Of a stretch of 64,000 nt of DNA, positions 1-64,000 are shown piece after piece. The notes below the pieces were generated by a model that did not search any database, was not told the origin of the DNA, and was given only the letters and a program-made list of their open reading frames with translations. A program made the translations under genes and the position numbers. Position 1 is the first letter of the stretch, and the number at the start of each line of letters is the position of its first letter. The stretch is from Croceicoccus mobilis (GTDB lineage Bacteria; Pseudomonadota; Alphaproteobacteria; Sphingomonadales; Sphingomonadaceae): contig NZ_LYWZ01000022.1 of NCBI RefSeq assembly GCF_001661965.1, forward strand, positions 310,001-374,000, given 5' to 3'.

Positions 1-322
1 CGATCATGACCTGCCGCCCGGACACGCGCCCGATCCCGGCGATAATCCCTGCGCCCGGCACATCGGTGCCATACATGCCGTTCGCCGCCAGTTGCCCGAT
101 CTCCAGAAAGGGCGAGCCGGGATCGAGCAGGCGCTCCACCCGCTCGCGCGGTAGCAGCTTGCCGCGCGCGACATGGCGTTCGCGGTGGCGTTCCGCGCCG
201 CCCAGCGCAGCCTGCGCCACATGATCGCGCAATTGCTGCGCCAGATCGCGGTTATGCTGCGCGCGGGCCTTCGCCTCCGGGCTTTCGCGATCGAGTTTCG
301 ATGTGAGTACGGGCGCGCTCAT
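1..322 (-). CDS. liuB: Methylcrotonyl-CoA carboxylase, carboxyltransferase (beta) subunit, N-terminal part
   Basis: This is the first ~107 residues of the biotin-dependent carboxyltransferase that carboxylates 3-methylcrotonyl-CoA in leucine degradation; the rest lies beyond the left edge. The visible part contains the carboxyltransferase opening motif [20 protein letters not shown] followed by [13 protein letters not shown], typical of MCC beta and close relatives. The ATG overlaps the stop of the upstream membrane-protein gene (ATGA), and isovaleryl-CoA dehydrogenase lies upstream in the same operon, which favours MCC over propionyl-CoA or geranyl-CoA carboxylase. Those alternatives cannot be excluded from the N terminus alone. 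Confidence 0.88.
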
Positions 323-600
323 GCTTGCGCCTCCTTTCGTTTTGCACGGGTTCGCCCGGCGATCAGGTGGCGATAGACGCCCACCGCGTTGATGCACAGA
401 AGGCCGATGTTCTGCCAACCGATGCCCTGCCCCTCATCATTGAGGAACCCCCAGGCGATCAGCGCAATCGAGCTGGTGACGAAGATCACGAAAGCCCAGC
501 CGGTAATCCGCTCACCCAGATTGAGCGAAACGAGAAAGGCCGCCAGCAAGGCCGCACCCGCGCCGTAATATTGCAGGATCATGAGGGTGGTTTCGCTCAC
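319..600 (-). CDS. Small integral membrane protein (CBU_0592-like), three predicted TM segments
   Basis: A 93-residue hydrophobic protein with likely membrane segments near residues 7-28, 34-52 and 62-81, and a short basic tail rich in Arg and Lys. It starts at GTG inside a GTGA overlap with the epimerase stop, and its own stop overlaps the ATG of the carboxylase gene, so it is translationally coupled on both sides. The pattern [20 protein letters not shown] resembles the small CBU_0592-type membrane proteins, whose role is unknown. Its link to leucine degradation is by operon position only. Confidence 0.75.
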
Positions 601-1550
601 GCAATTTCCTTTGGCGGGATGTAATCGGGGTCATGCGCGAAGGGCATGTCGGTGCCATCACGCAGGGCGGCCAGCACCGCTGCGAAATCGGACTTGCAGC
701 GAAAGCCCAGCAGACGCTCGGCTTTCGAGGGATCATAGACCCGGTCAATACGGTCCGGTAGCGCCCAGCCGCGAGCGGCATATAGCGACAGCGCATCGGC
801 AAAGCGGCGCGCGATCACGGCGCGGGCATCGCGGGCCAGTTTTGCTGCATCCTCCCGCGCAAATGGCGGCGGGGCAGAGAGGACAAACGCTTCGCAGCCC
901 AGCCCGCCGATATTGTTCAGCGCAGCGACATGGGCCTCTGCCGCATCTTCCACCGTGAGGCGGCGATTGAGCATTTCGTTCGCCTTCAAATTCTCCCCCG
1001 GCGGATCGCCCAGCGTATCGTCGTCCTCGGGAAAGAAGCGCCCGGTGCGCAGCATCGCGATATCCATGCCGGTCTGCGCCGCATGAATACGGCACAGGTT
1101 CTCCGCTGCCAGCTTGGTCACGCCATAGATGTTGCGCGGGGGACCGGCAGCGAAATCCTCGTCCATCCAATAAGCAAGCTCATCCGATCCGTCGCGAACT
1201 TGCTGTGATACCATCAGCGACGTGGTCGAGGTGAAGATGAAACGGTCATGCCCCGCTGCCGTCGCGGCCTCCAGCAGGTTGAGCGTGCCGGTCATATTGA
1301 CGTCGATGAAAACCTGCGCCGGATAGCGCGCGATATCGGGTTTGTGCAGCGCGCCCGAATGGATGATCGCCTCGATCGCGTGATCGCCAACTGCTGCGTC
1401 GACCAGCGCCTTGTCAGCGACCGAACCCAAGATCTGCGTATCCGCACCCTGCGCGATGTCGAGGCCCATCACCTCATGCCCCTCTGCGCGCAGTCGCGGG
1501 GCCAGAAAACGGCCCAGCCAGCCCGACGATCCGGTCAGCAGGATGCGCAT
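597..1550 (-). CDS. NAD(P)-dependent epimerase/dehydratase (extended SDR)
   Basis: A 317-residue extended short-chain dehydrogenase. The N-terminal Rossmann motif is GSSGWLG (residues 7-13), a Ser-rich stretch FTSTTS follows the central strand, and the catalytic Tyr and Lys are in IYGVTKLAAE (around residue 145). These enzymes act on nucleotide sugars or other hydroxyl/keto substrates, and nothing here identifies the substrate. It sits 7 bp after isovaleryl-CoA dehydrogenase and overlaps the next gene, so it belongs to the leucine operon by arrangement although no such enzyme is needed in the standard pathway. Confidence 0.85.
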   Translation of the reverse strand: MRILLTGSSGWLGRFLAPRLRAEGHEVMGLDIAQGADTQILGSVADKALVDAAVGDHAIEAIIHSGALHKPDIARYPAQVFIDVNMTGTLNLLEAATAAGHDRFIFTSTTSLMVSQQVRDGSDELAYWMDEDFAAGPPRNIYGVTKLAAENLCRIHAAQTGMDIAMLRTGRFFPEDDDTLGDPPGENLKANEMLNRRLTVEDAAEAHVAALNNIGGLGCEAFVLSAPPPFAREDAAKLARDARAVIARRFADALSLYAARGWALPDRIDRVYDPSKAERLLGFRCKSDFAAVLAALRDGTDMPFAHDPDYIPPKEIA

Positions 1551-1557
1551 GGCCGCC

Positions 1558-2718
1558 TCAGTCCTTCAGCAGTTCTCGTCCGATCAGCATGCGGCGGATC
1601 TCGTTTGTCCCCGCCCCGATGTCGAGCAGCTTGGCATCGCGCAGGAAACGCTCCACCGGCCAGTCGAGCGTGTAGCCCGCCCCGCCCAATGCCTGCACCG
1701 CCTCGTTCGCGGTGCGGAACGCGTTTTCGGATGCCAGCAGGATCGCGCCAGCTGCGTCGAAGCGCGTGGTCTGCCCGCTGTCGCAGGCCCGCGCCACCGC
1801 ATAGGAATAGCTGCGCGCCGATTGCAGCGCGACATACATGTCGGCGAGCTTCGCCTGCATCAGCTGGAAGCTGCCTATGGGCTTCCCGAATTGCTGACGC
1901 TCCTTCAGATAAGGGATCACCACGTCGAGACAGGCCTGCATGATGCCCAGCTGCACGCCCGACAGCACGACGCGTTCGTAATCGAGCCCGCTCATCAGCA
2001 CGTTCACGCCCTTGCCGACGCCGCCCATGACGTTTTCATCGGGCACGAAGCAATCGTCGAATACCAGCTCTGCCGTGGGCGATCCGCGCATGCCCATCTT
2101 CTCGATCTTCTGACCGATGGAGAAACCGGCGAAGCCCTTCTCGATCAGGAAAGTCGTGATCCCGCGCGGACCTGCCTCGGGATCGGTCTTGGCATAGACG
2201 ACCAGCACGTCGGCATAAGGCGCGTTGGTGATCCAGAATTTCGTGCCGTTCAGCTTCCAGCCGCCATCGACCTTGTCGGCGCGGGTCTTCATCGAAACGA
2301 CATCGCTGCCTGCGCCCGCCTCGCTCATGGCCAGCGATCCGACATGTTCGCCGGACACGAGCCCGGGAAGATATTTCTCCTTCTGCGCTTCGCTGGCCCA
2401 GCGGTGGATCTGGTTCACGCACAGGTTCGAATGCGCGCCATAGGACAGGCCCACCGATGCGCTGGCGCGGGATACTTCCTCGACCGCGATAAGGTGTTCC
2501 AGATAGCCAAGGCCGAGGCCGCCGAATTCCTCTGCCACGGTGATGCCGTGCAGGCCCAGTTCGCCCATGCGCGGCCACAGGTCCTGCGGAAAGGCGTCGT
2601 TGCGGTCGATCGCATCGGCGCGCGGCGCGATCTGTTCGTCAGCGAAACGGGCCGTCGTCTCACGGATCATCTCGGCGGTTTCGCCCAAGGCAAAATCGAA
2701 TTCGGGTGTAGCTCGCAT
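1558..2718 (-). CDS. liuA: Isovaleryl-CoA dehydrogenase
   Basis: FAD-dependent acyl-CoA dehydrogenase of 386 residues that oxidises isovaleryl-CoA to 3-methylcrotonyl-CoA in leucine catabolism, passing electrons to ETF. The subfamily is shown by [16 protein letters not shown], by the catalytic-base segment [11 protein letters not shown] (the Glu position used by isovaleryl-CoA dehydrogenases) and by the C-terminal [18 protein letters not shown] start at 2718 because AGAGGA lies just upstream and the protein then opens at the normal family position; in-frame upstream codons only add non-conserved sequence. It is first in the visible operon. Confidence 0.93.
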
Positions 2719-2977
2719 ATTATCCTCTCGTTGCCCTGTTCTATGCCGCCAGGTGCAATCGGGTTCCCGTTGGCCCAGACGGCCACCGGTTTCAACAGAA
2801 ACCATGCAAATAACTGCAAAGATTGCGGTTGGATCGGCAGATCCCTTTTTGGCAGAAGGGCCCCTCACTCTACGTCAGTTTTAAGCTATTTGGGGGTCCG
2901 AAGTGTTATAGGAGAATTCAACCCCATACACCGTAGAATTTGCCATATTGAAAAGGCTCACCTTCAACTCCATCTCC

Positions 2978-3541
2978 ATGAAAATGCCGAAGCCTAAATT
3001 GCCTTTGCCCAAGGTTGGATCGAAACCGCTGACTCCCGATCGGAAGTCACGCTCTATAATGAATCGCCTGCCACCCTATGAGTTTCAGCTGACCTCAAGA
3101 CCAGAACTGTCAGAAGCCTTGCTGGCCAACAGTCAAGTTATTGAAACGATCAAGCTACAAGAGGTGATTTCCATCCTCTGGCAGCCAAAGTCCATGAATG
3201 CGGAAGAGCGTGACGCCAAACTCATCAAGGCCTTAGATTTGCTAAAAAGCATCGCCCCAACAGATGGAATAGAGGCCATGCTCGCGCTACAGATGCTTGG
3301 CACACACGAGGCCGCGCTCACTTGCCTAAATAGGGCAACGCGAGAAGATTTACCGATGGCTTCTCGTGATCGAGCACTTTCTGATTCTCAGAAACTGATG
3401 ACCCTTTACCTCAAACAGGTAAACGCCATTAATAAGCATCGCGCGGGGGGCCAGCAAAAGATGGTCGTTGAATATGTGAATGTCGAAAATGGTGGGCAAG
3501 CGATTGTCGGAAATCTTTCTGCCTGCGCCAACAAGAAATGA
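2978..3541 (+). CDS. Hypothetical protein ending in a GGQAIVGN motif, partner of the following gene
   Basis: About 187 residues, mostly helical, with a positively charged N terminus (KMPKPKLPLPKVG) and the C-terminal motif YVNVENGGQAIVGNLSACAN. A similar ending occurs in alphaproteobacterial hypothetical proteins encoded next to small Gly/Asn-rich proteins like the one that follows, and the ATGA overlap here shows the two are coupled. Function is unknown; the pair is usually seen in accessory DNA. The start is uncertain: a TTG at 2948, the ATG at 2978 and an ATG at 3059 are all possible and none has a good ribosome-binding site. Confidence 0.6.
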   Translation: MKMPKPKLPLPKVGSKPLTPDRKSRSIMNRLPPYEFQLTSRPELSEALLANSQVIETIKLQEVISILWQPKSMNAEERDAKLIKALDLLKSIAPTDGIEAMLALQMLGTHEAALTCLNRATREDLPMASRDRALSDSQKLMTLYLKQVNAINKHRAGGQQKMVVEYVNVENGGQAIVGNLSACANKK

Positions 3542-3813
3542 AAAGCACACACAAGCGCAATTTAACGGGTTTAGGAAACGCTCTGCGCTGCGGGGCTAAA
3601 ACCCGGACCGGGCGCGAATGCAGATCCCCTGCTGTACGGGGTAAGAAACGCTGCCGTATGCATGGAGGATCAAGGGGAAGCGGGGCACCTGCCGGAAACA
3701 AGAGTGCGCTCAGAACCGGCCTTCATACTAAAGAGGCAATTGAGCTAAGAAAGCATATTGCAAAAATTTTGCGGGAATCTGAACTGATTATTGATTATAT
3801 TTATCAAAAATGA
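3538..3813 (+). CDS. Small basic protein with Cys/His cluster and GAPAGNKSAL motif (often mislabelled glucan biosynthesis protein)
   Basis: A 91-residue protein with a putative zinc-binding N-terminal half (CGAKTRTGRECRSPAV then KKRCRMHGG), the characteristic HGG-x-GAP-x-GN-x-AL segment, and a C-terminal helix starting TKEAIELRKHI. Proteins of this kind are common as small accessory genes in rhizobia and sphingomonads and are sometimes annotated as glucans biosynthesis protein without evidence. The Cys/His spacing suggests nucleic-acid binding, which is inference. It is translationally coupled (ATGA) to the preceding hypothetical gene. Confidence 0.65.
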   Translation: MKSTHKRNLTGLGNALRCGAKTRTGRECRSPAVRGKKRCRMHGGSRGSGAPAGNKSALRTGLHTKEAIELRKHIAKILRESELIIDYIYQK

Positions 3814-4142
3814 TTTCATTTTTCATAATACTATATCGGCATATTTTTTATATAGAAATCCCGATTCGCCTTGTGAATGACGCACGCACGACAAGGTGAG
3901 CATTTCATTTGACGAGAAGAGCGTCGTTTTTTATTGCCAGGGGGTAGATTGGCTGCAGTTGGGTGTGCGTCGCTGTAAGTATATCGAACAGCCTCCAAGC
4001 CCACCTTGGTTCGAGCAATAAAGTTTTCGAATGGTGCATTAAGCAGTCGCCCTCCGGACTCATTCTTATGGACTTCAAACCTGATTTTTACCAAGCAATA
4101 GGATGAACCAATTTCCACATGCCCAAGGGTTTCCGCCAAACA
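3814..4142. other. Gene-free stretch, AT-rich
   Basis: About 330 bp with no supported gene. It starts AT-rich (runs of T and A just after 3814) and contains no clear hairpin with a T tract. A minus-strand open frame from 4148 to 3831 has no start context or recognisable motif and was not accepted. Confidence 0.4.
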
Positions 4143-4301
4143 ATGCATCAGCCAAAATCCGACCTAAGGGCAGCCTCCATCCTCAAAGCCATTTCACTGG
4201 CAGAGGCGGCGCTCGAGGCCTGCGACCAGAACGGCCTTTCCGCGGCTGCAATCGACCTGTCTGGTGCGATCGAAAAGATGAAAGCCATCTTGGCCTCTTA
4301 G
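4143..4301 (+). CDS. Small helical hypothetical protein
   Basis: A 52-residue protein predicted to be two amphipathic helices (SILKAISLAEAALEACD and AAAIDLSGAIEKMKAIL). Ala/Leu/Glu periodicity is good and the base composition matches coding DNA, but there is no clear ribosome-binding site and an upstream in-frame ATG at 4119 is an alternative start. Function unknown. It lies ahead of the LuxR-type regulator in the accessory patch. Confidence 0.4.
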   Translation: MHQPKSDLRAASILKAISLAEAALEACDQNGLSAAAIDLSGAIEKMKAILAS

Positions 4302-4389
4302 CCAAGAATGCGAACTTTCGGCGTCCGAAAGTGGCATTTTGGCGCCTTTCCTAGGAGATGCACTAAACAGGCCTTTGATCGAATATCCG

Positions 4390-4409
4390 CCTAGATCGGC
4401 TAATCTAGG
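4390..4409. promoter_or_regulatory. Perfect 7-bp inverted repeat upstream of the LuxR-type regulator
   Basis: CCTAGAT, six bases, ATCTAGG. It ends 55 bp before the ATG of the HTH regulator at 4465, a position suited to an operator. No known consensus was recognised; autoregulation by the adjacent LuxR-type protein is the simplest guess. Confidence 0.4.
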
Positions 4410-4464
4410 TGTAACTCCTGATACAATTGTTGCGCAAAATCTGTGCGGCGATTAACCTTTCACC

Positions 4465-4968
4465 ATGGGTACGCAGACCATCCACGCGATTTTTGAGTCG
4501 CTGACTGAGAAGCAGCACGAGACCTTGCGGCTCGCTGCCAACCACTTCACATCGAAGCAAATCGCTTTAGAGTTAGGCGTTGCACCTGTGACGATCGACA
4601 AGCGGATCGAAGCAGTCCGATCCAAGTTAGACCTGATGCCCCGTGTTGATCTGTTACGTCACTATCGGACATGGTCCGATAGTTATGGTCAGCCCATAAA
4701 TGATCTAATCATACTACCTGATACCACCGCTTCCGCGCCAGAAGCGGGATTGCAAGCTGCCGAACAAGGAATGCGCTTCAATGACAGTCTCACATTCGAT
4801 GTGAGGGCTCCTTGGGACCATTCAGGCACTGCGATTCTACCGAGGATCAAGCCTTCGGACCTAAGCATGGGCGGAAAACTTCTGTTTATGCTGGGAGGGG
4901 CGATTGCCATCTTGGTAATCGCCATCCTCTCGATCGCTTTTGCGAATGCAGTAGCGACGATGGTCTAA
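4465..4968 (+). CDS. LuxR-type HTH regulator with C-terminal membrane anchor
   Basis: A 167-residue protein. Residues 10-65 form a LuxR/GerE-type helix-turn-helix (SLTEKQHETLRLAANHFTSK, then QIALELGVAPVTIDKRI as recognition helix). There is no receiver or ligand-binding domain. Residues ~140-163 (LLFMLGGAIAILVIAILSIA) are a single membrane segment, so the DNA-binding domain would be tethered to the inner membrane. Membrane-tethered regulators often sense envelope signals, but the signal here is unknown. The perfect palindrome at 4390-4409 could be its target. It heads a run of same-strand small genes up to the wHTH gene at 6398. Confidence 0.75.
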   Translation: MGTQTIHAIFESLTEKQHETLRLAANHFTSKQIALELGVAPVTIDKRIEAVRSKLDLMPRVDLLRHYRTWSDSYGQPINDLIILPDTTASAPEAGLQAAEQGMRFNDSLTFDVRAPWDHSGTAILPRIKPSDLSMGGKLLFMLGGAIAILVIAILSIAFANAVATMV

Positions 4969-5007
4969 AGCGGTTTGTTCCTCGCCAGCTCGGAAAGAGG
5001 AGTTATT

Positions 5008-5346
5008 ATGTCGCTTGATCTTCACACAGCTACCGCCCGTCTGATGCGTGACATGGCAACCTCGGAGGTTGCCGTGGCAGATGCACTAGTGGCTGCAACC
5101 GCACTGATGCACAGCGCCGCGCTGGCGCAGCGAGACGTATCGGGTGCATCCGCGATTCAGACACACTCCACCATGTTGCGCATCAGCAAGATGGCAGCCG
5201 GTCTGATCGATGTTCAAGCCGAAACTCGCCGCGCACACGGCCAGTTGCTGAAGGTTGGACAGGAGATGGGTGCCACGGAAGAGCCGACCTGTCCGGGAGA
5301 TGACGCTTTCACTTCAGCTTGGGACAGAAATGCCGCCGCGGCATGA
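5008..5346 (+). CDS. Hypothetical Ala-rich helical protein
   Basis: A 112-residue soluble, Ala-rich, mainly helical protein of unknown function. The start at 5008 is supported by AAAGAGG seven bases upstream; the in-frame codons before it are not preceded by a good site. It lies between the membrane-tethered regulator and a membrane protein and may be co-transcribed with both. Confidence 0.55.
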   Translation: MSLDLHTATARLMRDMATSEVAVADALVAATALMHSAALAQRDVSGASAIQTHSTMLRISKMAAGLIDVQAETRRAHGQLLKVGQEMGATEEPTCPGDDAFTSAWDRNAAAA

Positions 5347-5382
5347 CCTAAAAGCAGAGAGGCAAAGACCAGTGGTCGTGAG

Positions 5383-5823
5383 ATGACGAGATATTCGTTA
5401 CAAGTCATTCTGATCCTTTCGGTCTTTGCCTTTGCTTGGGCAAAAGGTGGAAAACCTGAGCGCTACGTCTCATCCATATATTTGGGCGTCCTGACCGCCG
5501 GGGTCATGGATTGGGCGATAACTGGCGAGTGGAGTAATCAAGGGTATAACTCCCTGCAAATGCGCCTGTTTCTGACGGACCTTTCCGCCCTATCGATGGT
5601 CGTCTTTGTCGCCCTCAAATTTGACAGGTGGTGGACTTTATGGGTTGGATCAGCCCAATTTCTGACAGTGACAGCGCATCTGCTGAAGGCATTTCACATG
5701 CCCATTCGACCGGAAGTTTATGTTGTGATGGAACGCTGGCCGGTATGGCTGGCAATCCTCCTAACAGCGTGGGGCACTTGCCATTTCGTTCATCGAGCGA
5801 AAGATCGAGAGAGCTGCATCTAA
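5383..5823 (+). CDS. Hypothetical integral membrane protein
   Basis: A 146-residue protein with about four hydrophobic segments (near residues 4-20, 30-48, 63-78 and 118-134) and conserved-looking Trp residues (RWWTLWVGSAQF). No family was recognised. Its 3' end overlaps the likely start of the RadC-like gene by about 80 bp, so one of the two boundaries could be different from what is given. Confidence 0.55.
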   Translation: MTRYSLQVILILSVFAFAWAKGGKPERYVSSIYLGVLTAGVMDWAITGEWSNQGYNSLQMRLFLTDLSALSMVVFVALKFDRWWTLWVGSAQFLTVTAHLLKAFHMPIRPEVYVVMERWPVWLAILLTAWGTCHFVHRAKDRESCI

Positions 5824-6401
5824 CCGCATTGCTGGACCCGCTCGACGACCAGCCCGCTGGCCTAGCTCGACGACTTTTGCAGCACTTCGGTTCACTTAGT
5901 GCCATAGTGAGCGCGACAGAGCCAGAGTTGCGTCAGGTCTGGAGGGAAGGCGAGCGTTGGATTGAAGCTTTCCTCGTAATCCGCCAATTACTTGCTGATG
6001 GCATGCGCGAAAAACTGGTGCGGAGCCAACTAGGTGCCGATCGTCGCGCTCTAGAAGGATATTTGCTGCAAACAATGTGCGGTTTGCGTGAAGAGCAGAT
6101 GATCGCTGTTTTTGCAGACACTCAAAGATACGTGACCGCAGTTGAAAAGGTCACTGACGGAGAACTCAGCCATCTCAACCTGTCGCCTCGGAGGCTATTC
6201 TTCAGAGCAATGACTCTGAATGCGGACCGCATTTTGATCGCTCACAATCATCCCTCGGGCATCGCTACCCCGAGCCAAGCAGATATTGAACAAACTCAGT
6301 TACTTATTCGCAAAGCAGATCTCTTGGGCATTACCATCGAGGATCATCTGATCGTGGGCCGTCGTGAAGTTTTCAGCATGAAGGATAGGGGGCTGATTTG
6401 A
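5745..6401 (+). CDS. radC: RadC-like JAB/MPN-domain protein
   Basis: The C-terminal half (about residues 95-218) is an MPN/JAB domain with the signature HNHPSGIATPSQADI, where the two His and the later Asp would bind zinc. The N-terminal half carries the HhH-like helices of RadC (ARRLLQHFGSLSAIVSATEPE). The old role in DNA repair is not supported for the family, and members are frequent in genomic islands. The start is uncertain: 5745 gives 218 residues, and in-frame ATGs upstream to 5628 would overlap the preceding gene further. The stop overlaps the TTG start of the next gene. Confidence 0.82.
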   Translation: MAGNPPNSVGHLPFRSSSERSRELHLTALLDPLDDQPAGLARRLLQHFGSLSAIVSATEPELRQVWREGERWIEAFLVIRQLLADGMREKLVRSQLGADRRALEGYLLQTMCGLREEQMIAVFADTQRYVTAVEKVTDGELSHLNLSPRRLFFRAMTLNADRILIAHNHPSGIATPSQADIEQTQLLIRKADLLGITIEDHLIVGRREVFSMKDRGLI

Positions 6402-6856
6402 AAGATCCAGTCAGTGCTGAATTGCGTGAACTTGCAGAGAGATTGATAAAGGTTGCCGAATTACAGGCAAATATAGTTATCCCAGCAATTGCAAGTAGCA
6501 ACATGCATAAAGAAACAAACCTTGATGATGAATATTTAGCATCAATAGCCAAGGATGAATTAAAGAGAAGAAATAATAGACGAAATCATCTTCCCGAATT
6601 CCTTTTCTCGGAAGGAGGTTGGCAGATACTTCTTGAAATGTTCATTTGCGAACAGGCTGGTCGCCCGGTTACAGTCAAGCGGGCATGCATTGCCTCCGGG
6701 TGCCCCCCAACTACAGCATTAAGGTATATAGCAATCCTAATTGAAAATAGTCTCATTTATAGAACGAATACAAATTCCGACAGGCGCACAAAACACCTCA
6801 TCCTTACTGAGAAGGGTAAGCGTGCCATGAGGTCCTCATTAATGGAGATTTTATAA
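6398..6856 (+). CDS. MarR-like winged-helix regulator
   Basis: A 152-residue protein starting at TTG in a TTGA overlap with the RadC stop. The N-terminal third is helical. Residues ~75-150 form a winged helix-turn-helix: EGGWQILLEMFICEQAGRPV, VKRACIASGCPPTTALRYIA as the HTH, then LIYRTNTNSDRRTKHLILTE as wing. This layout matches small MarR-type regulators frequent in sphingomonads. Composition is more AT-rich than the flanking chromosome, consistent with acquisition. Target unknown. Confidence 0.72.
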   Translation: MKDPVSAELRELAERLIKVAELQANIVIPAIASSNMHKETNLDDEYLASIAKDELKRRNNRRNHLPEFLFSEGGWQILLEMFICEQAGRPVTVKRACIASGCPPTTALRYIAILIENSLIYRTNTNSDRRTKHLILTEKGKRAMRSSLMEIL

Positions 6857-7054
6857 ATATAAATTTTCTAGGATAATATAGATATTCTGCAACTAAAGGG
6901 CCTACCTTCAAATTAATGTATCTTGTGTAAACTTTATAGACATCGAGTACATCGACAGAAAAACCCGAGACTATGCTCAGACCGTCGATTGGCAACTGTA
7001 CAGCTGGCGGCGAGCTTAAACCTTCAAGAAAGGGTTTGCGGATATGGCGCGCAA

Positions 7055-7237
7055 ATGTCTGATGAACACCATTATCAATCCCCTACCGTCCGCTCGATCA
7101 TGGAAACAAGCGGCAACATAGGGCAATCGCATGAGCCACTTCGCCAAGCTCTTCCCACACCCATTTCGACTGTGGTGTACTTTGCTCTATTAATGATTGC
7201 GAATGTCGTGTTGGCTTGGTGCATCCTGTCTTTATGA
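7055..7237 (+). CDS. Small membrane protein, possibly frameshifted
   Basis: A 60-residue frame with one C-terminal membrane segment (VVYFALLMIANVVLAWCILS). Immediately after its stop the +1 frame continues to 7340 with YDLWVDAFAHPGDWRLMAAI and a second hydrophobic segment, as though a single two-TM protein had been broken by one extra T in TCTTTATG around 7230. An ATG at 7203 could alternatively start a 45-residue overlapping ORF (7203-7340). There is no convincing ribosome-binding site for either. Function unknown. Confidence 0.33.
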   Translation: MSDEHHYQSPTVRSIMETSGNIGQSHEPLRQALPTPISTVVYFALLMIANVVLAWCILSL

Positions 7238-7340
7238 CCTTTGGGTTGATGCGTTCGCCCACCCCGGCGATTGGCGGCTGATGGCTGCCATAATGACCGC
7301 AAAGATTGTGGCCGGCATTGTCACCGCGCCGCTATTCTAA

Positions 7341-7589
7341 AGTCTCGCTAGCAGGGACGATAAAAACAGATACGAGAAGTGCCAGCACGCCAACGCCTCG
7401 GTATGTAGATTCACATTTGTTACAAGCACACCCCATCCCTTCTCTAAAATTTTCTTTGCTGCTTAAGCCCCTGACGGCAAGCCGTCGACATCGCCGACGC
7501 TTTACAATCAGATTGAAAACATTCGATGAATCTGCAACTCAAGACCGTCGCGTCAGCGGTGACTAGCCTTTCCACGTGAAGGAGCAGAG
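7341..7589. other. Gene-free stretch
   Basis: About 250 bp without a supportable gene between the broken small membrane protein and the next small ORF. No strong hairpin or promoter was recognised. Confidence 0.35.
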
Positions 7590-7823
7590 TTGAATAATCG
7601 CGTCATACGCTTTTGCGACTGGTTGCAAAGCGTCCCACCGGAGCCCCATTTTTCACAGCGCCCCGAATACGAGTTTTTCGCGGATTTGTCCGACGAAGAG
7701 CTACTGGCAGCCGAGCAAGAACTGGTGCGGAGGATCGCCGTCGTCGGAACAGAGCACCATATGAATCCCGCGTTTCTGGACTTCATTCAGCACTTGCCCG
7801 GTCGTGCTCACAACGCTCCATAG
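7590..7823 (+). CDS. Hypothetical acidic small protein
   Basis: A 77-residue protein starting at TTG with AAGGAG six bases upstream, a strong start signal. It is acidic in the middle (FFADLSDEELLAAEQELVRR) and probably helical. No family recognised. Its stop codon directly abuts the stop of a convergent small gene on the other strand. Confidence 0.5.
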   Translation: MNNRVIRFCDWLQSVPPEPHFSQRPEYEFFADLSDEELLAAEQELVRRIAVVGTEHHMNPAFLDFIQHLPGRAHNAP

Positions 7824-7916
7824 TTAAGGCTTACGCCGCAGCGCCCAAACCATGGTAGACACTGCTGAGATCAAAGCGGCGAGAGCCAGAATCATAGCTG
7901 GATTGAGAAACAGCAA
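7824..7916 (-). CDS. 30-residue single-TM peptide
   Basis: An ORF too short for routine gene finding. The start TTG at 7916 is preceded at ideal spacing (6 nt) by a perfect AGGAGG (complement of 7923-7928). The product has one hydrophobic helix (NPAMILALAALISAVSTMVW) and a basic end (RRKP), the build of small membrane peptides and type I toxin peptides. Its stop abuts the stop of the convergent gene at 7590-7823. Function is unknown; no antisense RNA was identified. Confidence 0.45.
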   Translation of the reverse strand: MLFLNPAMILALAALISAVSTMVWALRRKP

Positions 7917-7975
7917 AGCGAGCCTCCTATCATCGGGAAGCCGCTCATGTTCACTAATTGTTCCATGTAGGACAG

Positions 7976-8107
7976 CTATTTCTCAATGCCCGTTGGGTTG
8001 AGCGCTTCAAATCTGCTTCCGATTTCCCGCCAGAGAGCCGCGGCGGCGTCTTCATTCTGCTCCTCAAAATATCGCAACCTGCTTCGGATATGTTCTGTGC
8101 CGTTGGA
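7976..8107 (-). pseudogene. 3' remnant of a small gene cut by the IS3-type element
   Basis: In frame for 43 codons up to the IS boundary at 8108, reading HIRSRLRYFEEQNEDAAAAL then WREIGSRFEALNPTGIEK before a TAG. The composition is clearly coding-like and resembles the small helical proteins common in sphingomonads. No matching 5' half is seen on the far side of the insertion, so the event probably also deleted sequence. Confidence 0.4.
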
Positions 8108-8108
8108 G

Positions 8109-8469
8109 TGGCCTGAACCCGAAGTTTCTGCCAGCTAAGAGTAGAGCCTTGGGCCGTTTTGATGCGCATCGCTGGGCGTGATGGCAACAACCGTATTGGG
8201 GGCATGCCCTCCATACGGTTTGGCGTTTGATCCGGCCCCGATCTCTGCCGGGGCTCGGTTCCCGAGGTTGGAGTGGGGTCAGAAGTGGTTTTAGTCGTAT
8301 CGCCAGGCTTCCAGTTCCTGGCGGGCAACCGCCGTCGCCATCCCAGCGTCCTGCTCCTTCGAAACAGCGATGATCTGCTCCTCGCTGAACCTGTTCCGCT
8401 TCATTCGTCCGTCTCCTTGAAAGGGCCGGGCTCTACTAGTCTTTGGAGGAAATCTAAGGGCTCAGACCA
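8109..8469 (-). mobile_element. Internally deleted IS3-family (IS407-like) remnant with terminal inverted repeats
   Basis: The ends are imperfect inverted repeats of 18 bp: 8452-8469 (read on the minus strand TGGTCTGAGCCCTTAGAT) and 8109-8126 (TGGCCTGAACCCGAAGTT), matching at about 14 of 18 positions. Between them are the first ~22 codons of orfA and the last part of orfB, so roughly a kilobase of the element is missing. No clean target-site duplication was found next to the ends. Confidence 0.75.
8135..8404 (-). pseudogene. Fused IS3-family transposase remnant (orfA start joined to orfB end)
   Basis: The frame begins MKRNRFSEEQIIAVSKEQDA, the usual start of IS407-group OrfA, and after a few residues becomes RQELEAWRYD-stop-NHF-stop-PHSNLG, followed by NRAPAEIGAGSN, which is the end of the DDE transposase OrfB (normally xxEAWRxDYNxxRPHSSLGxxTPAE). 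Two stop codons replace a Tyr and an Arg. An internal deletion kept frame by chance. The product is not functional. Confidence 0.78.
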
Positions 8470-8513
8470 AGTCCGGCAAATGCACATTTTGCAGCGGTCC
8501 GACACCCACCGAC

Positions 8514-9584
8514 TTATTTAGCAACTAGCCCGCACGCCAGCACGGCGCGCCACCAGTCCTCATTGTCGAGATACCAGCGCAAGGTATCGGCGAAGCCAGT
8601 GGGAAAATCGCGGCTCGGCACATAGCCGATTTCCTCGCGCGCCTTCGTCTCGTCGATGGCATAGCGGCGGTCATGCCCCTTGCGGTCGGTGACGAAGGTT
8701 TTGAGCGTGTCGCTCGGCTGCCCCTTGGCCGCAGGCGCATCGGGGTAACGCTGGGCAAGCGATGGATCAGCGGCGAAGATCGCATCGACGCCGCGGCAGA
8801 TCTCTTCGATCACGATCAGATTCGGCAATTCCTGCCCGCCGCCGATATTATAGGTCTCGCCCGGCTTGCCGTTCTTCAGCACCGCCTCGATCCCGCGGCA
8901 GTGATCTTCGACATGCAGCCAGTCGCGCACGTTCATGCCATCGCCATAGATCGGCAGCGGCTTGCCCGACAAAGCATTCAGCAGGAACAGCGGGATCAGC
9001 TTTTCGGGATATTGATAGGGCCCGTAATTATTCGAACAATTGCTGGTCGTCACCTCCAGCCCAAAGGTGTGGTGATAGGCGCGCACCAGATGGTCGGACC
9101 CTGCTTTTGATGCGGAATAGGGGGAATTGGGCTGATATTGCGTCGTCTCGCTGAATGCCGGGTCATTGGGACCGAGCGATCCATAGACCTCATCGGTTGA
9201 GACATGGTGGAAGCGGTGCGGCTGGCCGCTGCCTTTTTCCAGCCAGACATCGCGCGCAGCCTTCAACAGGCTGTGCGTGCCGATGACATTGGTCTCGATA
9301 AATTCATCGGGCGCGCTGATCGAACGGTCGACATGGCTCTCCGCCGCGAAATGAACGATGGTGTCGATGCCGCGGTCTTCCAGCAGGCCTGTCACCAGCG
9401 CGGTGTCGCAAATGTCGCCGACGACCAGATCGACATCGGCTACGCCCTCGATCGTTTCGCGGTTACCCGCATAGGTCAGCTTGTCGAGCACGGTGATGGC
9501 GTCATCGGGATATTTCTCGCGCCAGTAATGCACGAAGTTGCCGCCGATGAAACCGGCCCCGCCGGTGACGAGAAGATCAGCCAA
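8514..9584 (-). CDS. rmlB: dTDP-glucose 4,6-dehydratase
   Basis: NAD-dependent extended SDR of 356 residues, second step of dTDP-L-rhamnose synthesis. Visible motifs are GGAGFIG near the N terminus, HFAAESHVDRS, the STDEVYG active-site segment and the catalytic YSASK. I start at the TTG at 9584: it overlaps the rmlD stop, has AGAGG upstream, and gives the standard length; longer in-frame extensions into rmlD are not conserved. It is last in the operon rmlA-rmlC-rmlD-rmlB. Confidence 0.95.
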   Translation of the reverse strand: MADLLVTGGAGFIGGNFVHYWREKYPDDAITVLDKLTYAGNRETIEGVADVDLVVGDICDTALVTGLLEDRGIDTIVHFAAESHVDRSISAPDEFIETNVIGTHSLLKAARDVWLEKGSGQPHRFHHVSTDEVYGSLGPNDPAFSETTQYQPNSPYSASKAGSDHLVRAYHHTFGLEVTTSNCSNNYGPYQYPEKLIPLFLLNALSGKPLPIYGDGMNVRDWLHVEDHCRGIEAVLKNGKPGETYNIGGGQELPNLIVIEEICRGVDAIFAADPSLAQRYPDAPAAKGQPSDTLKTFVTDRKGHDRRYAIDETKAREEIGYVPSRDFPTGFADTLRWYLDNEDWWRAVLACGLVAK

Positions 9585-10434
9585 GCTGTTGTACCTCTTT
9601 GAGCATGTGACGCAGGTTTTCCCGCCAGTGGATCGGTGCGACACCCGCCGCATCGCGCGTGGCCGCGCTGTCGAGCAGGGAGAAGGCCGGGCGCACCGCA
9701 GGAGTCGGGTAATCGCTGGTCGCAATCGGCCTGACATTGATGGTCTTGTCGATCAGGCCAAGCGCAGCCGCTTCCTCCCCGATGGCGACAGCGAAATCAT
9801 ACCAGCTGGCGACACCGGCATCCGAGAAATGCTGCACGCCGCTGACGCCGTTCAGGGCCAGCCCCCAGATTGCGCGCGCGAGCGAGTTTGCCCATGTCGG
9901 CGCACCGATCTGGTCGGCGACGACGCCAATCTCACCGCGTTCGCGCATCAGGCGCAGCATGGTGGCGACAAAGCTGGCCCCGCCCGCGGCATAGACCCAC
10001 GCCGTGCGCACGATCAGCGCGTCGCTACCCGCAGCATCCTCGCCCGCCGCCTTGCTGCGGCCATAGGCGGAAAGGGGGTTGCGCCTGTCATCCGGGCGAT
10101 AGGCCCGCGCGCTGGTGCCGTCGAACACGAAATCGGTCGAGACATGCGCCAGACGTGCCCCTGCCTTGTCACAGGCGGCGCGCAACACGGCGACAGCCTC
10201 GGCATTGATGCGCTGCGCCAGTTCCGGCTCGCTCTCGGCCCTGTCGACAGCAGTATAGGCCGCGGCATTGATGACGAGATCGGGCGCATGGGCCGACACG
10301 GCGCCGCGGATGGAATCGTCGTCAGCAAGGTCCATACCGCCCCGGTCGAGAGCGACCAGACCGACCTTTGCCGGAACGCTCGCCGCAAGGGCGCGGCCCA
10401 GCTGGCCTGACGCTCCGGTGACGAGCACCTTCAT
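9577..10434 (-). CDS. rmlD: dTDP-4-dehydrorhamnose reductase
   Basis: Final enzyme of dTDP-L-rhamnose synthesis, reducing dTDP-4-keto-L-rhamnose with NAD(P)H; 285 residues, normal length. It has the Rossmann motif GASGQLG at residues 7-13, the family segment VINAAAYTAVDRAE, and catalytic Tyr/Lys in YGRSKAAGE. The ATG overlaps the rmlC stop (ATGA), and its own stop overlaps the TTG start of rmlB. Confidence 0.95.
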   Translation of the reverse strand: MKVLVTGASGQLGRALAASVPAKVGLVALDRGGMDLADDDSIRGAVSAHAPDLVINAAAYTAVDRAESEPELAQRINAEAVAVLRAACDKAGARLAHVSTDFVFDGTSARAYRPDDRRNPLSAYGRSKAAGEDAAGSDALIVRTAWVYAAGGASFVATMLRLMRERGEIGVVADQIGAPTWANSLARAIWGLALNGVSGVQHFSDAGVASWYDFAVAIGEEAAALGLIDKTINVRPIATSDYPTPAVRPAFSLLDSAATRDAAGVAPIHWRENLRHMLKEVQQLG

Positions 10435-10976
10435 GCAAAAGCCTCGATCTTGCCGAGCGGCGTGCCCTTCTCGTCCTTGGCGGACAGGATCGGCGTTATG
10501 CCGTCAAGCGGCCATTCGATGCCGACCTCGGGATCGTCCCACGCCAGCGAATGCTCGCCCGACGGATCATAGCCGCCGCGACACTTGTAGAGGAAGTCGG
10601 TCCCATCCTCCAAGGTGAGGAACCCGTGCGCGAACCCTTCAGGCACCCACAGCATGCGGTGATTGGCCGCGCTCAGTTCGACCCCGACCCACTGGCCGAA
10701 GCTTGCGCTCGACCGCCTTATGTCGACGGCAACGTCGAAGACCGCGCCCGAAACCACGCGCACCAGCTTGCCCTGCGGCCCCGGATTCTGGAAATGCATG
10801 CCGCGCAGCACGCCGCGATTGCTGCGCGAATGGTTGTCTTGGCAAAATGCGATGTCGAGACCCGCCTCGGCAAAGCGGGCAGCGTTCCAGCTTTCCATGA
10901 AAAAGCCGCGCTCATCGCCGAAAACCTTGGGCTCGATGATCTTCACGCCCGGCAGTCGTGTATCGATAATCTCCAT
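10431..10976 (-). CDS. rmlC: dTDP-4-dehydrorhamnose 3,5-epimerase
   Basis: Cupin-fold epimerase of 181 residues, third step of dTDP-rhamnose synthesis. Family motifs are FGDERGFFMESWN near the N terminus, RGVLRGMHFQNP carrying the catalytic His, and WVPEGFAHGFLTLEDGTDFL with the second conserved His and Tyr region. The start at 10976 gives the usual N terminus (MEIIDTRLPGVKIIEP) four bases after the rmlA stop. Confidence 0.95.
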   Translation of the reverse strand: MEIIDTRLPGVKIIEPKVFGDERGFFMESWNAARFAEAGLDIAFCQDNHSRSNRGVLRGMHFQNPGPQGKLVRVVSGAVFDVAVDIRRSSASFGQWVGVELSAANHRMLWVPEGFAHGFLTLEDGTDFLYKCRGGYDPSGEHSLAWDDPEVGIEWPLDGITPILSAKDEKGTPLGKIEAFA

Positions 10977-10980
10977 GCGC

Positions 10981-11895
10981 TTAACGCAGCCCGCCGTCGA
11001 GCAGGCGCAGCAGATATTCGCCATAACCCGATTTCTTCAAAGGCTCGGCAATCTCACGCAGCTTGTCGCTGCTGATAAAGCCCTGCCGCCAGGCGATCTC
11101 CTCGGGGCAGCAGATCTTCAGCCCCTGCCTCTCCTCGGTAATACGGACATAGGTGCCGGCATCGAGCAGCGAGCCATGCGTGCCGGTATCGAGCAGCGAG
11201 CCATGCGTGCCGGTATCGAGCCACGCATAGCCGCGGCCCATGATTTCAACCGAGAGAGCATTGTCATCGAGATAGAGGCGATTGAGATCGGTAATCTCCA
11301 GCTCACCGCGCGGCGATGGCTTGAGGTCGCGGGCGCGGTCCACCACCGTCTCGTCATAGAAATACAGGCCGGTGACGGCATAATTCGATTTGGGCGCGGC
11401 CGGCTTTTCCTCAAGGCTGGTGGCGAGGCCCTTTTCGTCGAAGCCGACGACGCCATAGGCTTTCGGGTCCGAAACCCAATAGGCGAACACGGTGCCGCCG
11501 CTTTCGCGCGCATCGGCGGCGCGCAATTGTTCGGGCAGGCCATGGCCATAGAAGATATTGTCGCCAAGGACGAGCGCGCTGGGATGGCCATCGAGGAAGT
11601 CGGCACCAATGTGAAAGGCCTGCGCCAGCCCATCAGGGCTGGGCTGCACCGCATATTCGATCGCCAGCCCCCAGTCCGATCCATCACCCAGCAGCCGCTG
11701 GAACTGCGGCTGGTCTTCAGGCGTGGTGATGATCAGGATCTCGCGTATGCCCGCCAGCATCAGGACAGCCAGCGGGTAATAGATCATCGGCTTGTCATAC
11801 ACCGGCACGAGCTGTTTCGAAACGCCGCGGGTGAGCGGGTACAGCCGCGTGCCGGAGCCGCCGGCAAGCACGATGCCCTTACGCTTGGTAGTCAT
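10981..11895 (-). CDS. rmlA: Glucose-1-phosphate thymidylyltransferase with a 9-residue tandem duplication
   Basis: First enzyme of dTDP-rhamnose synthesis, joining dTTP and glucose-1-phosphate. Motifs: [13 protein letters not shown] and [17 protein letters not shown] near the N terminus, [10 protein letters not shown], and the C-terminal [13 protein letters not shown]. It has 304 residues, longer than the usual ~290. Part of the excess is an extra LDTGTHGSL unit next to the metal-binding Asp segment ([20 protein letters not shown]), where relatives have one copy. Whether the loop insertion is tolerated is unknown. The start at 11895 gives [13 protein letters not shown]. First gene of the rml operon. 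Confidence 0.92.
11161..11214. repeat. Two perfect 27-bp tandem copies inside rmlA
   Basis: 11161-11187 and 11188-11214 are identical; the sequence on each side (ATCGAG after, GTGCCGGC before) continues the pattern partly. Each unit encodes nine residues, so the frame is kept. This is a typical slipped-strand duplication. Confidence 0.95.
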
Positions 11896-12106
11896 TGCTC
11901 GGTCCTGATGATTGCGCGCCCGGTGCGATACGGGAGGGATTGGGGCAAGGGCTGACCCGCCCTGTTTGCACAATACGATAGGAACAGCTCAGGCGCGAAG
12001 CAAGGCGGCTAACCCATCGTTCCCCTGCTGTAATTTCACGAATTGCCGGGATAATTCACGCAGGAAAGCATGACCGGACCCCTGCCGAAAAGCTGCCCGC
12101 ACAGCA

Positions 12107-12505
12107 TCATGAAGCGAACAGGAGCGGCCAGATCACCATGCCAAGACCGATCAGGCTGACCAGATATACAAAGGTGCGAACCACCGGAACGCCCGCCCAG
12201 TATAGCGGCAAATAGACAATGCGCGCACCCAGCCAGATCCAGCCGCCCATGCCCGTCCAAAAGCTGGCCTTGCCCGCCAACACGACGCCCAGCAGGGCAA
12301 TGATCGCAACCGGAAGCGTTTCCATGAAATTGCCACGCGCACGGCCCAGCCTGCCGGCGATTGGGTTCAGCGGCGGCAGGTCTTCATCACGCGCGCCGGT
12401 ATTCCATTTCTTTCCATATTGCTTGGTCTTGAAATGGGCCTCGGCAAAGACGTGCACCATCAGCAGGATCGCGGCATAAACCAGAATACGGATTTCGACG
12501 GCCAT
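12107..12505 (-). CDS. MAPEG-family membrane protein
   Basis: A 132-residue protein with four membrane segments and the features of the MAPEG superfamily (membrane-associated eicosanoid/glutathione metabolism): a polar cytosolic loop after TM1 (YGKKWNTGARDEDLPPLNPI), then GRLGRARGNFMETLPVAIIA with the conserved Arg, Asn and Glu, and RIVYLPLYWAGVPVVRT later. Bacterial members are poorly characterised. The ATG at 12505 follows GGGAGATAAT; a TTG one codon upstream is unlikely. It stands alone between rmlA and the divergent ugd. Confidence 0.85.
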   Translation of the reverse strand: MAVEIRILVYAAILLMVHVFAEAHFKTKQYGKKWNTGARDEDLPPLNPIAGRLGRARGNFMETLPVAIIALLGVVLAGKASFWTGMGGWIWLGARIVYLPLYWAGVPVVRTFVYLVSLIGLGMVIWPLLFAS

Positions 12506-12737
12506 CAATTATCTCCCTTGCCTGACCGCACCCACGCTCGCGGCCTCTTTGTCTTCTCGGGAATGCGGCAATTTCCCGCATGGGTCCATCACCAGACGGC
12601 CTGTCACGATATAGACATGCCAGCCGGCCAACGCATCCCACAGCGATAACGCCTTGTCTTGCCTTTTCCATCCCTTGCGACGACAAGGCCCGCATTCCTG
12701 ATCGGACCAAAGCCGACATGTCATTGAGAGTTTGAAA

Positions 12738-13904
12738 ATGAAGATCGCCGTTTTCGGCCTCGGCTATGTCGGGCTGGCCAATGCCGTATTGCTGGCCCAG
12801 AACAACGAGGTGGTGGCCGTCGACATCTCGGCCGAGCGTGTTGCCATGCTGAATGATCGCAAGTCGCCGATCATCGACGCCGAGCTGGAAGATTTCCTCG
12901 CCTCACGCTCCCTCGACCTGACCGCGACGCTGGATGCGAAGCAGGCGCTCGATGGTGCCGATTTCGTCGTGGTGGCGACCCCGACAAACTATGATGTCGA
13001 CACCAACAAGTTCAACACCGGCTCGGTCGAGGATGTCATCGAAACGGCGATCGAAGCGGCCCCGCAGGCAACCATCGTCATCAAATCGACGATCCCGGTC
13101 GGCTATGTGAAGGCGCTGCGCGAGAGGCTGGGCGCCGACCAGATCATCTTCAGCCCGGAATTCCTGCGCGAAGGGCGCGCGCTTTACGACAACCTCCACC
13201 CCTCGCGCATTATCGTGGGGGAGCAGTCGGAGCGGGCGCGCAGGTTCGCCGGCCTGCTTGTCGAAGGCGCCGAGAAGGAGGATATCGCGGTCCTCTTCAC
13301 CGACGCCGACGAGGCCGAGGCGATCAAGCTTTTCGCCAACACCTATCTCGCCATGCGCGTCGCCTTCTTCAATGAACTGGACAGCTATGCGATCGCGGGC
13401 GGCATGGACACACGGCAAATCATCGACGGGGTCAGCCTCGATCCGCGGATCGGGGGGCACTACAACAACCCCAGCTTCGGCTATGGCGGCTATTGCCTGC
13501 CCAAGGATACCAAGCAGCTTCTCGCCAATTATTCGGAAGTGCCGCAGAACCTGATCCGCGCGATCGTCGATGCCAATCGCACGCGCAAGGATTTCCTCGC
13601 CGACCAGATCCTTGAGCGGAAGCCGAAGAAGGTGGGTGTCTATCGCCTGGTGATGAAGGCGGGGTCCGACAATTTCCGCCAATCCTCGATCCAGGGCATC
13701 ATGAAGCGGATCAAGGGCAAAGGCGTCGAAGTCGTGGTGTACGAGCCCAACATGGACGTCGACAGTTTCTTCGGATCGAAGGTCATGCGCGACCTCGATG
13801 CGTTCAAGGAAGAATGCGATGTCATTATCGCCAACCGCATGAGCGATTCGATCGTCGACGTGAAGGACAAGGTATTCACCCGCGACCTTTTCGGTTCCGA
13901 CTAA
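12738..13904 (+). CDS. ugd: UDP-glucose 6-dehydrogenase
   Basis: NAD-dependent four-electron dehydrogenase making UDP-glucuronate for surface polysaccharide; 388 residues. The Rossmann motif [10 protein letters not shown] is at the N terminus, [20 protein letters not shown] contains the conserved Glu, and the catalytic Cys is in [12 protein letters not shown]. The length matches the short bacterial form. The ATG at 12738 is preferred over a TTG two codons earlier because a GAGAG stretch precedes it and the Rossmann strand then starts normally. It supplies envelope sugar together with the nearby rml genes. Confidence 0.94.
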
Positions 13905-14018
13905 CCGGGCGCGGTGTGCGATAGCCCGCCGGGAATTGCCGAAACCATACTGCATTGCGCAATTTTAATCCGGCTGGGTGCTTCACAGCGCGGCTCTCAC
14001 GGGTAAGGAACGTATTCG

Positions 14019-15872
14019 ATGCAAGATACGAATCACGTTTCCGCCGCCGTCTCGCGCGCAGTCCCTCCTCCGGCCCGGGGCGTTGCCTCGCTCGACCTGT
14101 GGCCGATCGGCAATTGCCAATGCAGCGCGCTGATCGACACCGAAGCAACTTTCAGCTGGGCCTGCCTGCCCCGTGTCGATGGCGACCCGGTGTTCTGCTC
14201 GCTGATCGACCACGGCAAACAGGGCGAGGAAGATCGCGGTTTCTGGTCGATCTCGCTGGAAGGCGGCAAGGTGGTGGGGCAGGAATATGTCCGCAACACC
14301 CCGATCCTGAAGACCAGCTTTGCCGACGATGATGGCAATGCCTTTGACGTCTTCGATTTCTGCCCCCGCTACAAGCATCGCGGTCGCATGTATCGCCCGG
14401 TCGCCTTCGTGCGCATCGTGCGCCCCGTATCGGGCTCTCCGCGTATGCGCATGGCGCTGCGTCCGGCCTGCGAATATGGCGCGACCACGCCCGAACGCAG
14501 CTTTGGATCGAGCCATGTTTCCTATCGCATGCCCGCGATGGGCATGCGCCTCACCACCGATGCGCCGGTTGGCCTCGTGCAGCAGGAAAGCCCTTTCCGG
14601 GTCGAGAACGACCTGCATTTCTTTTTCGGCCCCGATGAAAGCTTTGCGGGCGCGATCGATTCCGGCATTTCGGAAATGCTCACCCGCACGACCGAGGAAT
14701 GGCAGCACTGGGTGCGCGGGCTTGCCATTCCGTTCGAATGGCAGGACGCGGTCATCCGCTCGGCCATCGGGCTGAAGCTGTGCCAGCATGAAGACACCGG
14801 CGCGATCGTCGCCGCGCTCACGACTTCCATTCCCGAGCATGCCGATTCAGGGCGCAACTGGGATTACCGCTATTGCTGGGTTCGCGATGCCTATTACACG
14901 GTGCAGGCGCTGAACCGGATCGGCGCGCTGGACGTGCTGGAAAGCTATCTCCAATATCTCCGCAACATCGTCGACAATGCACAGGGCGGACATATCCAGC
15001 CGCTTTATGACGTGCGCGGCAATGGGGAATTACTCGAATGGGAAGCGCCGGCATTGGCCGGTTATCGCGGCATGGGTCCGGTGCGCGTGGGCAATGACGC
15101 ATGGCGGCAGGTGCAACATGATGCCTATGGCCAGATCATCCTGTCATCGGCGCAGGCCTTTGCCGACCAGCGCCTGCTGCGCACGTCGGGGGTGGAGGAT
15201 TTCACCTCGCTCGAACGCGTTGGCGAACGTGCGCTGAAGGTCTGGTCGACGCCCGATGCGGGTCTGTGGGAGCTCAGGAATTCCACCCACATCCACACCT
15301 ATTCCGCCGCCATGTGCTGGGCCGCTGCCGACAGGCTGGCCCATGCAGCGCAGGCCCTGGGCCTGACCGAGCGCGAGGAATATTGGAAAACCCACGCCGC
15401 CCGCGTGCAGGATGCGATCCTGAAAGCGGCATGGAACGAAAAGACCGGCGCGATCGCCGCGACCTTTGGCGGCGACCAGCGCGATGCGAGCCTGCTGCAG
15501 CTCCTTGACCTGCGCTTTATCTCAAAGGACGACCCGAAGTTCCTCTCGACATTGGGCGTGCTTGAAAGCGCATTGCGCCGCGGCGACCACATGCTGCGTT
15601 ATGACAGCGAGGACGATTTCGGCCTGCCGCACACCGCCTTCAACGTCTGTACCTTCTGGCTGATCGAGGCGCTGCACCACACCGGCCGCAGCGAAGAGGC
15701 GCGCACATTGTTCGAAGCCATGCTCGACCGTCGCACCGGCGCAGGCATGCTGAGCGAGGACATCGACCCCAAATCACTGGAACTATGGGGCAATTACCCG
15801 CAGACCTATTCGCTGGTCGGCATCATCAATTGCGCGGTCATGCTTACGAAAAGCTGGAACGAATACCGCTGA
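14019..15872 (+). CDS. Glycoside hydrolase family 15 (glucoamylase/trehalase-type)
   Basis: A 617-residue protein without signal peptide, therefore probably cytoplasmic. Residues ~20-210 form the N-terminal beta-domain common in bacterial GH15 proteins; the (alpha/alpha)6 barrel starts around residue 250 with NWDYRYCWVRDAYYTVQAL, the hallmark of this family. Catalytic Glu residues should lie in the middle (GELLEWEAP) and near the C terminus (AGMLSEDIDP). GH15 members hydrolyse alpha-glucans or trehalose; the substrate cannot be told from sequence alone. It stands 114 bp after ugd. Confidence 0.88.
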   Translation: MQDTNHVSAAVSRAVPPPARGVASLDLWPIGNCQCSALIDTEATFSWACLPRVDGDPVFCSLIDHGKQGEEDRGFWSISLEGGKVVGQEYVRNTPILKTSFADDDGNAFDVFDFCPRYKHRGRMYRPVAFVRIVRPVSGSPRMRMALRPACEYGATTPERSFGSSHVSYRMPAMGMRLTTDAPVGLVQQESPFRVENDLHFFFGPDESFAGAIDSGISEMLTRTTEEWQHWVRGLAIPFEWQDAVIRSAIGLKLCQHEDTGAIVAALTTSIPEHADSGRNWDYRYCWVRDAYYTVQALNRIGALDVLESYLQYLRNIVDNAQGGHIQPLYDVRGNGELLEWEAPALAGYRGMGPVRVGNDAWRQVQHDAYGQIILSSAQAFADQRLLRTSGVEDFTSLERVGERALKVWSTPDAGLWELRNSTHIHTYSAAMCWAAADRLAHAAQALGLTEREEYWKTHAARVQDAILKAAWNEKTGAIAATFGGDQRDASLLQLLDLRFISKDDPKFLSTLGVLESALRRGDHMLRYDSEDDFGLPHTAFNVCTFWLIEALHHTGRSEEARTLFEAMLDRRTGAGMLSEDIDPKSLELWGNYPQTYSLVGIINCAVMLTKSWNEYR

Positions 15873-15893
15873 TCAGCCGCGCGCGGGAAGCGC

Positions 15894-16025
15894 TCAGTTG
15901 ATCGCTTCCTCGCCGGCCCGGCCAACGGACTGCACGTCCTCGCCAAAGCCCTTTACCGTGTTGCACGCGGCGAGAGAGATGAAGCTTGCGGTAAGCGCGG
16001 TGAAAAGCACGGTCTTGCGAAACAT
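15894..16025 (-). CDS. Entericidin-like small lipoprotein
   Basis: A 43-residue lipoprotein: MFRKTVLFTALTASFISLAA followed by the lipidated Cys and then NTVKGFGEDVQSVGRAGE. The Cys-NTxxGxGxD pattern is that of the EcnA/EcnB family. Entericidins were described as a stress-linked antidote/toxin pair in enterobacteria; in alphaproteobacteria the role is unknown. It is divergent from the ion-channel gene. Confidence 0.85.
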   Translation of the reverse strand: MFRKTVLFTALTASFISLAACNTVKGFGEDVQSVGRAGEEAIN

Positions 16026-16149
16026 CGCCTTTGGTGTCCCGAACGGTTGAACTACGCCACAGTTAGCGCCGATGAAGATTTGCGCAACATGAATGAAAAG
16101 CCGGGAGCGGGGGTTTTCATCTGCGCCCCGCCCCGCCATGCTGCCCGAC

Positions 16150-17256
16150 ATGACGATGAAGCGCCCCTGGCTCCGCCTCCTCGCCCTGCTGGCCCTTTTG
16201 CTGCCGGTCCTTTCCACCCCCGCATTCGCGCAGGATCCGCCATCATCGGATAGCTCTGGCGACACCATGATCGTCGCCACCCGCGAAGCTCCGCCCTTTG
16301 CGATGCGCACCGCCGACGGCAAATGGGAAGGGCTTGCCATCGGGCTGTGGGATGAAATCGCTCAGAAGGAAGGCTATGACTACCGGCTGGTAGAAGCCGA
16401 CCTGTCCGACATGATCGACGGCCTGCCGCGCGGCGAATATGACGCCAGCGTCGGCGCGCTGACCATCACGGCAGAGCGCGAGAAGCAGGTCGATTTCACG
16501 CATGCCTTCCATTCGACGGGCTTCGGCATCGCGGTCAAATCGGGCGGTCCGGACTGGCTTTCCCTCTTGGCCAGCTTTTTCAGCATGAGCTTCCTTATGG
16601 GGCTTGCCCCGCTGATCCTGGTGCTGGGCTTCGTCGGCTTCCTGTTCTGGATGGCCGAAAGGCGCAGGAACGAGGAGGAATTCCCCCGGGACATTCGCGG
16701 ACTGGGATCGGGTTTCTGGTTTTCCGCCGTGACCATGACCACGGTCGGCTATGGCGACAAGGCGCCTCGTACGCCTGCGGGCAAGATCGTCGCGCTGGTC
16801 TGGATGTTCGCCGCCCTGCTCATCACCAGCACCTTTACCGGCATGCTCGCCTCCTCGCTCACTGCCGGACGGCTGGGTGGAGAAATCAGCAGCCCGGCCG
16901 ACCTGCTCGACAAAAAGGTCGGCGTGATCGGCGATTCGGCGGCGGAGCAATGGCTTGCGCAGGACGGCATCGCTTCGGACGCAAGTTTCGACGATGCCTC
17001 TGCCGGGCTAGCCGCGCTGGAGGATGGGGAGATCGACGCCTTTGTCCATGACGATCCGCTACTGCGCTATTTGCTGAGAAAAAGCGACCTTGGCGATGTG
17101 CGCCTGCTGCCCGGATCGTTCGGACGACAGGACTATGGCATCGCCTTGCCGCCCGGCAGCCCGTTGCGCGAAACGATCGACCGCGACCTGCTGGAACAGA
17201 TCGAGGGCGAGGAATGGAAGGGCATGCTGACCCGTGCATTGGGCGACGGCAGTTAA
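16150..17256 (+). CDS. GluR0-like ligand-gated potassium channel
   Basis: A 368-residue protein built like prokaryotic ionotropic glutamate receptors. It has a signal peptide (LLALLALLLPVLSTPAFAQ) and a periplasmic binding-protein lobe interrupted by a two-TM channel: TM1 near residues 147-170, a re-entrant loop with the potassium selectivity filter TVGYGD (residue ~198), and TM2 (IVALVWMFAALLITSTFTG). The second half of the binding domain follows (AGRLGGEISSPADLLDKKVG). The first lobe has the bacterial solute-binding pattern GALTITAEREKQVDFTHAF. Ligand unknown, probably an amino acid. Start: ATG at 16150 places the signal peptide correctly; ATGs at 16138 and 16156 are alternatives. Confidence 0.88.
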   Translation: MTMKRPWLRLLALLALLLPVLSTPAFAQDPPSSDSSGDTMIVATREAPPFAMRTADGKWEGLAIGLWDEIAQKEGYDYRLVEADLSDMIDGLPRGEYDASVGALTITAEREKQVDFTHAFHSTGFGIAVKSGGPDWLSLLASFFSMSFLMGLAPLILVLGFVGFLFWMAERRRNEEEFPRDIRGLGSGFWFSAVTMTTVGYGDKAPRTPAGKIVALVWMFAALLITSTFTGMLASSLTAGRLGGEISSPADLLDKKVGVIGDSAAEQWLAQDGIASDASFDDASAGLAALEDGEIDAFVHDDPLLRYLLRKSDLGDVRLLPGSFGRQDYGIALPPGSPLRETIDRDLLEQIEGEEWKGMLTRALGDGS

Positions 17257-17386
17257 CATCTGGCCGAGCGGCCCTTGCCATATCAGGCAGTGATGACCAG
17301 ATTTCTTGAAAGAGCTGTTTTACACTGCTAATACACCAACAGGAAAGACGGGGTACGTTCGTGTGCCCACAGCATCCGGGGAAACG

Positions 17387-18595
17387 ATGGCCGATCTGAG
17401 CGCTGAAACTACCACCGCAACCGAGCTCAAGCTCGAGGCACCCACTCCCGTGCCCGAGGTAAAGCCTGAGAAGGCCGCTGGCCTCGTCCCCGTGGCGGAC
17501 GAAGTGAAATCGAAGCTCGACGCCAAGGTCGAGGGTTTCGTCGAGGCTTTGATCGCCGAAGACGCCAATTCGCCCGAATTCGGCAAGAAGGTCGACCAGC
17601 TCACCAACATGGGCCGCAAGGAAATCGCGGCGGCGGCTGGCCAGTCCAACCGCTTCCTCGACCGCCCGGTTCGCGCCATGGACAAGGACAGCGGCGTCGG
17701 CACCGATCTCGCAGAACTGCGCCGCACGGTCGAGGAACTCGATCCGGGCCGTCAGGGCAAGCTGTCGGGGCCGAGGAAGATCCTTGGCATCATCCCCTTC
17801 GGCAACAAGCTCAAGAACTATTTCGACAGCTACACCAGCGCGCAAGGCCATATTCAGGCGATCCTTACACGCCTTGCCAGCGGCAAGGACGAGCTGCTGA
17901 TGGACAATGCCGCCATCGACACCGAGCGCGCCAAGCTGTGGGAGGCGATGGGCAATCTGGAACAGATGATCCACATTTCGAAGGCGCTGGACCGCGAGCT
18001 GGAGAATGCCGCCAACGAGCTCGACATCTCCGACCCGGCCAAGGCCAAGGCGATCCGCGAAACCGCGCTGTTCTACACCCGCCAGCGCACGCAGGACCTG
18101 CTGACGCAGATGGCGGTATCGGTGCAGGGCTATCTGGCGCTGGACCTTGTGAAGAAGAACAATGTCGAGCTGGTGAAGGGTGTCGATCGCGCCTCCACCA
18201 CCACCGTCTCGGCGCTGCGCACCGCGGTGACCGTCGCGCAGGCGATGGCGAACCAGAAGCTGGTGCTGGGCCAGATTACCGCGCTGAACACCACGACGGC
18301 GGGCATCATCGACAGCACTTCGACCATGCTGAAGGACCAGACCGGCAAGATCCACGAACAGGCCGCGTCCAGCACGATCCCGCTGGAAACGCTGCAGCGC
18401 GCCTTCCAGAACATCTATGACACGATGGACCAGATCGACAGTTTCAAGCTGAAGGCGCTAGATTCGATGAAGCAGACCGTCGACACGCTTTCGGACGAGG
18501 TCGAAAAATCGCGCGGCTATATCGCGCGCGCCGAAGGCGCGAACAAGGCGGCGGCGGAGATTGGCCAGTCCGACCTGTTGAGCATCGAGGGCTAA
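17387..18595 (+). CDS. TelA-family protein (toxic anion resistance)
   Basis: A 402-residue, highly helical cytoplasmic protein of the TelA/YceH family. Markers are LDPGRQGKLSGPRKILGIIP, FGNKLKNYFDSYTSAQGHIQ, the coiled central part and QIDSFKLKALDSMKQTVDTL near the end. The family name comes from tellurite resistance, but direct function is unsettled and envelope stress roles are suspected. The start at 17387 follows a GGGG stretch; the upstream in-frame extension from a TTG is not conserved-looking. It is 10 bp before the XpaC-like gene, repeating the xpaC/telA pairing known in Bacillus. Confidence 0.9.
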   Translation: MADLSAETTTATELKLEAPTPVPEVKPEKAAGLVPVADEVKSKLDAKVEGFVEALIAEDANSPEFGKKVDQLTNMGRKEIAAAAGQSNRFLDRPVRAMDKDSGVGTDLAELRRTVEELDPGRQGKLSGPRKILGIIPFGNKLKNYFDSYTSAQGHIQAILTRLASGKDELLMDNAAIDTERAKLWEAMGNLEQMIHISKALDRELENAANELDISDPAKAKAIRETALFYTRQRTQDLLTQMAVSVQGYLALDLVKKNNVELVKGVDRASTTTVSALRTAVTVAQAMANQKLVLGQITALNTTTAGIIDSTSTMLKDQTGKIHEQAASSTIPLETLQRAFQNIYDTMDQIDSFKLKALDSMKQTVDTLSDEVEKSRGYIARAEGANKAAAEIGQSDLLSIEG

Positions 18596-18605
18596 CGGGC
18601 AGCCC

Positions 18606-19484
18606 ATGGCCGACAGCACCCATAGCTCCGACCGCATCATGACCGATGCCCGTTCCAGCCTTGCCTATCAGCAGGGCGGCGGGCGGCGCGTGGGCGGCGG
18701 CTCCATCGGCAAGGGTTCGGCCAAACTCAAATGGCAGCATCTGGCGAAGAAGCTGGTGCGGCTCGCCGCGGCGCTGGCGGTGATCCTGGTCGGCGCAATG
18801 GGTTTCGGCCTGTTCGTATCCGCGCTGGGTTTCGAGGGGGTGATGATCACGCTCCTCCTGATGATCGTCGCGGTGTTCTTCTTCCTGCGCTATCCCAAAA
18901 TGAAGATGCCGAGCCGCGCCGATCTGACGCGCGGCAGCCTGACGCAGACCGTGCAGCGCACCGAATTGTGGCTGGAGCGGCAGGCCCCGGCCCTGCCTGC
19001 ACCGGCTGCAAATCTGGTCAACCGCATCGGCGGTCAACTCGATGGGCTGGGCGTGCAATTACAGGGGCTGGACGAGAATACACCTGCTGCGGTCGAGGTG
19101 CGTAAACTCGTCGGCGATCACCTGCCCGACATGGTGTCGAGCTATACGGCGATCCCTGCCCATCTGCGCAGTGAACAGCGCGCTGGCGGCACCCCGGACA
19201 AGCAGCTCATCGACGGGCTGGAACGGATCAGCGGCGAGATCGACACGGTCACCCGCCAGCTGGCCGAAGGCGCGCTGGACGAGCTTGCCATTCGCTCGCG
19301 CTATCTCGACTATCGCTATGGCGGACCTGAAACGCCGCTCGGAGAGGTGTCCTCGCAGGAGGCGAGCTTGCCCCCGCCGGGCGCCGCCGATACAGCGCTG
19401 CCTCCGCCGGCGGCGAACAATAGCGACAGCGGTGTGCCGCTCACTTTCGAAAAGGACAGGCTGCCGACGCGCAGCCGCGATTAA
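18606..19484 (+). CDS. XpaC-like membrane protein, partner of TelA
   Basis: A 292-residue protein with two adjacent membrane segments (about residues 52-70 and 77-95) after a flexible Gly-rich N terminus, then a helical cytosolic domain and a Pro-rich tail. Its length, topology and place next to telA correspond to XpaC (5-bromo-4-chloroindolyl-phosphate hydrolysis) proteins, though enzymatic activity for that family is not established. The assignment is by context and architecture. The next gene follows after 14 bp. Confidence 0.7.
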   Translation: MADSTHSSDRIMTDARSSLAYQQGGGRRVGGGSIGKGSAKLKWQHLAKKLVRLAAALAVILVGAMGFGLFVSALGFEGVMITLLLMIVAVFFFLRYPKMKMPSRADLTRGSLTQTVQRTELWLERQAPALPAPAANLVNRIGGQLDGLGVQLQGLDENTPAAVEVRKLVGDHLPDMVSSYTAIPAHLRSEQRAGGTPDKQLIDGLERISGEIDTVTRQLAEGALDELAIRSRYLDYRYGGPETPLGEVSSQEASLPPPGAADTALPPPAANNSDSGVPLTFEKDRLPTRSRD

Positions 19485-19498
19485 GGACCGGAATTTCC

Positions 19499-19795
19499 AT
19501 GCGCGTTGCCATCCCTCATTCGCTCGACCGCGCCGAAGTCCATCGCCGGTTGGAAAGCCGCAAGGACGACATCGCCGGCTTCGTGCCCGGCGGTCTTGCC
19601 GATATCGAAACCTATTGGCAGGGCGAGGACACGATGATGATGGTTATCCGCGCCATGGGTCAGCAGCTTGATGGCCGGGTCGAGATCGAGGACAGCCAGT
19701 GCGTGTTCGAGATCGACCTGCCGCCCGCGCTGTCCTTCGTCGAACCGATGATCGGCGGCAAGCTTGAGGAAAAGGGCCGCAAGCTTCTGAGCTAA
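19499..19795 (+). CDS. Polyhydroxyalkanoic acid system family protein
   Basis: A 98-residue protein with the pattern of the PHA_gran_rgn family: MRVAIPHSLDRAEVHRRLES at the start, a central segment of alternating strands and a final FVEPMIGGKLEEKGRKLL. Such small proteins were named for association with polyhydroxyalkanoate granule regulation; here no PHA synthase is nearby, so the role is open. Third gene of the telA cluster. Confidence 0.75.
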   Translation: MRVAIPHSLDRAEVHRRLESRKDDIAGFVPGGLADIETYWQGEDTMMMVIRAMGQQLDGRVEIEDSQCVFEIDLPPALSFVEPMIGGKLEEKGRKLLS

Positions 19796-19799
19796 CCGC

Positions 19800-20240
19800 T
19801 CAGAGTCTGCGATCGAGTTCCAGCAAGGCCTCGGGGATGCGCAGCGTGCTCGACGCAAGGCGCGTTTCCGCCAGAAAAGTCACCAGCGCCGTCATGAGGA
19901 ACGAAAGCGCGATGAGAAAGAAAAACCCATCGAGCCAGCCAAGGTGAGCGAAGAAATAGGTCGTCAGGAAGATCGACAGCACGGTCAGCCCGATCATCAC
20001 GCCCGATACCACTAGCAGCAGGATCGCGCGATTGATCATGGCGATACGCTTGTCGAGAGTGCGGATCTCGCGCACGATTTCGTCATGCTCGGCGCCTTCG
20101 GTTTCCTTGTAGCTGACCTGCAGAACGCGTGCCCGGTCGACCACGCGCGCCAGCCGACCGGCCAGCAGATTGAGGATATTGCCGATGGCGACAAGCACGA
20201 AAACCGGCGCAAGCGCGAGCTGGATGGTCTGGGCAATCAT
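19800..20240 (-). CDS. DUF2721 membrane protein
   Basis: A 146-residue protein with three hydrophobic segments (residues ~5-25, 72-95, 100-122) and the family signature LALAPVFVLVAIGNILNLLA followed by GRLARVVDRARVLQ. Function unknown. It converges with the preceding small gene, their stops being only a few bases apart. Confidence 0.85.
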   Translation of the reverse strand: MIAQTIQLALAPVFVLVAIGNILNLLAGRLARVVDRARVLQVSYKETEGAEHDEIVREIRTLDKRIAMINRAILLLVVSGVMIGLTVLSIFLTTYFFAHLGWLDGFFFLIALSFLMTALVTFLAETRLASSTLRIPEALLELDRRL

Positions 20241-20298
20241 TTCGCCTGAGTAAATCGCTCTCGCCGCGCCCGCAAGCGGTCGCGCGACGATTGCCGGA

Positions 20299-21108
20299 TC
20301 ACGCCGCCAGCGGACGCGTAATCAGGCAATGACCGTGCTGCGCAAAATCGACCGCAGCAATAGATGAGGCAAGCGCGCATTGGCCGGGATGTACGACTTC
20401 GCCATCCACGGTGACATCGGCGTCACGCGGGATAACGAGCAGGGCACCGGGATAGTCGCCCGAGATGGCCGCGTCAGGCGCTCCTTCGACCTTGTCCAGA
20501 ACGAAGAAGGGGCCATCGACCAGCCGCTGGCTGCCCGCTTCCGGCACATGGCGATACAACTCGGGCGCGATCGGTTCACCTTTGGCGACAGACATGCCTT
20601 CCTCCAGATGAAGCTCGCGCGGGCGACCATAGTCATAGATGCGATAGGTTATGTCGGAATTTTGCTGGACCTCGATCAGGCTGACGCCTGCGCCGATGGC
20701 ATGCACCGTATTGGCAGGAATATAAAAGAAATCGCCCGCCTTTACCGGATGCCAGACCAGCAGTTTCTCAATCGACCCATCGAGCGCGGCAGCGCGCATG
20801 GCATCAGCGTCAATGTGATCGGCAAAGCCAACCCCCAGAGTCGCGCCCGGTTCGGCGTCTATCACGTACCAGCATTCCGATTTGCCCTGCCTGCCCTTGC
20901 CCATGGCTTCGGCCTGGTCGTCATCGGGATGCGTCTGTACCGACAGCTTTTCGGAGGTGAAGATATATTTGACCAGCAGCTCGGGCAGCTGTTCGGGCGG
21001 TTCGAACCAGACCTCTCCGATGCGTTTGCCATCGGGCGCGGTGAAGGGCGCTGGCAGCGTGTCACGCCCCCAGACCTTCTCCACCTCGCGCGTTGGCAGA
21101 ATCGTCAC
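20299..21108 (-). CDS. manA: Mannose-6-phosphate isomerase, class I
   Basis: Zinc cupin enzyme of 269 residues interconverting fructose-6-P and mannose-6-P. The metal site is visible as KLSVQTHPDDDQAEAMGKG with the following KSECWYVIDAEPGA, and the later PANTVHAIGAGVSLIEVQQN gives further conserved residues (His, Glu). It is shorter than enterobacterial ManA, as is usual in alphaproteobacteria. The ATG overlaps the preceding guanylyltransferase stop, so the two sequential steps to GDP-mannose are coupled. Confidence 0.92.
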   Translation of the reverse strand: MTILPTREVEKVWGRDTLPAPFTAPDGKRIGEVWFEPPEQLPELLVKYIFTSEKLSVQTHPDDDQAEAMGKGRQGKSECWYVIDAEPGATLGVGFADHIDADAMRAAALDGSIEKLLVWHPVKAGDFFYIPANTVHAIGAGVSLIEVQQNSDITYRIYDYGRPRELHLEEGMSVAKGEPIAPELYRHVPEAGSQRLVDGPFFVLDKVEGAPDAAISGDYPGALLVIPRDADVTVDGEVVHPGQCALASSIAAVDFAQHGHCLITRPLAA

Positions 21109-22142
21109 TGCTTGGCCGCTCCCTCGAGCTTGCCGACCTTCTGTGCGCCGGCAGCGGTGGTGATCAGCACTTCATTGCCATCGACGACCACGACCACGTC
21201 GTCGAGACCGATTACCGACACGCGCGGGCCATCGGTTTCGACATAGACATTGCTGCAGTCGACCAGCTCGGCGCGGCCCTTGACGGTGTTGCCATGACCA
21301 TCGCGCATCAGCGCATCACGCAGCGACGTCCAGCTGCCGATATCGGACCAGCCCATCGAGGCCGGGACCACGGCGGCACGGTCGGTATTTTCCATCACGG
21401 CATAGTCGACGGATTCAGACTGGATCTTGGCGAATTCATGCGCATGCGGGTGGAAGCAGCGGCCATCCTGCGCACCGTGCGCGACCGCCGAGCGAGCCGC
21501 TTCTGCAATGGCGGGACGGTGCTTTTCCAGCTCTTCCATGAAACGATCGGCGCGGAAGGCGAACAGGCCGCCATTCCAGCTGTACTTGCCGTCCGAGAGG
21601 AAAGCCTCTGCCGTTTCGCGATTGGGCTTTTCGACGAAGCGTTCGACCTTGAACGCGTCTTCGCCCAGCTGCTCGCCGCGCTTGATATAGCCATAGCCCG
21701 TTTCCGGAGCGGTCGGCACGATGCCGAAAGCAACCAGCCAGCCATCGTCGGCCAACTCGGCCGCGCGGCAGGCTGCGCTCTCGAACCCGTCCACATCGGC
21801 GATATAATGGTCGCTCGGGCATACCAGCATCACGGTTTCGGGCGAAACGCGGCAGGCAGCCATGGCAATGGCGGCTGCGGTATTGCGGGCCATCGGCTCG
21901 ACGATGATCTGCGCGCCGTCACCGCCGCCCAGCTGCTTGTCGACATGTTCGAGATGGCTTTCGCCTGTCACCACGATCGGCGGCAGGAATGCCGTGTCGT
22001 CGGCGCAGCGCGACAGCGTGGATTCAAACAGGGTGGAATCGCCAACCAGGGGCAGGAAGGGCTTCGGGAAGCTCTTGCGCGAACGCGGCCAAAGGCGCGT
22101 ACCGCTACCCCCGCACAACACAACCGGCACCATCTTGGTCAT
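21105..22142 (-). CDS. manC: Mannose-1-phosphate guanylyltransferase
   Basis: A 345-residue nucleotidyltransferase forming GDP-mannose. It has the signature VVLCGGSGTRLWPRSRKSFP near the N terminus, EPMARNTAAAIAMAA, and the product-binding FVEKPNRETAEAFLS. There is no C-terminal isomerase domain, that function being supplied by the overlapping downstream manA. The operon order (GT4, GH130, manC, manA) suggests that GDP-mannose made here feeds the glycosyltransferase encoded upstream. Confidence 0.93.
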   Translation of the reverse strand: MTKMVPVVLCGGSGTRLWPRSRKSFPKPFLPLVGDSTLFESTLSRCADDTAFLPPIVVTGESHLEHVDKQLGGGDGAQIIVEPMARNTAAAIAMAACRVSPETVMLVCPSDHYIADVDGFESAACRAAELADDGWLVAFGIVPTAPETGYGYIKRGEQLGEDAFKVERFVEKPNRETAEAFLSDGKYSWNGGLFAFRADRFMEELEKHRPAIAEAARSAVAHGAQDGRCFHPHAHEFAKIQSESVDYAVMENTDRAAVVPASMGWSDIGSWTSLRDALMRDGHGNTVKGRAELVDCSNVYVETDGPRVSVIGLDDVVVVVDGNEVLITTAAGAQKVGKLEGAAKQ

Positions 22143-22151
22143 CTTCTCAGC

Positions 22152-23456
22152 CTACTCCATCATGGATAACAATTCGGAAACAGAGCAGCTGGCAAAGCCC
22201 ACTGCGCTGTCCGATATTCCGTATGGAATCAACAGACTCTCGCCCAATTTCAAGGCTCCGCAAGTATATACCACGTTAGGCACATAGCCCGAGCGGTCGT
22301 TATCTTCTGCCGCCAGAACGGGTGCTGAAGAGCGTGCGAGGACCTTTGACGGGTCATTCCTGTCCAGCAGGGCACAGCCAAGCGCATATTTGCGCATCGC
22401 ACCTACCCCATGGGTGAAGAGGAGCCAGCCTTCGTCGGTAAGTATGGGGCTGCCGCAATTGCCAATCTGGATGAACTCCCACGGGTATTTGGGGCCCATC
22501 AGCATCACCCCCTCGTCGTCCCAGCAATCGAGCTTGTCAGAGGTCAAGAGGAACAGATTCTTGCCATCCTGCCGCCCGACCATGGCATAGCGGCCACCCA
22601 CCTTCTGCGGAAACAGGGCCATGCCCTTGTTGCGGCCCGCCGCCCCCATGATCGGCTCCAGCGTAAAGCTCTTGAAGTCGCGGGTGCGTAGCAGTTCCGA
22701 CCGGATCGAGCGGCCCGAATAGGCGGTGTAGGTGCCGATCCATTCGAAATCGCCATCGCCATGGTCGAAACGGACAAGGCGCAGATCCTCAAGCCCGCCG
22801 GCCTGCTGTTCGGTGATCGGGAAGATGATCGTGTTCGACAGGCTGGAGTCGGGATGGCGGTACACCTCTACCGGCCCCTCGCCCGCCGGATCCGCATCAC
22901 GCGAATCGGCTGCGGTGGCAAAGCTCGATTGTGGCCACAGGCGGAAGCTGCCGTCCGCTTCCATGATGCCTTCGCGAAAGACGATCGAGCTGATGTGCCC
23001 CTCGCCCACGGCCCGCAGGCTCATGACGAAGCGACAGGCATCGCCCGCCATGCCACTCTGGTCGGGATGCGGCACGATCGAAGGGTTCATCAGCGCCGCG
23101 GCGGCATAGGTATATTCGTGGCAGAAATAGCTGCCGATGAGCTTTTTCCTGAGATCGGAAAACCGCGCCGGGTCGAAGCCCAGCACTTCCTCGACCTCGG
23201 AATAGCGTTCCAGGAACATCTGTTCGGTCTGCCAGTGGCGTTCGAGGAAGTCATGGCACACCCGGCCATATTCGATCTCTGCCGCGCGTTCGGACAGCGA
23301 TGCGATATCCTCGATCAGCTTCATCGCGCGATTGCCATCGGCGGTCCGGGCCTGCCAGCCCAGGTGAAACGGCCTGAGAACTACACGCGATGGATCCGCG
23401 TGCAGCCTGTCATCGGAAATTCGCAGCGGGCTTTTCGGATAGTCGCCGGTTCTCAA
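22152..23456 (-). CDS. Glycoside hydrolase/phosphorylase family GH130 (beta-mannoside-active)
   Basis: A 434-residue five-bladed beta-propeller enzyme. Family features: DPSRVVLRPFHLGWQ at the N terminus, the catalytic-region SSIVFREGIMEADGSF, GGLEDLRLVRF, and GNCGSPILTDEGWLLFTHGV. GH130 members phosphorolyse or hydrolyse beta-1,4- or beta-1,2-mannosides; which one is not decidable by eye. The start is a TTG with GGGAGA eight bases upstream, inside the end of the GT4 gene, so translation is coupled. It lies in a mannose operon. Confidence 0.87.
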   Translation of the reverse strand: MRTGDYPKSPLRISDDRLHADPSRVVLRPFHLGWQARTADGNRAMKLIEDIASLSERAAEIEYGRVCHDFLERHWQTEQMFLERYSEVEEVLGFDPARFSDLRKKLIGSYFCHEYTYAAAALMNPSIVPHPDQSGMAGDACRFVMSLRAVGEGHISSIVFREGIMEADGSFRLWPQSSFATAADSRDADPAGEGPVEVYRHPDSSLSNTIIFPITEQQAGGLEDLRLVRFDHGDGDFEWIGTYTAYSGRSIRSELLRTRDFKSFTLEPIMGAAGRNKGMALFPQKVGGRYAMVGRQDGKNLFLLTSDKLDCWDDEGVMLMGPKYPWEFIQIGNCGSPILTDEGWLLFTHGVGAMRKYALGCALLDRNDPSKVLARSSAPVLAAEDNDRSGYVPNVVYTCGALKLGESLLIPYGISDSAVGFASCSVSELLSMME

Positions 23457-25785
23457 GTGTATCTCCCGCTGGAAACATGTCTTTTCCCGACTCGAAGGAG
23501 CAGGAACGGGCGAGAGCTACCACGCCATAATGGGCACATTGAAACGCCAAAATGGATTCCGCGCCGCAATTGCGATTGGGCCCGCGCGGAGTGATGCCGT
23601 CACGGCATTCCCCGGTGGTCAGATCGGCCAGCACGGCGGCCCGGTCATTGTGGCCCAGGAACCAGCGATAGGCGGTATGCGCATGATCGACCCAGCGCTG
23701 CGTGCCATCGGCGCGAAAGGCGCTCATCGCCGCCTCGACGGCTGCCTGCGCCTCCAGCGGCTGCTGGTCGAAGGGCAGCGCCTCGTGTGCATGGGAAAAG
23801 CTGTCGGAGCCGACGGGACGGAACTGCCCGCTGGCCGAAACCTGCATCGAGGCGATCCATTGCAGGCTGGAAAGCCCCGCCATCGCCCATTCGCCCTGGT
23901 CGAGTATCCGCCCCGCTTCGATCAACGCCTGCGACAGGCGCGGATTGTCATAGCCCAGAACCGCCTCGAACCATGCCCAGTCAGGCCTGCGCGATTCGGC
24001 CAGCAGGCGGTTCAGGAATTCGCCGCTGCGCTGAAGCAGGGCCCGTGCGCCCTCGTGGTCGGGCTCACCCTCGATGCGGCAGGCCGCCCCCAGTGTCGCA
24101 AAGGCCAGCGCGCGCGGGGATTCGATATCCTCGAACGCGGGCAACGCCTCGTCGAACAAGCCGCGTGCCCACCAGCGCAAATCCTCCGTCCGGCCATGCA
24201 GGGCCGTATGGCCCAGCGCCCACAGGGCACGACCGTTGGAATCGTCGGAACCGGTGTGTTCGCTCCAACTGCGGTCGTAGTTCATGAAATTGCGGAAACG
24301 CCTCGTCTCGCCATTCCATGCATGGTTCAAAAAAGCGGCGAAAGTGGCGGAAAGGCGGTCGGCGATATCCTCGTCCATCGCATCCGCCATGTTCACCAGC
24401 ATCAGCGCGCGGGCATTATCGTCGAGGCAATAGCCATGCCGCCGGTCCGGCACCCGCCCGATGGCATGCTGGATCATGCCGGTATCGTCGCACATGCCAT
24501 AAAAGGAAGACAGGCCGGGCGTCGCCAGCAATGCCTTGCCGCCATGCGGCGCGTCGGCCGCGACCTTCTCGATAAGCTTCGCCACTCCATCGGCAAAACG
24601 CGGCCAGATCGTCTCGCGCCCACGCGCATAGGCGCGGCGCTGCAGCGCCTCCAGCGCCATGGGATCGTCGAGCAGGCCGGTCACGGCCCGCGCTATCGCC
24701 TCGCTCGAATGCGGTTCGACCAGCTCACCCACGCCATCAGACAGCAATTCCGTCGCGTGGAGGTAAGGGGTGGAGATCACCGCCTTGCCCAGCGCGACCG
24801 CATAGCTGAGCGTGCCGGAGGTCGATTGCTGGAGATTGGGATAAGGCGTGACATAGATGTCGCTCGCCTCTAGCTGGTCGAGCAATTCGTCGGTTTCGAC
24901 AAAGCGGTCGACCCATTCGACATGATCCGCAACCCCGAGTTCGCCAGCCAGAGCCTGCAGGCGCTCGCGATAAGCCTCCCCCTGCTCGATGACGAGATTG
25001 GGATGCGTGGCGCCGACGATGCGATATAGGAAATCGGGATGGCGCCCGGTGATGGCGGGCAATGCTTCGATGACGCGCTCAAGCCCCTTGCCCGGGCCCA
25101 GCAGGCCGAAGCTTGTCATCACCTTCCGGCCCGACAGGCCGAATTGCGCCTTGAACTGCTCCTGCCGACCGAAAGGGCGGTCGGGCGCGCCATGCGGGAT
25201 GACGGTGATGCGGGCATCGCCCACATCGTATAGCTGCATCAACAGATCGCGCGAATGGCGCGCCATCACCATGACCTGCGAGGCTCGCTCCACCAGCCGG
25301 GCGACGATCCGGCGCTGCCGGTCGGAAGGATCGGCCAGCACGGTATGAAGCGTCACGATAAGCGGCGCGGCCAGCCTGTCGACGAGGTCCAGCACCATCT
25401 CGCCATCGTCGCCGCCGAAGATGCCGTATTCGTGCTGAAGCCATACGGCATCGACACCGCTTTCATTGATGCGCCGTGCGGTGCGGGCATAGGCGCCGCG
25501 ATCGTCCTGCCCGATTTCGCCGGCAATTCCGTGGTGCTCCACGGGCTTTGCCGGATTGGTCATGGCATAGACATCGCAGCTGATATCGGAATGGAACTTA
25601 CCGAGCTGTTCGACGATATCGCCGGTGAAGGTCGCGATGCCGCATTTTCGCGGCACATAGGTGCCGATCATGGCGATGCGGCGGCGGGCCGTGGCATTTT
25701 CCGGGCCGGAGAAGAGGCGGATCACGCCGCCGGGATCGTCCACATGACCGTTGACGTTTGCGCCCCCCGAAACTCCGCCTGCCAT
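23410..25785 (-). CDS. GT4 glycosyltransferase fused to a C-terminal all-alpha (barrel-like) domain
   Basis: A 791-residue two-part protein. Residues ~35-400 are a GT-B glycosyltransferase of family 4: IGTYVPRKCGIATFTGDIVE at the acceptor-side start, WLQHEYGIFGGD, VMTSFGLLGPGKGLERVIEA, and the donor-site segment QQSTSGTLSYAVALGKAVIS with the following Glu. Residues ~420-760 are a helical repeat domain (GYCLDDNARALMLVNMADAM, NGRALWALGHTALHG) resembling alpha/alpha-barrel enzymes. It is the first gene of the mannose operon and overlaps GH130. GDP-mannose is the likely donor by context. The start is ATG 25785, with a TTG one codon upstream as the alternative. Confidence 0.86.
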   Translation of the reverse strand: MAGGVSGGANVNGHVDDPGGVIRLFSGPENATARRRIAMIGTYVPRKCGIATFTGDIVEQLGKFHSDISCDVYAMTNPAKPVEHHGIAGEIGQDDRGAYARTARRINESGVDAVWLQHEYGIFGGDDGEMVLDLVDRLAAPLIVTLHTVLADPSDRQRRIVARLVERASQVMVMARHSRDLLMQLYDVGDARITVIPHGAPDRPFGRQEQFKAQFGLSGRKVMTSFGLLGPGKGLERVIEALPAITGRHPDFLYRIVGATHPNLVIEQGEAYRERLQALAGELGVADHVEWVDRFVETDELLDQLEASDIYVTPYPNLQQSTSGTLSYAVALGKAVISTPYLHATELLSDGVGELVEPHSSEAIARAVTGLLDDPMALEALQRRAYARGRETIWPRFADGVAKLIEKVAADAPHGGKALLATPGLSSFYGMCDDTGMIQHAIGRVPDRRHGYCLDDNARALMLVNMADAMDEDIADRLSATFAAFLNHAWNGETRRFRNFMNYDRSWSEHTGSDDSNGRALWALGHTALHGRTEDLRWWARGLFDEALPAFEDIESPRALAFATLGAACRIEGEPDHEGARALLQRSGEFLNRLLAESRRPDWAWFEAVLGYDNPRLSQALIEAGRILDQGEWAMAGLSSLQWIASMQVSASGQFRPVGSDSFSHAHEALPFDQQPLEAQAAVEAAMSAFRADGTQRWVDHAHTAYRWFLGHNDRAAVLADLTTGECRDGITPRGPNRNCGAESILAFQCAHYGVVALARSCSFESGKDMFPAGDTLENRRLSEKPAANFR

Positions 25786-25969
25786 CAAGCCAATTCCCCA
25801 TATGAGAAGCCGATAGATGCCTAACGCGGCATGGCCGGGCGCAGTTCCTTCGCGATTGCGAAATCGTCGAGAGAATCACTCGGCTTGCCGCAAGGTAACC
25901 CGCCGGAACGCTGGGACAAAGCGGCCCAAGAGGATTAGCGCAGGTTTTCGCACTTGCGGAATATTAAGT

Positions 25970-26692
25970 CTATAAAAAGAAAGACTGACGCCACCCGGTC
26001 CGATCGGGCACCGGCCTGCCATTAGCATCGAGGGCGGGCCGATAGCGGAACCGCTGCTCGATCAGCTGGCAGGTGATGCGGTCGGATTCCGGGTCGCCGG
26101 ACGGGCTGGTGACCGTGCAGTTGCGGGGCACGCCATCCACGCCGATGTCGAAGAATACCGTGACGGACGTGCCAAGCCGGTCGCGCGAACTGCGGCGCGG
26201 ATAGTCGCGCGCGTCATTGATATCGCCCGCGATCTTCACAGCCCTGCGCGCAATAGGCGCACCGCCCATGCCGCTGCCTGATCCGCCGCTGCCAGTGCCG
26301 ATGCCATCACCGCCACCTCCCGATCCTGCGCCTGCTTCGGAAGCACCCGACCGGCTTTCCGTCCCATCTGCCACGACCACGGGCAACGGGGGATCAGGCT
26401 TCACGACGACCTTGGGTTCTGGCGCGGCCTTGGGCTGGGGCTCCGCCTTGGGCGCAGGCGGAGCAGAGGCGCCCTCAGGCTCAGGCTCTGTCGGTGGGGG
26501 CGCGGGCTCTTCGGGTGCATCGACGGCAAACGATGTGATCGTCTGCGTCACCTGCGGCACCACGTCGATGTCGAAAGCGCGCAAGAGCGCGAGGATCGCG
26601 ACCAGATGCAGCAGTCCGACCGCAACCATGATCCCCAGCTTACGCGGGGTGAAGCGCCGGCGCGCCGGTGATTTCAAGCGAGATCCCTCCAT
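25970..26692 (-). CDS. TonB-family energy transducer
   Basis: A 240-residue inner-membrane protein: short cytosolic basic N terminus, one membrane anchor (IMVAVGLLHLVAILALL, residues ~21-38), a Pro/Glu/Lys-rich periplasm-spanning region (EEPAPPPTEPEPEG and repeats), a Gly/Ser-rich linker, and a C-terminal TonB-type domain (VTVFFDIGVDGVPRNCTVTS, then QLIEQRFRYRPALDANGRPV). It would pass proton-motive energy to TonB-dependent receptors. No exbB/exbD is adjacent. Divergent from the receiver-domain gene. Confidence 0.85.
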   Translation of the reverse strand: MEGSRLKSPARRRFTPRKLGIMVAVGLLHLVAILALLRAFDIDVVPQVTQTITSFAVDAPEEPAPPPTEPEPEGASAPPAPKAEPQPKAAPEPKVVVKPDPPLPVVVADGTESRSGASEAGAGSGGGGDGIGTGSGGSGSGMGGAPIARRAVKIAGDINDARDYPRRSSRDRLGTSVTVFFDIGVDGVPRNCTVTSPSGDPESDRITCQLIEQRFRYRPALDANGRPVPDRTGWRQSFFL

Positions 26693-26807
26693 CCTGGATC
26701 AAATCCATATCCCCTTGCCACCGTTCCCGATCCGATGCCGCGAGGACTCCGGGGACGCTTGCGGTAACTTTTGTTGGCAGGGAATCGCAAGGGTCGTGAG
26801 GTGGAAC

Positions 26808-27206
26808 ATGAGTTATGTGATTGTGGTGGACGATGACGAAATGCTTGCCGGAATGCTGTGCGATCTGCTGGCGGCAAAGGGGCACACGGCAGCGCATTAC
26901 CGAACGGCCGAATTATTGCGGCAGCGGATGATGTTTCGCCGGCCCGATGCGGTCCTGCTCGAACGGTCGGTGGCTGACGGTTCAGGCATGGAGGCGCTGG
27001 CCGACATACGTTCAGACCCTCGGCTGGCCGGCATCCCCGTCATCATGATGATGGCCGGGCACGAACAGAGCGCCCTGCTGGCCGCGCTGCGCGCCGGGGC
27101 GAGCGATTACATGACGAAACCCTTCCTGCCCGCCGAGCTTCTGGCCCGGGTGGACGGCGTGCTCGCCGCGCGAGCTGCTATCGGTGGCCAAGGCGGCCCT
27201 GCCTGA
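26808..27206 (+). CDS. Stand-alone receiver-domain protein with altered phosphorylation site
   Basis: A 132-residue CheY-like receiver. The acidic pair is present (VVDDDE, residues 7-11) and the Lys of MTKPF is at residue 104, but the phospho-acceptor Asp is replaced by Glu 52 in AVLLERSVADGSG, and the conserved Thr/Ser position is Met 82 in VIMMMAG. Such changes usually mean a pseudo-receiver or a permanently active-like form; this is inference. There is no output domain. The ATG follows GAGGTGG. It converges with the prepilin peptidase gene of the pilus locus. Confidence 0.85.
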   Translation: MSYVIVVDDDEMLAGMLCDLLAAKGHTAAHYRTAELLRQRMMFRRPDAVLLERSVADGSGMEALADIRSDPRLAGIPVIMMMAGHEQSALLAALRAGASDYMTKPFLPAELLARVDGVLAARAAIGGQGGPA

Positions 27207-27225
27207 TCAGCAGGTCAGGCAGGCC
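27195..27225. repeat. Inverted repeat spanning both stop codons of convergent genes
   Basis: CTGCCTGA (27199-27206) and TCAGGCAG (27215-27222) are perfect arms, extended imperfectly by GGCC on one side and GCC on the other. The left arm ends in the receiver gene stop TGA and the right arm contains the cpaA stop. It could act as a bidirectional transcript end, but no T tract follows. Confidence 0.4.
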
Positions 27226-27688
27226 ACACGCCCATCAGCGGGTTCGAGACAATGGCGAAGATGCCCCCGATTGCGATCGCCACGCCATAGGGTAGCGGAC
27301 TTTTGCTAGTCAGCTTTGTGCCGCGCGCCAGTGACCAGAAATACCAAGCGATCAAAAGCACCAGACCAGCCAGCGCCAGCCCAACCAGATAGGCCGCGGT
27401 CTGCCACGCCGGTATCCACAGCGCGCAGACTGCAAAGAATTTCGCGTCGCCCCCGCCCCACACGCCGATGGCGAAAAGCGCAATGCCAACCGCCAGCGCA
27501 GCGATGAAATGCAACAGGCCCCAAAGCAGTATGGTCCAGCCAAATACCAGCGGCACGGCGATCAGGCCGACCACCAGTATCGTCAGGTTCAGCCAGTTCG
27601 GAATGATCTGCCTGCGAAGGTCCAGCCCCGCCCCGATCAGGGCGAGGATGGAAAAGACCGCGAGAAAAGCGGCCGGATAAGTCTGCAC
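27215..27688 (-). CDS. cpaA: Prepilin peptidase (CpaA/TadV type)
   Basis: An A24-family aspartic membrane protease of 157 residues with about five or six membrane segments. The catalytic Asp residues are in GLDLRRQIIPN (first loop) and in the GxGD-type motif GGGDAKFF. It processes the Flp pilin and pseudopilins of the Tad machine. It is the last gene of the tad locus, 29 bp after tadD. Confidence 0.92.
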   Translation of the reverse strand: MQTYPAAFLAVFSILALIGAGLDLRRQIIPNWLNLTILVVGLIAVPLVFGWTILLWGLLHFIAALAVGIALFAIGVWGGGDAKFFAVCALWIPAWQTAAYLVGLALAGLVLLIAWYFWSLARGTKLTSKSPLPYGVAIAIGGIFAIVSNPLMGVWPA

Positions 27689-27717
27689 GATATTCTATTC
27701 CTGTGTGATCAGGTCGA

Positions 27718-28494
27718 TCACTGATCATTGAAGCTGAAGCGGATCGGATAGCCGCGACGGGCCTGCGCACTGCGTCGGGCACGCTGCACCACGCTCCGGC
27801 TTGCGCTCAGGGTTTCGCGCTTCTCAACCCGGACGGCAGGCGCTTGGGCACTTCCCACCTTCACGATCGCCGGGCGAGAGGCTGTCCGCACGGGTGCGGC
27901 AGCGTCCGCTGCCTCGCGGCTCGCAACCTTGACGGAGCTGTTCGGGACCTTGCCGACACTCACCGCTGCCGGCCCCGGCAGCGCACCAATCGTGATCGCC
28001 CCGCGATGCTCACGCTGCCGGGCCGCAGGAACGGGCATTTCCAGTTCCGCCATCTCGACCTGCTGCGTAGCGGGCTGATCGGGCATGATCGGCATGCTGC
28101 CTTCCAGCCGGGCAAGATTGCGCGTGAAGCGATCATCCCTGGGCGCAGCAGCCACCGCCATGGTGAAATAGCGGTGCGCCAGATCGGTGCGGCCCAGACG
28201 GTCATAGGCGATAGCCATCCCGTTATAGGCTTCGCCCGCATATTCGGGATCATAGGACGCCTGCCGGAACGCGATGACCGCTTTCGTCACCAGCCCTTTT
28301 TCGAGGTAGTAACGGCCGACGGCGAGCCGCCCTTCGAAATAATCGCCCATGTCGACATTGGTTGCCTCGGCCTCGGCATGCGAAGTGCCGAAGATGGACT
28401 GGCAGCCCGAAAGCCCCATCGATGCGGCAGCCAGAGCGGTTAGAGCGATGGCCCTTTTCAAGCGGCCGTTGGCGCGCCGTGCGTTCATGGTCAT
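27718..28494 (-). CDS. tadD: TadD-like TPR lipoprotein
   Basis: A 258-residue protein with lipoprotein signal (ALAAASMGLSGCQ, Cys ~31), about two or three tetratricopeptide repeats (AVGRYYLEKGLVTKAVIAFR, YNGMAIAYDRLGRTDLAHRY, ARYFTM-type helices) and a long low-complexity basic C terminus. TadD proteins are probably pilotin or assembly factors for the secretin. The C-terminal extension is unusual in being Ala/Val/Arg-rich. The start at 28494 follows GGGGGA. Confidence 0.8.
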   Translation of the reverse strand: MTMNARRANGRLKRAIALTALAAASMGLSGCQSIFGTSHAEAEATNVDMGDYFEGRLAVGRYYLEKGLVTKAVIAFRQASYDPEYAGEAYNGMAIAYDRLGRTDLAHRYFTMAVAAAPRDDRFTRNLARLEGSMPIMPDQPATQQVEMAELEMPVPAARQREHRGAITIGALPGPAAVSVGKVPNSSVKVASREAADAAAPVRTASRPAIVKVGSAQAPAVRVEKRETLSASRSVVQRARRSAQARRGYPIRFSFNDQ

Positions 28495-28518
28495 GTCTAA
28501 GTCCCCCGTTTCAATTTC

Positions 28519-29496
28519 TTAGCTGTTCATCAGCGGGAAAATGTCCCGCACCACACGAATGCTGGCAGGAAGCATGAGCACCCCGATCATGGTCGGCAGC
28601 ATGCACACGACCAGCGGTATCGAGATCAGCACCGGGATACGATGCGCCTTTTCCTCGGCGCGCATGCGGCGTTTCTCACGCATTTCACCGGCATATACGC
28701 GCAGGGTCGAGGACATGCTGGTTCCCAGCTTGTCCGACTGGATCAGCAGAGTCGTGAAAGAACGGATCTCGTCGACGCCGGCCATGTCCGCCATCTTGCG
28801 AAATGCCTCCTCGCGGCTGGCACCGGCGCGCAGGCGAAGCACCGCGACCGACAGCAGTTGCGACACCAACGGATGCGACTGCACCATTTCGCGGCCCACG
28901 CGGTCCATGCCCGCCTCGATGCCAAGGCCCGCCTCGACGCAAACGAGAAGCAAGTCGAGACAGTCCGGGAAACCGTTGACGATCTCCTCCCGCCTCCGGT
29001 CAGCCTTTGCCTGAACGAATATATTGGGCAGGTAAAGACCGAGAAAACCGAGAACGGAGCCGAAGATATAGATCGTCAGGAATCCCGGCGGTTCAGGCCG
29101 GGTATAGACGACGAGCACGAAGCCAAGGACCAGGATAAACGGCAGCACGAGCCGCACCAGCGTAAAGATGCGCGGTGCCGAAGGATGGGTATAGCCCGCC
29201 TCGATCAGCTTGCCGCGCAGGCGTTCGTTCTTGGTATCGGTCAGGTTGAGACCGCTTCGCTCAACCATGTCGGCGAGATTCGCCCAGGCGGACCGATTAT
29301 TCGATTCGCGAAGGCTGGCCGCGCTTTGGCTTTCCGATGAACGGCGTTCAGTGCCAAGGGTCTGAAGCCCGGCCCTGATCTGCGCCCGGCGTGACATGGC
29401 CCCCATCGCGAGATAGGCGATTGCCGCGACGATCGCGAACAGGCCAATCAACGTGGCAAGTCGCGCGACCTGATTGTTGAGAATGAAATCGAGCAT
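28519..29496 (-). CDS. tadC: Tad pilus inner-membrane platform protein TadC
   Basis: Type II secretion F-domain protein of 325 residues with membrane segments near residue 15, around 110-150 and at the C terminus. The F domain includes GFPDCLDLLLVCVEAGLGIE and FTTLLIQSDKLGTSMSSTLR. With TadB it forms the inner-membrane platform that couples ATPase CpaF to pilin extrusion. It follows tadB by four bases. Confidence 0.93.
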   Translation of the reverse strand: MLDFILNNQVARLATLIGLFAIVAAIAYLAMGAMSRRAQIRAGLQTLGTERRSSESQSAASLRESNNRSAWANLADMVERSGLNLTDTKNERLRGKLIEAGYTHPSAPRIFTLVRLVLPFILVLGFVLVVYTRPEPPGFLTIYIFGSVLGFLGLYLPNIFVQAKADRRREEIVNGFPDCLDLLLVCVEAGLGIEAGMDRVGREMVQSHPLVSQLLSVAVLRLRAGASREEAFRKMADMAGVDEIRSFTTLLIQSDKLGTSMSSTLRVYAGEMREKRRMRAEEKAHRIPVLISIPLVVCMLPTMIGVLMLPASIRVVRDIFPLMNS

Positions 29497-29500
29497 GGCG

Positions 29501-30498
29501 TCAGACCTTCAGGTCGATGATCTTGCGGATCCAGAAGAACCCGGCAACATACATGGTCATCAGCACGATGAAGCCGATGATGAACATCCTGTCCTCGGCG
29601 ACGGAAAGATAGAATTCCGGGTTCACCATGAACAGGCCAAGGAACGCGGCAACCGGCAGGATGGTCAACATCCACCCTGTCATGCGCCCTTCCGAACTCA
29701 GGGCGCGGACCTTCATGTAGAGGCTGGCGCGGGCGCGGATCACTTCCGACAGGTTCTGGAGGATCTCGGCCAGATTGCCGCCCGTCTCGCTTTGCACGGA
29801 AAGCGACACGACAAACATGCGAATATCGTCGAGGTCCCAACGCTCTGCCATAGCTGTCAGGGCGTCGGTAAGGTCGGCGCCATAGGCAACCTCGTCGGAA
29901 ACAAGGCCGAACTCACTGCCGATCGGATCCTCCATCTCCTGCGTCAGCAGTTCAAGAGCGGCCGCGATCGGATGACCGGCGCGCAAGGCGCGTACGAACA
30001 CGTCGAGGGCAATGGGAAACTGCTCTTCCACCCGTTTGCGCCGTTTCGTCGCGATCGCGGACAGCACCATGACCGGCAGGACGAAGGATGCCGTTGCCGC
30101 AAGGACAAGCGCCAGCATCACGACACCGGCAGAAAAGGTGAAGCCCGACCCGCCGATCAACAGCATCAGCAGCACCGAAATCACGACGAATGCCAACCCC
30201 ATCACGGTCAGCATCTGCATCGGGCTGAATCCGACCTGCGCAGCCATCATCGTGCGTTCGAGCTTTTGCAGCATCGCTGCAAGAATCGGCGGGAGATTGG
30301 CATGATCCTGCGGCGTGTTCTTGCGCAGGCGGGCTAGGATCTCGTCGCGGCTCGTCCCCTCGCGGATCATGGAAAGGCGCTTGTTGATAGCGCGCGTATG
30401 CGCCGTCTTGGCAAAGGTATAATCAAGGCCGAGCTGGACGAACAGGAACACGGTCCCGCCAATGGCCAGGATCGCAAGCCACCTAAGAAGGTCGTCGA

Positions 30499-30502
<4 letters not shown>
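29501..30502 (-). CDS. tadB: Tad pilus inner-membrane platform protein TadB
   Basis: Paralogue of TadC, 333 residues, with an N-terminal membrane segment, a pair of central segments (VISVLLMLLIGGSGFTFSAG) and a C-terminal pair. The F domain reads QFPIALDVFVRALRAGHPIA and FVVSLSVQSETGGNLAEILQ. The start overlaps the cpaF stop by four bases. Confidence 0.93.
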
Positions 30503-31886
<1,384 letters not shown>

Positions 31887-31887
<1 letters not shown>

Positions 31888-33071
31888 CAGCCTTGCTCCT
31901 GCTGGCGGTCACACATCTGGTCGGCCAGTTTCTGGATGTCTTTCACGAACGGCGCCTTGCGGTTCAATTCGGTAAGCAGCAGTCCCTGATCCTGCGCGGA
32001 ATCGAGCCCGACCTTGTCCTTCGCGATCGTCGCGCTGATCTGGCGATGCAGCGTATCAGCCACTTCGTGGACGCCGATCGACTGGAACATCTTCTTCTCG
32101 ACCCGATTGACGACCAGCCGCAAATTATCGCGGGGCACATCCATCATGTCGAAGAGTTCGAGGCAGCGCTTGGTCTGGCGAAGCCCGCGAATGCTCTGAT
32201 CCGTCAGCATGATCATTTCCGAACAGGCCAGTGCCGCCGAAAGCGACCAGTTCGTCCAGTTGACCGGCAGATCGACAAGCACATAATCGAATTCACGGCG
32301 CGCCAGCGTCAGCATGCGCAAGAGGCGGTCGACATCGACATCCTCCAGCGGAGTAATCTGCGGCGGCGCGGCGATGACGAAATTGCCCTGCCTCGTCTCG
32401 ACCGCCGAATCGCGAATGACATCGCCGTCCAGCCGTTCTCCCGCCTCTAGCAGGTCGAGAACGGAATGCTGCGGCGAGAGGCCAAGCTGGGTTGCCACCT
32501 CGCCAAACTGCAAGTCCAGATCGACGATGCAGACACGCGATCCACACGCACCGTTTTCGGCAATGGCTGCGGCCAGATGCGTCAGAACCGTCGTAGCGCC
32601 GGCCCCGCCCACTGCATGCACGACACTCGCCATCGGGGCGAGCCGGTCCATCGCGCTGGTCGAGCGACTCGCCGTCGCCTCGATGACCTGCGTGAACAGT
32701 TCTTCGAAATCGAAGGGCAGTGCGACCACATCGGTCACGCCCTGACGCAGCAGCGTGCGGACAAGGCGAAGATTCGCGTCTTCGACAGCTGCGAGCACAG
32801 GAAGATCAGGACGCAAGTGGCGAACCTGTTCGAACCGGGAAAGCGACGCCTCACTCGATGGATCGATCTGCAGGACCAGCATCTCGGCCTGCTCGATCAC
32901 CGATGATGGCACAGCCTCGTCACTGGCCAGCGCGTGCGTGTGGAGCTGGCTCGTCTTACGGCCGCCGACCTCGCCCTCCAGCTGTGCGATATGCGCCTGA
33001 GTGGCGACAACGTAGGCTTTCATGGGCAGTTCGGTCCCGCTGTTCCTTGCGATGATGAGTTCGCTTTTCAT
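31887..33071 (-). CDS. cpaE: Tad pilus localisation ATPase CpaE (TadZ)
   Basis: A 394-residue protein with an N-terminal receiver-like domain (residues ~30-130, LVLQIDPSSEASLSRFEQVR) and a ParA/MinD-like C-terminal ATPase. The P-loop is atypical (HAVGGAGATTVLTHLAAAI, no usual Lys), as is normal in TadZ. Later motifs are CIVDLDLQFGEVATQLGLSP and YVLVDLPVNWTNWSLSA. It marks the pole for pilus assembly. Start: ATG 33071; a TTG at 33080 and an ATG at 33023 are alternatives. Confidence 0.9.
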
Positions 33072-33086
33072 GGTCTGCAAACAACC

Positions 33087-33716
33087 TTAATTCGAGAAAT
33101 CGCCGACACCATCTTCCATTGTCAGGGTGTAGCTTAAGTCTGGCAGACCAAAGTTAAATATTCCTGCAAGAAAGATCGGACGGAAGTCCACATCCTTGAT
33201 CGTGACAGTTACCAGAGGATCGACATCGCTGCCAAAAGGATCTCCGGAGTATCCCAATCCGGACCAGTCATAGTCCACTTCGACGTTTTCATTACCGACG
33301 CCCGCATAAATCTGATTCATGCGGCCAACAAGATTATCAAATGAGTCGCCATTAGTTGCAGTACTAAAACCGCAGGCCACCTTACAACTGCAAGTAACAG
33401 CGCCCGCAGCGGTACTGGTACATTTCACGCCGGGAAAAGAACTCTTGGGAACAGTTTCACCTTGGGGGATACCTCCTGACACAGCAAAGCTGTAATTCTT
33501 GAGGCCGGTTGCGGTGTCGTCACCGGGGATAATATCCGTGGCGACGGCCCAGCGGGCGCCTATCTGGACGGCTTTTTCCAGTTCGTTGGTGTTCCAGATG
33601 AAGCGTCCGACATCGATGATGCCCAGCAGGAACAGGATCATGACCGGAACGATCAAGGCAAATTCGACCGCAGACGCCCCGCGCTGATCGACAGTCAGGT
33701 TGCGCAGCCGCATCAT
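33087..33716 (-). CDS. tadE: TadE-like pseudopilin
   Basis: A 209-residue pilin-like protein. The N terminus is a short basic leader plus the hydrophobic stalk DQRGASAVEFALIVPVMILF, with the conserved Glu for pilin assembly, followed by DVGRFIWNTNELEKAVQIGA typical of TadE. The C-terminal domain has several Cys (CTSTAAGAVTCSCKVACGF) that could form disulfides in the periplasm. The start overlaps the preceding gene stop (ATGA). Confidence 0.85.
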   Translation of the reverse strand: MMRLRNLTVDQRGASAVEFALIVPVMILFLLGIIDVGRFIWNTNELEKAVQIGARWAVATDIIPGDDTATGLKNYSFAVSGGIPQGETVPKSSFPGVKCTSTAAGAVTCSCKVACGFSTATNGDSFDNLVGRMNQIYAGVGNENVEVDYDWSGLGYSGDPFGSDVDPLVTVTIKDVDFRPIFLAGIFNFGLPDLSYTLTMEDGVGDFSN

Positions 33717-34222
33717 ACGCCTGCCACCGCGGCTTCAGCCTGGGCGCGCACCTTGACGTTACGAGTGTCGAAGCCGAGCAGGCCGATGATCGCCGGATAG
33801 GCAACGACGGTGCTGACCGTCACGATCGGAGCGCCGTCTCCGGCTTCGGAATAAAGGCCGGTTTTCGTCCCACTGTCGCAGCTGATCGAAATGGTGATGT
33901 TGGAATTCACCCACCCCCTCACCTTGGGAATGCTCGTGCCGGCGGGATTTCCCGTGCGAACAACGTTCTTGATATTGTCGATCGGGATATCGGTGGTGCC
34001 GGCCATTGTTCCCGCGCTGCAATCGACGCCGGTAAAGGGCAGGCGGGCGGCATAGCGGGCGCCCTGCCGAACGCCTTTGATCACCTTGTGCTCGGTCCAC
34101 ATGTAATAGCCGCCTTCAAAGGCCGTGAACATCAGCGCAAAGACGATCGGCGTGGCGAGCGCCATCTCGACGCTTGCGACACCGCGCCGGTCGGCGCGCA
34201 GACGGCGCAGGAACCCGATCAT
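33713..34222 (-). CDS. Second TadE/TadF-like pseudopilin
   Basis: A 169-residue protein with leader RRLRADRRGVASVEMALATP and a hydrophobic stalk, then GGYYMWTEHKVIKGVRQGAR, the TadE/TadF pattern. It has two Cys residues in the periplasmic domain. Minor pseudopilins of this kind are thought to prime the pilus. ATGA overlaps join it to both neighbours. Confidence 0.82.
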   Translation of the reverse strand: MIGFLRRLRADRRGVASVEMALATPIVFALMFTAFEGGYYMWTEHKVIKGVRQGARYAARLPFTGVDCSAGTMAGTTDIPIDNIKNVVRTGNPAGTSIPKVRGWVNSNITISISCDSGTKTGLYSEAGDGAPIVTVSTVVAYPAIIGLLGFDTRNVKVRAQAEAAVAGV

Positions 34223-35904
34223 TCGATCAGGAAGGGCTTGTCCTTACGGACAGTCCCCCCCGTGGTGCTGCCGGAACCCAGCTGATTGACGTTGATGACC
34301 TCCATGTAGAGGCCGTCCTTTACCGATCCGTTTTCACGGTCGTCGACGATGGGTTCGACAAGGAACATGTCCATCCATTCGCCGATCTCGACGGGGGTCG
34401 ACTTGCCCGACAAGGACGAGCAATTTGTGACCACTGCCACCGTCAGCACACGGCGTTCGGGCGTGCTGTTGCTGATACCGCTGTTTTTCGCAGTACTGCA
34501 AAGCGGTGATGCCACCTGCTTGCCCGCGGTGGGAAGAGAACCTGTGACCCCAAGCTCCCACAGATAGGTCTGGTAACGGGTCATCGTCTTGGCGCCTGCG
34601 GGCGGCGTAACCCCGGGATGGTTCGTGGCCCAGTAATCGCCGCGCCCCCACACGCCATTGCCGACGCGATTATCGTCATCATTTGCGCTGCCGCAATCTG
34701 TCCCGGTGTTGCCCCGGTAGCTTTCGTAATGGCAGTTGTCGCGCGGCAGGCCCATGGCCGTGATCGACGGCGTGTTCGACGTGTCGTTATAGACGTTCAT
34801 GTCGTTATAGGTCGTGGTCGATGCGATCGGCCAGAACTGCTCTTCATTGGGCGGCAGATACCATCCGTTCTTGTTCAGCTTGCAGGCATTGGCCGACGTC
34901 GTGCCGTTGCTGTCGCGGATCAGGTCCTTGACCGTGTTGGACGCCGAAGGGCACCCCCCCGAATTGCAGGCCGCTAGCGGGTTGTTGCCGTTCGTGGTCT
35001 GCTGGAAATCATAGATGTCGAATCGGGTGTTGATGGCGTCATACAGGCCCTGCGCATTACCCGTTTCAGGCGACGTTCCGCCGACCGGCGAACAGTCGAA
35101 CGGCAGATCGTCATAAGCAAGAGCGCGGATCAGGTCCTGCACCTGTCCGGTGCCGATTTCGAGGAAGCCGAAATCGCCGGGCGCCCAGGAACTGACCTGC
35201 GTACTGGTATCATACGGGTCGGGCTGCCCACCTGTCTTGGTCGTGTTGTTGCCGTGGCCGGTCACCTGAATGCCATAACCCGGCAGCAGGCGCTGCGTGA
35301 TGGGAAGAGTGCTGTCGGGCTGCGGATCGCAGATCATCAGCGGCGGCACGTCGCAGATGGCGGAACCGATGCTGGCGACCGCCCGTGCCGACATCCGCGC
35401 GAATATTGCGCCGACAATCGGCGTAAAGGCATATCGCGCCGTGCGCGAATCCACCGACACGGCCACGATTGCCGCATCCGCGTCGTTTCCGGCGAGCGTG
35501 TTGGAGGCCGGATTGGAATAAGAGCTGTAGAAGGTGATGTATCCGCGATTCCCGCAGTAATCCTCTTCATCACCATCGGCCGCATTTCCCGAATTCACGG
35601 TAACGGCATTGCGGGCGAGACTGCCATCGTCAGGCGCAACATTCGAAAGCAAGGTGATATTGTCCAGCAGGCTCACGGCAGCCTTGTCCGCACGGGCGCA
35701 GGCGGTCAGTTCGCCGTCCAGCTGGGTCGCCGCGGCCAGGGCGGCCTGATCAGCCGCGTTCTGCAATTCGGAGTCCATGCCCGCCATACGGGCATAGTCG
35801 AAACCGACGCCGCCGATGGCGATCAGCCCGATCAGTGCGACCGCGTAAATTCCAGCGACCGCCCCATTCTGATCCTTACCGAATGTCCGCAGTTTCCCCC
35901 GCAT
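34219..35904 (-). CDS. tadG: TadG-like pilus-associated protein
   Basis: A 561-residue protein whose N terminus is the TadG pilin-like anchor (KDQNGAVAGIYAVALIGLIA, then GGVGFDYARMAGMDSELQNA and ADQAALAAATQLDG). The rest is a large periplasmic or surface domain with many Asn, Gly and Cys residues and no clear VWA metal site, unlike classical TadG. It could be an adhesin-like tip component; this is inference. It is followed by the two smaller pseudopilins in a coupled string. Confidence 0.82.
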   Translation of the reverse strand: MRGKLRTFGKDQNGAVAGIYAVALIGLIAIGGVGFDYARMAGMDSELQNAADQAALAAATQLDGELTACARADKAAVSLLDNITLLSNVAPDDGSLARNAVTVNSGNAADGDEEDYCGNRGYITFYSSYSNPASNTLAGNDADAAIVAVSVDSRTARYAFTPIVGAIFARMSARAVASIGSAICDVPPLMICDPQPDSTLPITQRLLPGYGIQVTGHGNNTTKTGGQPDPYDTSTQVSSWAPGDFGFLEIGTGQVQDLIRALAYDDLPFDCSPVGGTSPETGNAQGLYDAINTRFDIYDFQQTTNGNNPLAACNSGGCPSASNTVKDLIRDSNGTTSANACKLNKNGWYLPPNEEQFWPIASTTTYNDMNVYNDTSNTPSITAMGLPRDNCHYESYRGNTGTDCGSANDDDNRVGNGVWGRGDYWATNHPGVTPPAGAKTMTRYQTYLWELGVTGSLPTAGKQVASPLCSTAKNSGISNSTPERRVLTVAVVTNCSSLSGKSTPVEIGEWMDMFLVEPIVDDRENGSVKDGLYMEVINVNQLGSGSTTGGTVRKDKPFLIE

Positions 35905-35930
35905 GACCAGACACCATTTCCCTTTCCAGA

Positions 35931-36263
35931 CTAGTAGCCGCCACCGCCCGAACCACCGCCCGAGCCGCCGCCACCGCCGCCCATGCCGCCACCCATGCCG
36001 CCACCCATGCCGCCACCGGACTGGCGCGGCTGTTCAACCTCGCCTTCGCGATATGCCTCGACCGCACCGGAAGCGACTTCACCGGATGTCGTCATGTCTT
36101 CGTCATACTGAGGATCGGGATCGACCACCATCGCGGCGAAGGTCTGACGATTGGCTTCGCCGAACGCCTCTGGGTCGAATTTTCCCGCTTCCTGACTGCC
36201 GTAATAGGAGCAACCGCCGGTCGAGAGCGCCGCCAGCGAAAGGACCATCAGCTTAATATTCAT
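35931..36263 (-). CDS. Small lipoprotein with CpaD-like segment and Gly-rich tail
   Basis: A 110-residue lipoprotein: MNIKLMVLSLAALSTGGCSY with the lipobox Cys at residue 18. The middle part (FGEANRQTFAAMVVDPDPQY, then GAVEAYREGE) resembles the conserved end of CpaD, where FGxAxxxNLAAMVADP is followed by a YRxG segment. The last 30 residues are almost only Gly, Ser and Met (GGGMGGGMGGG). It occupies the place after the secretin where cpaD normally lies, so it may be a shortened CpaD substitute; that is inference. The Gly codons form a short repetitive DNA tract. Confidence 0.7.
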   Translation of the reverse strand: MNIKLMVLSLAALSTGGCSYYGSQEAGKFDPEAFGEANRQTFAAMVVDPDPQYDEDMTTSGEVASGAVEAYREGEVEQPRQSGGGMGGGMGGGMGGGGGGSGGGSGGGGY

Positions 36264-37632
36264 AATCGGGTTCCCCTGCGTTCGAGGCCGGAGCGCGCGG
36301 TGCCAAAGGCACCGGCTGGTAGTCGTCGCCCACGAGATGCGTATCGAGCGGATCGGGATCTTCGACGCGGTCTGTCGGCAGCACGACCTGTTCAGGCCGG
36401 ATCGGCTTTACCAGGCGCGGCGTGACGACGATGAGCAGTTCGGTCTGACCCTTCTGAAATTCCGTCGACCGGAACAGGGAACCCAGGATCGGGATCGAGC
36501 CGAGAAGCGGCATCTGCGAAACGGACGTCGAAATGTCTTCGCGCAATAGGCCCGCAATGGCGAAGCTTTCGCCGTCGCGCAGCTCCAGCGTGGTGCTGGC
36601 ACGGCGAGTCTGAAGGCCCGGCACCGAGATGCCATTGACCGATACCGATGCCGATGCGTCAAGCGAGCTGACCTCAGGCTCAACGACAAGGTTGATGACA
36701 TTATTGCCAAGCACGGTGGGCGTGAACCCAAGGCTGACGCCGAAAGTCTTGAAGCTGACGGTCACGGCATCGCTGTTGTTGCCAGCACCGCCCGCGACCG
36801 GGATCGGGAATTCGCCGCCAGCAAGGAACGATGCAGGTTCGCCCGAAAGCGCCACCAGCGTAGGCTCTGCCAGCGTCTTGGCCATGCCCTTGCCTTCCAG
36901 CGTATCGAGGTAAGCCTCGATATTGAGGTCGCCGATATCGAACAAGGTGCGAATGATGCCGAATGCGCCTGTAGGCGCCGTGACCGACAGATCGCCAGCC
37001 GAACCTGCCGCCGCACCGGGGCCCAGTGCAACGGAGAAGTTTCCATTGTCGCTGGTACCGAAACCGCGCGCGCCAAGCTGGCTGCCCACGTTGCGATTGA
37101 CCTCGGCAAAGCGGACCTCGAGCATGACCTGCTGGCTGCCACCCACAGAAAGCAGATTGATGACCTTTTCGGCGGCGAAGGCTTCCGCGATCCGGACGGC
37201 ACGATTGGCCGCGCCTGCGTCGCTGACGACGCCCGAAAGGATGACCGAACCTGCCGAAAGGCGTGCTTCGATCTGTTCGTCGGGAAGCAGCGTGGCGAGT
37301 TCCTTGCGCACGCCGTCGACATCGGGCCCGACCGTCACGTCCATGATCGCGATGACCGAATTGGAACGGTCATACAATGTCAGGCTGGTCGTCCCCGCCG
37401 ACTTGCCCAGCACATAGATCGAGCGATCCGAAATCGGCAGGACATCCGCGATCTCGGCATTACCGATCATCGCCCGGCCGATGGCCCGATCGCTGCTGAC
37501 GACCTGGCTCTTGTTGATCGGAACCTCAAGGTCGCCGGCGTGCAGCCCATAATCCTGTGCAGCAGCGGGTGCGGCCATAGGCAGCGATGAAGCGAAGGCG
37601 AGTGCCGCCGCGATTGCATAGTTCCTCATCAT
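36253..37632 (-). CDS. cpaC: Tad secretin CpaC (RcpA)
   Basis: Outer-membrane secretin of 459 residues. It starts with a signal peptide (AIAAALAFASSLPMAAPAAA), then the pilus-type N domain (VPINKSQVVSSDRAIGRAMI), a BON-like part (LSAGSVILSGVVSDAGAANR), and the secretin domain from about residue 150 (VMLEVRFAEVNRNVGSQLGA to GQTELLIVVTPRLVKPI). The start has an ATGATG pair behind GGAGGTGAC; either ATG could be used (37632 or 37629). The next gene overlaps its 3' end by 11 bp. Confidence 0.94.
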   Translation of the reverse strand: MMRNYAIAAALAFASSLPMAAPAAAQDYGLHAGDLEVPINKSQVVSSDRAIGRAMIGNAEIADVLPISDRSIYVLGKSAGTTSLTLYDRSNSVIAIMDVTVGPDVDGVRKELATLLPDEQIEARLSAGSVILSGVVSDAGAANRAVRIAEAFAAEKVINLLSVGGSQQVMLEVRFAEVNRNVGSQLGARGFGTSDNGNFSVALGPGAAAGSAGDLSVTAPTGAFGIIRTLFDIGDLNIEAYLDTLEGKGMAKTLAEPTLVALSGEPASFLAGGEFPIPVAGGAGNNSDAVTVSFKTFGVSLGFTPTVLGNNVINLVVEPEVSSLDASASVSVNGISVPGLQTRRASTTLELRDGESFAIAGLLREDISTSVSQMPLLGSIPILGSLFRSTEFQKGQTELLIVVTPRLVKPIRPEQVVLPTDRVEDPDPLDTHLVGDDYQPVPLAPRAPASNAGEPDYEY

Positions 37633-37633
37633 G

Positions 37634-38509
37634 TCACCTCCCCCCAAGGCCACTGACGGAATAATTGGTCGTATCGGTACCGCGGATAACCGTCATCCTC
37701 GGCCCTGCCGCCCGCGCCGGAGCGGGAGCGCCCCCACCGGCCATGACCGGGCCCGACGGCCCGCGCGAAGGCGCGGACACGAAAGCTGCCCGCGGGCGAG
37801 GATTATAACCACTGCCGATATCGCGCGCCGTAACAGCGACGCCCGGACCCGGTTCTTGATGCTCAACATTGCGCAGGGCGAGGCTCAGCTGACCCATCTG
37901 CCTTGCCAGCGTAAGCTTCTGTGCGTCGAACTGATCGACCATCACGGTGACATTGCCGCCCACACCGGGCTGGGTCGCGTTCTCGCTCGCGATCTGGTCG
38001 ACGGCAAGAACCTGCACATTCTCCATGATCACTTCGACACGGCGGTTTTCATCCTCGCCGCGGGTCATCATGATATCGACAATATCTGCCGGGCGGACGA
38101 AACCCGAAACCTGGGTCGTCGCATTCACCGGGAATGAAATCGCGCGCATGCCGTCAGGCAGCTTCGCGGAAAGCACCGCGCGGCCACTGAGCTTGTCGGC
38201 AAGGATCGGTTCGCCCGGAACGATCGGGCGCAGGACGACATGGCCGCCCTGGATCAACTCCTCCACCGAGAAGAATGCGCCGGCCGGAACCGATGTGGAC
38301 GGAAAATTCTGCATCCGCACGTTTTCGGTCGTGATGGCCCCGCCGAAATCCATCGGCTGCGTCGCGACCACGATGCGGGAGACTTCCTGCTGGGCGGCAA
38401 GCCGCTCCTGCTCTTTCTCGACGCCCGAGAAATAGGAGTTCGCCAAAACCACCGCGATGAGGCCAAGCCCCACGGCGACGAGCAAGAATATCCAGTTTCT
38501 GCCAATCAT
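37634..38509 (-). CDS. cpaB: Tad pilus protein CpaB (RcpC)
   Basis: A 291-residue protein with an N-terminal membrane anchor (WIFLLVAVGLGLIAVVLANS) and a SAF domain (residues ~45-110, VVATQPMDFGGAITTENVRM) followed by the RcpC/CpaB domain (ISFPVNATTQVSGFVRPADI). The C terminus is Pro/Ala/Arg-rich. CpaB works with the secretin in the periplasm. It is separated by one base from cpaC and by a terminator from flp. Confidence 0.93.
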   Translation of the reverse strand: MIGRNWIFLLVAVGLGLIAVVLANSYFSGVEKEQERLAAQQEVSRIVVATQPMDFGGAITTENVRMQNFPSTSVPAGAFFSVEELIQGGHVVLRPIVPGEPILADKLSGRAVLSAKLPDGMRAISFPVNATTQVSGFVRPADIVDIMMTRGEDENRRVEVIMENVQVLAVDQIASENATQPGVGGNVTVMVDQFDAQKLTLARQMGQLSLALRNVEHQEPGPGVAVTARDIGSGYNPRPRAAFVSAPSRGPSGPVMAGGGAPAPARAAGPRMTVIRGTDTTNYSVSGLGGR

Positions 38510-38612
38510 CCCCTGCGCGCCCCCCTAGCCGCGGTTGTTGTATTAATTGCCTAACACGCACCTTTAACCGGGAAAAGTGTAAGAGTGCTTACTGTCCCGA
38601 TTGTGGGCAAAG

Positions 38613-38649
38613 AAAAACCCCGCCGTCCATTTGGAACGGCGGGGTTTTT
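38613..38649 (-). terminator. Rho-independent terminator after flp
   Basis: A perfect 14-bp stem: AAAAACCCCGCCGT and ACGGCGGGGTTTTT around a nine-base loop. On the minus strand it follows flp by 14 bp and ends in five T. It should limit read-through from the highly expressed pilin gene into cpaB. It would also work on the plus strand. Confidence 0.92.
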
Positions 38650-38662
38650 GCTTATTTCCGAC

Positions 38663-38884
38663 TTAGCAGGTGCTTGTAGCCGGATCGTAAGCACCGGCAG
38701 TACCGGTAGCGGTGTTGCACTCGTAAACATCAGTCGCAGCGTTACCCACAGCCTGCTCGACGTTCGCGCCCAGGACCAGCGCCGCAGCGCCGATGCCGAC
38801 GCCGACGACGGCAATGATCAGTGCGTATTCAGCCGCCGAAGCGCCCGATTCGTCAGCAACGAAGTTCTTGATGAAAGTCTTCAT
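38663..38884 (-). CDS. flp: Flp type IVb major pilin
   Basis: A 73-residue pilin. After the short leader MKTFIKNFVADESGAS comes the Flp motif AAEYALIIAVVGVGIGAAAL with the Glu-Tyr pair used for processing and assembly. The C-terminal end contains two Cys (YECNTATG, TSTC) that may form a disulfide. It is first in the tad locus with its own terminator, so pilin is probably made in excess over the machine proteins. Confidence 0.95.
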   Translation of the reverse strand: MKTFIKNFVADESGASAAEYALIIAVVGVGIGAAALVLGANVEQAVGNAATDVYECNTATGTAGAYDPATSTC

Positions 38885-39594
38885 GGTTCAATTCCCCTCT
38901 TGTGCATCTTCCGATCGATGCACATCCGTAGATAAGTAAAGGTTCCGGCCTCTATTTCCGGCTTCCCCCCATGCCGCAGGTCAATCCGAGTAAAATGGCG
39001 CAACCCCCTAATAATGTTGCGCCCCCCGAAAAATGCGCTTCAGCGCCATCCCCTTGGACTGACTTGAATTTGCGGTTTGCGTGGGAAATCGTCAATCTTA
39101 ATAACCTTCGGAACAAAACCCCCGGCAGATCAGCATGTTACGCCCTGAAAAACTCTAACAACCCCTGTTATTCGGGGAGCGCGTGTGAACCGTCTTGCTT
39201 CATCTGAGAAAATTTCACGTTTTTTCAGTATTTTAGTTTCAAAGAGAAATTGTCTGAATGGTTAATGTTCCGGCATGGGACGCAATAACGGCGTTTACCC
39301 TCGAAATTTACTGTCATTTGTCGTGATGGCTCGGGGATTTACTGCAATGCAGCAGGATGCCCCTCGCGAATCACGATCCGCGCCATTGTCCGAAGCGGTG
39401 GCCAGATCCCGTGTGCGAATTCCTCTTTGATATCGGGCGTAGGACAAAGCGTCACACCTGCTTGGTATCGCGGGGCGATAGGCGCTAAGCCGCTCGGCAT
39501 AAGGCACGGGCCGGGAACGAGTCCCGCCCCGCGCCAGTACCAGACAGGTCGGGCACGAAGATCCGGCGACACGCAGAATGCTTGGAGGAATGGA
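38885..39594. other. Divergent control region between flp and gdh
   Basis: About 710 bp without a supported gene, separating the minus-strand tad locus from the plus-strand glutamate dehydrogenase. It holds the flp promoter region, the perfect inverted repeat at 38997-39023 and AT-rich sequence around 39200-39260. No clear sigma-70 boxes were assigned. Frames that run through 39427-39594 lack a start signal and belong to the untranslated leader of gdh. Confidence 0.6.
38997..39023. promoter_or_regulatory. Perfect 8-bp inverted repeat upstream of flp
   Basis: GGCGCAAC, eleven bases, GTTGCGCC. It lies 113 bp upstream of the flp start codon and is the only long perfect palindrome in this region. 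There is no T tract, so an operator is more likely than a terminator. Confidence 0.4.
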
Positions 39595-42500
39595 ATGGCA
39601 ACCGAGGCCAAGGCCGGTAACAAGGCCCAAGGCAAGTCCGCTGGGGGCAAGTCCGCTGGAGGCAAGTCCGCTGGGGGCAAAACCGCGGCGGGCAAATCAG
39701 CGCGGGGCAAAAAGGCCAGGAGCACGAAGGCCCAAAGCGCGCTGTGCGAACATATTCGCGCCTCCCTGCTCAAAGGTGAGGTTCCGCTGGCGGAGAGCGA
39801 GCTGGCCTCGATCGCCGACTTCCTGATGGGCGCCGCTGCCGAGAGGACACCGGGCGAACCGCAGATCAAGCTGGAAAGCGCCAGTGAATCGCACCGGCTG
39901 ATGCGGCTGGCCATCATCAATGACGACATGCCATTCCTGGTCGATTCCATCGCATCGACTCTGGCGGCGCAGGGGCTGGTGGTGGATCGCCTGCTGCACC
40001 CGGTCGTCCCCGTGCGCCGGGACGGGAAAGGCACGCTGGCCGAGGTGCTGAGCGGACCCGGCGAAGGCGAGCTTCGCGAATCCATGGTCTATATCGAGAC
40101 CGCGCGTATCGACGCCCGCGCCCGCCGCGAATTGATGAGCGCGATCAAGAACACGCTGGCCGACGTGCGCGCTGCCATAGAAGACTGGCGCAAGATGCAG
40201 GTCGCCATGGCCGAGGACGCAGCCCGCATCGCCGATCCGGAGGGCGCGGCGCTGCTGCGCTGGCTGGGTGATGACATGCTGACGCTGCTCGGCCATGTCA
40301 CGCGCAAGCGTGACGGCAGCAATACGAACCGCCTTGGCATCTGCCGCAAGAGCACCAAGGCGATCCTCGCCGATGCATCCTTCGAACGCGCCTTCGCCTG
40401 GTTCGACCAGTCCGGCGAGGCCAATCGGGGTCACGCGCCGCTAATCGTGAAGGCCAATGCGGTATCGCGCGTGCATCGCCGCGTGCCGGTCGATCTTTTT
40501 ATCGTTCCGATCATCGAAAACGGAACGATTGCCGCCCTGTCGGTCCATGCCGGCATCTGGACGAGCGCGGCGCTTTCCTCTCCGCCTGACCGCGTGCCGC
40601 GCATGCGCCAGCAACTTGCCCGGCTGATGGAAACACTGGGCTTTGATGGGGCGGCCCATACCGGCAAGGCGCTGATCCACGCGCTGACCGAACTGCCGCA
40701 CGACCTCCTCATCGGCTTTGACGAGCACGACATCGAACGCGTCGCCACCGCGATGACGAGCCTTGCCGACAGGCCGCGCCCGCGCCTGACCATCGTGGAA
40801 GCGCCGCTGGCGCGGCATCTTTTCGTTTTTGTCTGGCTGCCGCGCGACATGATGTCGACCTCGGTCCGGCTCAATATCCAGTCCATGCTGGAAGATGAAG
40901 TCGGGGCCGACACGCTGGACTGGAGCGTGCAGATCGAGGGCGGCAATCTCGCCATGATCCGCTTCGTACTCGACATAAGGCAGGTCGAGGGCGAGCCGGT
41001 CGAGGGCGATCTCGATGCCCGGCTGCAGGTCATGCTGCGCGGTTGGAGCGAGGCGGTCGAAGGCGAGCTGGCGCAGATCGACGATCCATCGCGGGCGGCC
41101 GCGGTCGCCATGCGCTATGCCAATGCCTTTCCCAGTTCCTATCGCACGCATTACGGCGCGCTGGAGGCGGCCCGCGACATTTCGCGCCTGCGTCACCTGT
41201 CACCCGTAACGGGCGAGGGGATCGCCGATGCGCCGCCCGCGCGCGCGGTCAGGCTGTATGTGCCCGAACATGTCATCGCCGGCGCGGACGAACCGCTGCG
41301 CCTGAAGGTCTATCAGCAGACCGGACAGCTGCCGCTGTCGGACGCGGTCCCGGCGCTGGAGAATTTCGGCTTTCGCGTGGTGTCCGAAATTCCCACGCCG
41401 CTTGATGGCAATGATCTTGGCATCATTCATGACTTCGGCCTCGGCCTGCCCAGCGGAGAGGTGGCGGAAAGCCTGATCGACCGCGCCGAGCCGATCGAGC
41501 AGGCGATTGCATCCGTCCTCAACAATGCGGCCGAGAACGACCAGTTCAACCGCCTCGTCATTTCGGCCGGTTTGAGCGCAAGCGAAGCGAACTGGCTGCG
41601 CGCCATGTATCGTTATTTCCGGCAGGCCGTGGTGGGCTACACCATTGCCTCGGCGGTGGGCACGCTGGCGCGCCATCCCGGCATCACGCGCCATCTGCTC
41701 GATCTGTTCCGGGCGCTGCACGACCCCGCCTTCAAGGGAAGCCGCGAAAAGGCCGCCGACGAAGCGCGCGAGGAGATCCGCATCGCCTTGCTGCAGGTCG
41801 ATCTGATCAACGACGACCGCCTGCTGCGCCTGTACCAGAGCCTGATCGAGGCGATCCTGCGCACCAATGCTTTCGCCCCGGCGGCGGACGAAGCGCTCGC
41901 CTTCAAGATCGATTCCTCGCAGGTGCCCGGTTTGCCCAAGCCCGTGCCATGGCGCGAGATCTTCGCCTATTCGCGCCGGGTGGAGGGCATCCATCTTCGC
42001 GCAGGCCCCGTCGCACGCGGCGGCCTGCGCTGGTCGGACAGGCGCGACGATTTCCGCACCGAGATCCTGGGCCTGATGAAGGCGCAGCGCGTGAAGAACG
42101 CTGTCATCGTGCCAACCGGCGCGAAGGGCGGTTTTTATCCCAAGCAATTGCCCGACCCCGCGCGCGACCGCGCCGGATGGGCAGCCGAGGGACAGGCAAG
42201 CTATCAGCTTTTCATCCGCACCCTGCTTTCGGTCACCGACAATATCGTCAAGGACAAGGTCGTGCATCCCGATGCGGTCGTATGCCGCGATGGGGACGAC
42301 CCGTATTTCGTGGTCGCCGCCGACAAGGGCACGGCCCGCTTCTCCGACGTGGCCAACGCGATTGCCGAGGACGAGGGCTTCTGGCTGGATGACGCCTTCG
42401 CCAGCGGCGGGTCGCACGGCTATGACCACAAGGCGATGGGTATCACCGCGCGCGGCGCGTGGATTTCGGTCCAGCGCCACTTCCGCGAAATGGGCGTCGA

Positions 42501-44409
42501 TGTGCAATCAGAGCCGGTGCGCGTCGTGGGCTGCGGCGACATGTCGGGCGACGTGTTCGGCAATGGCATGCTGCTGTCGAAGGCGATCAAGCTGGTCGCG
42601 GCCTTCGACCACCGCCATATCTTCATCGATCCCGATCCCGACCCGGCCAAGGGCTGGAAAGAACGCAAGCGCATGTTCGATCTGCCGCATTCGAGCTGGG
42701 ACGATTACGACAAGTCCCTGATCTCGAAGGGCGGCGGCGTATTCGCCCGCACGATGAAACGCGTGCCGCTATCGAAAGAAGCGCAAGAGGCGCTGGGCAT
42801 CGAGGAAAGCGAGATCGAGCCCGACCGCCTGATCGCGGCCATCCTCGCCGCGCCCGCCGACCTGCTCTGGTTCGGCGGCATCGGCACCTATGTAAAGGCG
42901 TCGAGCGAGGTGAACGCGCAGGTTGGCGACCCGACCAATGACGCACTGCGCATCAGCGCCAGCGAGCTTCGCGTAAAGGTCGTGGGCGAAGGTGCGAACC
43001 TTGGCATCACGCAGGCCGCGCGGATCGAGTTCGGCCTGAATGGCGGACGCATCAACACCGACTTCATCGACAATTCGGCAGGCGTCGACTGTTCGGATAA
43101 CGAGGTGAACATCAAGATCGCCTTTGCCGCCGCACGCCGTGCCGGTCGCCTTTCGGAAGAACGCCGCAACACGCTGCTGGCCGAGATGACCGACGAGGTC
43201 GCGGATATCGTGCTGGAAGACAACCGGCTTCAGGCTTTAGCGCTTTCGGTGGCTGAACGCGGTGCGGCCAATGTCACGGCAAGCCATTTGCGCGTGATGG
43301 AAATGCTGGAGGAATCGGGCGATCTCGATCGCCGGACCGAAGGGCTTGCCGACAGTGAGACGCTGGGCCGCCGCGCCGGCGAAGGCAAGGGGCTGACCCG
43401 TCCCGAGCTGGCCGTGCTCCTATCGTCTGTAAAGCTCAGGCTGCAGGCCGCGATCGAGGATAGCGATCTGCCCGACGATCCGGGTCTGGAGGGGCTGCTC
43501 TTCGCGGCCTTCCCCGAACCGATGCGCAGCGATTTCAAGAGCCAGATCGCGGGCCACCGCCTGCGGCGGGAAATCATCGCGACGCAGCTTGCCAATGCCA
43601 TCGTCAACCGGCTCGGCATCGTGCATCCGTTCGAACTGGCTGAAGAGGAAAGCGTCCCCCTCGCCCAGATCGCAGCAGCCTATGCGGTGGCAGTCAGCCT
43701 GTTTGACGTCGATGCGCTCTGGGAACGTATCGAGCAGGCGAAGATGCCCGAACCCGCGCGCCTCATGCTGCTCGACCACCTGGCCAGCGCGGTGCGCGGG
43801 CACATGGCCGACCTGCTGCGAGCGGACATGGGCCGGGTGGCGCCGTCGACCACGCTGAAGCGCCTGTCGGGCGATATTGCCGCGCTGGGGGAAGGCACTG
43901 CCGAGCTTCTGGCGGAAGATACGCGCATCAGCTCCTCCCGCCTGTGCGAGCGTTTTACCGAAGCGGGCGTGCCGCAGGCGAAGGCAGCTCTCGTTACCCA
44001 CATGTTCGAAATGGACGGTGCGGTCGGCCTTGCCGATCTGGCGGTGGATCGCGGCATGGAAACGCGCAGCCTTGCCCGCGCTTTCACCTTGCTGGGCGAG
44101 CTGCTCGGCCTGCATTGGGCGCAATCGACGGCAGCGCTGATGGACCCGTCCGATCCATGGGAGCGCCTGCTGGTCGCGGGGCTTTCACGCGATTTCCAGC
44201 AGATGCGGCTCGATTTCCTGCGCGGCCTGTCGCGCAGCAAGAAAGCCAAGTCCGATCCGGTCGGTGCGGTCGAAAGCTGGGTGGCGGAACGCGAAGGCTC
44301 GGTCCGCCGCTTCCGCTCCATGATCGAACGCGCCCGCGGCACCAGCCCGATCGCGCCCGCCATGCTGGCGCAGATCGCCAGCCAGGCGCGCAATCTGCTG
44401 ATGCGCTGA
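39595..44409 (+). CDS. gdhZ: NAD-specific glutamate dehydrogenase, large (180 kDa) type
   Basis: A 1604-residue enzyme converting glutamate to 2-oxoglutarate and ammonia, in the class of Streptomyces/Caulobacter GDH-180. The long N-terminal regulatory part (ACT-like domains, residues ~60-700) is followed by the catalytic core: GLRWSDRRDDFRTEILGLMK, VPTGAKGGFYPKQLPDPARD with the catalytic Lys, GDMSGDVFGNGMLLSKAIKL, and RIEFGLNGGRINTDFIDNSA. The start is ATG 39595, five bases after GGAGGA. Residues 13-42 are six tandem five-residue units (GKSAG type), an unusual basic extension. It ends 24 bp before the convergent lrp stop. Confidence 0.95.
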   Translation: MATEAKAGNKAQGKSAGGKSAGGKSAGGKTAAGKSARGKKARSTKAQSALCEHIRASLLKGEVPLAESELASIADFLMGAAAERTPGEPQIKLESASESHRLMRLAIINDDMPFLVDSIASTLAAQGLVVDRLLHPVVPVRRDGKGTLAEVLSGPGEGELRESMVYIETARIDARARRELMSAIKNTLADVRAAIEDWRKMQVAMAEDAARIADPEGAALLRWLGDDMLTLLGHVTRKRDGSNTNRLGICRKSTKAILADASFERAFAWFDQSGEANRGHAPLIVKANAVSRVHRRVPVDLFIVPIIENGTIAALSVHAGIWTSAALSSPPDRVPRMRQQLARLMETLGFDGAAHTGKALIHALTELPHDLLIGFDEHDIERVATAMTSLADRPRPRLTIVEAPLARHLFVFVWLPRDMMSTSVRLNIQSMLEDEVGADTLDWSVQIEGGNLAMIRFVLDIRQVEGEPVEGDLDARLQVMLRGWSEAVEGELAQIDDPSRAAAVAMRYANAFPSSYRTHYGALEAARDISRLRHLSPVTGEGIADAPPARAVRLYVPEHVIAGADEPLRLKVYQQTGQLPLSDAVPALENFGFRVVSEIPTPLDGNDLGIIHDFGLGLPSGEVAESLIDRAEPIEQAIASVLNNAAENDQFNRLVISAGLSASEANWLRAMYRYFRQAVVGYTIASAVGTLARHPGITRHLLDLFRALHDPAFKGSREKAADEAREEIRIALLQVDLINDDRLLRLYQSLIEAILRTNAFAPAADEALAFKIDSSQVPGLPKPVPWREIFAYSRRVEGIHLRAGPVARGGLRWSDRRDDFRTEILGLMKAQRVKNAVIVPTGAKGGFYPKQLPDPARDRAGWAAEGQASYQLFIRTLLSVTDNIVKDKVVHPDAVVCRDGDDPYFVVAADKGTARFSDVANAIAEDEGFWLDDAFASGGSHGYDHKAMGITARGAWISVQRHFREMGVDVQSEPVRVVGCGDMSGDVFGNGMLLSKAIKLVAAFDHRHIFIDPDPDPAKGWKERKRMFDLPHSSWDDYDKSLISKGGGVFARTMKRVPLSKEAQEALGIEESEIEPDRLIAAILAAPADLLWFGGIGTYVKASSEVNAQVGDPTNDALRISASELRVKVVGEGANLGITQAARIEFGLNGGRINTDFIDNSAGVDCSDNEVNIKIAFAAARRAGRLSEERRNTLLAEMTDEVADIVLEDNRLQALALSVAERGAANVTASHLRVMEMLEESGDLDRRTEGLADSETLGRRAGEGKGLTRPELAVLLSSVKLRLQAAIEDSDLPDDPGLEGLLFAAFPEPMRSDFKSQIAGHRLRREIIATQLANAIVNRLGIVHPFELAEEESVPLAQIAAAYAVAVSLFDVDALWERIEQAKMPEPARLMLLDHLASAVRGHMADLLRADMGRVAPSTTLKRLSGDIAALGEGTAELLAEDTRISSSRLCERFTEAGVPQAKAALVTHMFEMDGAVGLADLAVDRGMETRSLARAFTLLGELLGLHWAQSTAALMDPSDPWERLLVAGLSRDFQQMRLDFLRGLSRSKKAKSDPVGAVESWVAEREGSVRRFRSMIERARGTSPIAPAMLAQIASQARNLLMR
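39631..39720. repeat. 15-bp tandem repeat encoding GKSAG units in the GDH N terminus
   Basis: Three near-identical 15-bp copies (39631, 39646, 39661; unit GGCAAGTCCGCTGGG) followed by three degenerate copies to 39720. The codon frame is kept. Copy number probably varies between strains, an inference from the repeat structure. Confidence 0.9.
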
Positions 44410-44413
44410 TGAA

Positions 44414-44459
44414 GAAAGCCGCTCGGCACCTGCTATTCCAGCGGCGGCGAGCGGCTTTC
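44414..44459. terminator. Bidirectional hairpin between gdh and lrp
   Basis: Perfect 12-bp arms GAAAGCCGCTCG (44414-44425) and CGAGCGGCTTTC (44448-44459) with a 22-base loop. The right arm is inside the lrp coding end. Only a weak T-rich tail follows, so termination may be partial. It lies just after the gdh stop. Confidence 0.6.
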
Positions 44460-44897
44460 CTTCACCGCTTCCAGCGCGATGATCGATTTGACGTCGCGCA
44501 CCCCGTCCAGCCGCACCAATGTCTTGAGCGTGATCTGCGAGAGATGCTCCACATCGCGGGCGATGATGCGCAGGATGTAATCCATATCGCCTGTCACCGC
44601 ATGGCACGACACGACATAGGGGTTGTCGCGGATCGCATTTTCAAACCGCGCGATATTCTTGTCGGAATGTGATTTAAGGTTGATGAGCACATAGGCTTCG
44701 AGTTCAAAGCCCAGCTTGCGCGCATCGAGTACCGGCGCGTAGCCGGCGATGATCCCCTCATCCTCCAGCTTTTTCACGCGCCGGCTGACCGGGGTGGCGG
44801 ACAGGGTCGCGCGCTCGGCGACGGCAGCGATGGGCATGCGCGCGTCTTCCTGCAAGGCAGTAATGATGCGCTTATCGAAAACATCAAGGCGAGACAT
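44433..44897 (-). CDS. Lrp/AsnC-family regulator
   Basis: A 154-residue regulator: N-terminal helix-turn-helix (DKRIITALQEDARMPIAAVA, then LSATPVSRRVKKLEDEGII) and C-terminal RAM ligand domain (AYVLINLKSHSDKNIARFEN, VSCHAVTGDMDYILRIIARD). Such proteins sense amino acids. It is divergent from the phenylalanine/tyrosine operon and probably controls it, as for PhhR-like local regulation by a different family. The start at 44897 gives the standard N terminus; an inverted repeat lies directly upstream. Confidence 0.92.
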   Translation of the reverse strand: MSRLDVFDKRIITALQEDARMPIAAVAERATLSATPVSRRVKKLEDEGIIAGYAPVLDARKLGFELEAYVLINLKSHSDKNIARFENAIRDNPYVVSCHAVTGDMDYILRIIARDVEHLSQITLKTLVRLDGVRDVKSIIALEAVKESRSPPLE

Positions 44898-44927
44898 TTC
44901 ACCACTATAGTCACGATTTCTGGTGAA
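44898..44927. promoter_or_regulatory. Candidate Lrp operator between lrp and phhA
   Basis: TTCACC, 18 bases, GGTGAA, directly upstream of the lrp start and 74 bp before the phhA start. Next to the arms ATT and AATT extend the symmetry imperfectly. It is well placed for autoregulation and divergent control by the Lrp-type protein. Confidence 0.45.
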
Positions 44928-45000
44928 TTCCACTCCATGCCGAATGAGGGGCAGCAATCTTTGCACGGAACTCGGGGCGGGCCTGTGGTATTTAATAGGT

Positions 45001-45873
45001 ATGGAGAGGCCAGACGCAGAAAACAGCACGAGCGGCCTGCGCGGCGATTACTCGCAGGCGCGCGCCGACTATACCGTACCCCAGGACCACGCCAGCTATG
45101 GCGAGGCTGAGCATGACCGCTGGCGCCGCCTTTACGCGCGGCAAGTCGCTTTGGCCGATCGCCACGCAGCCCGCGCCTATCGCGAAGGGCTGAAGCGGCT
45201 GGATTGCGCGGATGGCATTCCCGATTTCGCCGATGCCAGCGCGATCCTGACCAAGGCGACCGGCTGGCAAATCGTGGCCGTTCCGGGTTTCATCCCGGAC
45301 GAGGTTTTCTTCGACCACCTGGCCAACCGGCGCTTTCCCGTCACGCGCTGGATCCGCGAAGAGGATGAACTCGACTATCTGGTCGAGCCCGACGTCTTCC
45401 ACGATTTCTTCGGCCATGTGCCGATGCTGCTGGACCCGACCTTCGCCGATTTCATGGCGGCCTATGGCGCAGCGGGCGCACGGGCGCGGGAAATGGACGC
45501 GGTCGACATGCTGGCACGCATCTATTGGTACACCGTCGAATTCGGCCTGATCGAGGAAGAGGGCGAGATCCGCGCCTATGGCGCAGGCATCGTCTCTTCC
45601 GCGGGTGAGACCGTGTTTTCGACCACGGACCCCGATGTCATCCGGCTGGCATTCGATCCCGTCCGCATCATGCGCACCGCATACCGGATCGACGACTTCC
45701 AGAGCACCTATTTCGTGATCGACGATCTTGACCAGCTGATGGGCGGTCTCGTCGATCTGGATTTCGGGCCGATCTACCAATCTTACCGCGAGGAAGAACC
45801 CTTCCCGCCCGACGAGATCCAGCCCGGCGACACGCGAATTTCACTGAACAAAACCGAGGATGCCACCCAATGA
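45001..45873 (+). CDS. phhA: Phenylalanine 4-monooxygenase
   Basis: A 290-residue pterin- and iron-dependent hydroxylase converting phenylalanine to tyrosine. The iron ligands are seen in [18 protein letters not shown] (two His four residues apart) and the later Glu in [36 protein letters not shown] matches the bacterial single-domain form. Start: ATG 45001. It is first in the operon and overlaps hpd by four bases. Confidence 0.95.
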
Positions 45874-46970
45874 CCGACCTCTTCGAAAACCCCATCGGCC
45901 TCGACGGCTTTGAATTCGTCGAATTCTCCGCGCCCGAAAAGGGCATGCTGGAACCTGTGTTCCAGGCCATGGGCTTTACCCATGTCGCCAACCATCGGTC
46001 CAAGGACGTGCAGCTCTGGCGGCAGGGCGACATCAACCTCATCACCAATTACGAACCCGGCTCGCCTGCATGGTTCTTCAGCCGCGAACACGGGCCCAGC
46101 GCCTGCGGCATGGCGTTTCGCGTGAAGGACGCGCGCCGCGCCTATGAGGAACTGCTCGACCGGTCGGCTGAGCCGGTACAGCTGGAAACCGGCCCGATGG
46201 AACTGCGCCTGCCGGCCATCCGCGGCATCGGCAACGCCATCATCTATCTGGTTGATCGCTATGAGGGCGGCGCAAACGGCGATCTGTCGATCTATGACAT
46301 TGATTTCGAATATCTGCCCGGCGTCGACAAGCACCCCAAGGGCGCAGGCTTTGAGCGCATCGATCACCTGACGCATAATGTCTATGGCGGCCGCATGGCC
46401 TATTGGGCCGATTATTACGAAAAGCTCTTCAACTTCCGCGAGATCCGCTATTTCGATATCAAGGGCGAATATACCGGCCTGACGTCAAAGGCACTGACCG
46501 CACCCGACGGCAAGATCCGCATCCCGTTGAATGAGGAAGGCGAAGGCGGCAAGGGCCAGATCGAGGAATTCCTGCGCGAATTCAACGGCGAGGGCATCCA
46601 GCACATCGCCTTTATCTGTGACGATCTCGTTTCGGCATGGGATTCGCTGAAAAAGACCGGCGTCCCCTTCATGACCGCCCCGCCCGAAACCTATTACGAG
46701 ATGCTGACCGAGCGGCTGCCCGGCCATGGCGAGGATACCGAGGCATTGAAAGCCCGCGGCATCCTCCTCGACGGCACGACCGAAAGCGGGAGCCCCCGCC
46801 TCCTCCTGCAGATCTTTGCCGAAGCGAATGTCGGCCCCGTCTTCTTCGAATTCATCCAGAGGAAGGGCGATGACGGTTTCGGCGAGGGCAATTTCAAGGC
46901 GCTGTTCGAAAGCATGGAGCGTGACCAGGTTCGCCGCGGTACGCTGAAGGTGGACGAAAAGGCCGACTGA
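45870..46970 (+). CDS. hpd: 4-hydroxyphenylpyruvate dioxygenase
   Basis: A 366-residue non-haem iron enzyme turning 4-hydroxyphenylpyruvate into homogentisate. It has two VOC domains. The iron ligands are His in [15 protein letters not shown], His in [17 protein letters not shown] and Glu in [19 protein letters not shown]. The start is in an ATGA overlap with phhA. The tyrosine aminotransferase needed between PhhA and this step is not in the window. Confidence 0.96.
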
Positions 46971-46990
46971 GCCGACCGGGAGAGCGGGCG

Positions 46991-48277
46991 ATGAGCAATT
47001 ACCAGACCGGCTTCGGCAACCATTTCGCCACCGAGGCGGTAAAAGGCGCGCTGCCCGTGGGCCGCAACAGCCCGCAGCGCCCGGCCTACGGCCTCTATGC
47101 CGAGCAGTTCTCGACCACGGCATTCACCGCGCCACGGGCCGAGAACCGCCGGTCGTGGCTCTATCGCCTGCGCCCCGCTGCCAGCCATCCGCCGTTCGAG
47201 CCCTTCGACATGGCGCCCCGTTTGATCAGCGCGCCTCTGCACGGCGGAGCGGTAAACCCCAATCGGCTGCGGTGGAGCCCGCTTGCCATACCGGACGCGC
47301 CGACCGACTGGCTGGATGGGCTGACCAGCTATGCCGTGAATGGGGATGTCGGGACCGGTGCGGGAATCGGCGTCCATCTTTATGCCGCGAATTGTTCGAT
47401 GAACCGGCGTGCCGCGCAGTTTTCCGACGGTGAACTTTTGATCGTGCCGCAGCAGGGGGCGCTGGCCATCATTACCGAACTTGGCCGCATGGACGTGCCG
47501 CCCGGGCATATCGCGCTGATACCGCGCGGGATGCGCTTTTCCGTCACGCTCGATGGTCCGTCGCGCGGCTATGTCTGCGAGAATTACGGCGCGCCTTTCC
47601 GCCTGCCCGACCTTGGTCCGATCGGGTCCAACGGGCTGGCCAATCCGCGCGACTTCGAAACGCCGGTAGCCTGGTTCGAGGATCGCGATGGCGAATACGA
47701 GCTGATCCAGAAATTTCAGGGCCATCTCTGGCGCACGGTTCTCGATCATTCCCCCTTCGACGTGGTCGCCTGGCATGGGAACAGCGCGCCATGCCGCTTC
47801 GATCTCGCTCGTTTCAACACCATCGGCACCGTCAGTTTCGACCATCCCGATCCGTCGATCTTCACCGTGCTGACCAGTCCTTCCGACCAACCGGGCACCG
47901 CGAACTGCGATTTCGTGATTTTCCCGCCGCGCTGGATGGTCGCGGAAGACACGTTCCGCCCGCCATGGTTCCACCGCAATGTCATGAGCGAGTTCATGGG
48001 GCTGATCCATGGCATCTATGACGCGAAGGAAGGCGGCGGTTTCGAACCGGGCGGAGCGAGCCTTCACAACCAGATGAATGGCCACGGACCCGATGCCGAC
48101 AGCGCGAAAAAGGCGATGGAGGCCAAGCTGGCTCCGGTGAAGCTGGACGATACGCTGGCCTTCATGTTCGAAAGCCGTTGGGTGCTGCGCCCTGCCCCGA
48201 CAGCCATGTCGGCCCCCGAACTGCAAGGCGACTACGATGATTGCTGGTCGGGCTTTCCGAAAGCGGAGCTGCCCTGA
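46991..48277 (+). CDS. hmgA: Homogentisate 1,2-dioxygenase
   Basis: A 428-residue iron enzyme opening the homogentisate ring to maleylacetoacetate. The N terminus is [19 protein letters not shown]; the iron site is in [19 protein letters not shown] and [20 protein letters not shown] (His, Glu, His). Length is normal. It follows hpd by 20 bp. Maleylacetoacetate isomerase and fumarylacetoacetase genes are not adjacent, so the pathway is completed elsewhere. It converges with the Crp-type gene. Confidence 0.96.
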
Positions 48278-48283
48278 TCCGGC

Positions 48284-48973
48284 CTAGCCGTAATAGAAAT
48301 GCCGGTAATCGAGCGCCGACTCCAGCGCGGCAGTATCGCCCATGCGGAACCGTTTTCCCCTTCGCTCCAGCATGCCGTCGGTTTGCAATTTCTTGAGCGT
48401 ACGCGACACATGCACATCTGTCAGGCCGGTCAGGTCGCCGAGCTCGCGCAAGGTCAGCGGCAGCGGCAGCCACTCGCCCGGATCGGTGGCGAGCGACAGT
48501 TCCTCCCGCAGGTCAAGCAACACGAGCGCGAGTTTTTCTGCCGCCGGCAGGGAAATCAGCCCCCGATTACGCTGGGCCGTGCGTCTGGCCCGCGCATCCC
48601 CGTCCTGCTTGAATAGCAGTTCCAGTTCCGGCTTTTCATGCAGGGCGTCTGCCAGCCGCGCGGCATCGAACACGGTGACGCGTGAGCCGCTCTTGAAGGC
48701 AAGGTTCAGCCCTTCCTCTGCGACCGCAGCCGAACCGAAACCGCACAGGGCCCCTGGCCCGAACATGTCGCCGATATGTCGGCGTCCGTCGGGATATAGC
48801 GTAAAAGAATAGGCAAAGCCGCTTTCCAGCACGAGAACGGGGTGATCCTCGCTCTTGTGTCGCCAAACCGGTTCATCACGGTCGAGGCTTCTGAGCTGTT
48901 GGAACGCGTGGTTGAGCGGCGTCAGGTCCGCGCCCGGCGAGAAACGGTGCAGGCGTCTGACAAGGGTCGCCAT
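48284..48973 (-). CDS. Crp/Fnr-family transcriptional regulator
   Basis: A 229-residue regulator with N-terminal cyclic-nucleotide-binding-like beta-barrel (VLVLESGFAYSFTLYPDGRR, DMFGPGALCGFGSAAVAEE) and C-terminal winged HTH (LRELGDLTGLTDVHVSRTLK, then KLQTDGMLERRGKRFRMGD). No Fnr-type Cys cluster, so oxygen sensing by iron-sulfur is unlikely; the signal is unknown. Start: ATG 48973. It converges with hmgA (6 bp) and has an upstream inverted repeat at 49049-49073. Confidence 0.9.
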   Translation of the reverse strand: MATLVRRLHRFSPGADLTPLNHAFQQLRSLDRDEPVWRHKSEDHPVLVLESGFAYSFTLYPDGRRHIGDMFGPGALCGFGSAAVAEEGLNLAFKSGSRVTVFDAARLADALHEKPELELLFKQDGDARARRTAQRNRGLISLPAAEKLALVLLDLREELSLATDPGEWLPLPLTLRELGDLTGLTDVHVSRTLKKLQTDGMLERRGKRFRMGDTAALESALDYRHFYYG

Positions 48974-49048
48974 CGCGACCGAGGCCTCCGGAGCGAGCCG
49001 GCCTTGCCCCTCTTCATCATCGTGAAGCCCTTTCTGCACAGAGCCCGT

Positions 49049-49073
49049 CCCACAATTGTTAAACCGATGTGGG
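49049..49073. promoter_or_regulatory. Inverted repeat upstream of the Crp/Fnr-type gene
   Basis: CCCACA, 13 bases, TGTGGG, about 76 bp upstream of the start codon. Half-site spacing is longer than the typical Crp or Fnr site, so it may be an operator of another type. Confidence 0.3.
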
Positions 49074-49550
49074 CCACCATCCGGACAGGAGAAAACCGCG
49101 CCGGAAATCCATCGCGAGAAGTCGTCCAGCAATTGAATGACAAGTCCACTTGTAATGTTCTTAACATCCGACGTTACGTGATTGCAAGCTAACGGAAGTT
49201 AAGCTTGATGAGGATTGCATCCATTTCGAATGTTTTTTGGGATTACTGCCCAGCGCCGCAATTCTGACACAGCACGGTTCATCGGCGAATCCGGGATGAA
49301 GCAACCTTTCGATGGACACGCCGCTGCGTTCAACCGTGTGCGACCTCGAAAAGCAGCAAGGATGGATGCCGGCACTGAAGATCATTGGCTTGAATCGAAA
49401 TATGGTGAGCCCTGCTCGGTTCATCATTTCCATCAAAATCAATTACTTCCTTTGGCTACCCCCCCTACCCGACCGGCCGAATCCTGCGCCATCCCAAAAT
49501 TTTTGGCTAACTATTCCTGGCGGTATCGACCACCGGAAGACAAAGAAAAA

Positions 49551-49588
49551 CCGCTGGAAGGGCGGCAACCCTTCTCAGCGGCAATTTT
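49551..49588 (-). terminator. Orphan Rho-independent terminator
   Basis: Read on the minus strand: CCGCTGAGAAGGG, a short loop, CCCTTCCAGCGG, then TTTTTCTTTG. The stem is interrupted by one mismatch pair. It ends transcripts moving left, but no clear gene lies just to the right (only the weak ORF on the opposite strand), so it may mark a deleted gene or an RNA gene. Confidence 0.6.
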
Positions 49589-49662
49589 CATAGCGCGTCA
49601 GCTATAAGCAGTTTCTACGGAAGCATCGTCGGCATCGCAAGCTTGGCCTTGGAGCCCAGGCT

Positions 49663-49866
49663 ATGAGCGTTTCTGGCCGCCATACCGGCTTACCTGCCGG
49701 ACAATCAAAATCTGACCTTCTTCAAGTCCTGCAGGACCTCGGCCGAAAAGGATTGGGTTTAACGCCATCCGCTTTTGACCTGCTGATGTTTTTTGTCGAC
49801 GTGCGAACCGTGTGGACTTCTTTCACGGCTCAATCTGCATATCATGGATGCGCGTTGGACGGATAG
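49663..49866 (+). CDS. Hypothetical small protein, possibly truncated
   Basis: A 67-residue frame with ATG preceded by GGAG at ten bases. The segment SDLLQVLQDLGRKGLGLTPS is helical and looks like the start of a DNA-binding or replication-type helix-turn-helix domain, but it ends soon after in non-conserved residues. It may be the remnant of a longer gene in this decayed region. Identification is not secure. Confidence 0.28.
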   Translation: MSVSGRHTGLPAGQSKSDLLQVLQDLGRKGLGLTPSAFDLLMFFVDVRTVWTSFTAQSAYHGCALDG

Positions 49867-50025
49867 CACGAGAGACAACGCGGAAAATTACAGCAAGGGT
49901 TCTCTCTCCGTACTAACGCCTAGAATACTTAGGAAATGCCTAGAATCAGTACCCATTGACGGGCGGGAGGCGACGTGATTGTGCTTTGCACGCCTTCGGC
50001 TCCAGGCTCCGGGAGGAGATTGATC

Positions 50026-50082
50026 TTGAGCGACCCGTATTGGCTGACGGACGAGCAAATGGCGCGCCAGACCGGACAATAA
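50026..50082 (+). pseudogene. Truncated N terminus of an IS5-family transposase
   Basis: From a TTG with GGAGGAGA upstream, the frame reads LSDPYWLTDEQMAR, the typical start of IS5-group transposases, then leaves the family and stops after a few codons. The rest of the element is absent. Identical bases to 50070-50086 recur inverted at 60027-60043. Confidence 0.55.
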
Positions 50083-50108
50083 TGGGCACTCAGATCATTG
50101 GAGAATTT
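50070..50108. repeat. Left member of two repeat pairs shared with the 60.0-60.3 kb region
   Basis: 50070-50086 (GACCGGACAATAATGGG) occurs inverted at 60027-60043. 50084-50108 matches 60310-60334 directly in 21 of 25 bases, all differences being transitions. The copies bracket the lipoyl gene cluster. Confidence 0.5.
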
Positions 50109-50267
50109 CCGTTCCCCTGCTCTGCTGATGTCAGCTATTCGCCCCAAACCCGGTCATTCGAGTGCGCTCAAAACTCTATTGAAGACCGCCGATCGTTCCC
50201 GCCATACCCGATGGCGGCTTTGCGACAACACAAACGCTTCCAGGAAGGCTTCAATTGGCATTGAGAA

Positions 50268-50675
50268 TCAGCCTCTCGGCACTTCTGGATTTTGGAGGCT
50301 TTCCAGCAGATAGTTGTCCAGGATCGATATCACGTTGTCGTCGTCATCGAGAAACAAGACCGGTCCGAAGTTAGAGAAGTAAAGCTCGGTGTACTCGGTG
50401 AAAGTCGTCTCCTCATGAACGACTCCCAGCGGTTCATAGCCATAAGTGCCCTCCACCGCGCTTCCCATGCGGTAGTCCATGCGCCCTTTGACGACGTAGT
50501 ATTCGCCTGCTCCGTAATGCTTGTGGCGGGCAAAGCTGGCACCTTTCTGTCCCCTGATCAGGACAGTCCAGCGACCTGTCTCGTTGCTGCTGAAAAGGAC
50601 TTGGATGTCGATCCCCTCGGCCAGCTGCAGCCATTTGCGATCTTCCTTGGGCACGAGGCATTCGTCGATGCTCAT
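50268..50675 (-). CDS. Cupin protein of the 2,4'-dihydroxyacetophenone dioxygenase type
   Basis: A 135-residue single-domain cupin. Metal ligands are likely in GASFARHKHYGAGEYYVVKG (His, His, Glu) and later His in GVVHEETTFTEYTELYFSN. The close family is that of 2,4'-dihydroxyacetophenone dioxygenase, which cleaves the C-C bond of an aromatic alpha-hydroxyketone; assignment to this exact reaction is inference. Start: ATG 50675 with GGAGAAGAG upstream. It follows the TonB receptor by 28 bp in the same operon. Confidence 0.75.
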   Translation of the reverse strand: MSIDECLVPKEDRKWLQLAEGIDIQVLFSSNETGRWTVLIRGQKGASFARHKHYGAGEYYVVKGRMDYRMGSAVEGTYGYEPLGVVHEETTFTEYTELYFSNFGPVLFLDDDDNVISILDNYLLESLQNPEVPRG

Positions 50676-50703
50676 CTCTCTTCTCCAGAAAATATTGTGC
50701 TGA

Positions 50704-52932
50704 TCAAAAGCGCGCGATGGCCTCAACGCCCCAGGTGGGACGTTCGCCGTAGTAAAGCGGGATGAAGCCGAAATCGCGTAGGTCGGTCGCGTCCATCAGG
50801 AACTTCTCGCCGAACACGTTCTTGGCCCATGCGGCAAGTTCCCAGCCACTGTCTTTTGCGGCCAGCTTGGCGCGCAGATTGACGAGACCGTGGCCATCGC
50901 CGCTCGACACTTGCTCGTCCTCACCATTGTTGAAGTACCGCTTGCCGGTGTAGTTGTATTCGGCACGCAGTCCCGCCTCGAGATCCGAGGAAATCGGAAA
51001 GGTATAGGCCGCGAACGATGACATCGTGAACTTCGGCGCATTGGGCAGGCGATTGCCCGAAAAGTCGCGCGGCTGGCCGGTCACCGGATCGACCGCGCCC
51101 GAGGTGTAGTTCTTGTATGTCGCGTCGAGCAGGCCGAAGTTGAGCCCCAGCGAAAGCGGTTCGACCGGTTCGGCAAGGATCTCGACTTCCAGCCCCTTCA
51201 CCGTCGCATCGGCCGCGTTATCGAGGCCCAGCGTCGGCACGCCATTGCCCTGCTGGTTCACGCTCAGTACCTGCAGGTCGGTATAGTCGTAGTAGAACGC
51301 GCTGGCGTTAAATCGCACGCGACGGTCGAACAGGGTCGATTTAATCCCGATTTCGTAGGACGTCAGATATTCGGGTTCGACCTTGGTGCGTTCGGCCACA
51401 CTGGTGATGATGCCAATGTTGAATGTGCCGGATTTGAACCCCTTGGTGACAGAGGCGTAGGCCATCACATCATCGGTAACGTCGTAGTCCGCAGCCAGTC
51501 GCCAGGAGAACGCCTTGAAGATATCCGAAAGCTCGGCATAGGGCACCAGATCGATCTCAGGCCCATTGGGTACATCGTCATCGAAATATCCGGGGACCAG
51601 AAACGCGCGATGCGTTACATCGACTTTATCCCAGGTATAACGCCCGCCGATCGTGAGGCCCAAGCGGTCGGTAACACCGTAGCTGACTTGTCCGAACACG
51701 GCGTAGCTCTTGTTGTCACGCGTCGCATCGGTCCGCAGCGGAATTGCCCCCTGGGCAAAGGTAAGCTCCCCGATGAGGTCCGCCGCAGAGACGTTCTCAA
51801 GGTTTTCGTCGAAATAAAAGAGCCCTACGATGGCATCGAGGCCGTCTTCCGAGTAAGATAACTGGAATTCTTGGCTGAACTGCTCGGTTTCGGTCTTATT
51901 CGTGATTTCATCGATCCGCAGGGGGCTGCCGTCCACATCGACGCGGTTGTCGACTTCGGTGTCGTCATATCCGGTAATCGATTTGAGCGTCAGTCCGCCG
52001 CCTAGCCCGATCGTGACGTTGAGCGAAGCCCAGGCGTTGTCTGAATAGTTGCGGCTGTCGCCATTGAAGTTCAGCACGGACCAGTCGTCGGGTGCGGGAT
52101 CGGAATAGCCGAAGATGTTCGCGCCGCCCGCTGTGCCCAGCGGTTTGGGGTGGAAATAGTCGGACCTGTCGCGCCCCGTTCCGCCCGATAGGCGCAGGTC
52201 GAGATCGGAATGCGGATTGTAGCGCAGGATCGCCCGTACTGCCGCCTCGTCCACGTCGATCGCCCTGTCGCCGGTGAACAGGTTAACGCGTTCGCCATCG
52301 CGGCGGCGCACGATGCCCGATGCGCGCATCGAAAGCCCTTCGGCCAGCGGCATGGTCACCGCGCCTTCGGCCTCGAACAGGTCGAACCTACCGTAACCCG
52401 CCCGTGCATAGCCTTCGAAGTAGTCGCCCGGCAGGCGGGAGATGTAGTGAATGGCGCCGCCCGTCGTGTTCTTGCCGAACAGTGTCCCCTGCGGCCCGCG
52501 CAGCACCTCGATCCTGTCTACGTCGAACAGCGCAAACATCTGACTGCCTGTCGCCGCCACCACGACATCGTCACGATAGATCGAGATCGGCCCGACGGAC
52601 GATGAATTGAAATCGTTGTTGCCGACGCCTCGGATGAAGATGTTCGGAACGCCACCGAAAGTCTTGATCTCGAGGTTCGGGACATTGTCGCCAATGGCTA
52701 GGCTGTTGGTCAGCCCCGCCTCCGCAATCTGGTCACCGCCTAGTGCGGAGACCGCAATCGGCACGTCCTGAAGGCTCTGCTCGCGGCGCTGCGCCGTCAC
52801 GACGATCTCGGCAATGCCGCGTTGCTGGACCTGTGCGTCGTCTTCGTCCTGCGCAAAAGCGGGCGTCGTCAACGCGCTGGCGCACATCAAGGCTGCGGCT
52901 GCTTTCAGCGTCGCGGTGCCGGTCTGTTTCAT
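50704..52932 (-). CDS. TonB-dependent outer-membrane receptor
   Basis: A 742-residue receptor: signal peptide (AAAALMCASALTTPAFAQ), TonB box region (IAEIVVTAQRREQSLQDVPI), plug domain with FDVDRIEVLRGPQGTLFGKN, TTGGAIHYISR, and a 22-strand barrel ending in the aromatic terminal strand (WGVEAIARF). This sphingomonad type imports small organic substrates or siderophores. It is divergent from the AraC regulator and shares an operon with the cupin, so it probably imports their substrate. RBS GGGGAGAG precedes the ATG. Confidence 0.93.
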   Translation of the reverse strand: MKQTGTATLKAAAALMCASALTTPAFAQDEDDAQVQQRGIAEIVVTAQRREQSLQDVPIAVSALGGDQIAEAGLTNSLAIGDNVPNLEIKTFGGVPNIFIRGVGNNDFNSSSVGPISIYRDDVVVAATGSQMFALFDVDRIEVLRGPQGTLFGKNTTGGAIHYISRLPGDYFEGYARAGYGRFDLFEAEGAVTMPLAEGLSMRASGIVRRRDGERVNLFTGDRAIDVDEAAVRAILRYNPHSDLDLRLSGGTGRDRSDYFHPKPLGTAGGANIFGYSDPAPDDWSVLNFNGDSRNYSDNAWASLNVTIGLGGGLTLKSITGYDDTEVDNRVDVDGSPLRIDEITNKTETEQFSQEFQLSYSEDGLDAIVGLFYFDENLENVSAADLIGELTFAQGAIPLRTDATRDNKSYAVFGQVSYGVTDRLGLTIGGRYTWDKVDVTHRAFLVPGYFDDDVPNGPEIDLVPYAELSDIFKAFSWRLAADYDVTDDVMAYASVTKGFKSGTFNIGIITSVAERTKVEPEYLTSYEIGIKSTLFDRRVRFNASAFYYDYTDLQVLSVNQQGNGVPTLGLDNAADATVKGLEVEILAEPVEPLSLGLNFGLLDATYKNYTSGAVDPVTGQPRDFSGNRLPNAPKFTMSSFAAYTFPISSDLEAGLRAEYNYTGKRYFNNGEDEQVSSGDGHGLVNLRAKLAAKDSGWELAAWAKNVFGEKFLMDATDLRDFGFIPLYYGERPTWGVEAIARF

Positions 52933-53188
52933 TATTCTCTCCCCTGCGAACGCGGCCGTTATCGTCGGCCTGCGCGGCTTTTTGGCAGGTTTCGTCTATA
53001 ATACCGGCCGGGACATTGCTTGACCGCCAGCGACCAAAGCAAAGCATTTGCGTGAACAGGGCGAAATGCCCGAAAACTCCGCGCTTTTGTGCAGGAGTGA
53101 ACGGCTTTCGAGACCACAGCGAACCCGGACCTCATGCCGCTGGCGCACGTGATTTTCATCCCCTACAGTCAGAGTGGGAGAAAATTCG

Positions 53189-54154
53189 ATGCAGGAACCG
53201 CAAGCAGAGACGTGGACAACACGCGGGCTGCCGGGAAGGCAGCAATTCCGCAATTTCCAGGAAGTGTTCGAACGAACGCATTTCCATTGGGACCTGAAGG
53301 GCGATTGTGCCGACAAGTATCACGGCTCGATCGTGCGGCGGCATTTCGACGATTATGTCTTCACGCATATAGAGGCCGACCCGCTGGCCGGGCGCCGCAC
53401 GGCGGACGATATCAAGCGCGGTGACCAGCCCTACTTCTGCCTGCTCTATCTGGAAGCGGGGCATAGCCACCTTGCCCAGGGAGCGAACCAGTGCGAGCTG
53501 ACGCCCGGTTCGATCGCGCTTTGGGACAGCACGCGGCCCGCGTTCTTCGATGCGAAGTCGACGCTCCACCAGTTCTCACTGCTTATTCCCCACCGCACGG
53601 CCAAGCTGGCTCTGCCGGGGATCGAGGACCTGTGCGGCATGCAGGTGCGCGGTGATCGCGGGATGGGCGCGCTGTTGAAGTCGCACCTCAAGCAATTGCA
53701 TTCGACTATAGACAGTATCGATGCGCGTGACAGGCCGGCTGTCCTTCGCGCAACAGTGGAGATGGCGGCCGCGACGTTCCGCCCGACGACAGAGGCGTTA
53801 TCGGGTACCGCGTTCCGCCGCTCGCTATTGGCCCGCGTGCAGGAATACGTGATCGCCAATCTTGCCGATCCCGACCTTGGGCCGCAGACAATCGCGGCGG
53901 CCTTCCGTTTCAGCCCGCGGTACTTGCACAGACTGTTCGCCGAGTTCGACATGACCGTTTGTGAATGGATCCGGCAACGCCGGCTTGGCCGCGCGCGTGT
54001 CGACATGGAGACGCGTGGCCTCGACGCCCTGTCAATCACACAGATCGCCATGAAGAACGGCTTTTCGGACAGTTCGCACTTCTCGCGAAGCTTTCGGGCA
54101 GAGTTCGGATCCAGCCCCCGCGAATGGCGCGAGACATCACGGACGCAGAGCTGA
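53189..54154 (+). CDS. AraC-family transcriptional regulator
   Basis: A 321-residue activator with an N-terminal AraC_binding_2-type ligand domain (residues ~35-190, including HLAQGANQCELTPGSIALWD) and a C-terminal double HTH (DLGPQTIAAAFRFSPRYLHR, then ALSITQIAMKNGFSDSSHFS and FRAEFGSSPREW). Regulators of this build control aromatic and ketone catabolic operons. Start: ATG 53189 behind GGGAGA. The 256-bp gap to the divergent TonB receptor should hold both promoters; it likely controls both directions. Confidence 0.9.
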   Translation: MQEPQAETWTTRGLPGRQQFRNFQEVFERTHFHWDLKGDCADKYHGSIVRRHFDDYVFTHIEADPLAGRRTADDIKRGDQPYFCLLYLEAGHSHLAQGANQCELTPGSIALWDSTRPAFFDAKSTLHQFSLLIPHRTAKLALPGIEDLCGMQVRGDRGMGALLKSHLKQLHSTIDSIDARDRPAVLRATVEMAAATFRPTTEALSGTAFRRSLLARVQEYVIANLADPDLGPQTIAAAFRFSPRYLHRLFAEFDMTVCEWIRQRRLGRARVDMETRGLDALSITQIAMKNGFSDSSHFSRSFRAEFGSSPREWRETSRTQS

Positions 54155-54285
54155 ACGGTAACGGCAGTTCGCCCATCGTCATGTTTTGAGGCCCGCGCCG
54201 ACAAGCACGAAAGCCACCGATCGCGCAGAAAGCCATGATGCAGATTCCGCAAGACAGCGGAACGTTTCGTGGAAAGGGCGCGGCA

Positions 54286-55041
54286 ATGGCTGCAAGGCTG
54301 GCGGGAAAGACCACCCTCGTAACAGGGTCGGCACAAGGCATAGGGCAGGCAATCGCTGCCCATTTCGAAAGCGAAGGCGCTGAAGTCTGGCGCGGCGATC
54401 TTCAGCCGATGGACGGAGAACGCGCCCTGCACCTCGACGTTTCGAATGAAGAATCGTGGGCGAAAGCGATCGCTGAAATAAAGGCCGGGTCGGGCAAGCT
54501 CGACATCCTCGTCAACAATGCCGGTATCGAGTGGGAAAAGCCGCTGCAGGACATTCCGCTTGGCGACTGGCGCAAGGTCATGTCCGTCAATGTCGATGGC
54601 ATCTTTCTCGGCTGCCGTACGGCTAAGCCCCTGATGGAGCGCCGCGTCGAAGGGCGGGCATCAGTCATCAACATATCGTCTGTCGCAGGGATCGTCGGGT
54701 TTCCCGACCAGGTGGCCTACAACACGTCGAAAGGCGCAGTGCGGCACCTCACTAAGAGCCTTGCCGTCGAATGGGCCGCGCACGGCACCCCGATCCGCTG
54801 CAATTCGATCCACCCCGGCTGCATCAACACGCCCATGCTGGCCGCAGCGGGTGAAAAATGGGTCGCTGCTGGCCTGATTGAAGGCGACAGCCTGATGGAA
54901 GCGATGGGCGCGATGTGTCCGCTGAACGAGGTCGGCGACCCGTCCGACATCGCTTGGGGCGCGGTCTATCTCGCCAGCGATGAGGCAAAGTTCGTCACCG
55001 GCCTCGAACTCGTGATCGATGGGGGGTTCATTGCGCGATGA
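54286..55041 (+). CDS. Short-chain dehydrogenase/reductase
   Basis: A classical SDR of 251 residues: TGSAQGIGQAIAAHF for cofactor binding, ILVNNAGIEW, catalytic Ser in INISSVAGIVG, Tyr and Lys in VAYNTSKGAVRH. It would oxidise or reduce a hydroxyl/keto group of the substrate handled by the following enzymes, for example an alpha-hydroxyketone to a diketone. The start at 54286 (AAAGGG upstream) is preferred over the more distant ATG at 54235. It overlaps the E1-alpha gene by four bases. Confidence 0.9.
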   Translation: MAARLAGKTTLVTGSAQGIGQAIAAHFESEGAEVWRGDLQPMDGERALHLDVSNEESWAKAIAEIKAGSGKLDILVNNAGIEWEKPLQDIPLGDWRKVMSVNVDGIFLGCRTAKPLMERRVEGRASVINISSVAGIVGFPDQVAYNTSKGAVRHLTKSLAVEWAAHGTPIRCNSIHPGCINTPMLAAAGEKWVAAGLIEGDSLMEAMGAMCPLNEVGDPSDIAWGAVYLASDEAKFVTGLELVIDGGFIAR

Positions 55042-56039
55042 GCAAGACCAATCAGCCGCACCGTCTCTGGATGTACGAGAATATGGTGAAGTCGCGCGCT
55101 TTCGAGGACGCGATCAAGCCCGCTTATCTTGAAGGTAAGACACCGCGCTTCAATATGGCAAGAGGACCGATTCCGGGCGAAATGCACTTGTCCGATGGGC
55201 AGGAGCCGTGCGCAGTCGGCGTCTGCGCGCACTTGCGTGAAAGTGACACGGTTACGGCCACTCACCGCCCGCACCATGCAGCGATTGCCAAGGGCGTCGA
55301 CCTTGATCGCATGGCAGCAGAGATCTTCGGGCGTGATACGGGCCTTTCGGGCGGGCGCGGCGGGCACATGCACCTGTTCGACGCGTCGGTGAACTTTGCC
55401 TGTTCGGGTATCATCGCACAGGGCATGGGTCCGGCATTGGGCGCAGCCATGGCCGCGAAACTGCGAGGTAGCGACGCGGTAGCAGTTGCCTACATCGGCG
55501 AGGGGGCGGCCAATCAGGGCGCATTCCACGAAGTCATGAACCTCGCGTCCGTCTGGGGTGCACCGCTTGTCATCGTGATCGAGGACAATGGCTACGGCGT
55601 GTCGGTGTCAAAGGCATCGTGCACTGCCGTATCCCGCAATGCCGACCGCGCCGCCGCTTATGCCATGCCCGGCATCCACATTGCCGGCAACGATCCCGAC
55701 GCGATCTACGACGCCGCAGGAGAAGCCATCGCGCGCGCGCGCCGCGGCGAAGGACCCAGCCTGATCGAGATCGAGACCAGCCGCCTCGAAGGGCACTTCA
55801 TGGGGGACCAGGAAGCTTATCGCCCCGAAGGCGAGAAGGACCGGCTGAAAGCCATGGACCCGATCCCGCGATACCGTGAACGCCTGCTTGCGGACGGGAT
55901 CGATGCTGCCGAACTGGATGCCTGCGAGAAGCACGCGCAGCAGGCTGTCGAAACCGCATTCGCCTTTGCGCGCGGCTCGGCCCTGCCCGATCCGGCCAGC
56001 GCCTTTACCAGCGTTTTCGTCGAGAGGACCACGGCATGA
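55038..56039 (+). CDS. ThDP-dependent dehydrogenase E1 component, alpha subunit
   Basis: A 333-residue E1-alpha of the acetoin/pyruvate dehydrogenase class. Features are FNMARGPIPGEMHLSDGQEP, HRPHHAAIAKG and SGGRGGHMHLFD, which resemble acetoin dehydrogenase AcoA more than pyruvate dehydrogenase. The ThDP/Mg motif reads GEGAANQG followed by IEDNGYG: the usual GDG Asp is Glu, the second Asn and the Tyr are kept. It decarboxylates or cleaves an alpha-keto type substrate and passes the acyl group to lipoate. It overlaps the SDR and E1-beta genes (ATGA). Confidence 0.92.
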   Translation: MSKTNQPHRLWMYENMVKSRAFEDAIKPAYLEGKTPRFNMARGPIPGEMHLSDGQEPCAVGVCAHLRESDTVTATHRPHHAAIAKGVDLDRMAAEIFGRDTGLSGGRGGHMHLFDASVNFACSGIIAQGMGPALGAAMAAKLRGSDAVAVAYIGEGAANQGAFHEVMNLASVWGAPLVIVIEDNGYGVSVSKASCTAVSRNADRAAAYAMPGIHIAGNDPDAIYDAAGEAIARARRGEGPSLIEIETSRLEGHFMGDQEAYRPEGEKDRLKAMDPIPRYRERLLADGIDAAELDACEKHAQQAVETAFAFARGSALPDPASAFTSVFVERTTA

Positions 56040-57064
56040 ACACCGCCACTGCAATCCGCAAGCAGACGATCGCCAAGGCCATGTCCGAAGCGCTTGCCAG
56101 CGAAATGGAGCGCGACCCCGGCGTCGTCGTGCTGGGCGAGGACATCGGCAAGCTGGGCGGCGTGTTCGGCAACACCGGCGGTCTTCTCGAACGGTTCGGC
56201 ACCGAGCGCGTGTTCGACACCCCGATTTCCGAAACCGGCTTTATCGGCGCGGCGGTCGGCATGGCAGGGGCCGGAATGCGCCCCGTCGTCGAATTGATGT
56301 TCGTCGATTTCTTCGGCGTTTGCATGGACGCGATCTACAACCTCGCTGCGAAACAGGCCTACTTTTCGGGTGGACAGGTTTCGTGCCCGATGGTGCTGAT
56401 GACATCGGTCGGCGGGGGCTACGGCGATGCGGGACAGCATTCGCAGTGCCTGTACGCCACGTTCGGGCACTTGCCGGGGATGAAGGTCGTCATCCCGTCC
56501 AATGCACACGATGCCAAGGGATTGATGCTAGCCGCGATCCGAGACGAAAATCCGGTCGTCTTCATGTTCCACAAGGCGCTGCAGGGCATGGGCTGGCTCG
56601 GTACCGTTGCGGGGTCGATCACCGATGTGCCCGACGGCGAATATGAAGTTCCGATCGGCAAGGCAGGCGTGGCGCGTGAAGGGACCGACATCACGCTCGT
56701 CGGCCTTGGCATCACCGTGCACCACTGCCTCGCAGCCGCAGATGCCCTGTCGCGTGAAGACGGTGTCGAAGCGGAAGTCATCGACATCAGAACGATCGCG
56801 CCCCTGGATCGGGAGACCATCCTCGCCTCGGTCCGCAAGACCGGGCGCGTGGTCGTGGTCGACGACGATTACCTGTCCTGCGGTCTTGCCGGAGAAGTCA
56901 TCGCCTCGATCGCCGAGGCAGGCATCCCCCTCGCCTCGCCGCCGCAGCGGATATCGCATCCCGACATTCCCATCCCGTTCTCGCCAGCATTGGAGCATGC
57001 CGTCTTGCCGAACGCCGAAATGACCCTTGCCGCCGCTCGCCAGTCGATCGGAGAACGCGCATGA
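56036..57064 (+). CDS. ThDP-dependent dehydrogenase E1 component, beta subunit
   Basis: A 342-residue E1-beta. It has the conserved EDIGKLGGVFGNTGGL start, the ThDP-activating Glu in DTPISETGFIGAAVGMAG, the substrate-channel segment VSCPMVLMTSVGGGYGDAGQ, and the C-terminal transketolase domain (GLAGEVIASIAEAGIPLASP). With the alpha subunit it forms a heterotetramer. Its start overlaps E1-alpha and its stop overlaps the lipoyl protein, so the three are made together. Confidence 0.93.
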   Translation: MNTATAIRKQTIAKAMSEALASEMERDPGVVVLGEDIGKLGGVFGNTGGLLERFGTERVFDTPISETGFIGAAVGMAGAGMRPVVELMFVDFFGVCMDAIYNLAAKQAYFSGGQVSCPMVLMTSVGGGYGDAGQHSQCLYATFGHLPGMKVVIPSNAHDAKGLMLAAIRDENPVVFMFHKALQGMGWLGTVAGSITDVPDGEYEVPIGKAGVAREGTDITLVGLGITVHHCLAAADALSREDGVEAEVIDIRTIAPLDRETILASVRKTGRVVVVDDDYLSCGLAGEVIASIAEAGIPLASPPQRISHPDIPIPFSPALEHAVLPNAEMTLAAARQSIGERA

Positions 57065-57291
57065 CCGCGGTCGTCGTACCCGCCGACTTGTGGGACGACG
57101 GCTCGACCGCCGTTCTGGGCACCTGGCTCTTCTCCGATGGAGAGCAGGTCACCGAAGGCGCAATCATTGCCGAAGTCATGCGCGACAAGGCCAGCTACGA
57201 GATCGCCGCACCGGCGTCGGGCACGCTGCGCACACATGTTGCGGAGGACGACGAGATCGCGCTGGGAGCCGCGATCGGCACGATCGAGTAA
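57061..57291 (+). CDS. Free-standing lipoyl carrier protein
   Basis: A 76-residue protein consisting only of a lipoyl/biotinyl domain: strands before and after the hairpin EVMRDKASYEIAAPASG, with Lys 43 in the RDKA position used for lipoylation. There is no peripheral-subunit-binding domain and no acyltransferase domain, and no such gene follows. Length is that of a single lipoyl domain, so it is not a truncated E2 with visible remains downstream. It is coupled to E1-beta by ATGA and lies five bases before the ligase gene. It would act as acyl carrier for E1. Confidence 0.9.
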   Translation: MTAVVVPADLWDDGSTAVLGTWLFSDGEQVTEGAIIAEVMRDKASYEIAAPASGTLRTHVAEDDEIALGAAIGTIE

Positions 57292-57296
57292 CCGAC

Positions 57297-58028
57297 ATGG
57301 ACGCGAAGGACCGGACCCGGTGCGATGCGCTGTTCCACGCTCTTGGCGCAGAGCTGCGCTGCATCGTAGCTGATGCGACTATTCACGATACCGTGGCCGA
57401 CCCGCAGGCTGCTGTCGATGAGGATATCGTGATGGCGCGGCAGGCGCTAGGCGAGAGCGCAGCCATGAAGCGGGCAAGGCTTTGGCGAAACAGGCCTTGC
57501 CTTGTCGTGCCGCGACGTCATGCGCACAGCCCCGCTATTGGAGAGGCGCTTGCGCTTGCCGGGATGCCGGTGGCCTTCAGAAAGTCCGGCGGACGCTGTG
57601 TCGCGCATGGACCGCATGTCGCAAACCTTACCCTTGTCCTGACCGGCGACCATGTGACGCTTGGCGCGCCCTATCGGCAGCTGCTTGACCTGCTGGAGCG
57701 CCTATTCGCTCCCATGGGAATTGTCGGAGAGGCACGCAGCGTTCCAGGGTCCCATTGCGACGGACGGCATAATTTCGCTGTCGGTGGGCGAAAGCTGGCC
57801 GGTACGGCAGCGTTTGTCATGCAGCGTGGCGAGCGGCAGGCAGTTCTTGCCCATGCCTCGATATCGCTGCACTTCACCGCAAGCGACCTGGCTGCAATCA
57901 TGCGGGTCGAAAGCGCTCTCGGTATCGACGCGGACTACAGCGCACAGAGCCATGTCGGCCTGAGCGAACTGGTGCGCATGACTGCCTTCGCTGGCAACGG
58001 AGCCGACAGGGAGACCTGCCTTGCCTGA
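57297..58028 (+). CDS. LplA-like lipoate-protein ligase
   Basis: A 243-residue member of the lipoate/biotin ligase fold. Marks are AFRKSGGRCVAHGPHVANLT (the RxxGGGxVxH-type ligand loop, with Gly-Arg-Cys variation) and CDGRHNFAVGGRKLAGTAAF, where the Lys corresponds to the catalytic Lys of LplA. The C-terminal part is short. Sequence is divergent from housekeeping LplA, but the place directly after the lipoyl gene suggests that it attaches lipoate (or a related cofactor) to that carrier. The stop overlaps the start of the acyl-CoA synthetase. Confidence 0.82.
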   Translation: MDAKDRTRCDALFHALGAELRCIVADATIHDTVADPQAAVDEDIVMARQALGESAAMKRARLWRNRPCLVVPRRHAHSPAIGEALALAGMPVAFRKSGGRCVAHGPHVANLTLVLTGDHVTLGAPYRQLLDLLERLFAPMGIVGEARSVPGSHCDGRHNFAVGGRKLAGTAAFVMQRGERQAVLAHASISLHFTASDLAAIMRVESALGIDADYSAQSHVGLSELVRMTAFAGNGADRETCLA

Positions 58029-59625
58029 TATTCCGACCGTCATTGCCGACCGCCTGGCGCATATCGTCTCGCTCTACGATGGCGATGATCTATCGCTGCA
58101 TGAACTGCTGGTCGCCTCGCACGAGCCGGGCGACGTCGCCTTTCGCTTTATCGGAGGCGAGGACATTACCTACGCCCGGTTAAATAGGTTATCGGCCGCG
58201 ATCGCTGGCGGATTGGCAGCACGAGGGATCGGACACGGCGACTGCGTGGCCGTGCTGATGGGCAAGAGCCCGGAAATGGTCGCCACGCTGGTCGCGGCAT
58301 GGCGGCTGGGCGCCGTGGTCATGCCGATTTTCACCGCCTTCAGCACGCCTGCGGTCACGCACCGGTTGCAAGGCGGCAAGGCGAAAGCCGTGATCGCCGA
58401 TGTCGGTCAGGTCGAAAAGCTCGACCCCGCGATCATCGCGGAACTCGGGCTCTCTACCACCGTGTTCGTGAATGGCAGGCACGGAGAGTTCTCCAGCCTC
58501 GCCTCGATCATCGGCGAGCGTTCGCCCGCGCCGGTTGCTGCCCGCCTTCCCGCTGCCGCGCCGATGATCCGCATCTTCACATCGGGCACGACCGGTAAAC
58601 CGAAAGGCGTCGATCTGCCGCTGCGCGCTCTGGCCAGCATTCGCGCCTATGCCGAATTCGGGCTCTTCATCGAACCCGGCGATACATATTGGTGCGCGGC
58701 CGATCCGGGCTGGGCCTATGGCCTCTACTACGCAATCGTCGCACCGCTCCTGATTGGCCAGCGGTCCATCCTGCTGCCCGGCGGCTTCGATCCGCAGCGC
58801 ACCTTGTCTATCCTTGCCGAAGAGGGCGTTACCAATTTCGCCGCCGCGCCAACGATCTACCGCGCCCTACGCACCTGCGAGCCATCCGGTTTGTTGCAAG
58901 TGACCAAGGCTTCAAGCGCCGGGGAACCACTTGGTGCGGACCTCGATGCATGGGCGCTGGAAACGTTCGGAACGCGCATCCACGACCACTATGGCCAGAC
59001 CGAGGCAGGGATGATGGTAAACAACCATCACCACCCCTTGTTGCGCAACGAGGCGAAAGCCGGGTCGATGGGCCGTACGATGCCCGGATGGCATGCCGTA
59101 ATACTGGACGAGCAGGGCGAGCCTGCTCCTTCGGGCGAAACCGGTAAACTGGCAATGAGCCTCGACCATAGCCCCCTAGCGTGGTTCGCCGGATACCTAG
59201 ACGCGCCCAAGGCCACGCAAGAGAAATTCTCGCCCTGTGGTCGATATTATCTCACCGGCGATGCTGCCCGCATGGATGCGGACGGCCTGATCACTTTCTA
59301 TGCCCGCGACGACGACATCGTGCTGATGGCAGGTTATCGTATCGGCCCGCAGGAGGTTGAAAGCGTGTTGAACGATCACCCGAAGGTCGCCGCCTCCGCC
59401 GCCTTTGGCGTTCCGGACGAAGTCATGGGGGAACGGCTCGAAGCCTGTGTCGTCCTCACCGATACCTCGGATGCGCCCTCGACCGTCGAACTGCAGCAGT
59501 GGGTGAAGGACCGTTTCGCGCGCCACGCCTATCCGCGTTCGATCCATTTCATTGCCGAGATGCCCCTGACACCCAGCGGCAAGATCAAGCGTTTCGCATT
59601 GCGAAAGCGTTTCGGCGCCACCTGA
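58021..59625 (+). CDS. AMP-forming acyl-CoA synthetase
   Basis: A 534-residue ANL enzyme forming an acyl-CoA from a carboxylic acid, ATP and CoA. Motifs: IFTSGTTGKPKGVDLPLRA (P-loop), DHYGQTEAGMMVNNHHHP, YLTGDAARMDADGLITFYAR, and the C-terminal catalytic Lys in LTPSGKIKRFALRK. The family lies near acetyl/propionyl and medium-chain synthetases; the substrate is not known. It begins at TTG overlapping the ligase stop by eight bases, thus is the last gene of the cluster. It could activate the acid released from the lipoyl step. Confidence 0.92.
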   Translation: MPDIPTVIADRLAHIVSLYDGDDLSLHELLVASHEPGDVAFRFIGGEDITYARLNRLSAAIAGGLAARGIGHGDCVAVLMGKSPEMVATLVAAWRLGAVVMPIFTAFSTPAVTHRLQGGKAKAVIADVGQVEKLDPAIIAELGLSTTVFVNGRHGEFSSLASIIGERSPAPVAARLPAAAPMIRIFTSGTTGKPKGVDLPLRALASIRAYAEFGLFIEPGDTYWCAADPGWAYGLYYAIVAPLLIGQRSILLPGGFDPQRTLSILAEEGVTNFAAAPTIYRALRTCEPSGLLQVTKASSAGEPLGADLDAWALETFGTRIHDHYGQTEAGMMVNNHHHPLLRNEAKAGSMGRTMPGWHAVILDEQGEPAPSGETGKLAMSLDHSPLAWFAGYLDAPKATQEKFSPCGRYYLTGDAARMDADGLITFYARDDDIVLMAGYRIGPQEVESVLNDHPKVAASAAFGVPDEVMGERLEACVVLTDTSDAPSTVELQQWVKDRFARHAYPRSIHFIAEMPLTPSGKIKRFALRKRFGAT

Positions 59626-60085
59626 CCGAGGAGCGTCACTCGGCCAAAATGCCGTTTTATTTTACGCAATTACGGCAAGGATTAATCGCGCTTGTAATTT
59701 ACCTTGAACCTGACAATGCGCGCGTCGTTGAAAAACCCGTTGCGTCTTGCCGGATCTGGCCGCGTGATTTCCCCGTTCGCAAGAGCTTGAGTATCCGCAT
59801 CACGCTGTGCCTGCTGTGCCTTGCGGCACGTTTCTCAATCGAGCTTCAAGCGATGGACCATGGCGCATCTCCGATGCAATTCGATAGGCAAATCCATCGC
59901 CGCTGTTAGGATTGGCAGGTATAAACCAAAATTGCAGTTCGTAAGCTAAAGATAACGCCGCCTGTTTTACTGTGGCAATTGCCAAAGCGAAAAGACAGAA
60001 AACGGCCCAGAAGCATCCAAAAGGCACCCATTATTGTCCGGTCGGGTGAACGCGGAAATCGCAGAAATCTGCGCACCTTCGCGAG

Positions 60086-60130
60086 TGGCGCACCCGACAG
60101 GATTCGAGCCTGTGACCTCTGCCTTCGGAG
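60086..60130 (-). other. 3' fragment of a tRNA-Arg(CCG) gene, likely integration scar
   Basis: On the minus strand the sequence from the anticodon loop CTCCGAA through GGCAG, the variable loop, the T arm ACAGG-CTCGAAT-CCTGT, the acceptor strand CGGGTGC and GCCA is that of a tRNA-Arg with anticodon CCG. The 5' half is absent: bases upstream cannot pair with GGCAG. The T loop has C in place of its first T, showing decay. A 3' tRNA piece ending in CCA is what a tRNA-targeting integrase leaves. Confidence 0.75.
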
Positions 60131-60309
60131 CGAATGGTTTGCCGCTTAGGATATTGTTAAATAGAGATTTAAATTCCGGCCGGCAACAGAGCAAAGCGTG
60201 AAATTGAGCGAACTGCGAGGCGCAGATGAGCGACACCGGAAACTGCGGAGGCTGACGAACCGGAAACAGCGTAAATCCTTGAAAGATATGGCACTCTTGA
60301 CAGGGCAAA

Positions 60310-60334
60310 GGGCGCTCAAATCATTGGAAAATTC
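60310..60334. repeat. Right member of the 25-bp imperfect direct repeat
   Basis: Matches 50084-50108 in 21 of 25 bases (GGGCGCTCAAATCATTGGAA here). The only differences are transitions. Confidence 0.5.
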
Positions 60335-60372
60335 TATTACGCTGTCCGCCCGGTTAAGTTCACTACGTCACG

Positions 60373-61968
60373 TCAATCGCTGTCCGCGATCCGGCGAAGT
60401 CTGACCGCCATGTAGGGCCGCTGCGGCAAAGCGATCGAACCGGTTTTCGGTGCATGTAGTTCATACTCGTTGCCACGAGACAACTCGATCACGCCTTCGA
60501 CCTCGGTGACAGTCATGTTCCAGCTATCGATGATATCCGCCTTGTAAGAACCGGCATCGCTGTCTTCTCGGGCGGGCAAGGCGATCGTCCACTTTGCCGG
60601 GCTCGTCTCGCCGAAATAGACGAGGTAATAATTCCCTTTCCTGCCCGCGACGTGATAGCCCCACCACGGCTGGATCGCGTCAATGCCGGGCGCTGGCCCC
60701 TCTTCCATGATACGTTTCAGGAAGGCGAGCCGCGGCGCGCTATCACCTTGCAAGGTACCGCCTTGCCCCAACCATGAATGATCGGGGTTGCCGCTGGAAG
60801 CATAGGTCTCGCTGTGGCCAACATAGGTGCCGCCCATCAGCCCGTGCCAGAACCGCTCGACCATCTTTTCAGCTGACAGATTGCCCCAGCGCTTGTCGAT
60901 GTCGCCCTCATAGACAACCTCGTCGAAGATGACCGGCTTTTCCGCGAAAGCACGATGAAGTTCGGCACGGATGCTGTCGTCAACGGCGGCACCGTTCTGG
61001 ATACTGGCGTGTGTGATCCACGGCTTGCGATGGTCGTAATAGCGCCGGATATTGTGGATTGATCGCAGCCGGTCGTGCGGATCAGCGTCAACCAATATGC
61101 CGAACAGATGGTCCCAGTCTTCGTCCGATTTCGTCTTGATGAGGTCGAACTCATTCGCCATCGACCACCAGACATTTCTGAAAGCACCAAAGCGTGCGGC
61201 GACATAACGGACGTACGCTTCGTCATCCTCGCGAGACATGTCCGAATAGCCACGTGAGGGATCATAGGGCTGGTAAAGAATGACATCGGCCTCGATGCCA
61301 AGATCGCCAAGGCGCCGGATCCGATCCTCAAAACGGCGGAAATAGGCAGGATTGAAACGAGCCGGATCCCAGTCCTTTGGCCCGCTTCCCGTCCGCAGGA
61401 AAGGATCGGTGGCGGCAGAGGCTACATTGGGGAACACCAGCATGCGCATCTTGTTGAACGGCGCTTCGGCGAGCGTTGCCAACGTCTGCCGACATTTCTC
61501 CTCGGACTGGAGCGCCCATGAATAGCAGGTCGTGCCGATCTGGCGGAACGGGGTGCCATCTGCGTGTACGAAATGGAACCCATCGTTGCTGACCCGGACC
61601 GGGCCATGGTTGCCCCTCTGCGGCTCTGTTGCGGCGAATTCGCCGATCAGGCCGGACAAGGCATTTGCATTGCTTTGACTAGTCCATCCCCACTTCCCCG
61701 TTTCGGGAGGGCTGAAGCGGACACGATAGACCCCGTCCCCGTCGTAGAAGCCCGGTACTTCGATGGCCTGCCCACCATTCTCGAAGAGAATCGAAAGCCT
61801 CGTCTCCCGAAATGGATTACCGCTGCCCGGACCGTCCAGCGCGATTTCAAACAGCCCCCATCGTTCGACTTCACGCGGCGGGTGCATTCTGGAAAAGGCA
61901 GGTCTGGCAAGGCCAGAGACCCCCAAGGCCATGGCATTGGCGAAAACGGCCCTTCGGCTAATGGTCAC
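60373..61968 (-). CDS. DUF5060/DUF4038/DUF5605 glycoside hydrolase with Tat-type signal
   Basis: A 531-residue protein with a twin-arginine-like signal (SRRAVFANAMALGVSGLARP), an N-terminal DUF5060 beta-domain (residues ~35-115, EVPGFYDGDGVYRVRFSPPE), a TIM-barrel of the DUF4038/apiosidase-like type (IGTTCYSWALQSEE, NVWWSMANEFDLIKTKSDED with acid residues, FDEVVYEGDIDKRWGNL) and a C-terminal DUF5605 domain (YKADIIDSWNMTVTEVEGVI, LPQRPYMAVRLRR). Relatives act on pectin side chains. It is last in a minus-strand run with an aldo/keto reductase and GH28. Confidence 0.86.
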   Translation of the reverse strand: MTISRRAVFANAMALGVSGLARPAFSRMHPPREVERWGLFEIALDGPGSGNPFRETRLSILFENGGQAIEVPGFYDGDGVYRVRFSPPETGKWGWTSQSNANALSGLIGEFAATEPQRGNHGPVRVSNDGFHFVHADGTPFRQIGTTCYSWALQSEEKCRQTLATLAEAPFNKMRMLVFPNVASAATDPFLRTGSGPKDWDPARFNPAYFRRFEDRIRRLGDLGIEADVILYQPYDPSRGYSDMSREDDEAYVRYVAARFGAFRNVWWSMANEFDLIKTKSDEDWDHLFGILVDADPHDRLRSIHNIRRYYDHRKPWITHASIQNGAAVDDSIRAELHRAFAEKPVIFDEVVYEGDIDKRWGNLSAEKMVERFWHGLMGGTYVGHSETYASSGNPDHSWLGQGGTLQGDSAPRLAFLKRIMEEGPAPGIDAIQPWWGYHVAGRKGNYYLVYFGETSPAKWTIALPAREDSDAGSYKADIIDSWNMTVTEVEGVIELSRGNEYELHAPKTGSIALPQRPYMAVRLRRIADSD

Positions 61969-62028
61969 TTCTTGGTCTCTCCTTTTCCGCAGCGATCTGG
62001 TGTCGACTTGCGGGTGATGATCGGCCAG

Positions 62029-63024
62029 TCAGCCCGCCTCTTGCAGCCCGCGCCTGAGCAGGCCCTGTCTGGCAAGATCGTCCCAGAGAGCGTCGGGAAT
62101 GGTGACGGCCATGAGATCAATCGCGGCATCGACCTGACGGACGGAACCCATGCCCGGCACCACGGAAGAGATTTGCGAGTGCATGAGCGGGAACTGCAGC
62201 GCCGCGGCGGCCAATGGAACGCCATGGGCTTCGCAAATGTCCTCTATCCGACCGACCCTTTCGACAATCGCAGGGGGCGCAGGCTCATAATTGAAGTTGG
62301 GCGGCGTTCCACCTGCCCTGACGCCCTTGGCAAGGATCCCGGAATTATACGGCCCCGCGACCACCAGCTTAACTCCCTTTCGTGCGCATAGCGGAAGAAG
62401 ATTGTCTGCAGGATCCTGTTCAAGCAGGGTGTAGCGTCCGGCCAGCATAATGATGTCGATATCGCCTGCGTGAATCATCTCTTCGCAGACGGCGATCTCG
62501 TTCACGCCAATGCCGATCTGGGAAACATCGCCGGCATCGCGCAATTCACGCATGGCGCGATAGCCGCCCTCCATGAATTGGGCGAACAGGCGCGGGTGAT
62601 CGTCGCCATGGGCAAAGCTGCCGATGTCATGGGCATAAAGAATATCGACCCGCTTTCGCCGCAGCCGTGCAAGACTGCCCTCATGCGATCGCATGACGGC
62701 ATCATAGCTGTAGTCGAAGACGCTTTCGAACGGTTCCGGGGATACGAATGCCTGACGAAGCGAGTCCAGGTCGGCATCGGGCCTGGGATCCAGTCTCCGC
62801 CCGACCTTCGTTGAAAGAATGGCTTCTTGCCCCGGGTCCAGCTCCGCCAGTGCCGACCCCAGCCTCTTCTCGCTGAGGCCAAAGCCGTAGTGAGGGGCGG
62901 TATCGAAAAAACGAACACCGGCTTCCCAGGCCCTGCGGACTACGGCGCGGGCATCCTCATCCGCTACGGGACGATAGAGATTGCCGATCGACGCGGCACC
63001 GAAACCAAGGTCTAGCGGTCCCAT
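62029..63024 (-). CDS. Aldo/keto reductase
   Basis: A 331-residue NADP-dependent TIM-barrel oxidoreductase. Catalytic residues: Asp and Tyr in GVRFFDTAPHYGFGLSEKRL, Lys in ILSTKVGRRLDPRP, His in VDILYAHDIGSFAHGDD. This subgroup resembles L-fucose/D-threo-aldose 1-dehydrogenases, so it may oxidise a sugar released from pectin. The start at 63024 shares a base with the GH28 stop (TGATG), showing one operon. Confidence 0.9.
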   Translation of the reverse strand: MGPLDLGFGAASIGNLYRPVADEDARAVVRRAWEAGVRFFDTAPHYGFGLSEKRLGSALAELDPGQEAILSTKVGRRLDPRPDADLDSLRQAFVSPEPFESVFDYSYDAVMRSHEGSLARLRRKRVDILYAHDIGSFAHGDDHPRLFAQFMEGGYRAMRELRDAGDVSQIGIGVNEIAVCEEMIHAGDIDIIMLAGRYTLLEQDPADNLLPLCARKGVKLVVAGPYNSGILAKGVRAGGTPPNFNYEPAPPAIVERVGRIEDICEAHGVPLAAAALQFPLMHSQISSVVPGMGSVRQVDAAIDLMAVTIPDALWDDLARQGLLRRGLQEAG

Positions 63025-64000
63025 CAGGCCAACCTCCCCATGTCTTCCACCGCGATATTGCGGCTGTCCCTGCACGACACCGCTTGCCCTGCTGGAGCGG
63101 AGGAATGAACATTGTCGATGATCGCGCCATCGACATGGCGCAAAGCGACAGCCGGTCGCGCATCCGGTTTTTCGGTCGTGAAGCGACAGTTGCGCACCGT
63201 CAACCGCCGCGCATGGCGAGCATACATGCCCTGCGCCGGCAATGTTGCAAGATAGCTGACTTCTAGGCTGGTCACCCGCCGATATTCCGGATCGCGCGCA
63301 GCGTCCTGCGAAGTGCCTCCCCCGGCAGAGGCCACATCGATCCCGCTGAAAGTCACATCCTCGACCGGACCGTCAGCGATACCTTCGACACCGCAGGGAA
63401 ACCGTGGATCGGCGCCCGATACCTGCACATCTTCGAAACGGACCCGCCTGATTGCGCCGACAGGATTCCCTTCGGGTGCACGCATCCGGGCGCCGTGATG
63501 CACGAACAGCGGATGATTCACCGGGTTGCGCAAGGTAATGCCCGAAACGGTCACATCCTCCATCACCCCGCCATCGACGATGCCGATCAGGATGCCGCGC
63601 GTGTTGGTGCAGATGCAGTCGCTGATCTGGACATTGCGGAAACCGCCCACGGTTTCCGTGCCCATCTTGATACGGCCCAGCACCCCGATATCGTCCGGCG
63701 CGCGATAGTCAGACGGTCGATAAGTGCCGTCGAGCAGCGAACCCATCAGATATCCGCTGGTCTTGCAGCCGCTGATCTGGATGTCCTCGCACAGCACCTT
63801 TTCGCCAAGCGCATAGCTGCTTTTAAGAACGATGGCATCGTCCTTGGGCGCATTGACGGTGCAATTCGTTATCCGCACATCGCGGCAGCAATCGATATCG
63901 ATGCCGTCACGATCGGTGTCGATCACGACCCCGTCTACCCGCATGTTTGAACAGCCATGCGCGATGATGCCGAAGTGGCCGGCCTGCAGGATCGTGAAAT
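63024..64000 (-). CDS. Glycoside hydrolase family 28 (polygalacturonase-type), 5' end beyond the window
   Basis: The C-terminal ~325 residues of a right-handed parallel beta-helix enzyme; coding continues through the right edge. GH28 features are DTDRDGIDIDCCRDVRITNC and NAPKDDAIVLKSSYALGEK, giving the catalytic Asp residues, then IGVLGRIKMGTETVGGFRNV and repeated VSGITLRN-like turns. Family members hydrolyse galacturonan or rhamnogalacturonan. It is coupled to the aldo/keto reductase gene. Confidence 0.88.
   Translation of the reverse strand, partial: FTILQAGHFGIIAHGCSNMRVDGVVIDTDRDGIDIDCCRDVRITNCTVNAPKDDAIVLKSSYALGEKVLCEDIQISGCKTSGYLMGSLLDGTYRPSDYRAPDDIGVLGRIKMGTETVGGFRNVQISDCICTNTRGILIGIVDGGVMEDVTVSGITLRNPVNHPLFVHHGARMRAPEGNPVGAIRRVRFEDVQVSGADPRFPCGVEGIADGPVEDVTFSGIDVASAGGGTSQDAARDPEYRRVTSLEVSYLATLPAQGMYARHARRLTVRNCRFTTEKPDARPAVALRHVDGAIIDNVHSSAPAGQAVSCRDSRNIAVEDMGRLA

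Follow-up and report, generated by a model that had tools for sequence, protein, structure and literature searches.

An E2-less E1 operon with a free-standing lipoyl protein in Croceicoccus mobilis, one of a family with a split E2

In the textbook E1-E2-E3 complexes, a tethered arm swings between the sites of assembled enzymes. The gene set of the acetoin dehydrogenase is AcoABC/L. In Haloferax volcanii, a third operon of the 2-oxoacid dehydrogenase type, reportedly described by van Ooyen and Soppa in 2007, is said to contain E1 genes and an orphan lipoate domain but neither E2 nor E3. That operon is archaeal, and by this description it resembles the one presented here. A single-domain lipoate protein encoded alongside its modifying enzyme is also found in sHdr sulfur oxidation, namely LbpA with its dedicated lipoate ligase (PMC6067878). 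However, LbpA is GcvH-like, serves sulfur oxidation and is modified by a bona fide ATP ligase, whereas the carrier described below is accompanied by a predicted Cys/Lys transferase and has an E1 as its partner.

The operon lies at 54286-59625 of the window (the whole 64,000-nucleotide stretch of Croceicoccus mobilis DNA that was analysed). It shares with the acetoin dehydrogenase a heterodimeric E1 (Pfam: E1_dh, Transket_pyr, Transketolase_C) and a lipoyl carrier, but differs from it in lacking the E2 (AcoC) gene, in its free lipoyl domain and in having its own LipL-like enzyme. The same E1-alpha and E1-beta families occur in the pyruvate and branched-chain 2-oxoacid dehydrogenases; the cluster in the window is, however, devoid of an E2 core, a subunit-binding domain and E3. 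Together with the cupin, TonB receptor and AraC regulator genes at 50268-54154, the operon forms one island:

50268-50675, minus strand: ChrR-type cupin, a conserved island member (Pfam Cupin_7, 5.8e-36; orthologues adjoin the operon in congeners and in Sphingomonadaceae)
50704-52932, minus strand: TonB-dependent receptor, probable substrate uptake (Pfam; conserved)
53189-54154, plus strand: AraC/FeaR-like regulator (Pfam HTH_18 and AraC_binding_2; reading frame open from GTG 53174; conserved)
54286-55041, plus strand: SDR dehydrogenase (Pfam adh_short_C2, 1.5e-57; orthologues in the islands; other possible start ATG 54235)
55038-56039, plus strand: E1-alpha, ThDP-dependent dehydrogenase (Pfam E1_dh, 2.3e-66)
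56036-57064, plus strand: E1-beta (Pfam Transket_pyr and Transketolase_C; NCBIfam PRK09212, pyruvate dehydrogenase E1 beta, subfamily level, 324 bits, cut-off 321)
57061-57291, plus strand: LIP, free-standing lipoyl carrier of 76 aa (Pfam Biotin_lipoyl, 2.6e-9; lysine in MRDKAS)
57292-57296, no strand: 5-bp gap, the place of a mini-E2 gene (about 225 aa) in most relatives
57297-58028, plus strand: predicted LipL-like Cys/Lys lipoyl/octanoyl transferase of 243 aa (Pfam LplA-B_cat, 4.5e-16; C154 and K166)
58021-59625, plus strand: acyl-CoA synthetase (ANL), acetate--CoA-ligase-like, TTG start (Pfam AMP-binding; NCBIfam acetate--CoA ligase, 339 bits, below the cut-off of 729)

The first-pass annotation had described a six-gene E1 operon without E2 and E3, equipped with its own lipoyl carrier and an LplA-fold modifying enzyme, and all six reading frames with their Pfam domains (the enzyme being of the LplA/LipL fold) are indeed present. 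The ATGA-type packing that it reported applies to the first three of the five junctions; the carrier and the ligase-like gene are separated by the 5-bp gap, and the latter overlaps the ANL gene by 8 bp. NCBIfam favours pyruvate dehydrogenase for E1-beta, just over the cut-off, and for E1-alpha (267 bits, below the cut-off of 394), and none of the acetoin-dehydrogenase models among the matches reaches its cut-off. The nearest solved E1-beta structure is likewise a pyruvate dehydrogenase (3duf/1w85). The best NCBIfam matches of LIP are the lipoyl domains of E2s, and from its sequence LIP is a candidate lipoylated carrier. The regulator scores 158.8 bits against the NCBIfam FeaR model, below the cut-off of 199.

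No 2-oxoacid_dh, E3-binding or E3 domain was detected by Pfam in the six operon proteins. An E2 profile run against all six frames of the window gave no match, and none of the eight PF00198 (E2) matches of the genome falls inside the 64-kb window. Elsewhere, the genome encodes two E3s above the family cut-off and four E2s whose frames also contain a lipoyl domain. An E2 of the AcoC (alpha/beta-hydrolase) type was considered as well and rejected, the AcoC model NF011457 staying below its cut-off at all 23 places; the best hydrolase-only match in this search is C22:13297.

A neighbourhood search for E1-alpha/E1-beta/lipoyl-only clusters without E2, as proposed in the first-pass annotation, recovered them in congeners and several other groups: Sphingomonadaceae, Dongia, Parvularcula, Rhodobacteraceae and others. 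The operon is an E2-less version of a widespread system in which LIP and a mini-E2, encoded by separate genes, together take the place of E2, with the ligase-like gene usually next. The window has consecutive genes for E1-alpha, E1-beta and a free LIP of about 76 aa, and no separate mini-E2 behind the latter. In 66 of 90 related loci the mini-E2 is a separate gene after the lipoyl gene, and in 24 it is absent. Among the relatives a separate E2 is common but not universal, which bears out by half the condition under which the first-pass annotation would have been refuted (related clusters always with a separate E2, this one recently truncated); a recent truncation is not borne out. On the E1 tree, the E2-less state spans whole clades and mini-E2 presence switches nine times (seven of these forced by well-supported branches), where the trees are of the quick type with SH-aLRT support only and contain several long rows whose branches are less trustworthy. 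Two duplicates, L122 (= L039) and L041 (= L052), had been left out before the count of 90; removal of 18 near-copies and of L063, for which no E1-alpha sequence was available, gave 71 tree rows, and 13 more (among them L145, identical to L079) gave 84. Two of the 24 E2-less loci end at a contig edge soon after LIP (L068 after 794 bp, L095 after 1488 bp). In another E2-less locus, L110, the frame after LIP resembles a transposase. The mini-E2 of L085, missed by the pattern search for the His motif, keeps it as DHRAIDG.

A Phenylobacterium MAG (L061) carries the island cupin-TBDR-AraC-SDR-E1-E1-LIP-LIPL with a mini-E2 between LIP and LIPL. As this is the same island plus the mini-E2, one pathway seems to operate with or without an E2 in cis. 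Several unrelated bacteria show this E2 gap, which suggests that the centre of a well-known complex can be borrowed or missing. A full-text search (judged by titles and the starts of abstracts, with most subscription journals outside it) returned no paper describing the split-E2 gene set.

Each of the 84 tree rows has the lipoyl lysine in its carrier. The residues that follow it are mostly Ser/Thr in E2-less carriers and mostly Val/Ile in E2-bearing ones: Ser or Thr after the lysine occurs in 24 of 32 E2-less rows versus 0 of 52 E2-bearing rows, L073 and L095 being exceptions to the pattern. A sign test on independent pairs gives weak support, with a median p of 0.06 on the 84-row tree (0.03 for the looser definition 'not V/I', which was chosen afterwards); on the earlier 71-row tree p was 0.125 for S/T and 0.06 for 'S/T or AS'. 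The flank of the window LIP is DKAS, and the housekeeping lipoyl domains of the same genome read DKVA, AKIT, DKAT and DKAT by translation. The likeness of DKAS to the housekeeping arms is therefore suggestive only. The lysine flank may serve as a signature that tells which carriers own a private E2.

The preferred reading, to which we assign a probability of about 0.5, is that of an E1 that cleaves acyloins or diketones and charges a free lipoyl carrier, which is discharged in trans by a housekeeping E2 and E3. The substrate would be taken up via the TonB receptor. The SDR, judged by its family and relatives, may then act on a diol or a secondary alcohol, the oxidation yielding an alpha-diketone or an alpha-hydroxyketone. 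As in other members of their families, the E1-alpha/beta subunits, whose domains were observed, would cleave this hydroxyketone or diketone with ThDP and reductively acylate the lipoyl group of LIP. That group (lipoyl or octanoyl) would have been moved to LIP from GcvH or another lipoyl domain by the LipL-like transferase, a reaction suggested by its Cys, its Lys and its predicted fold; the Dongia operons adjoin glycine-cleavage genes. Acyl-dihydrolipoyl-LIP would subsequently diffuse to the core of one of the housekeeping E2s, yielding acyl-CoA, while a housekeeping E3 would re-oxidize the arm. The aldehyde half could be oxidized to its acid, which the acyl-CoA synthetase would then activate. 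This last step is modelled on the relative L038, where the acetaldehyde dehydrogenase ExaC (over the cut-off) adjoins the module together with an ANL 59% identical to a PrpE/Acs-like one; the window operon itself contains no aldehyde dehydrogenase. In Stutzerimonas (L083), a sigma-54 activator, a Zn-ADH and GMC and PQQ dehydrogenases adjoin the module. A sigma-54 activator, alcohol dehydrogenases, an acetaldehyde dehydrogenase and acetate/propionate-CoA-ligase-like genes are thus further features by which some relatives recall the acetoin dehydrogenase. We infer the substrate, the lipoylation and the trans-acting E2, the last from the absence of alternatives. With a free arm, a separable acyltransferase and a LipL-like gene, it becomes testable whether a lipoyl carrier can diffuse and serve several complexes as a common acyl carrier.

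It was also proposed in the first-pass annotation that the acyl group leaves as the acid and is re-activated by the acyl-CoA synthetase. In this E2-independent chemistry, which we regard as unlikely, the acyl group on LIP would be hydrolysed or passed to a non-CoA acceptor, and the housekeeping E2 route is the better of the two. The mini-E2 profile was run against 17 E2-less genomes, and a free-standing mini-E2 is absent in 15 of them, which favours a route without E2, as does the shift of the carrier sequence along with E2 absence; both observations count for the preferred trans reading as well. The exceptions are G000 and G203, and the mini-E2 of the latter belongs to its own second cluster. 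As this G203 protein lies in a frame of 485 aa, frame length by itself is an unreliable guide to housekeeping E2s, and the presence of a lipoyl domain within the frame served as the criterion instead: 47 of the 48 E2 matches in the 15 genomes have one upstream, and the remaining one (G598:C265) lies in a frame of 1256 aa. An ANL within 7 kb of E1-beta is likewise commoner at E2-less loci (8/15 versus 4/54 E2-bearing ones, among loci with enough flank), but the E2-less loci concerned belong mostly to one order and the tally is not independent. The ANL type of the window operon is confined, at 45% identity or more, to the Croceicoccus trio and L154 (47%). Orthologues of it were at first assumed in all Sphingomonadaceae islands; those genes are of another type (ANL_G076), found in seven of the nine other Sphingomonadales E2-less islands. 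This second type also accompanies the E2-bearing clusters L025, L038 and L121, so a synthetase need not replace E2. Moreover, the E2-less Dongia loci L040, L042 and L052 show no ANL up to 7 kb from E1-beta, and no thioesterase was detected by Pfam among the six operon proteins. A broader proposal is likewise put forward as a doubtful one: a ThDP E1 that charges a separate lipoyl protein and dispenses with E2 altogether. The acyl group would leave directly to another acceptor, or by hydrolysis and re-activation by the acyl-CoA synthetase, and this state would have been reached repeatedly and be marked by the altered lysine flank.

The 'LplA-like ligase' of the first-pass annotation is more probably a LipL-type Cys/Lys transferase, as predicted from its conserved residues and its nearest structures. 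Cys and Lys are present in 85 of 85 LipL-like matches (84 by pattern, L102 by eye) and in all 12 aligned members; in the window protein C154 and K166 are 12 residues apart. We take this pair to correspond to the Cys/Lys pair of LipL. All 12 aligned members match LipL-type models, and 11 match the lplA model. For the window protein the LipL models score best, at 45.8 bits against a curated NCBIfam cut-off of 400. A PDB profile search ranks 2p5i (1.4e-33) and 2p0l first, as does Foldseek with the AF2 model (pLDDT 87), LplA structures following closely (1.6e-11 versus 1.9e-13 for LipL-like ones). At the Cys site, the LipL-like structures 2p5i and 2p0l have Cys, whereas of the two ligase alignments examined 5iby has Leu and 1vqz a gap. 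At 243 aa, the protein consists of the catalytic domain alone, without the accessory domain of LplA. It resembles the Firmicutes LipL amidotransferase in predicted fold, Cys/Lys pattern and best HMM and PDB matches, but differs in being proteobacterial, below the family cut-off and adjacent to a single carrier (PMC10332631, PMC5049849). A true ATP-dependent lipoate ligase seems improbable given the conserved Cys and the best-scoring models; the shared fold, the lplA matches and a precedent from sulfur oxidisers, in which LbpA is served by its own bona fide ligase of a single domain (PMC6067878), speak for it. According to a published survey, Proteobacteria have only LipB and never LipM (PMC10332631); the LipL-like genes point to LipL-type transferases in this phylum. 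One further LplA/B-fold gene is present in the C. mobilis genome.

A dedicated E2 acting in trans, in the form of the separate lipoyl and mini-E2 pair at C9:3486-4546 of the C. mobilis genome, is considerably less probable. Its mini-E2 reaches 285 bits with the family's mini-E2 profile (built with this member included), no E1 was found in the surrounding 12 kb, and G203 similarly has a mini-E2 in its second cluster. However, the pair is not conserved: G197 lacks it despite having the same operon, and it is missing from the 15 genomes mentioned above. The C9 mini-E2 has a lipoyl protein of its own and shares 28% identity with the first sequence in the family alignment (40-47% for the other members), and a further E1-alpha is located on the same contig at C9:102334.

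The gene order without E2 is common to three Croceicoccus genomes, the two congeners being 78-97% identical. Across the three, dN/dS per gene ranges from 0.05 to 0.29 (0.05-0.17 for all genes except the LipL-like one, 0.25-0.29), and no internal stops were found in the operon genes; these values indicate that the E2-less operon is kept under purifying selection in the two congeners. Even though most relatives have a mini-E2 at the same junction and Halomonas faecis (L073) resembles a recent loss, a decaying pathway after E2 loss is hardly credible beside entire E2-less clades, and recent truncation is ruled out by the shared order and low dN/dS. The TonB-dependent receptor of the island is 92-95% identical in the congeners and 44-69% in the other E2-less islands.

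The operon consists of six genes on one strand, and the identity of each is supported by Pfam. It belongs to the same conserved island as a neighboring receptor and regulator region. The features of this part of the window are:

45870-46970: ORF preceding the next one, by eye resembling 4-hydroxyphenylpyruvate dioxygenase
46991-48277: ORF by eye resembling homogentisate dioxygenase
50268-54154: divergent TonB receptor (TBDR) and cupin, and AraC regulator (island)
54286-59625, one strand: SDR, E1-alpha, E1-beta, a 76-aa lipoyl-only protein (LIP), a 243-aa protein of the LplA/LipL fold (LIPL) and an acyl-CoA synthetase (ANL) (operon)
60373-61968: apiosidase-like glycoside hydrolase with DUF5060/DUF5605, adjoining an aldo/keto reductase

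For the six operon proteins, Pfam reported no 2-oxoacid_dh, E3-binding or E3 domain. None of the eight genome-wide PF00198 matches lies inside the window, and an E2 profile search of the window gave no match. The first-pass annotation had described an operon lacking both E2 and E3, which is confirmed by the gene content and by these searches.

An E1-beta alignment scan (best 80 matches kept) and further loci gave a family set of 90 loci, with two repeats removed. The common gene order is E1-alpha, E1-beta, LIP, a short separate E2 gene without lipoyl domain (mini-E2, ~225 aa) and LIPL. In Phaeobacter, the corresponding NCBI names are 'E1 component subunit alpha', 'alpha-ketoacid dehydrogenase subunit beta', 'lipoyl domain-containing protein', '2-oxo acid dehydrogenase subunit E2' and 'lipoate--protein ligase'. 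Among the loci listed, 63/90 carry both mini-E2 and LIPL, 3/90 mini-E2 without LIPL, 18/90 LIPL without mini-E2, and 6/90 neither. As the mini-E2 usually sits between LIP and LIPL, the window operon is, judged by sequence, an E2-less member of this split-E2 family. The catalytic His motif of the mini-E2 is kept in 78 of 79 matches (77 by pattern, L085 by eye; the 79 include repeats). In the mini-E2 of a Croceicoccus relative (L038, 4632-5342), Pro replaces the expected His (DPRAIDG). The modules are rare: with strict E-value limits, 15 genomes out of 396 surveyed in the order have one, as do five out of 385 in the class, and these five are E2-less cases identified before. On a haloarchaeal plasmid (L130, 5946-9090) the genes again follow the split arrangement E1-alpha, E1-beta, lipoyl, E2, with no ligase gene listed adjoining. 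In Roseovarius amoyensis (L110, 3332-3880), a transposase-like frame overlaps the LIP end by eye, the module apparently being cut by insertion.

On a quick E1-alpha+E1-beta tree of 84 rows (32 E2-less, 52 E2-bearing; some rows long), mini-E2 presence switches nine times, seven of these being forced by starred branches. Lacking it are, among others, the Croceicoccus trio and Sphingomonadaceae, Dongia together with a Rhodospirillaceae, Parvularcula and Rhodobacteraceae. The mini-E2 has been lost or gained repeatedly across the E1 tree. In a Phenylobacterium MAG (L061) the same island has a mini-E2 between LIP and LIPL, so the remaining pathway seems indifferent to a cis-encoded E2. Two loci (L152 4531-12466, L153 3742-11678) hold an E2-less E1-LIP and an E2-bearing E1-LIP-E2 module side by side in convergent orientation; the gene between them (~860 aa) resembles a large ATPase regulator.

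A search of 13 other Croceicoccus genomes with LIPL recovered the operon in two (G203, G197), and in a third (G204) a more distant cluster carrying a mini-E2. Identity to the G203 and G197 copies is 96-97% for E1-beta, 87-91% for LIP, 78% for LIPL and 91-93% for ANL. The dN/dS values are 0.05-0.10 for TBDR, AraC, SDR, E1-alpha, E1-beta and ANL, 0.11-0.17 for LIP and 0.25-0.29 for LIPL. No internal stops occur in the operon and island genes compared across Croceicoccus. These low ratios and intact frames indicate that the E2-less operon is maintained, not decaying.

Seventeen genomes with E2-less clusters were searched for E2s (completeness figures for 7/17). Outside the C. mobilis genome and G203, 47 of 48 matches in 15 genomes are preceded in frame by a lipoyl domain and are therefore full-length E2s; the remaining one (G598:C265) lies within a 1256-aa frame. 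No free-standing mini-E2 was found in these 15/17 genomes. The exceptions are G203 (second cluster, C4) and C. mobilis itself, where contig C9 holds a lipoyl protein and mini-E2 pair (L009 3486-4546, mini-E2 at C9:3863). No E1 was found in 12 kb around this pair; another E1-alpha lies on the same contig (C9:102334). C. mobilis further encodes four full-length E2s and two E3s above the family cut-off. A single frame on contig C16 (L011 6274-6888, minus) runs from an SDR start to an E2 catalytic end with parts missing and looks like a chimeric remnant. A partial E2 fragment lies in a 148-aa frame at C9:128995 (L010 7002-7331).

The residue following the LIP lysine (K+1) differs between the two classes, a pattern first noticed by inspection and then counted. 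In the 84-row set, E2-less LIPs have S/T in 24/32, A in 7/32 (including the window) and V in 1/32 (L095, cut by a contig end), versus V/I in 41/52, A in 11/52 and S/T in 0/52 of E2-bearing LIPs. A later order-wide sample of 17 loci contained 12 new ones, besides four repeats of known loci and L145, identical to L079. All 12 fit (four E2-bearing with V/I, eight E2-less with S/T), several being close kin of earlier rows. Across phylogenetically independent pairs, S/T goes in the same direction in ~5.3/7 and never in the opposite one (median p 0.06); the afterwards-picked criterion 'not V/I' gives a median p of 0.03, and the first tree gave a weaker test (p 0.06-0.125). The K+1 residue may therefore mark the two classes, which is suggestive and not proof. 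The E2-less locus of Halomonas faecis (L073) retains the E2-bearing-type motif and looks like a recent mini-E2 loss.

In LIPL, Cys154 and Lys166 are conserved in 12/12 aligned members, and the pair is present in 85/85 matches (84 by pattern, L102 by eye; two are repeats). The corresponding residues presumably serve LipL-type transfer. Both LipL-type models are matched by 12/12 members and the lplA model by 11/12; the window LIPL lies far under all curated cut-offs. The nearest structures by profile search are 2p5i (1.4e-33) and 2p0l (2e-26), with Cys aligned to Cys; in the two ligase alignments shown, this site is Leu (5iby) or a gap (1vqz). The AlphaFold2 model (mean pLDDT 87.1) has 2p5i and 2p0l as top fold matches, with LplA structures close after. 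In three Dongia genomes the module adjoins glycine-cleavage genes (GcvH confirmed for L040, P-protein for L040 and L041). As described in PMC10332631 and PMC5049849, LipL transfers lipoyl or octanoyl groups from GcvH onto E2 arms. Together, these features lead us to predict that LIPL is a transferase dedicated to LIP, which would be lipoylated from such a donor. A true ATP-dependent lipoate ligase is kept as a rival, as LbpA is served by a dedicated single-domain true ligase (PMC6067878). Of the earlier label 'LplA-like ligase', the fold holds, but the Cys/Lys pattern, the models and the nearest structures favor a LipL-type transferase over a ligase. C. mobilis has one further LplA/B-fold gene. 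By eye, the L039 LIPL (8674-9822) is extended at its C-terminus by a segment similar to small proteins encoded on their own beside the module in other loci (L121 13715-14074, L095 5862-6215).

Of the loci with enough flank, 8/15 E2-less versus 4/54 E2-bearing ones have some type of ANL no more than 7 kb from the module, which favors a link with E2 absence, the E2-less cases being mostly from one order. The window type (at least 45% identity) is confined, among the loci compared, to the three Croceicoccus genomes and L154. A different ANL, 53-60% identical to the PrpE/Acs-like ANL of L025, is present in seven of the nine further E2-less islands from Sphingomonadales (L045, L046, L047, L051, L157, L159, L160; not L156 and L158). 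ANLs of this type also occur in E2-bearing L025, L038 and L121. The proposed re-activation of a released acid by ANL in place of E2 agrees with its frequency near E2-less modules but is weakened by these three loci. The earlier interpretation is partly supported: the conserved E2-less operon with its own carrier stands, while this reading and that of an LplA ligase are judged less probable. Gene content, conservation, the lack of an E2, the Cys/Lys pair and the K+1 pattern are observed; the substrate, the lipoylation of LIP, its donor and the fate of the acyl group are inferred.

In L038 the ANL adjoins the acetaldehyde dehydrogenase ExaC (912.5 bits, cut-off 900), and in Stutzerimonas L083 a sigma-54 activator, a Zn-ADH and GMC and PQQ dehydrogenases lie near the module. 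Such a layout is expected for a route in which an alcohol or diol would yield an acyloin, and E1 would split this into acyl-lipoyl and an aldehyde, the latter passing via the acid to acyl-CoA. By analogy with these relatives, a role of ANL in processing the aldehyde half is more probable than one as a substitute for E2. A 2-oxoacid may instead be the E1 substrate: the dehydrogenases, ExaC and ANL beside the relatives' modules point to the acyloin, whereas the model that E1-beta passes at its cut-off is that of pyruvate dehydrogenase.
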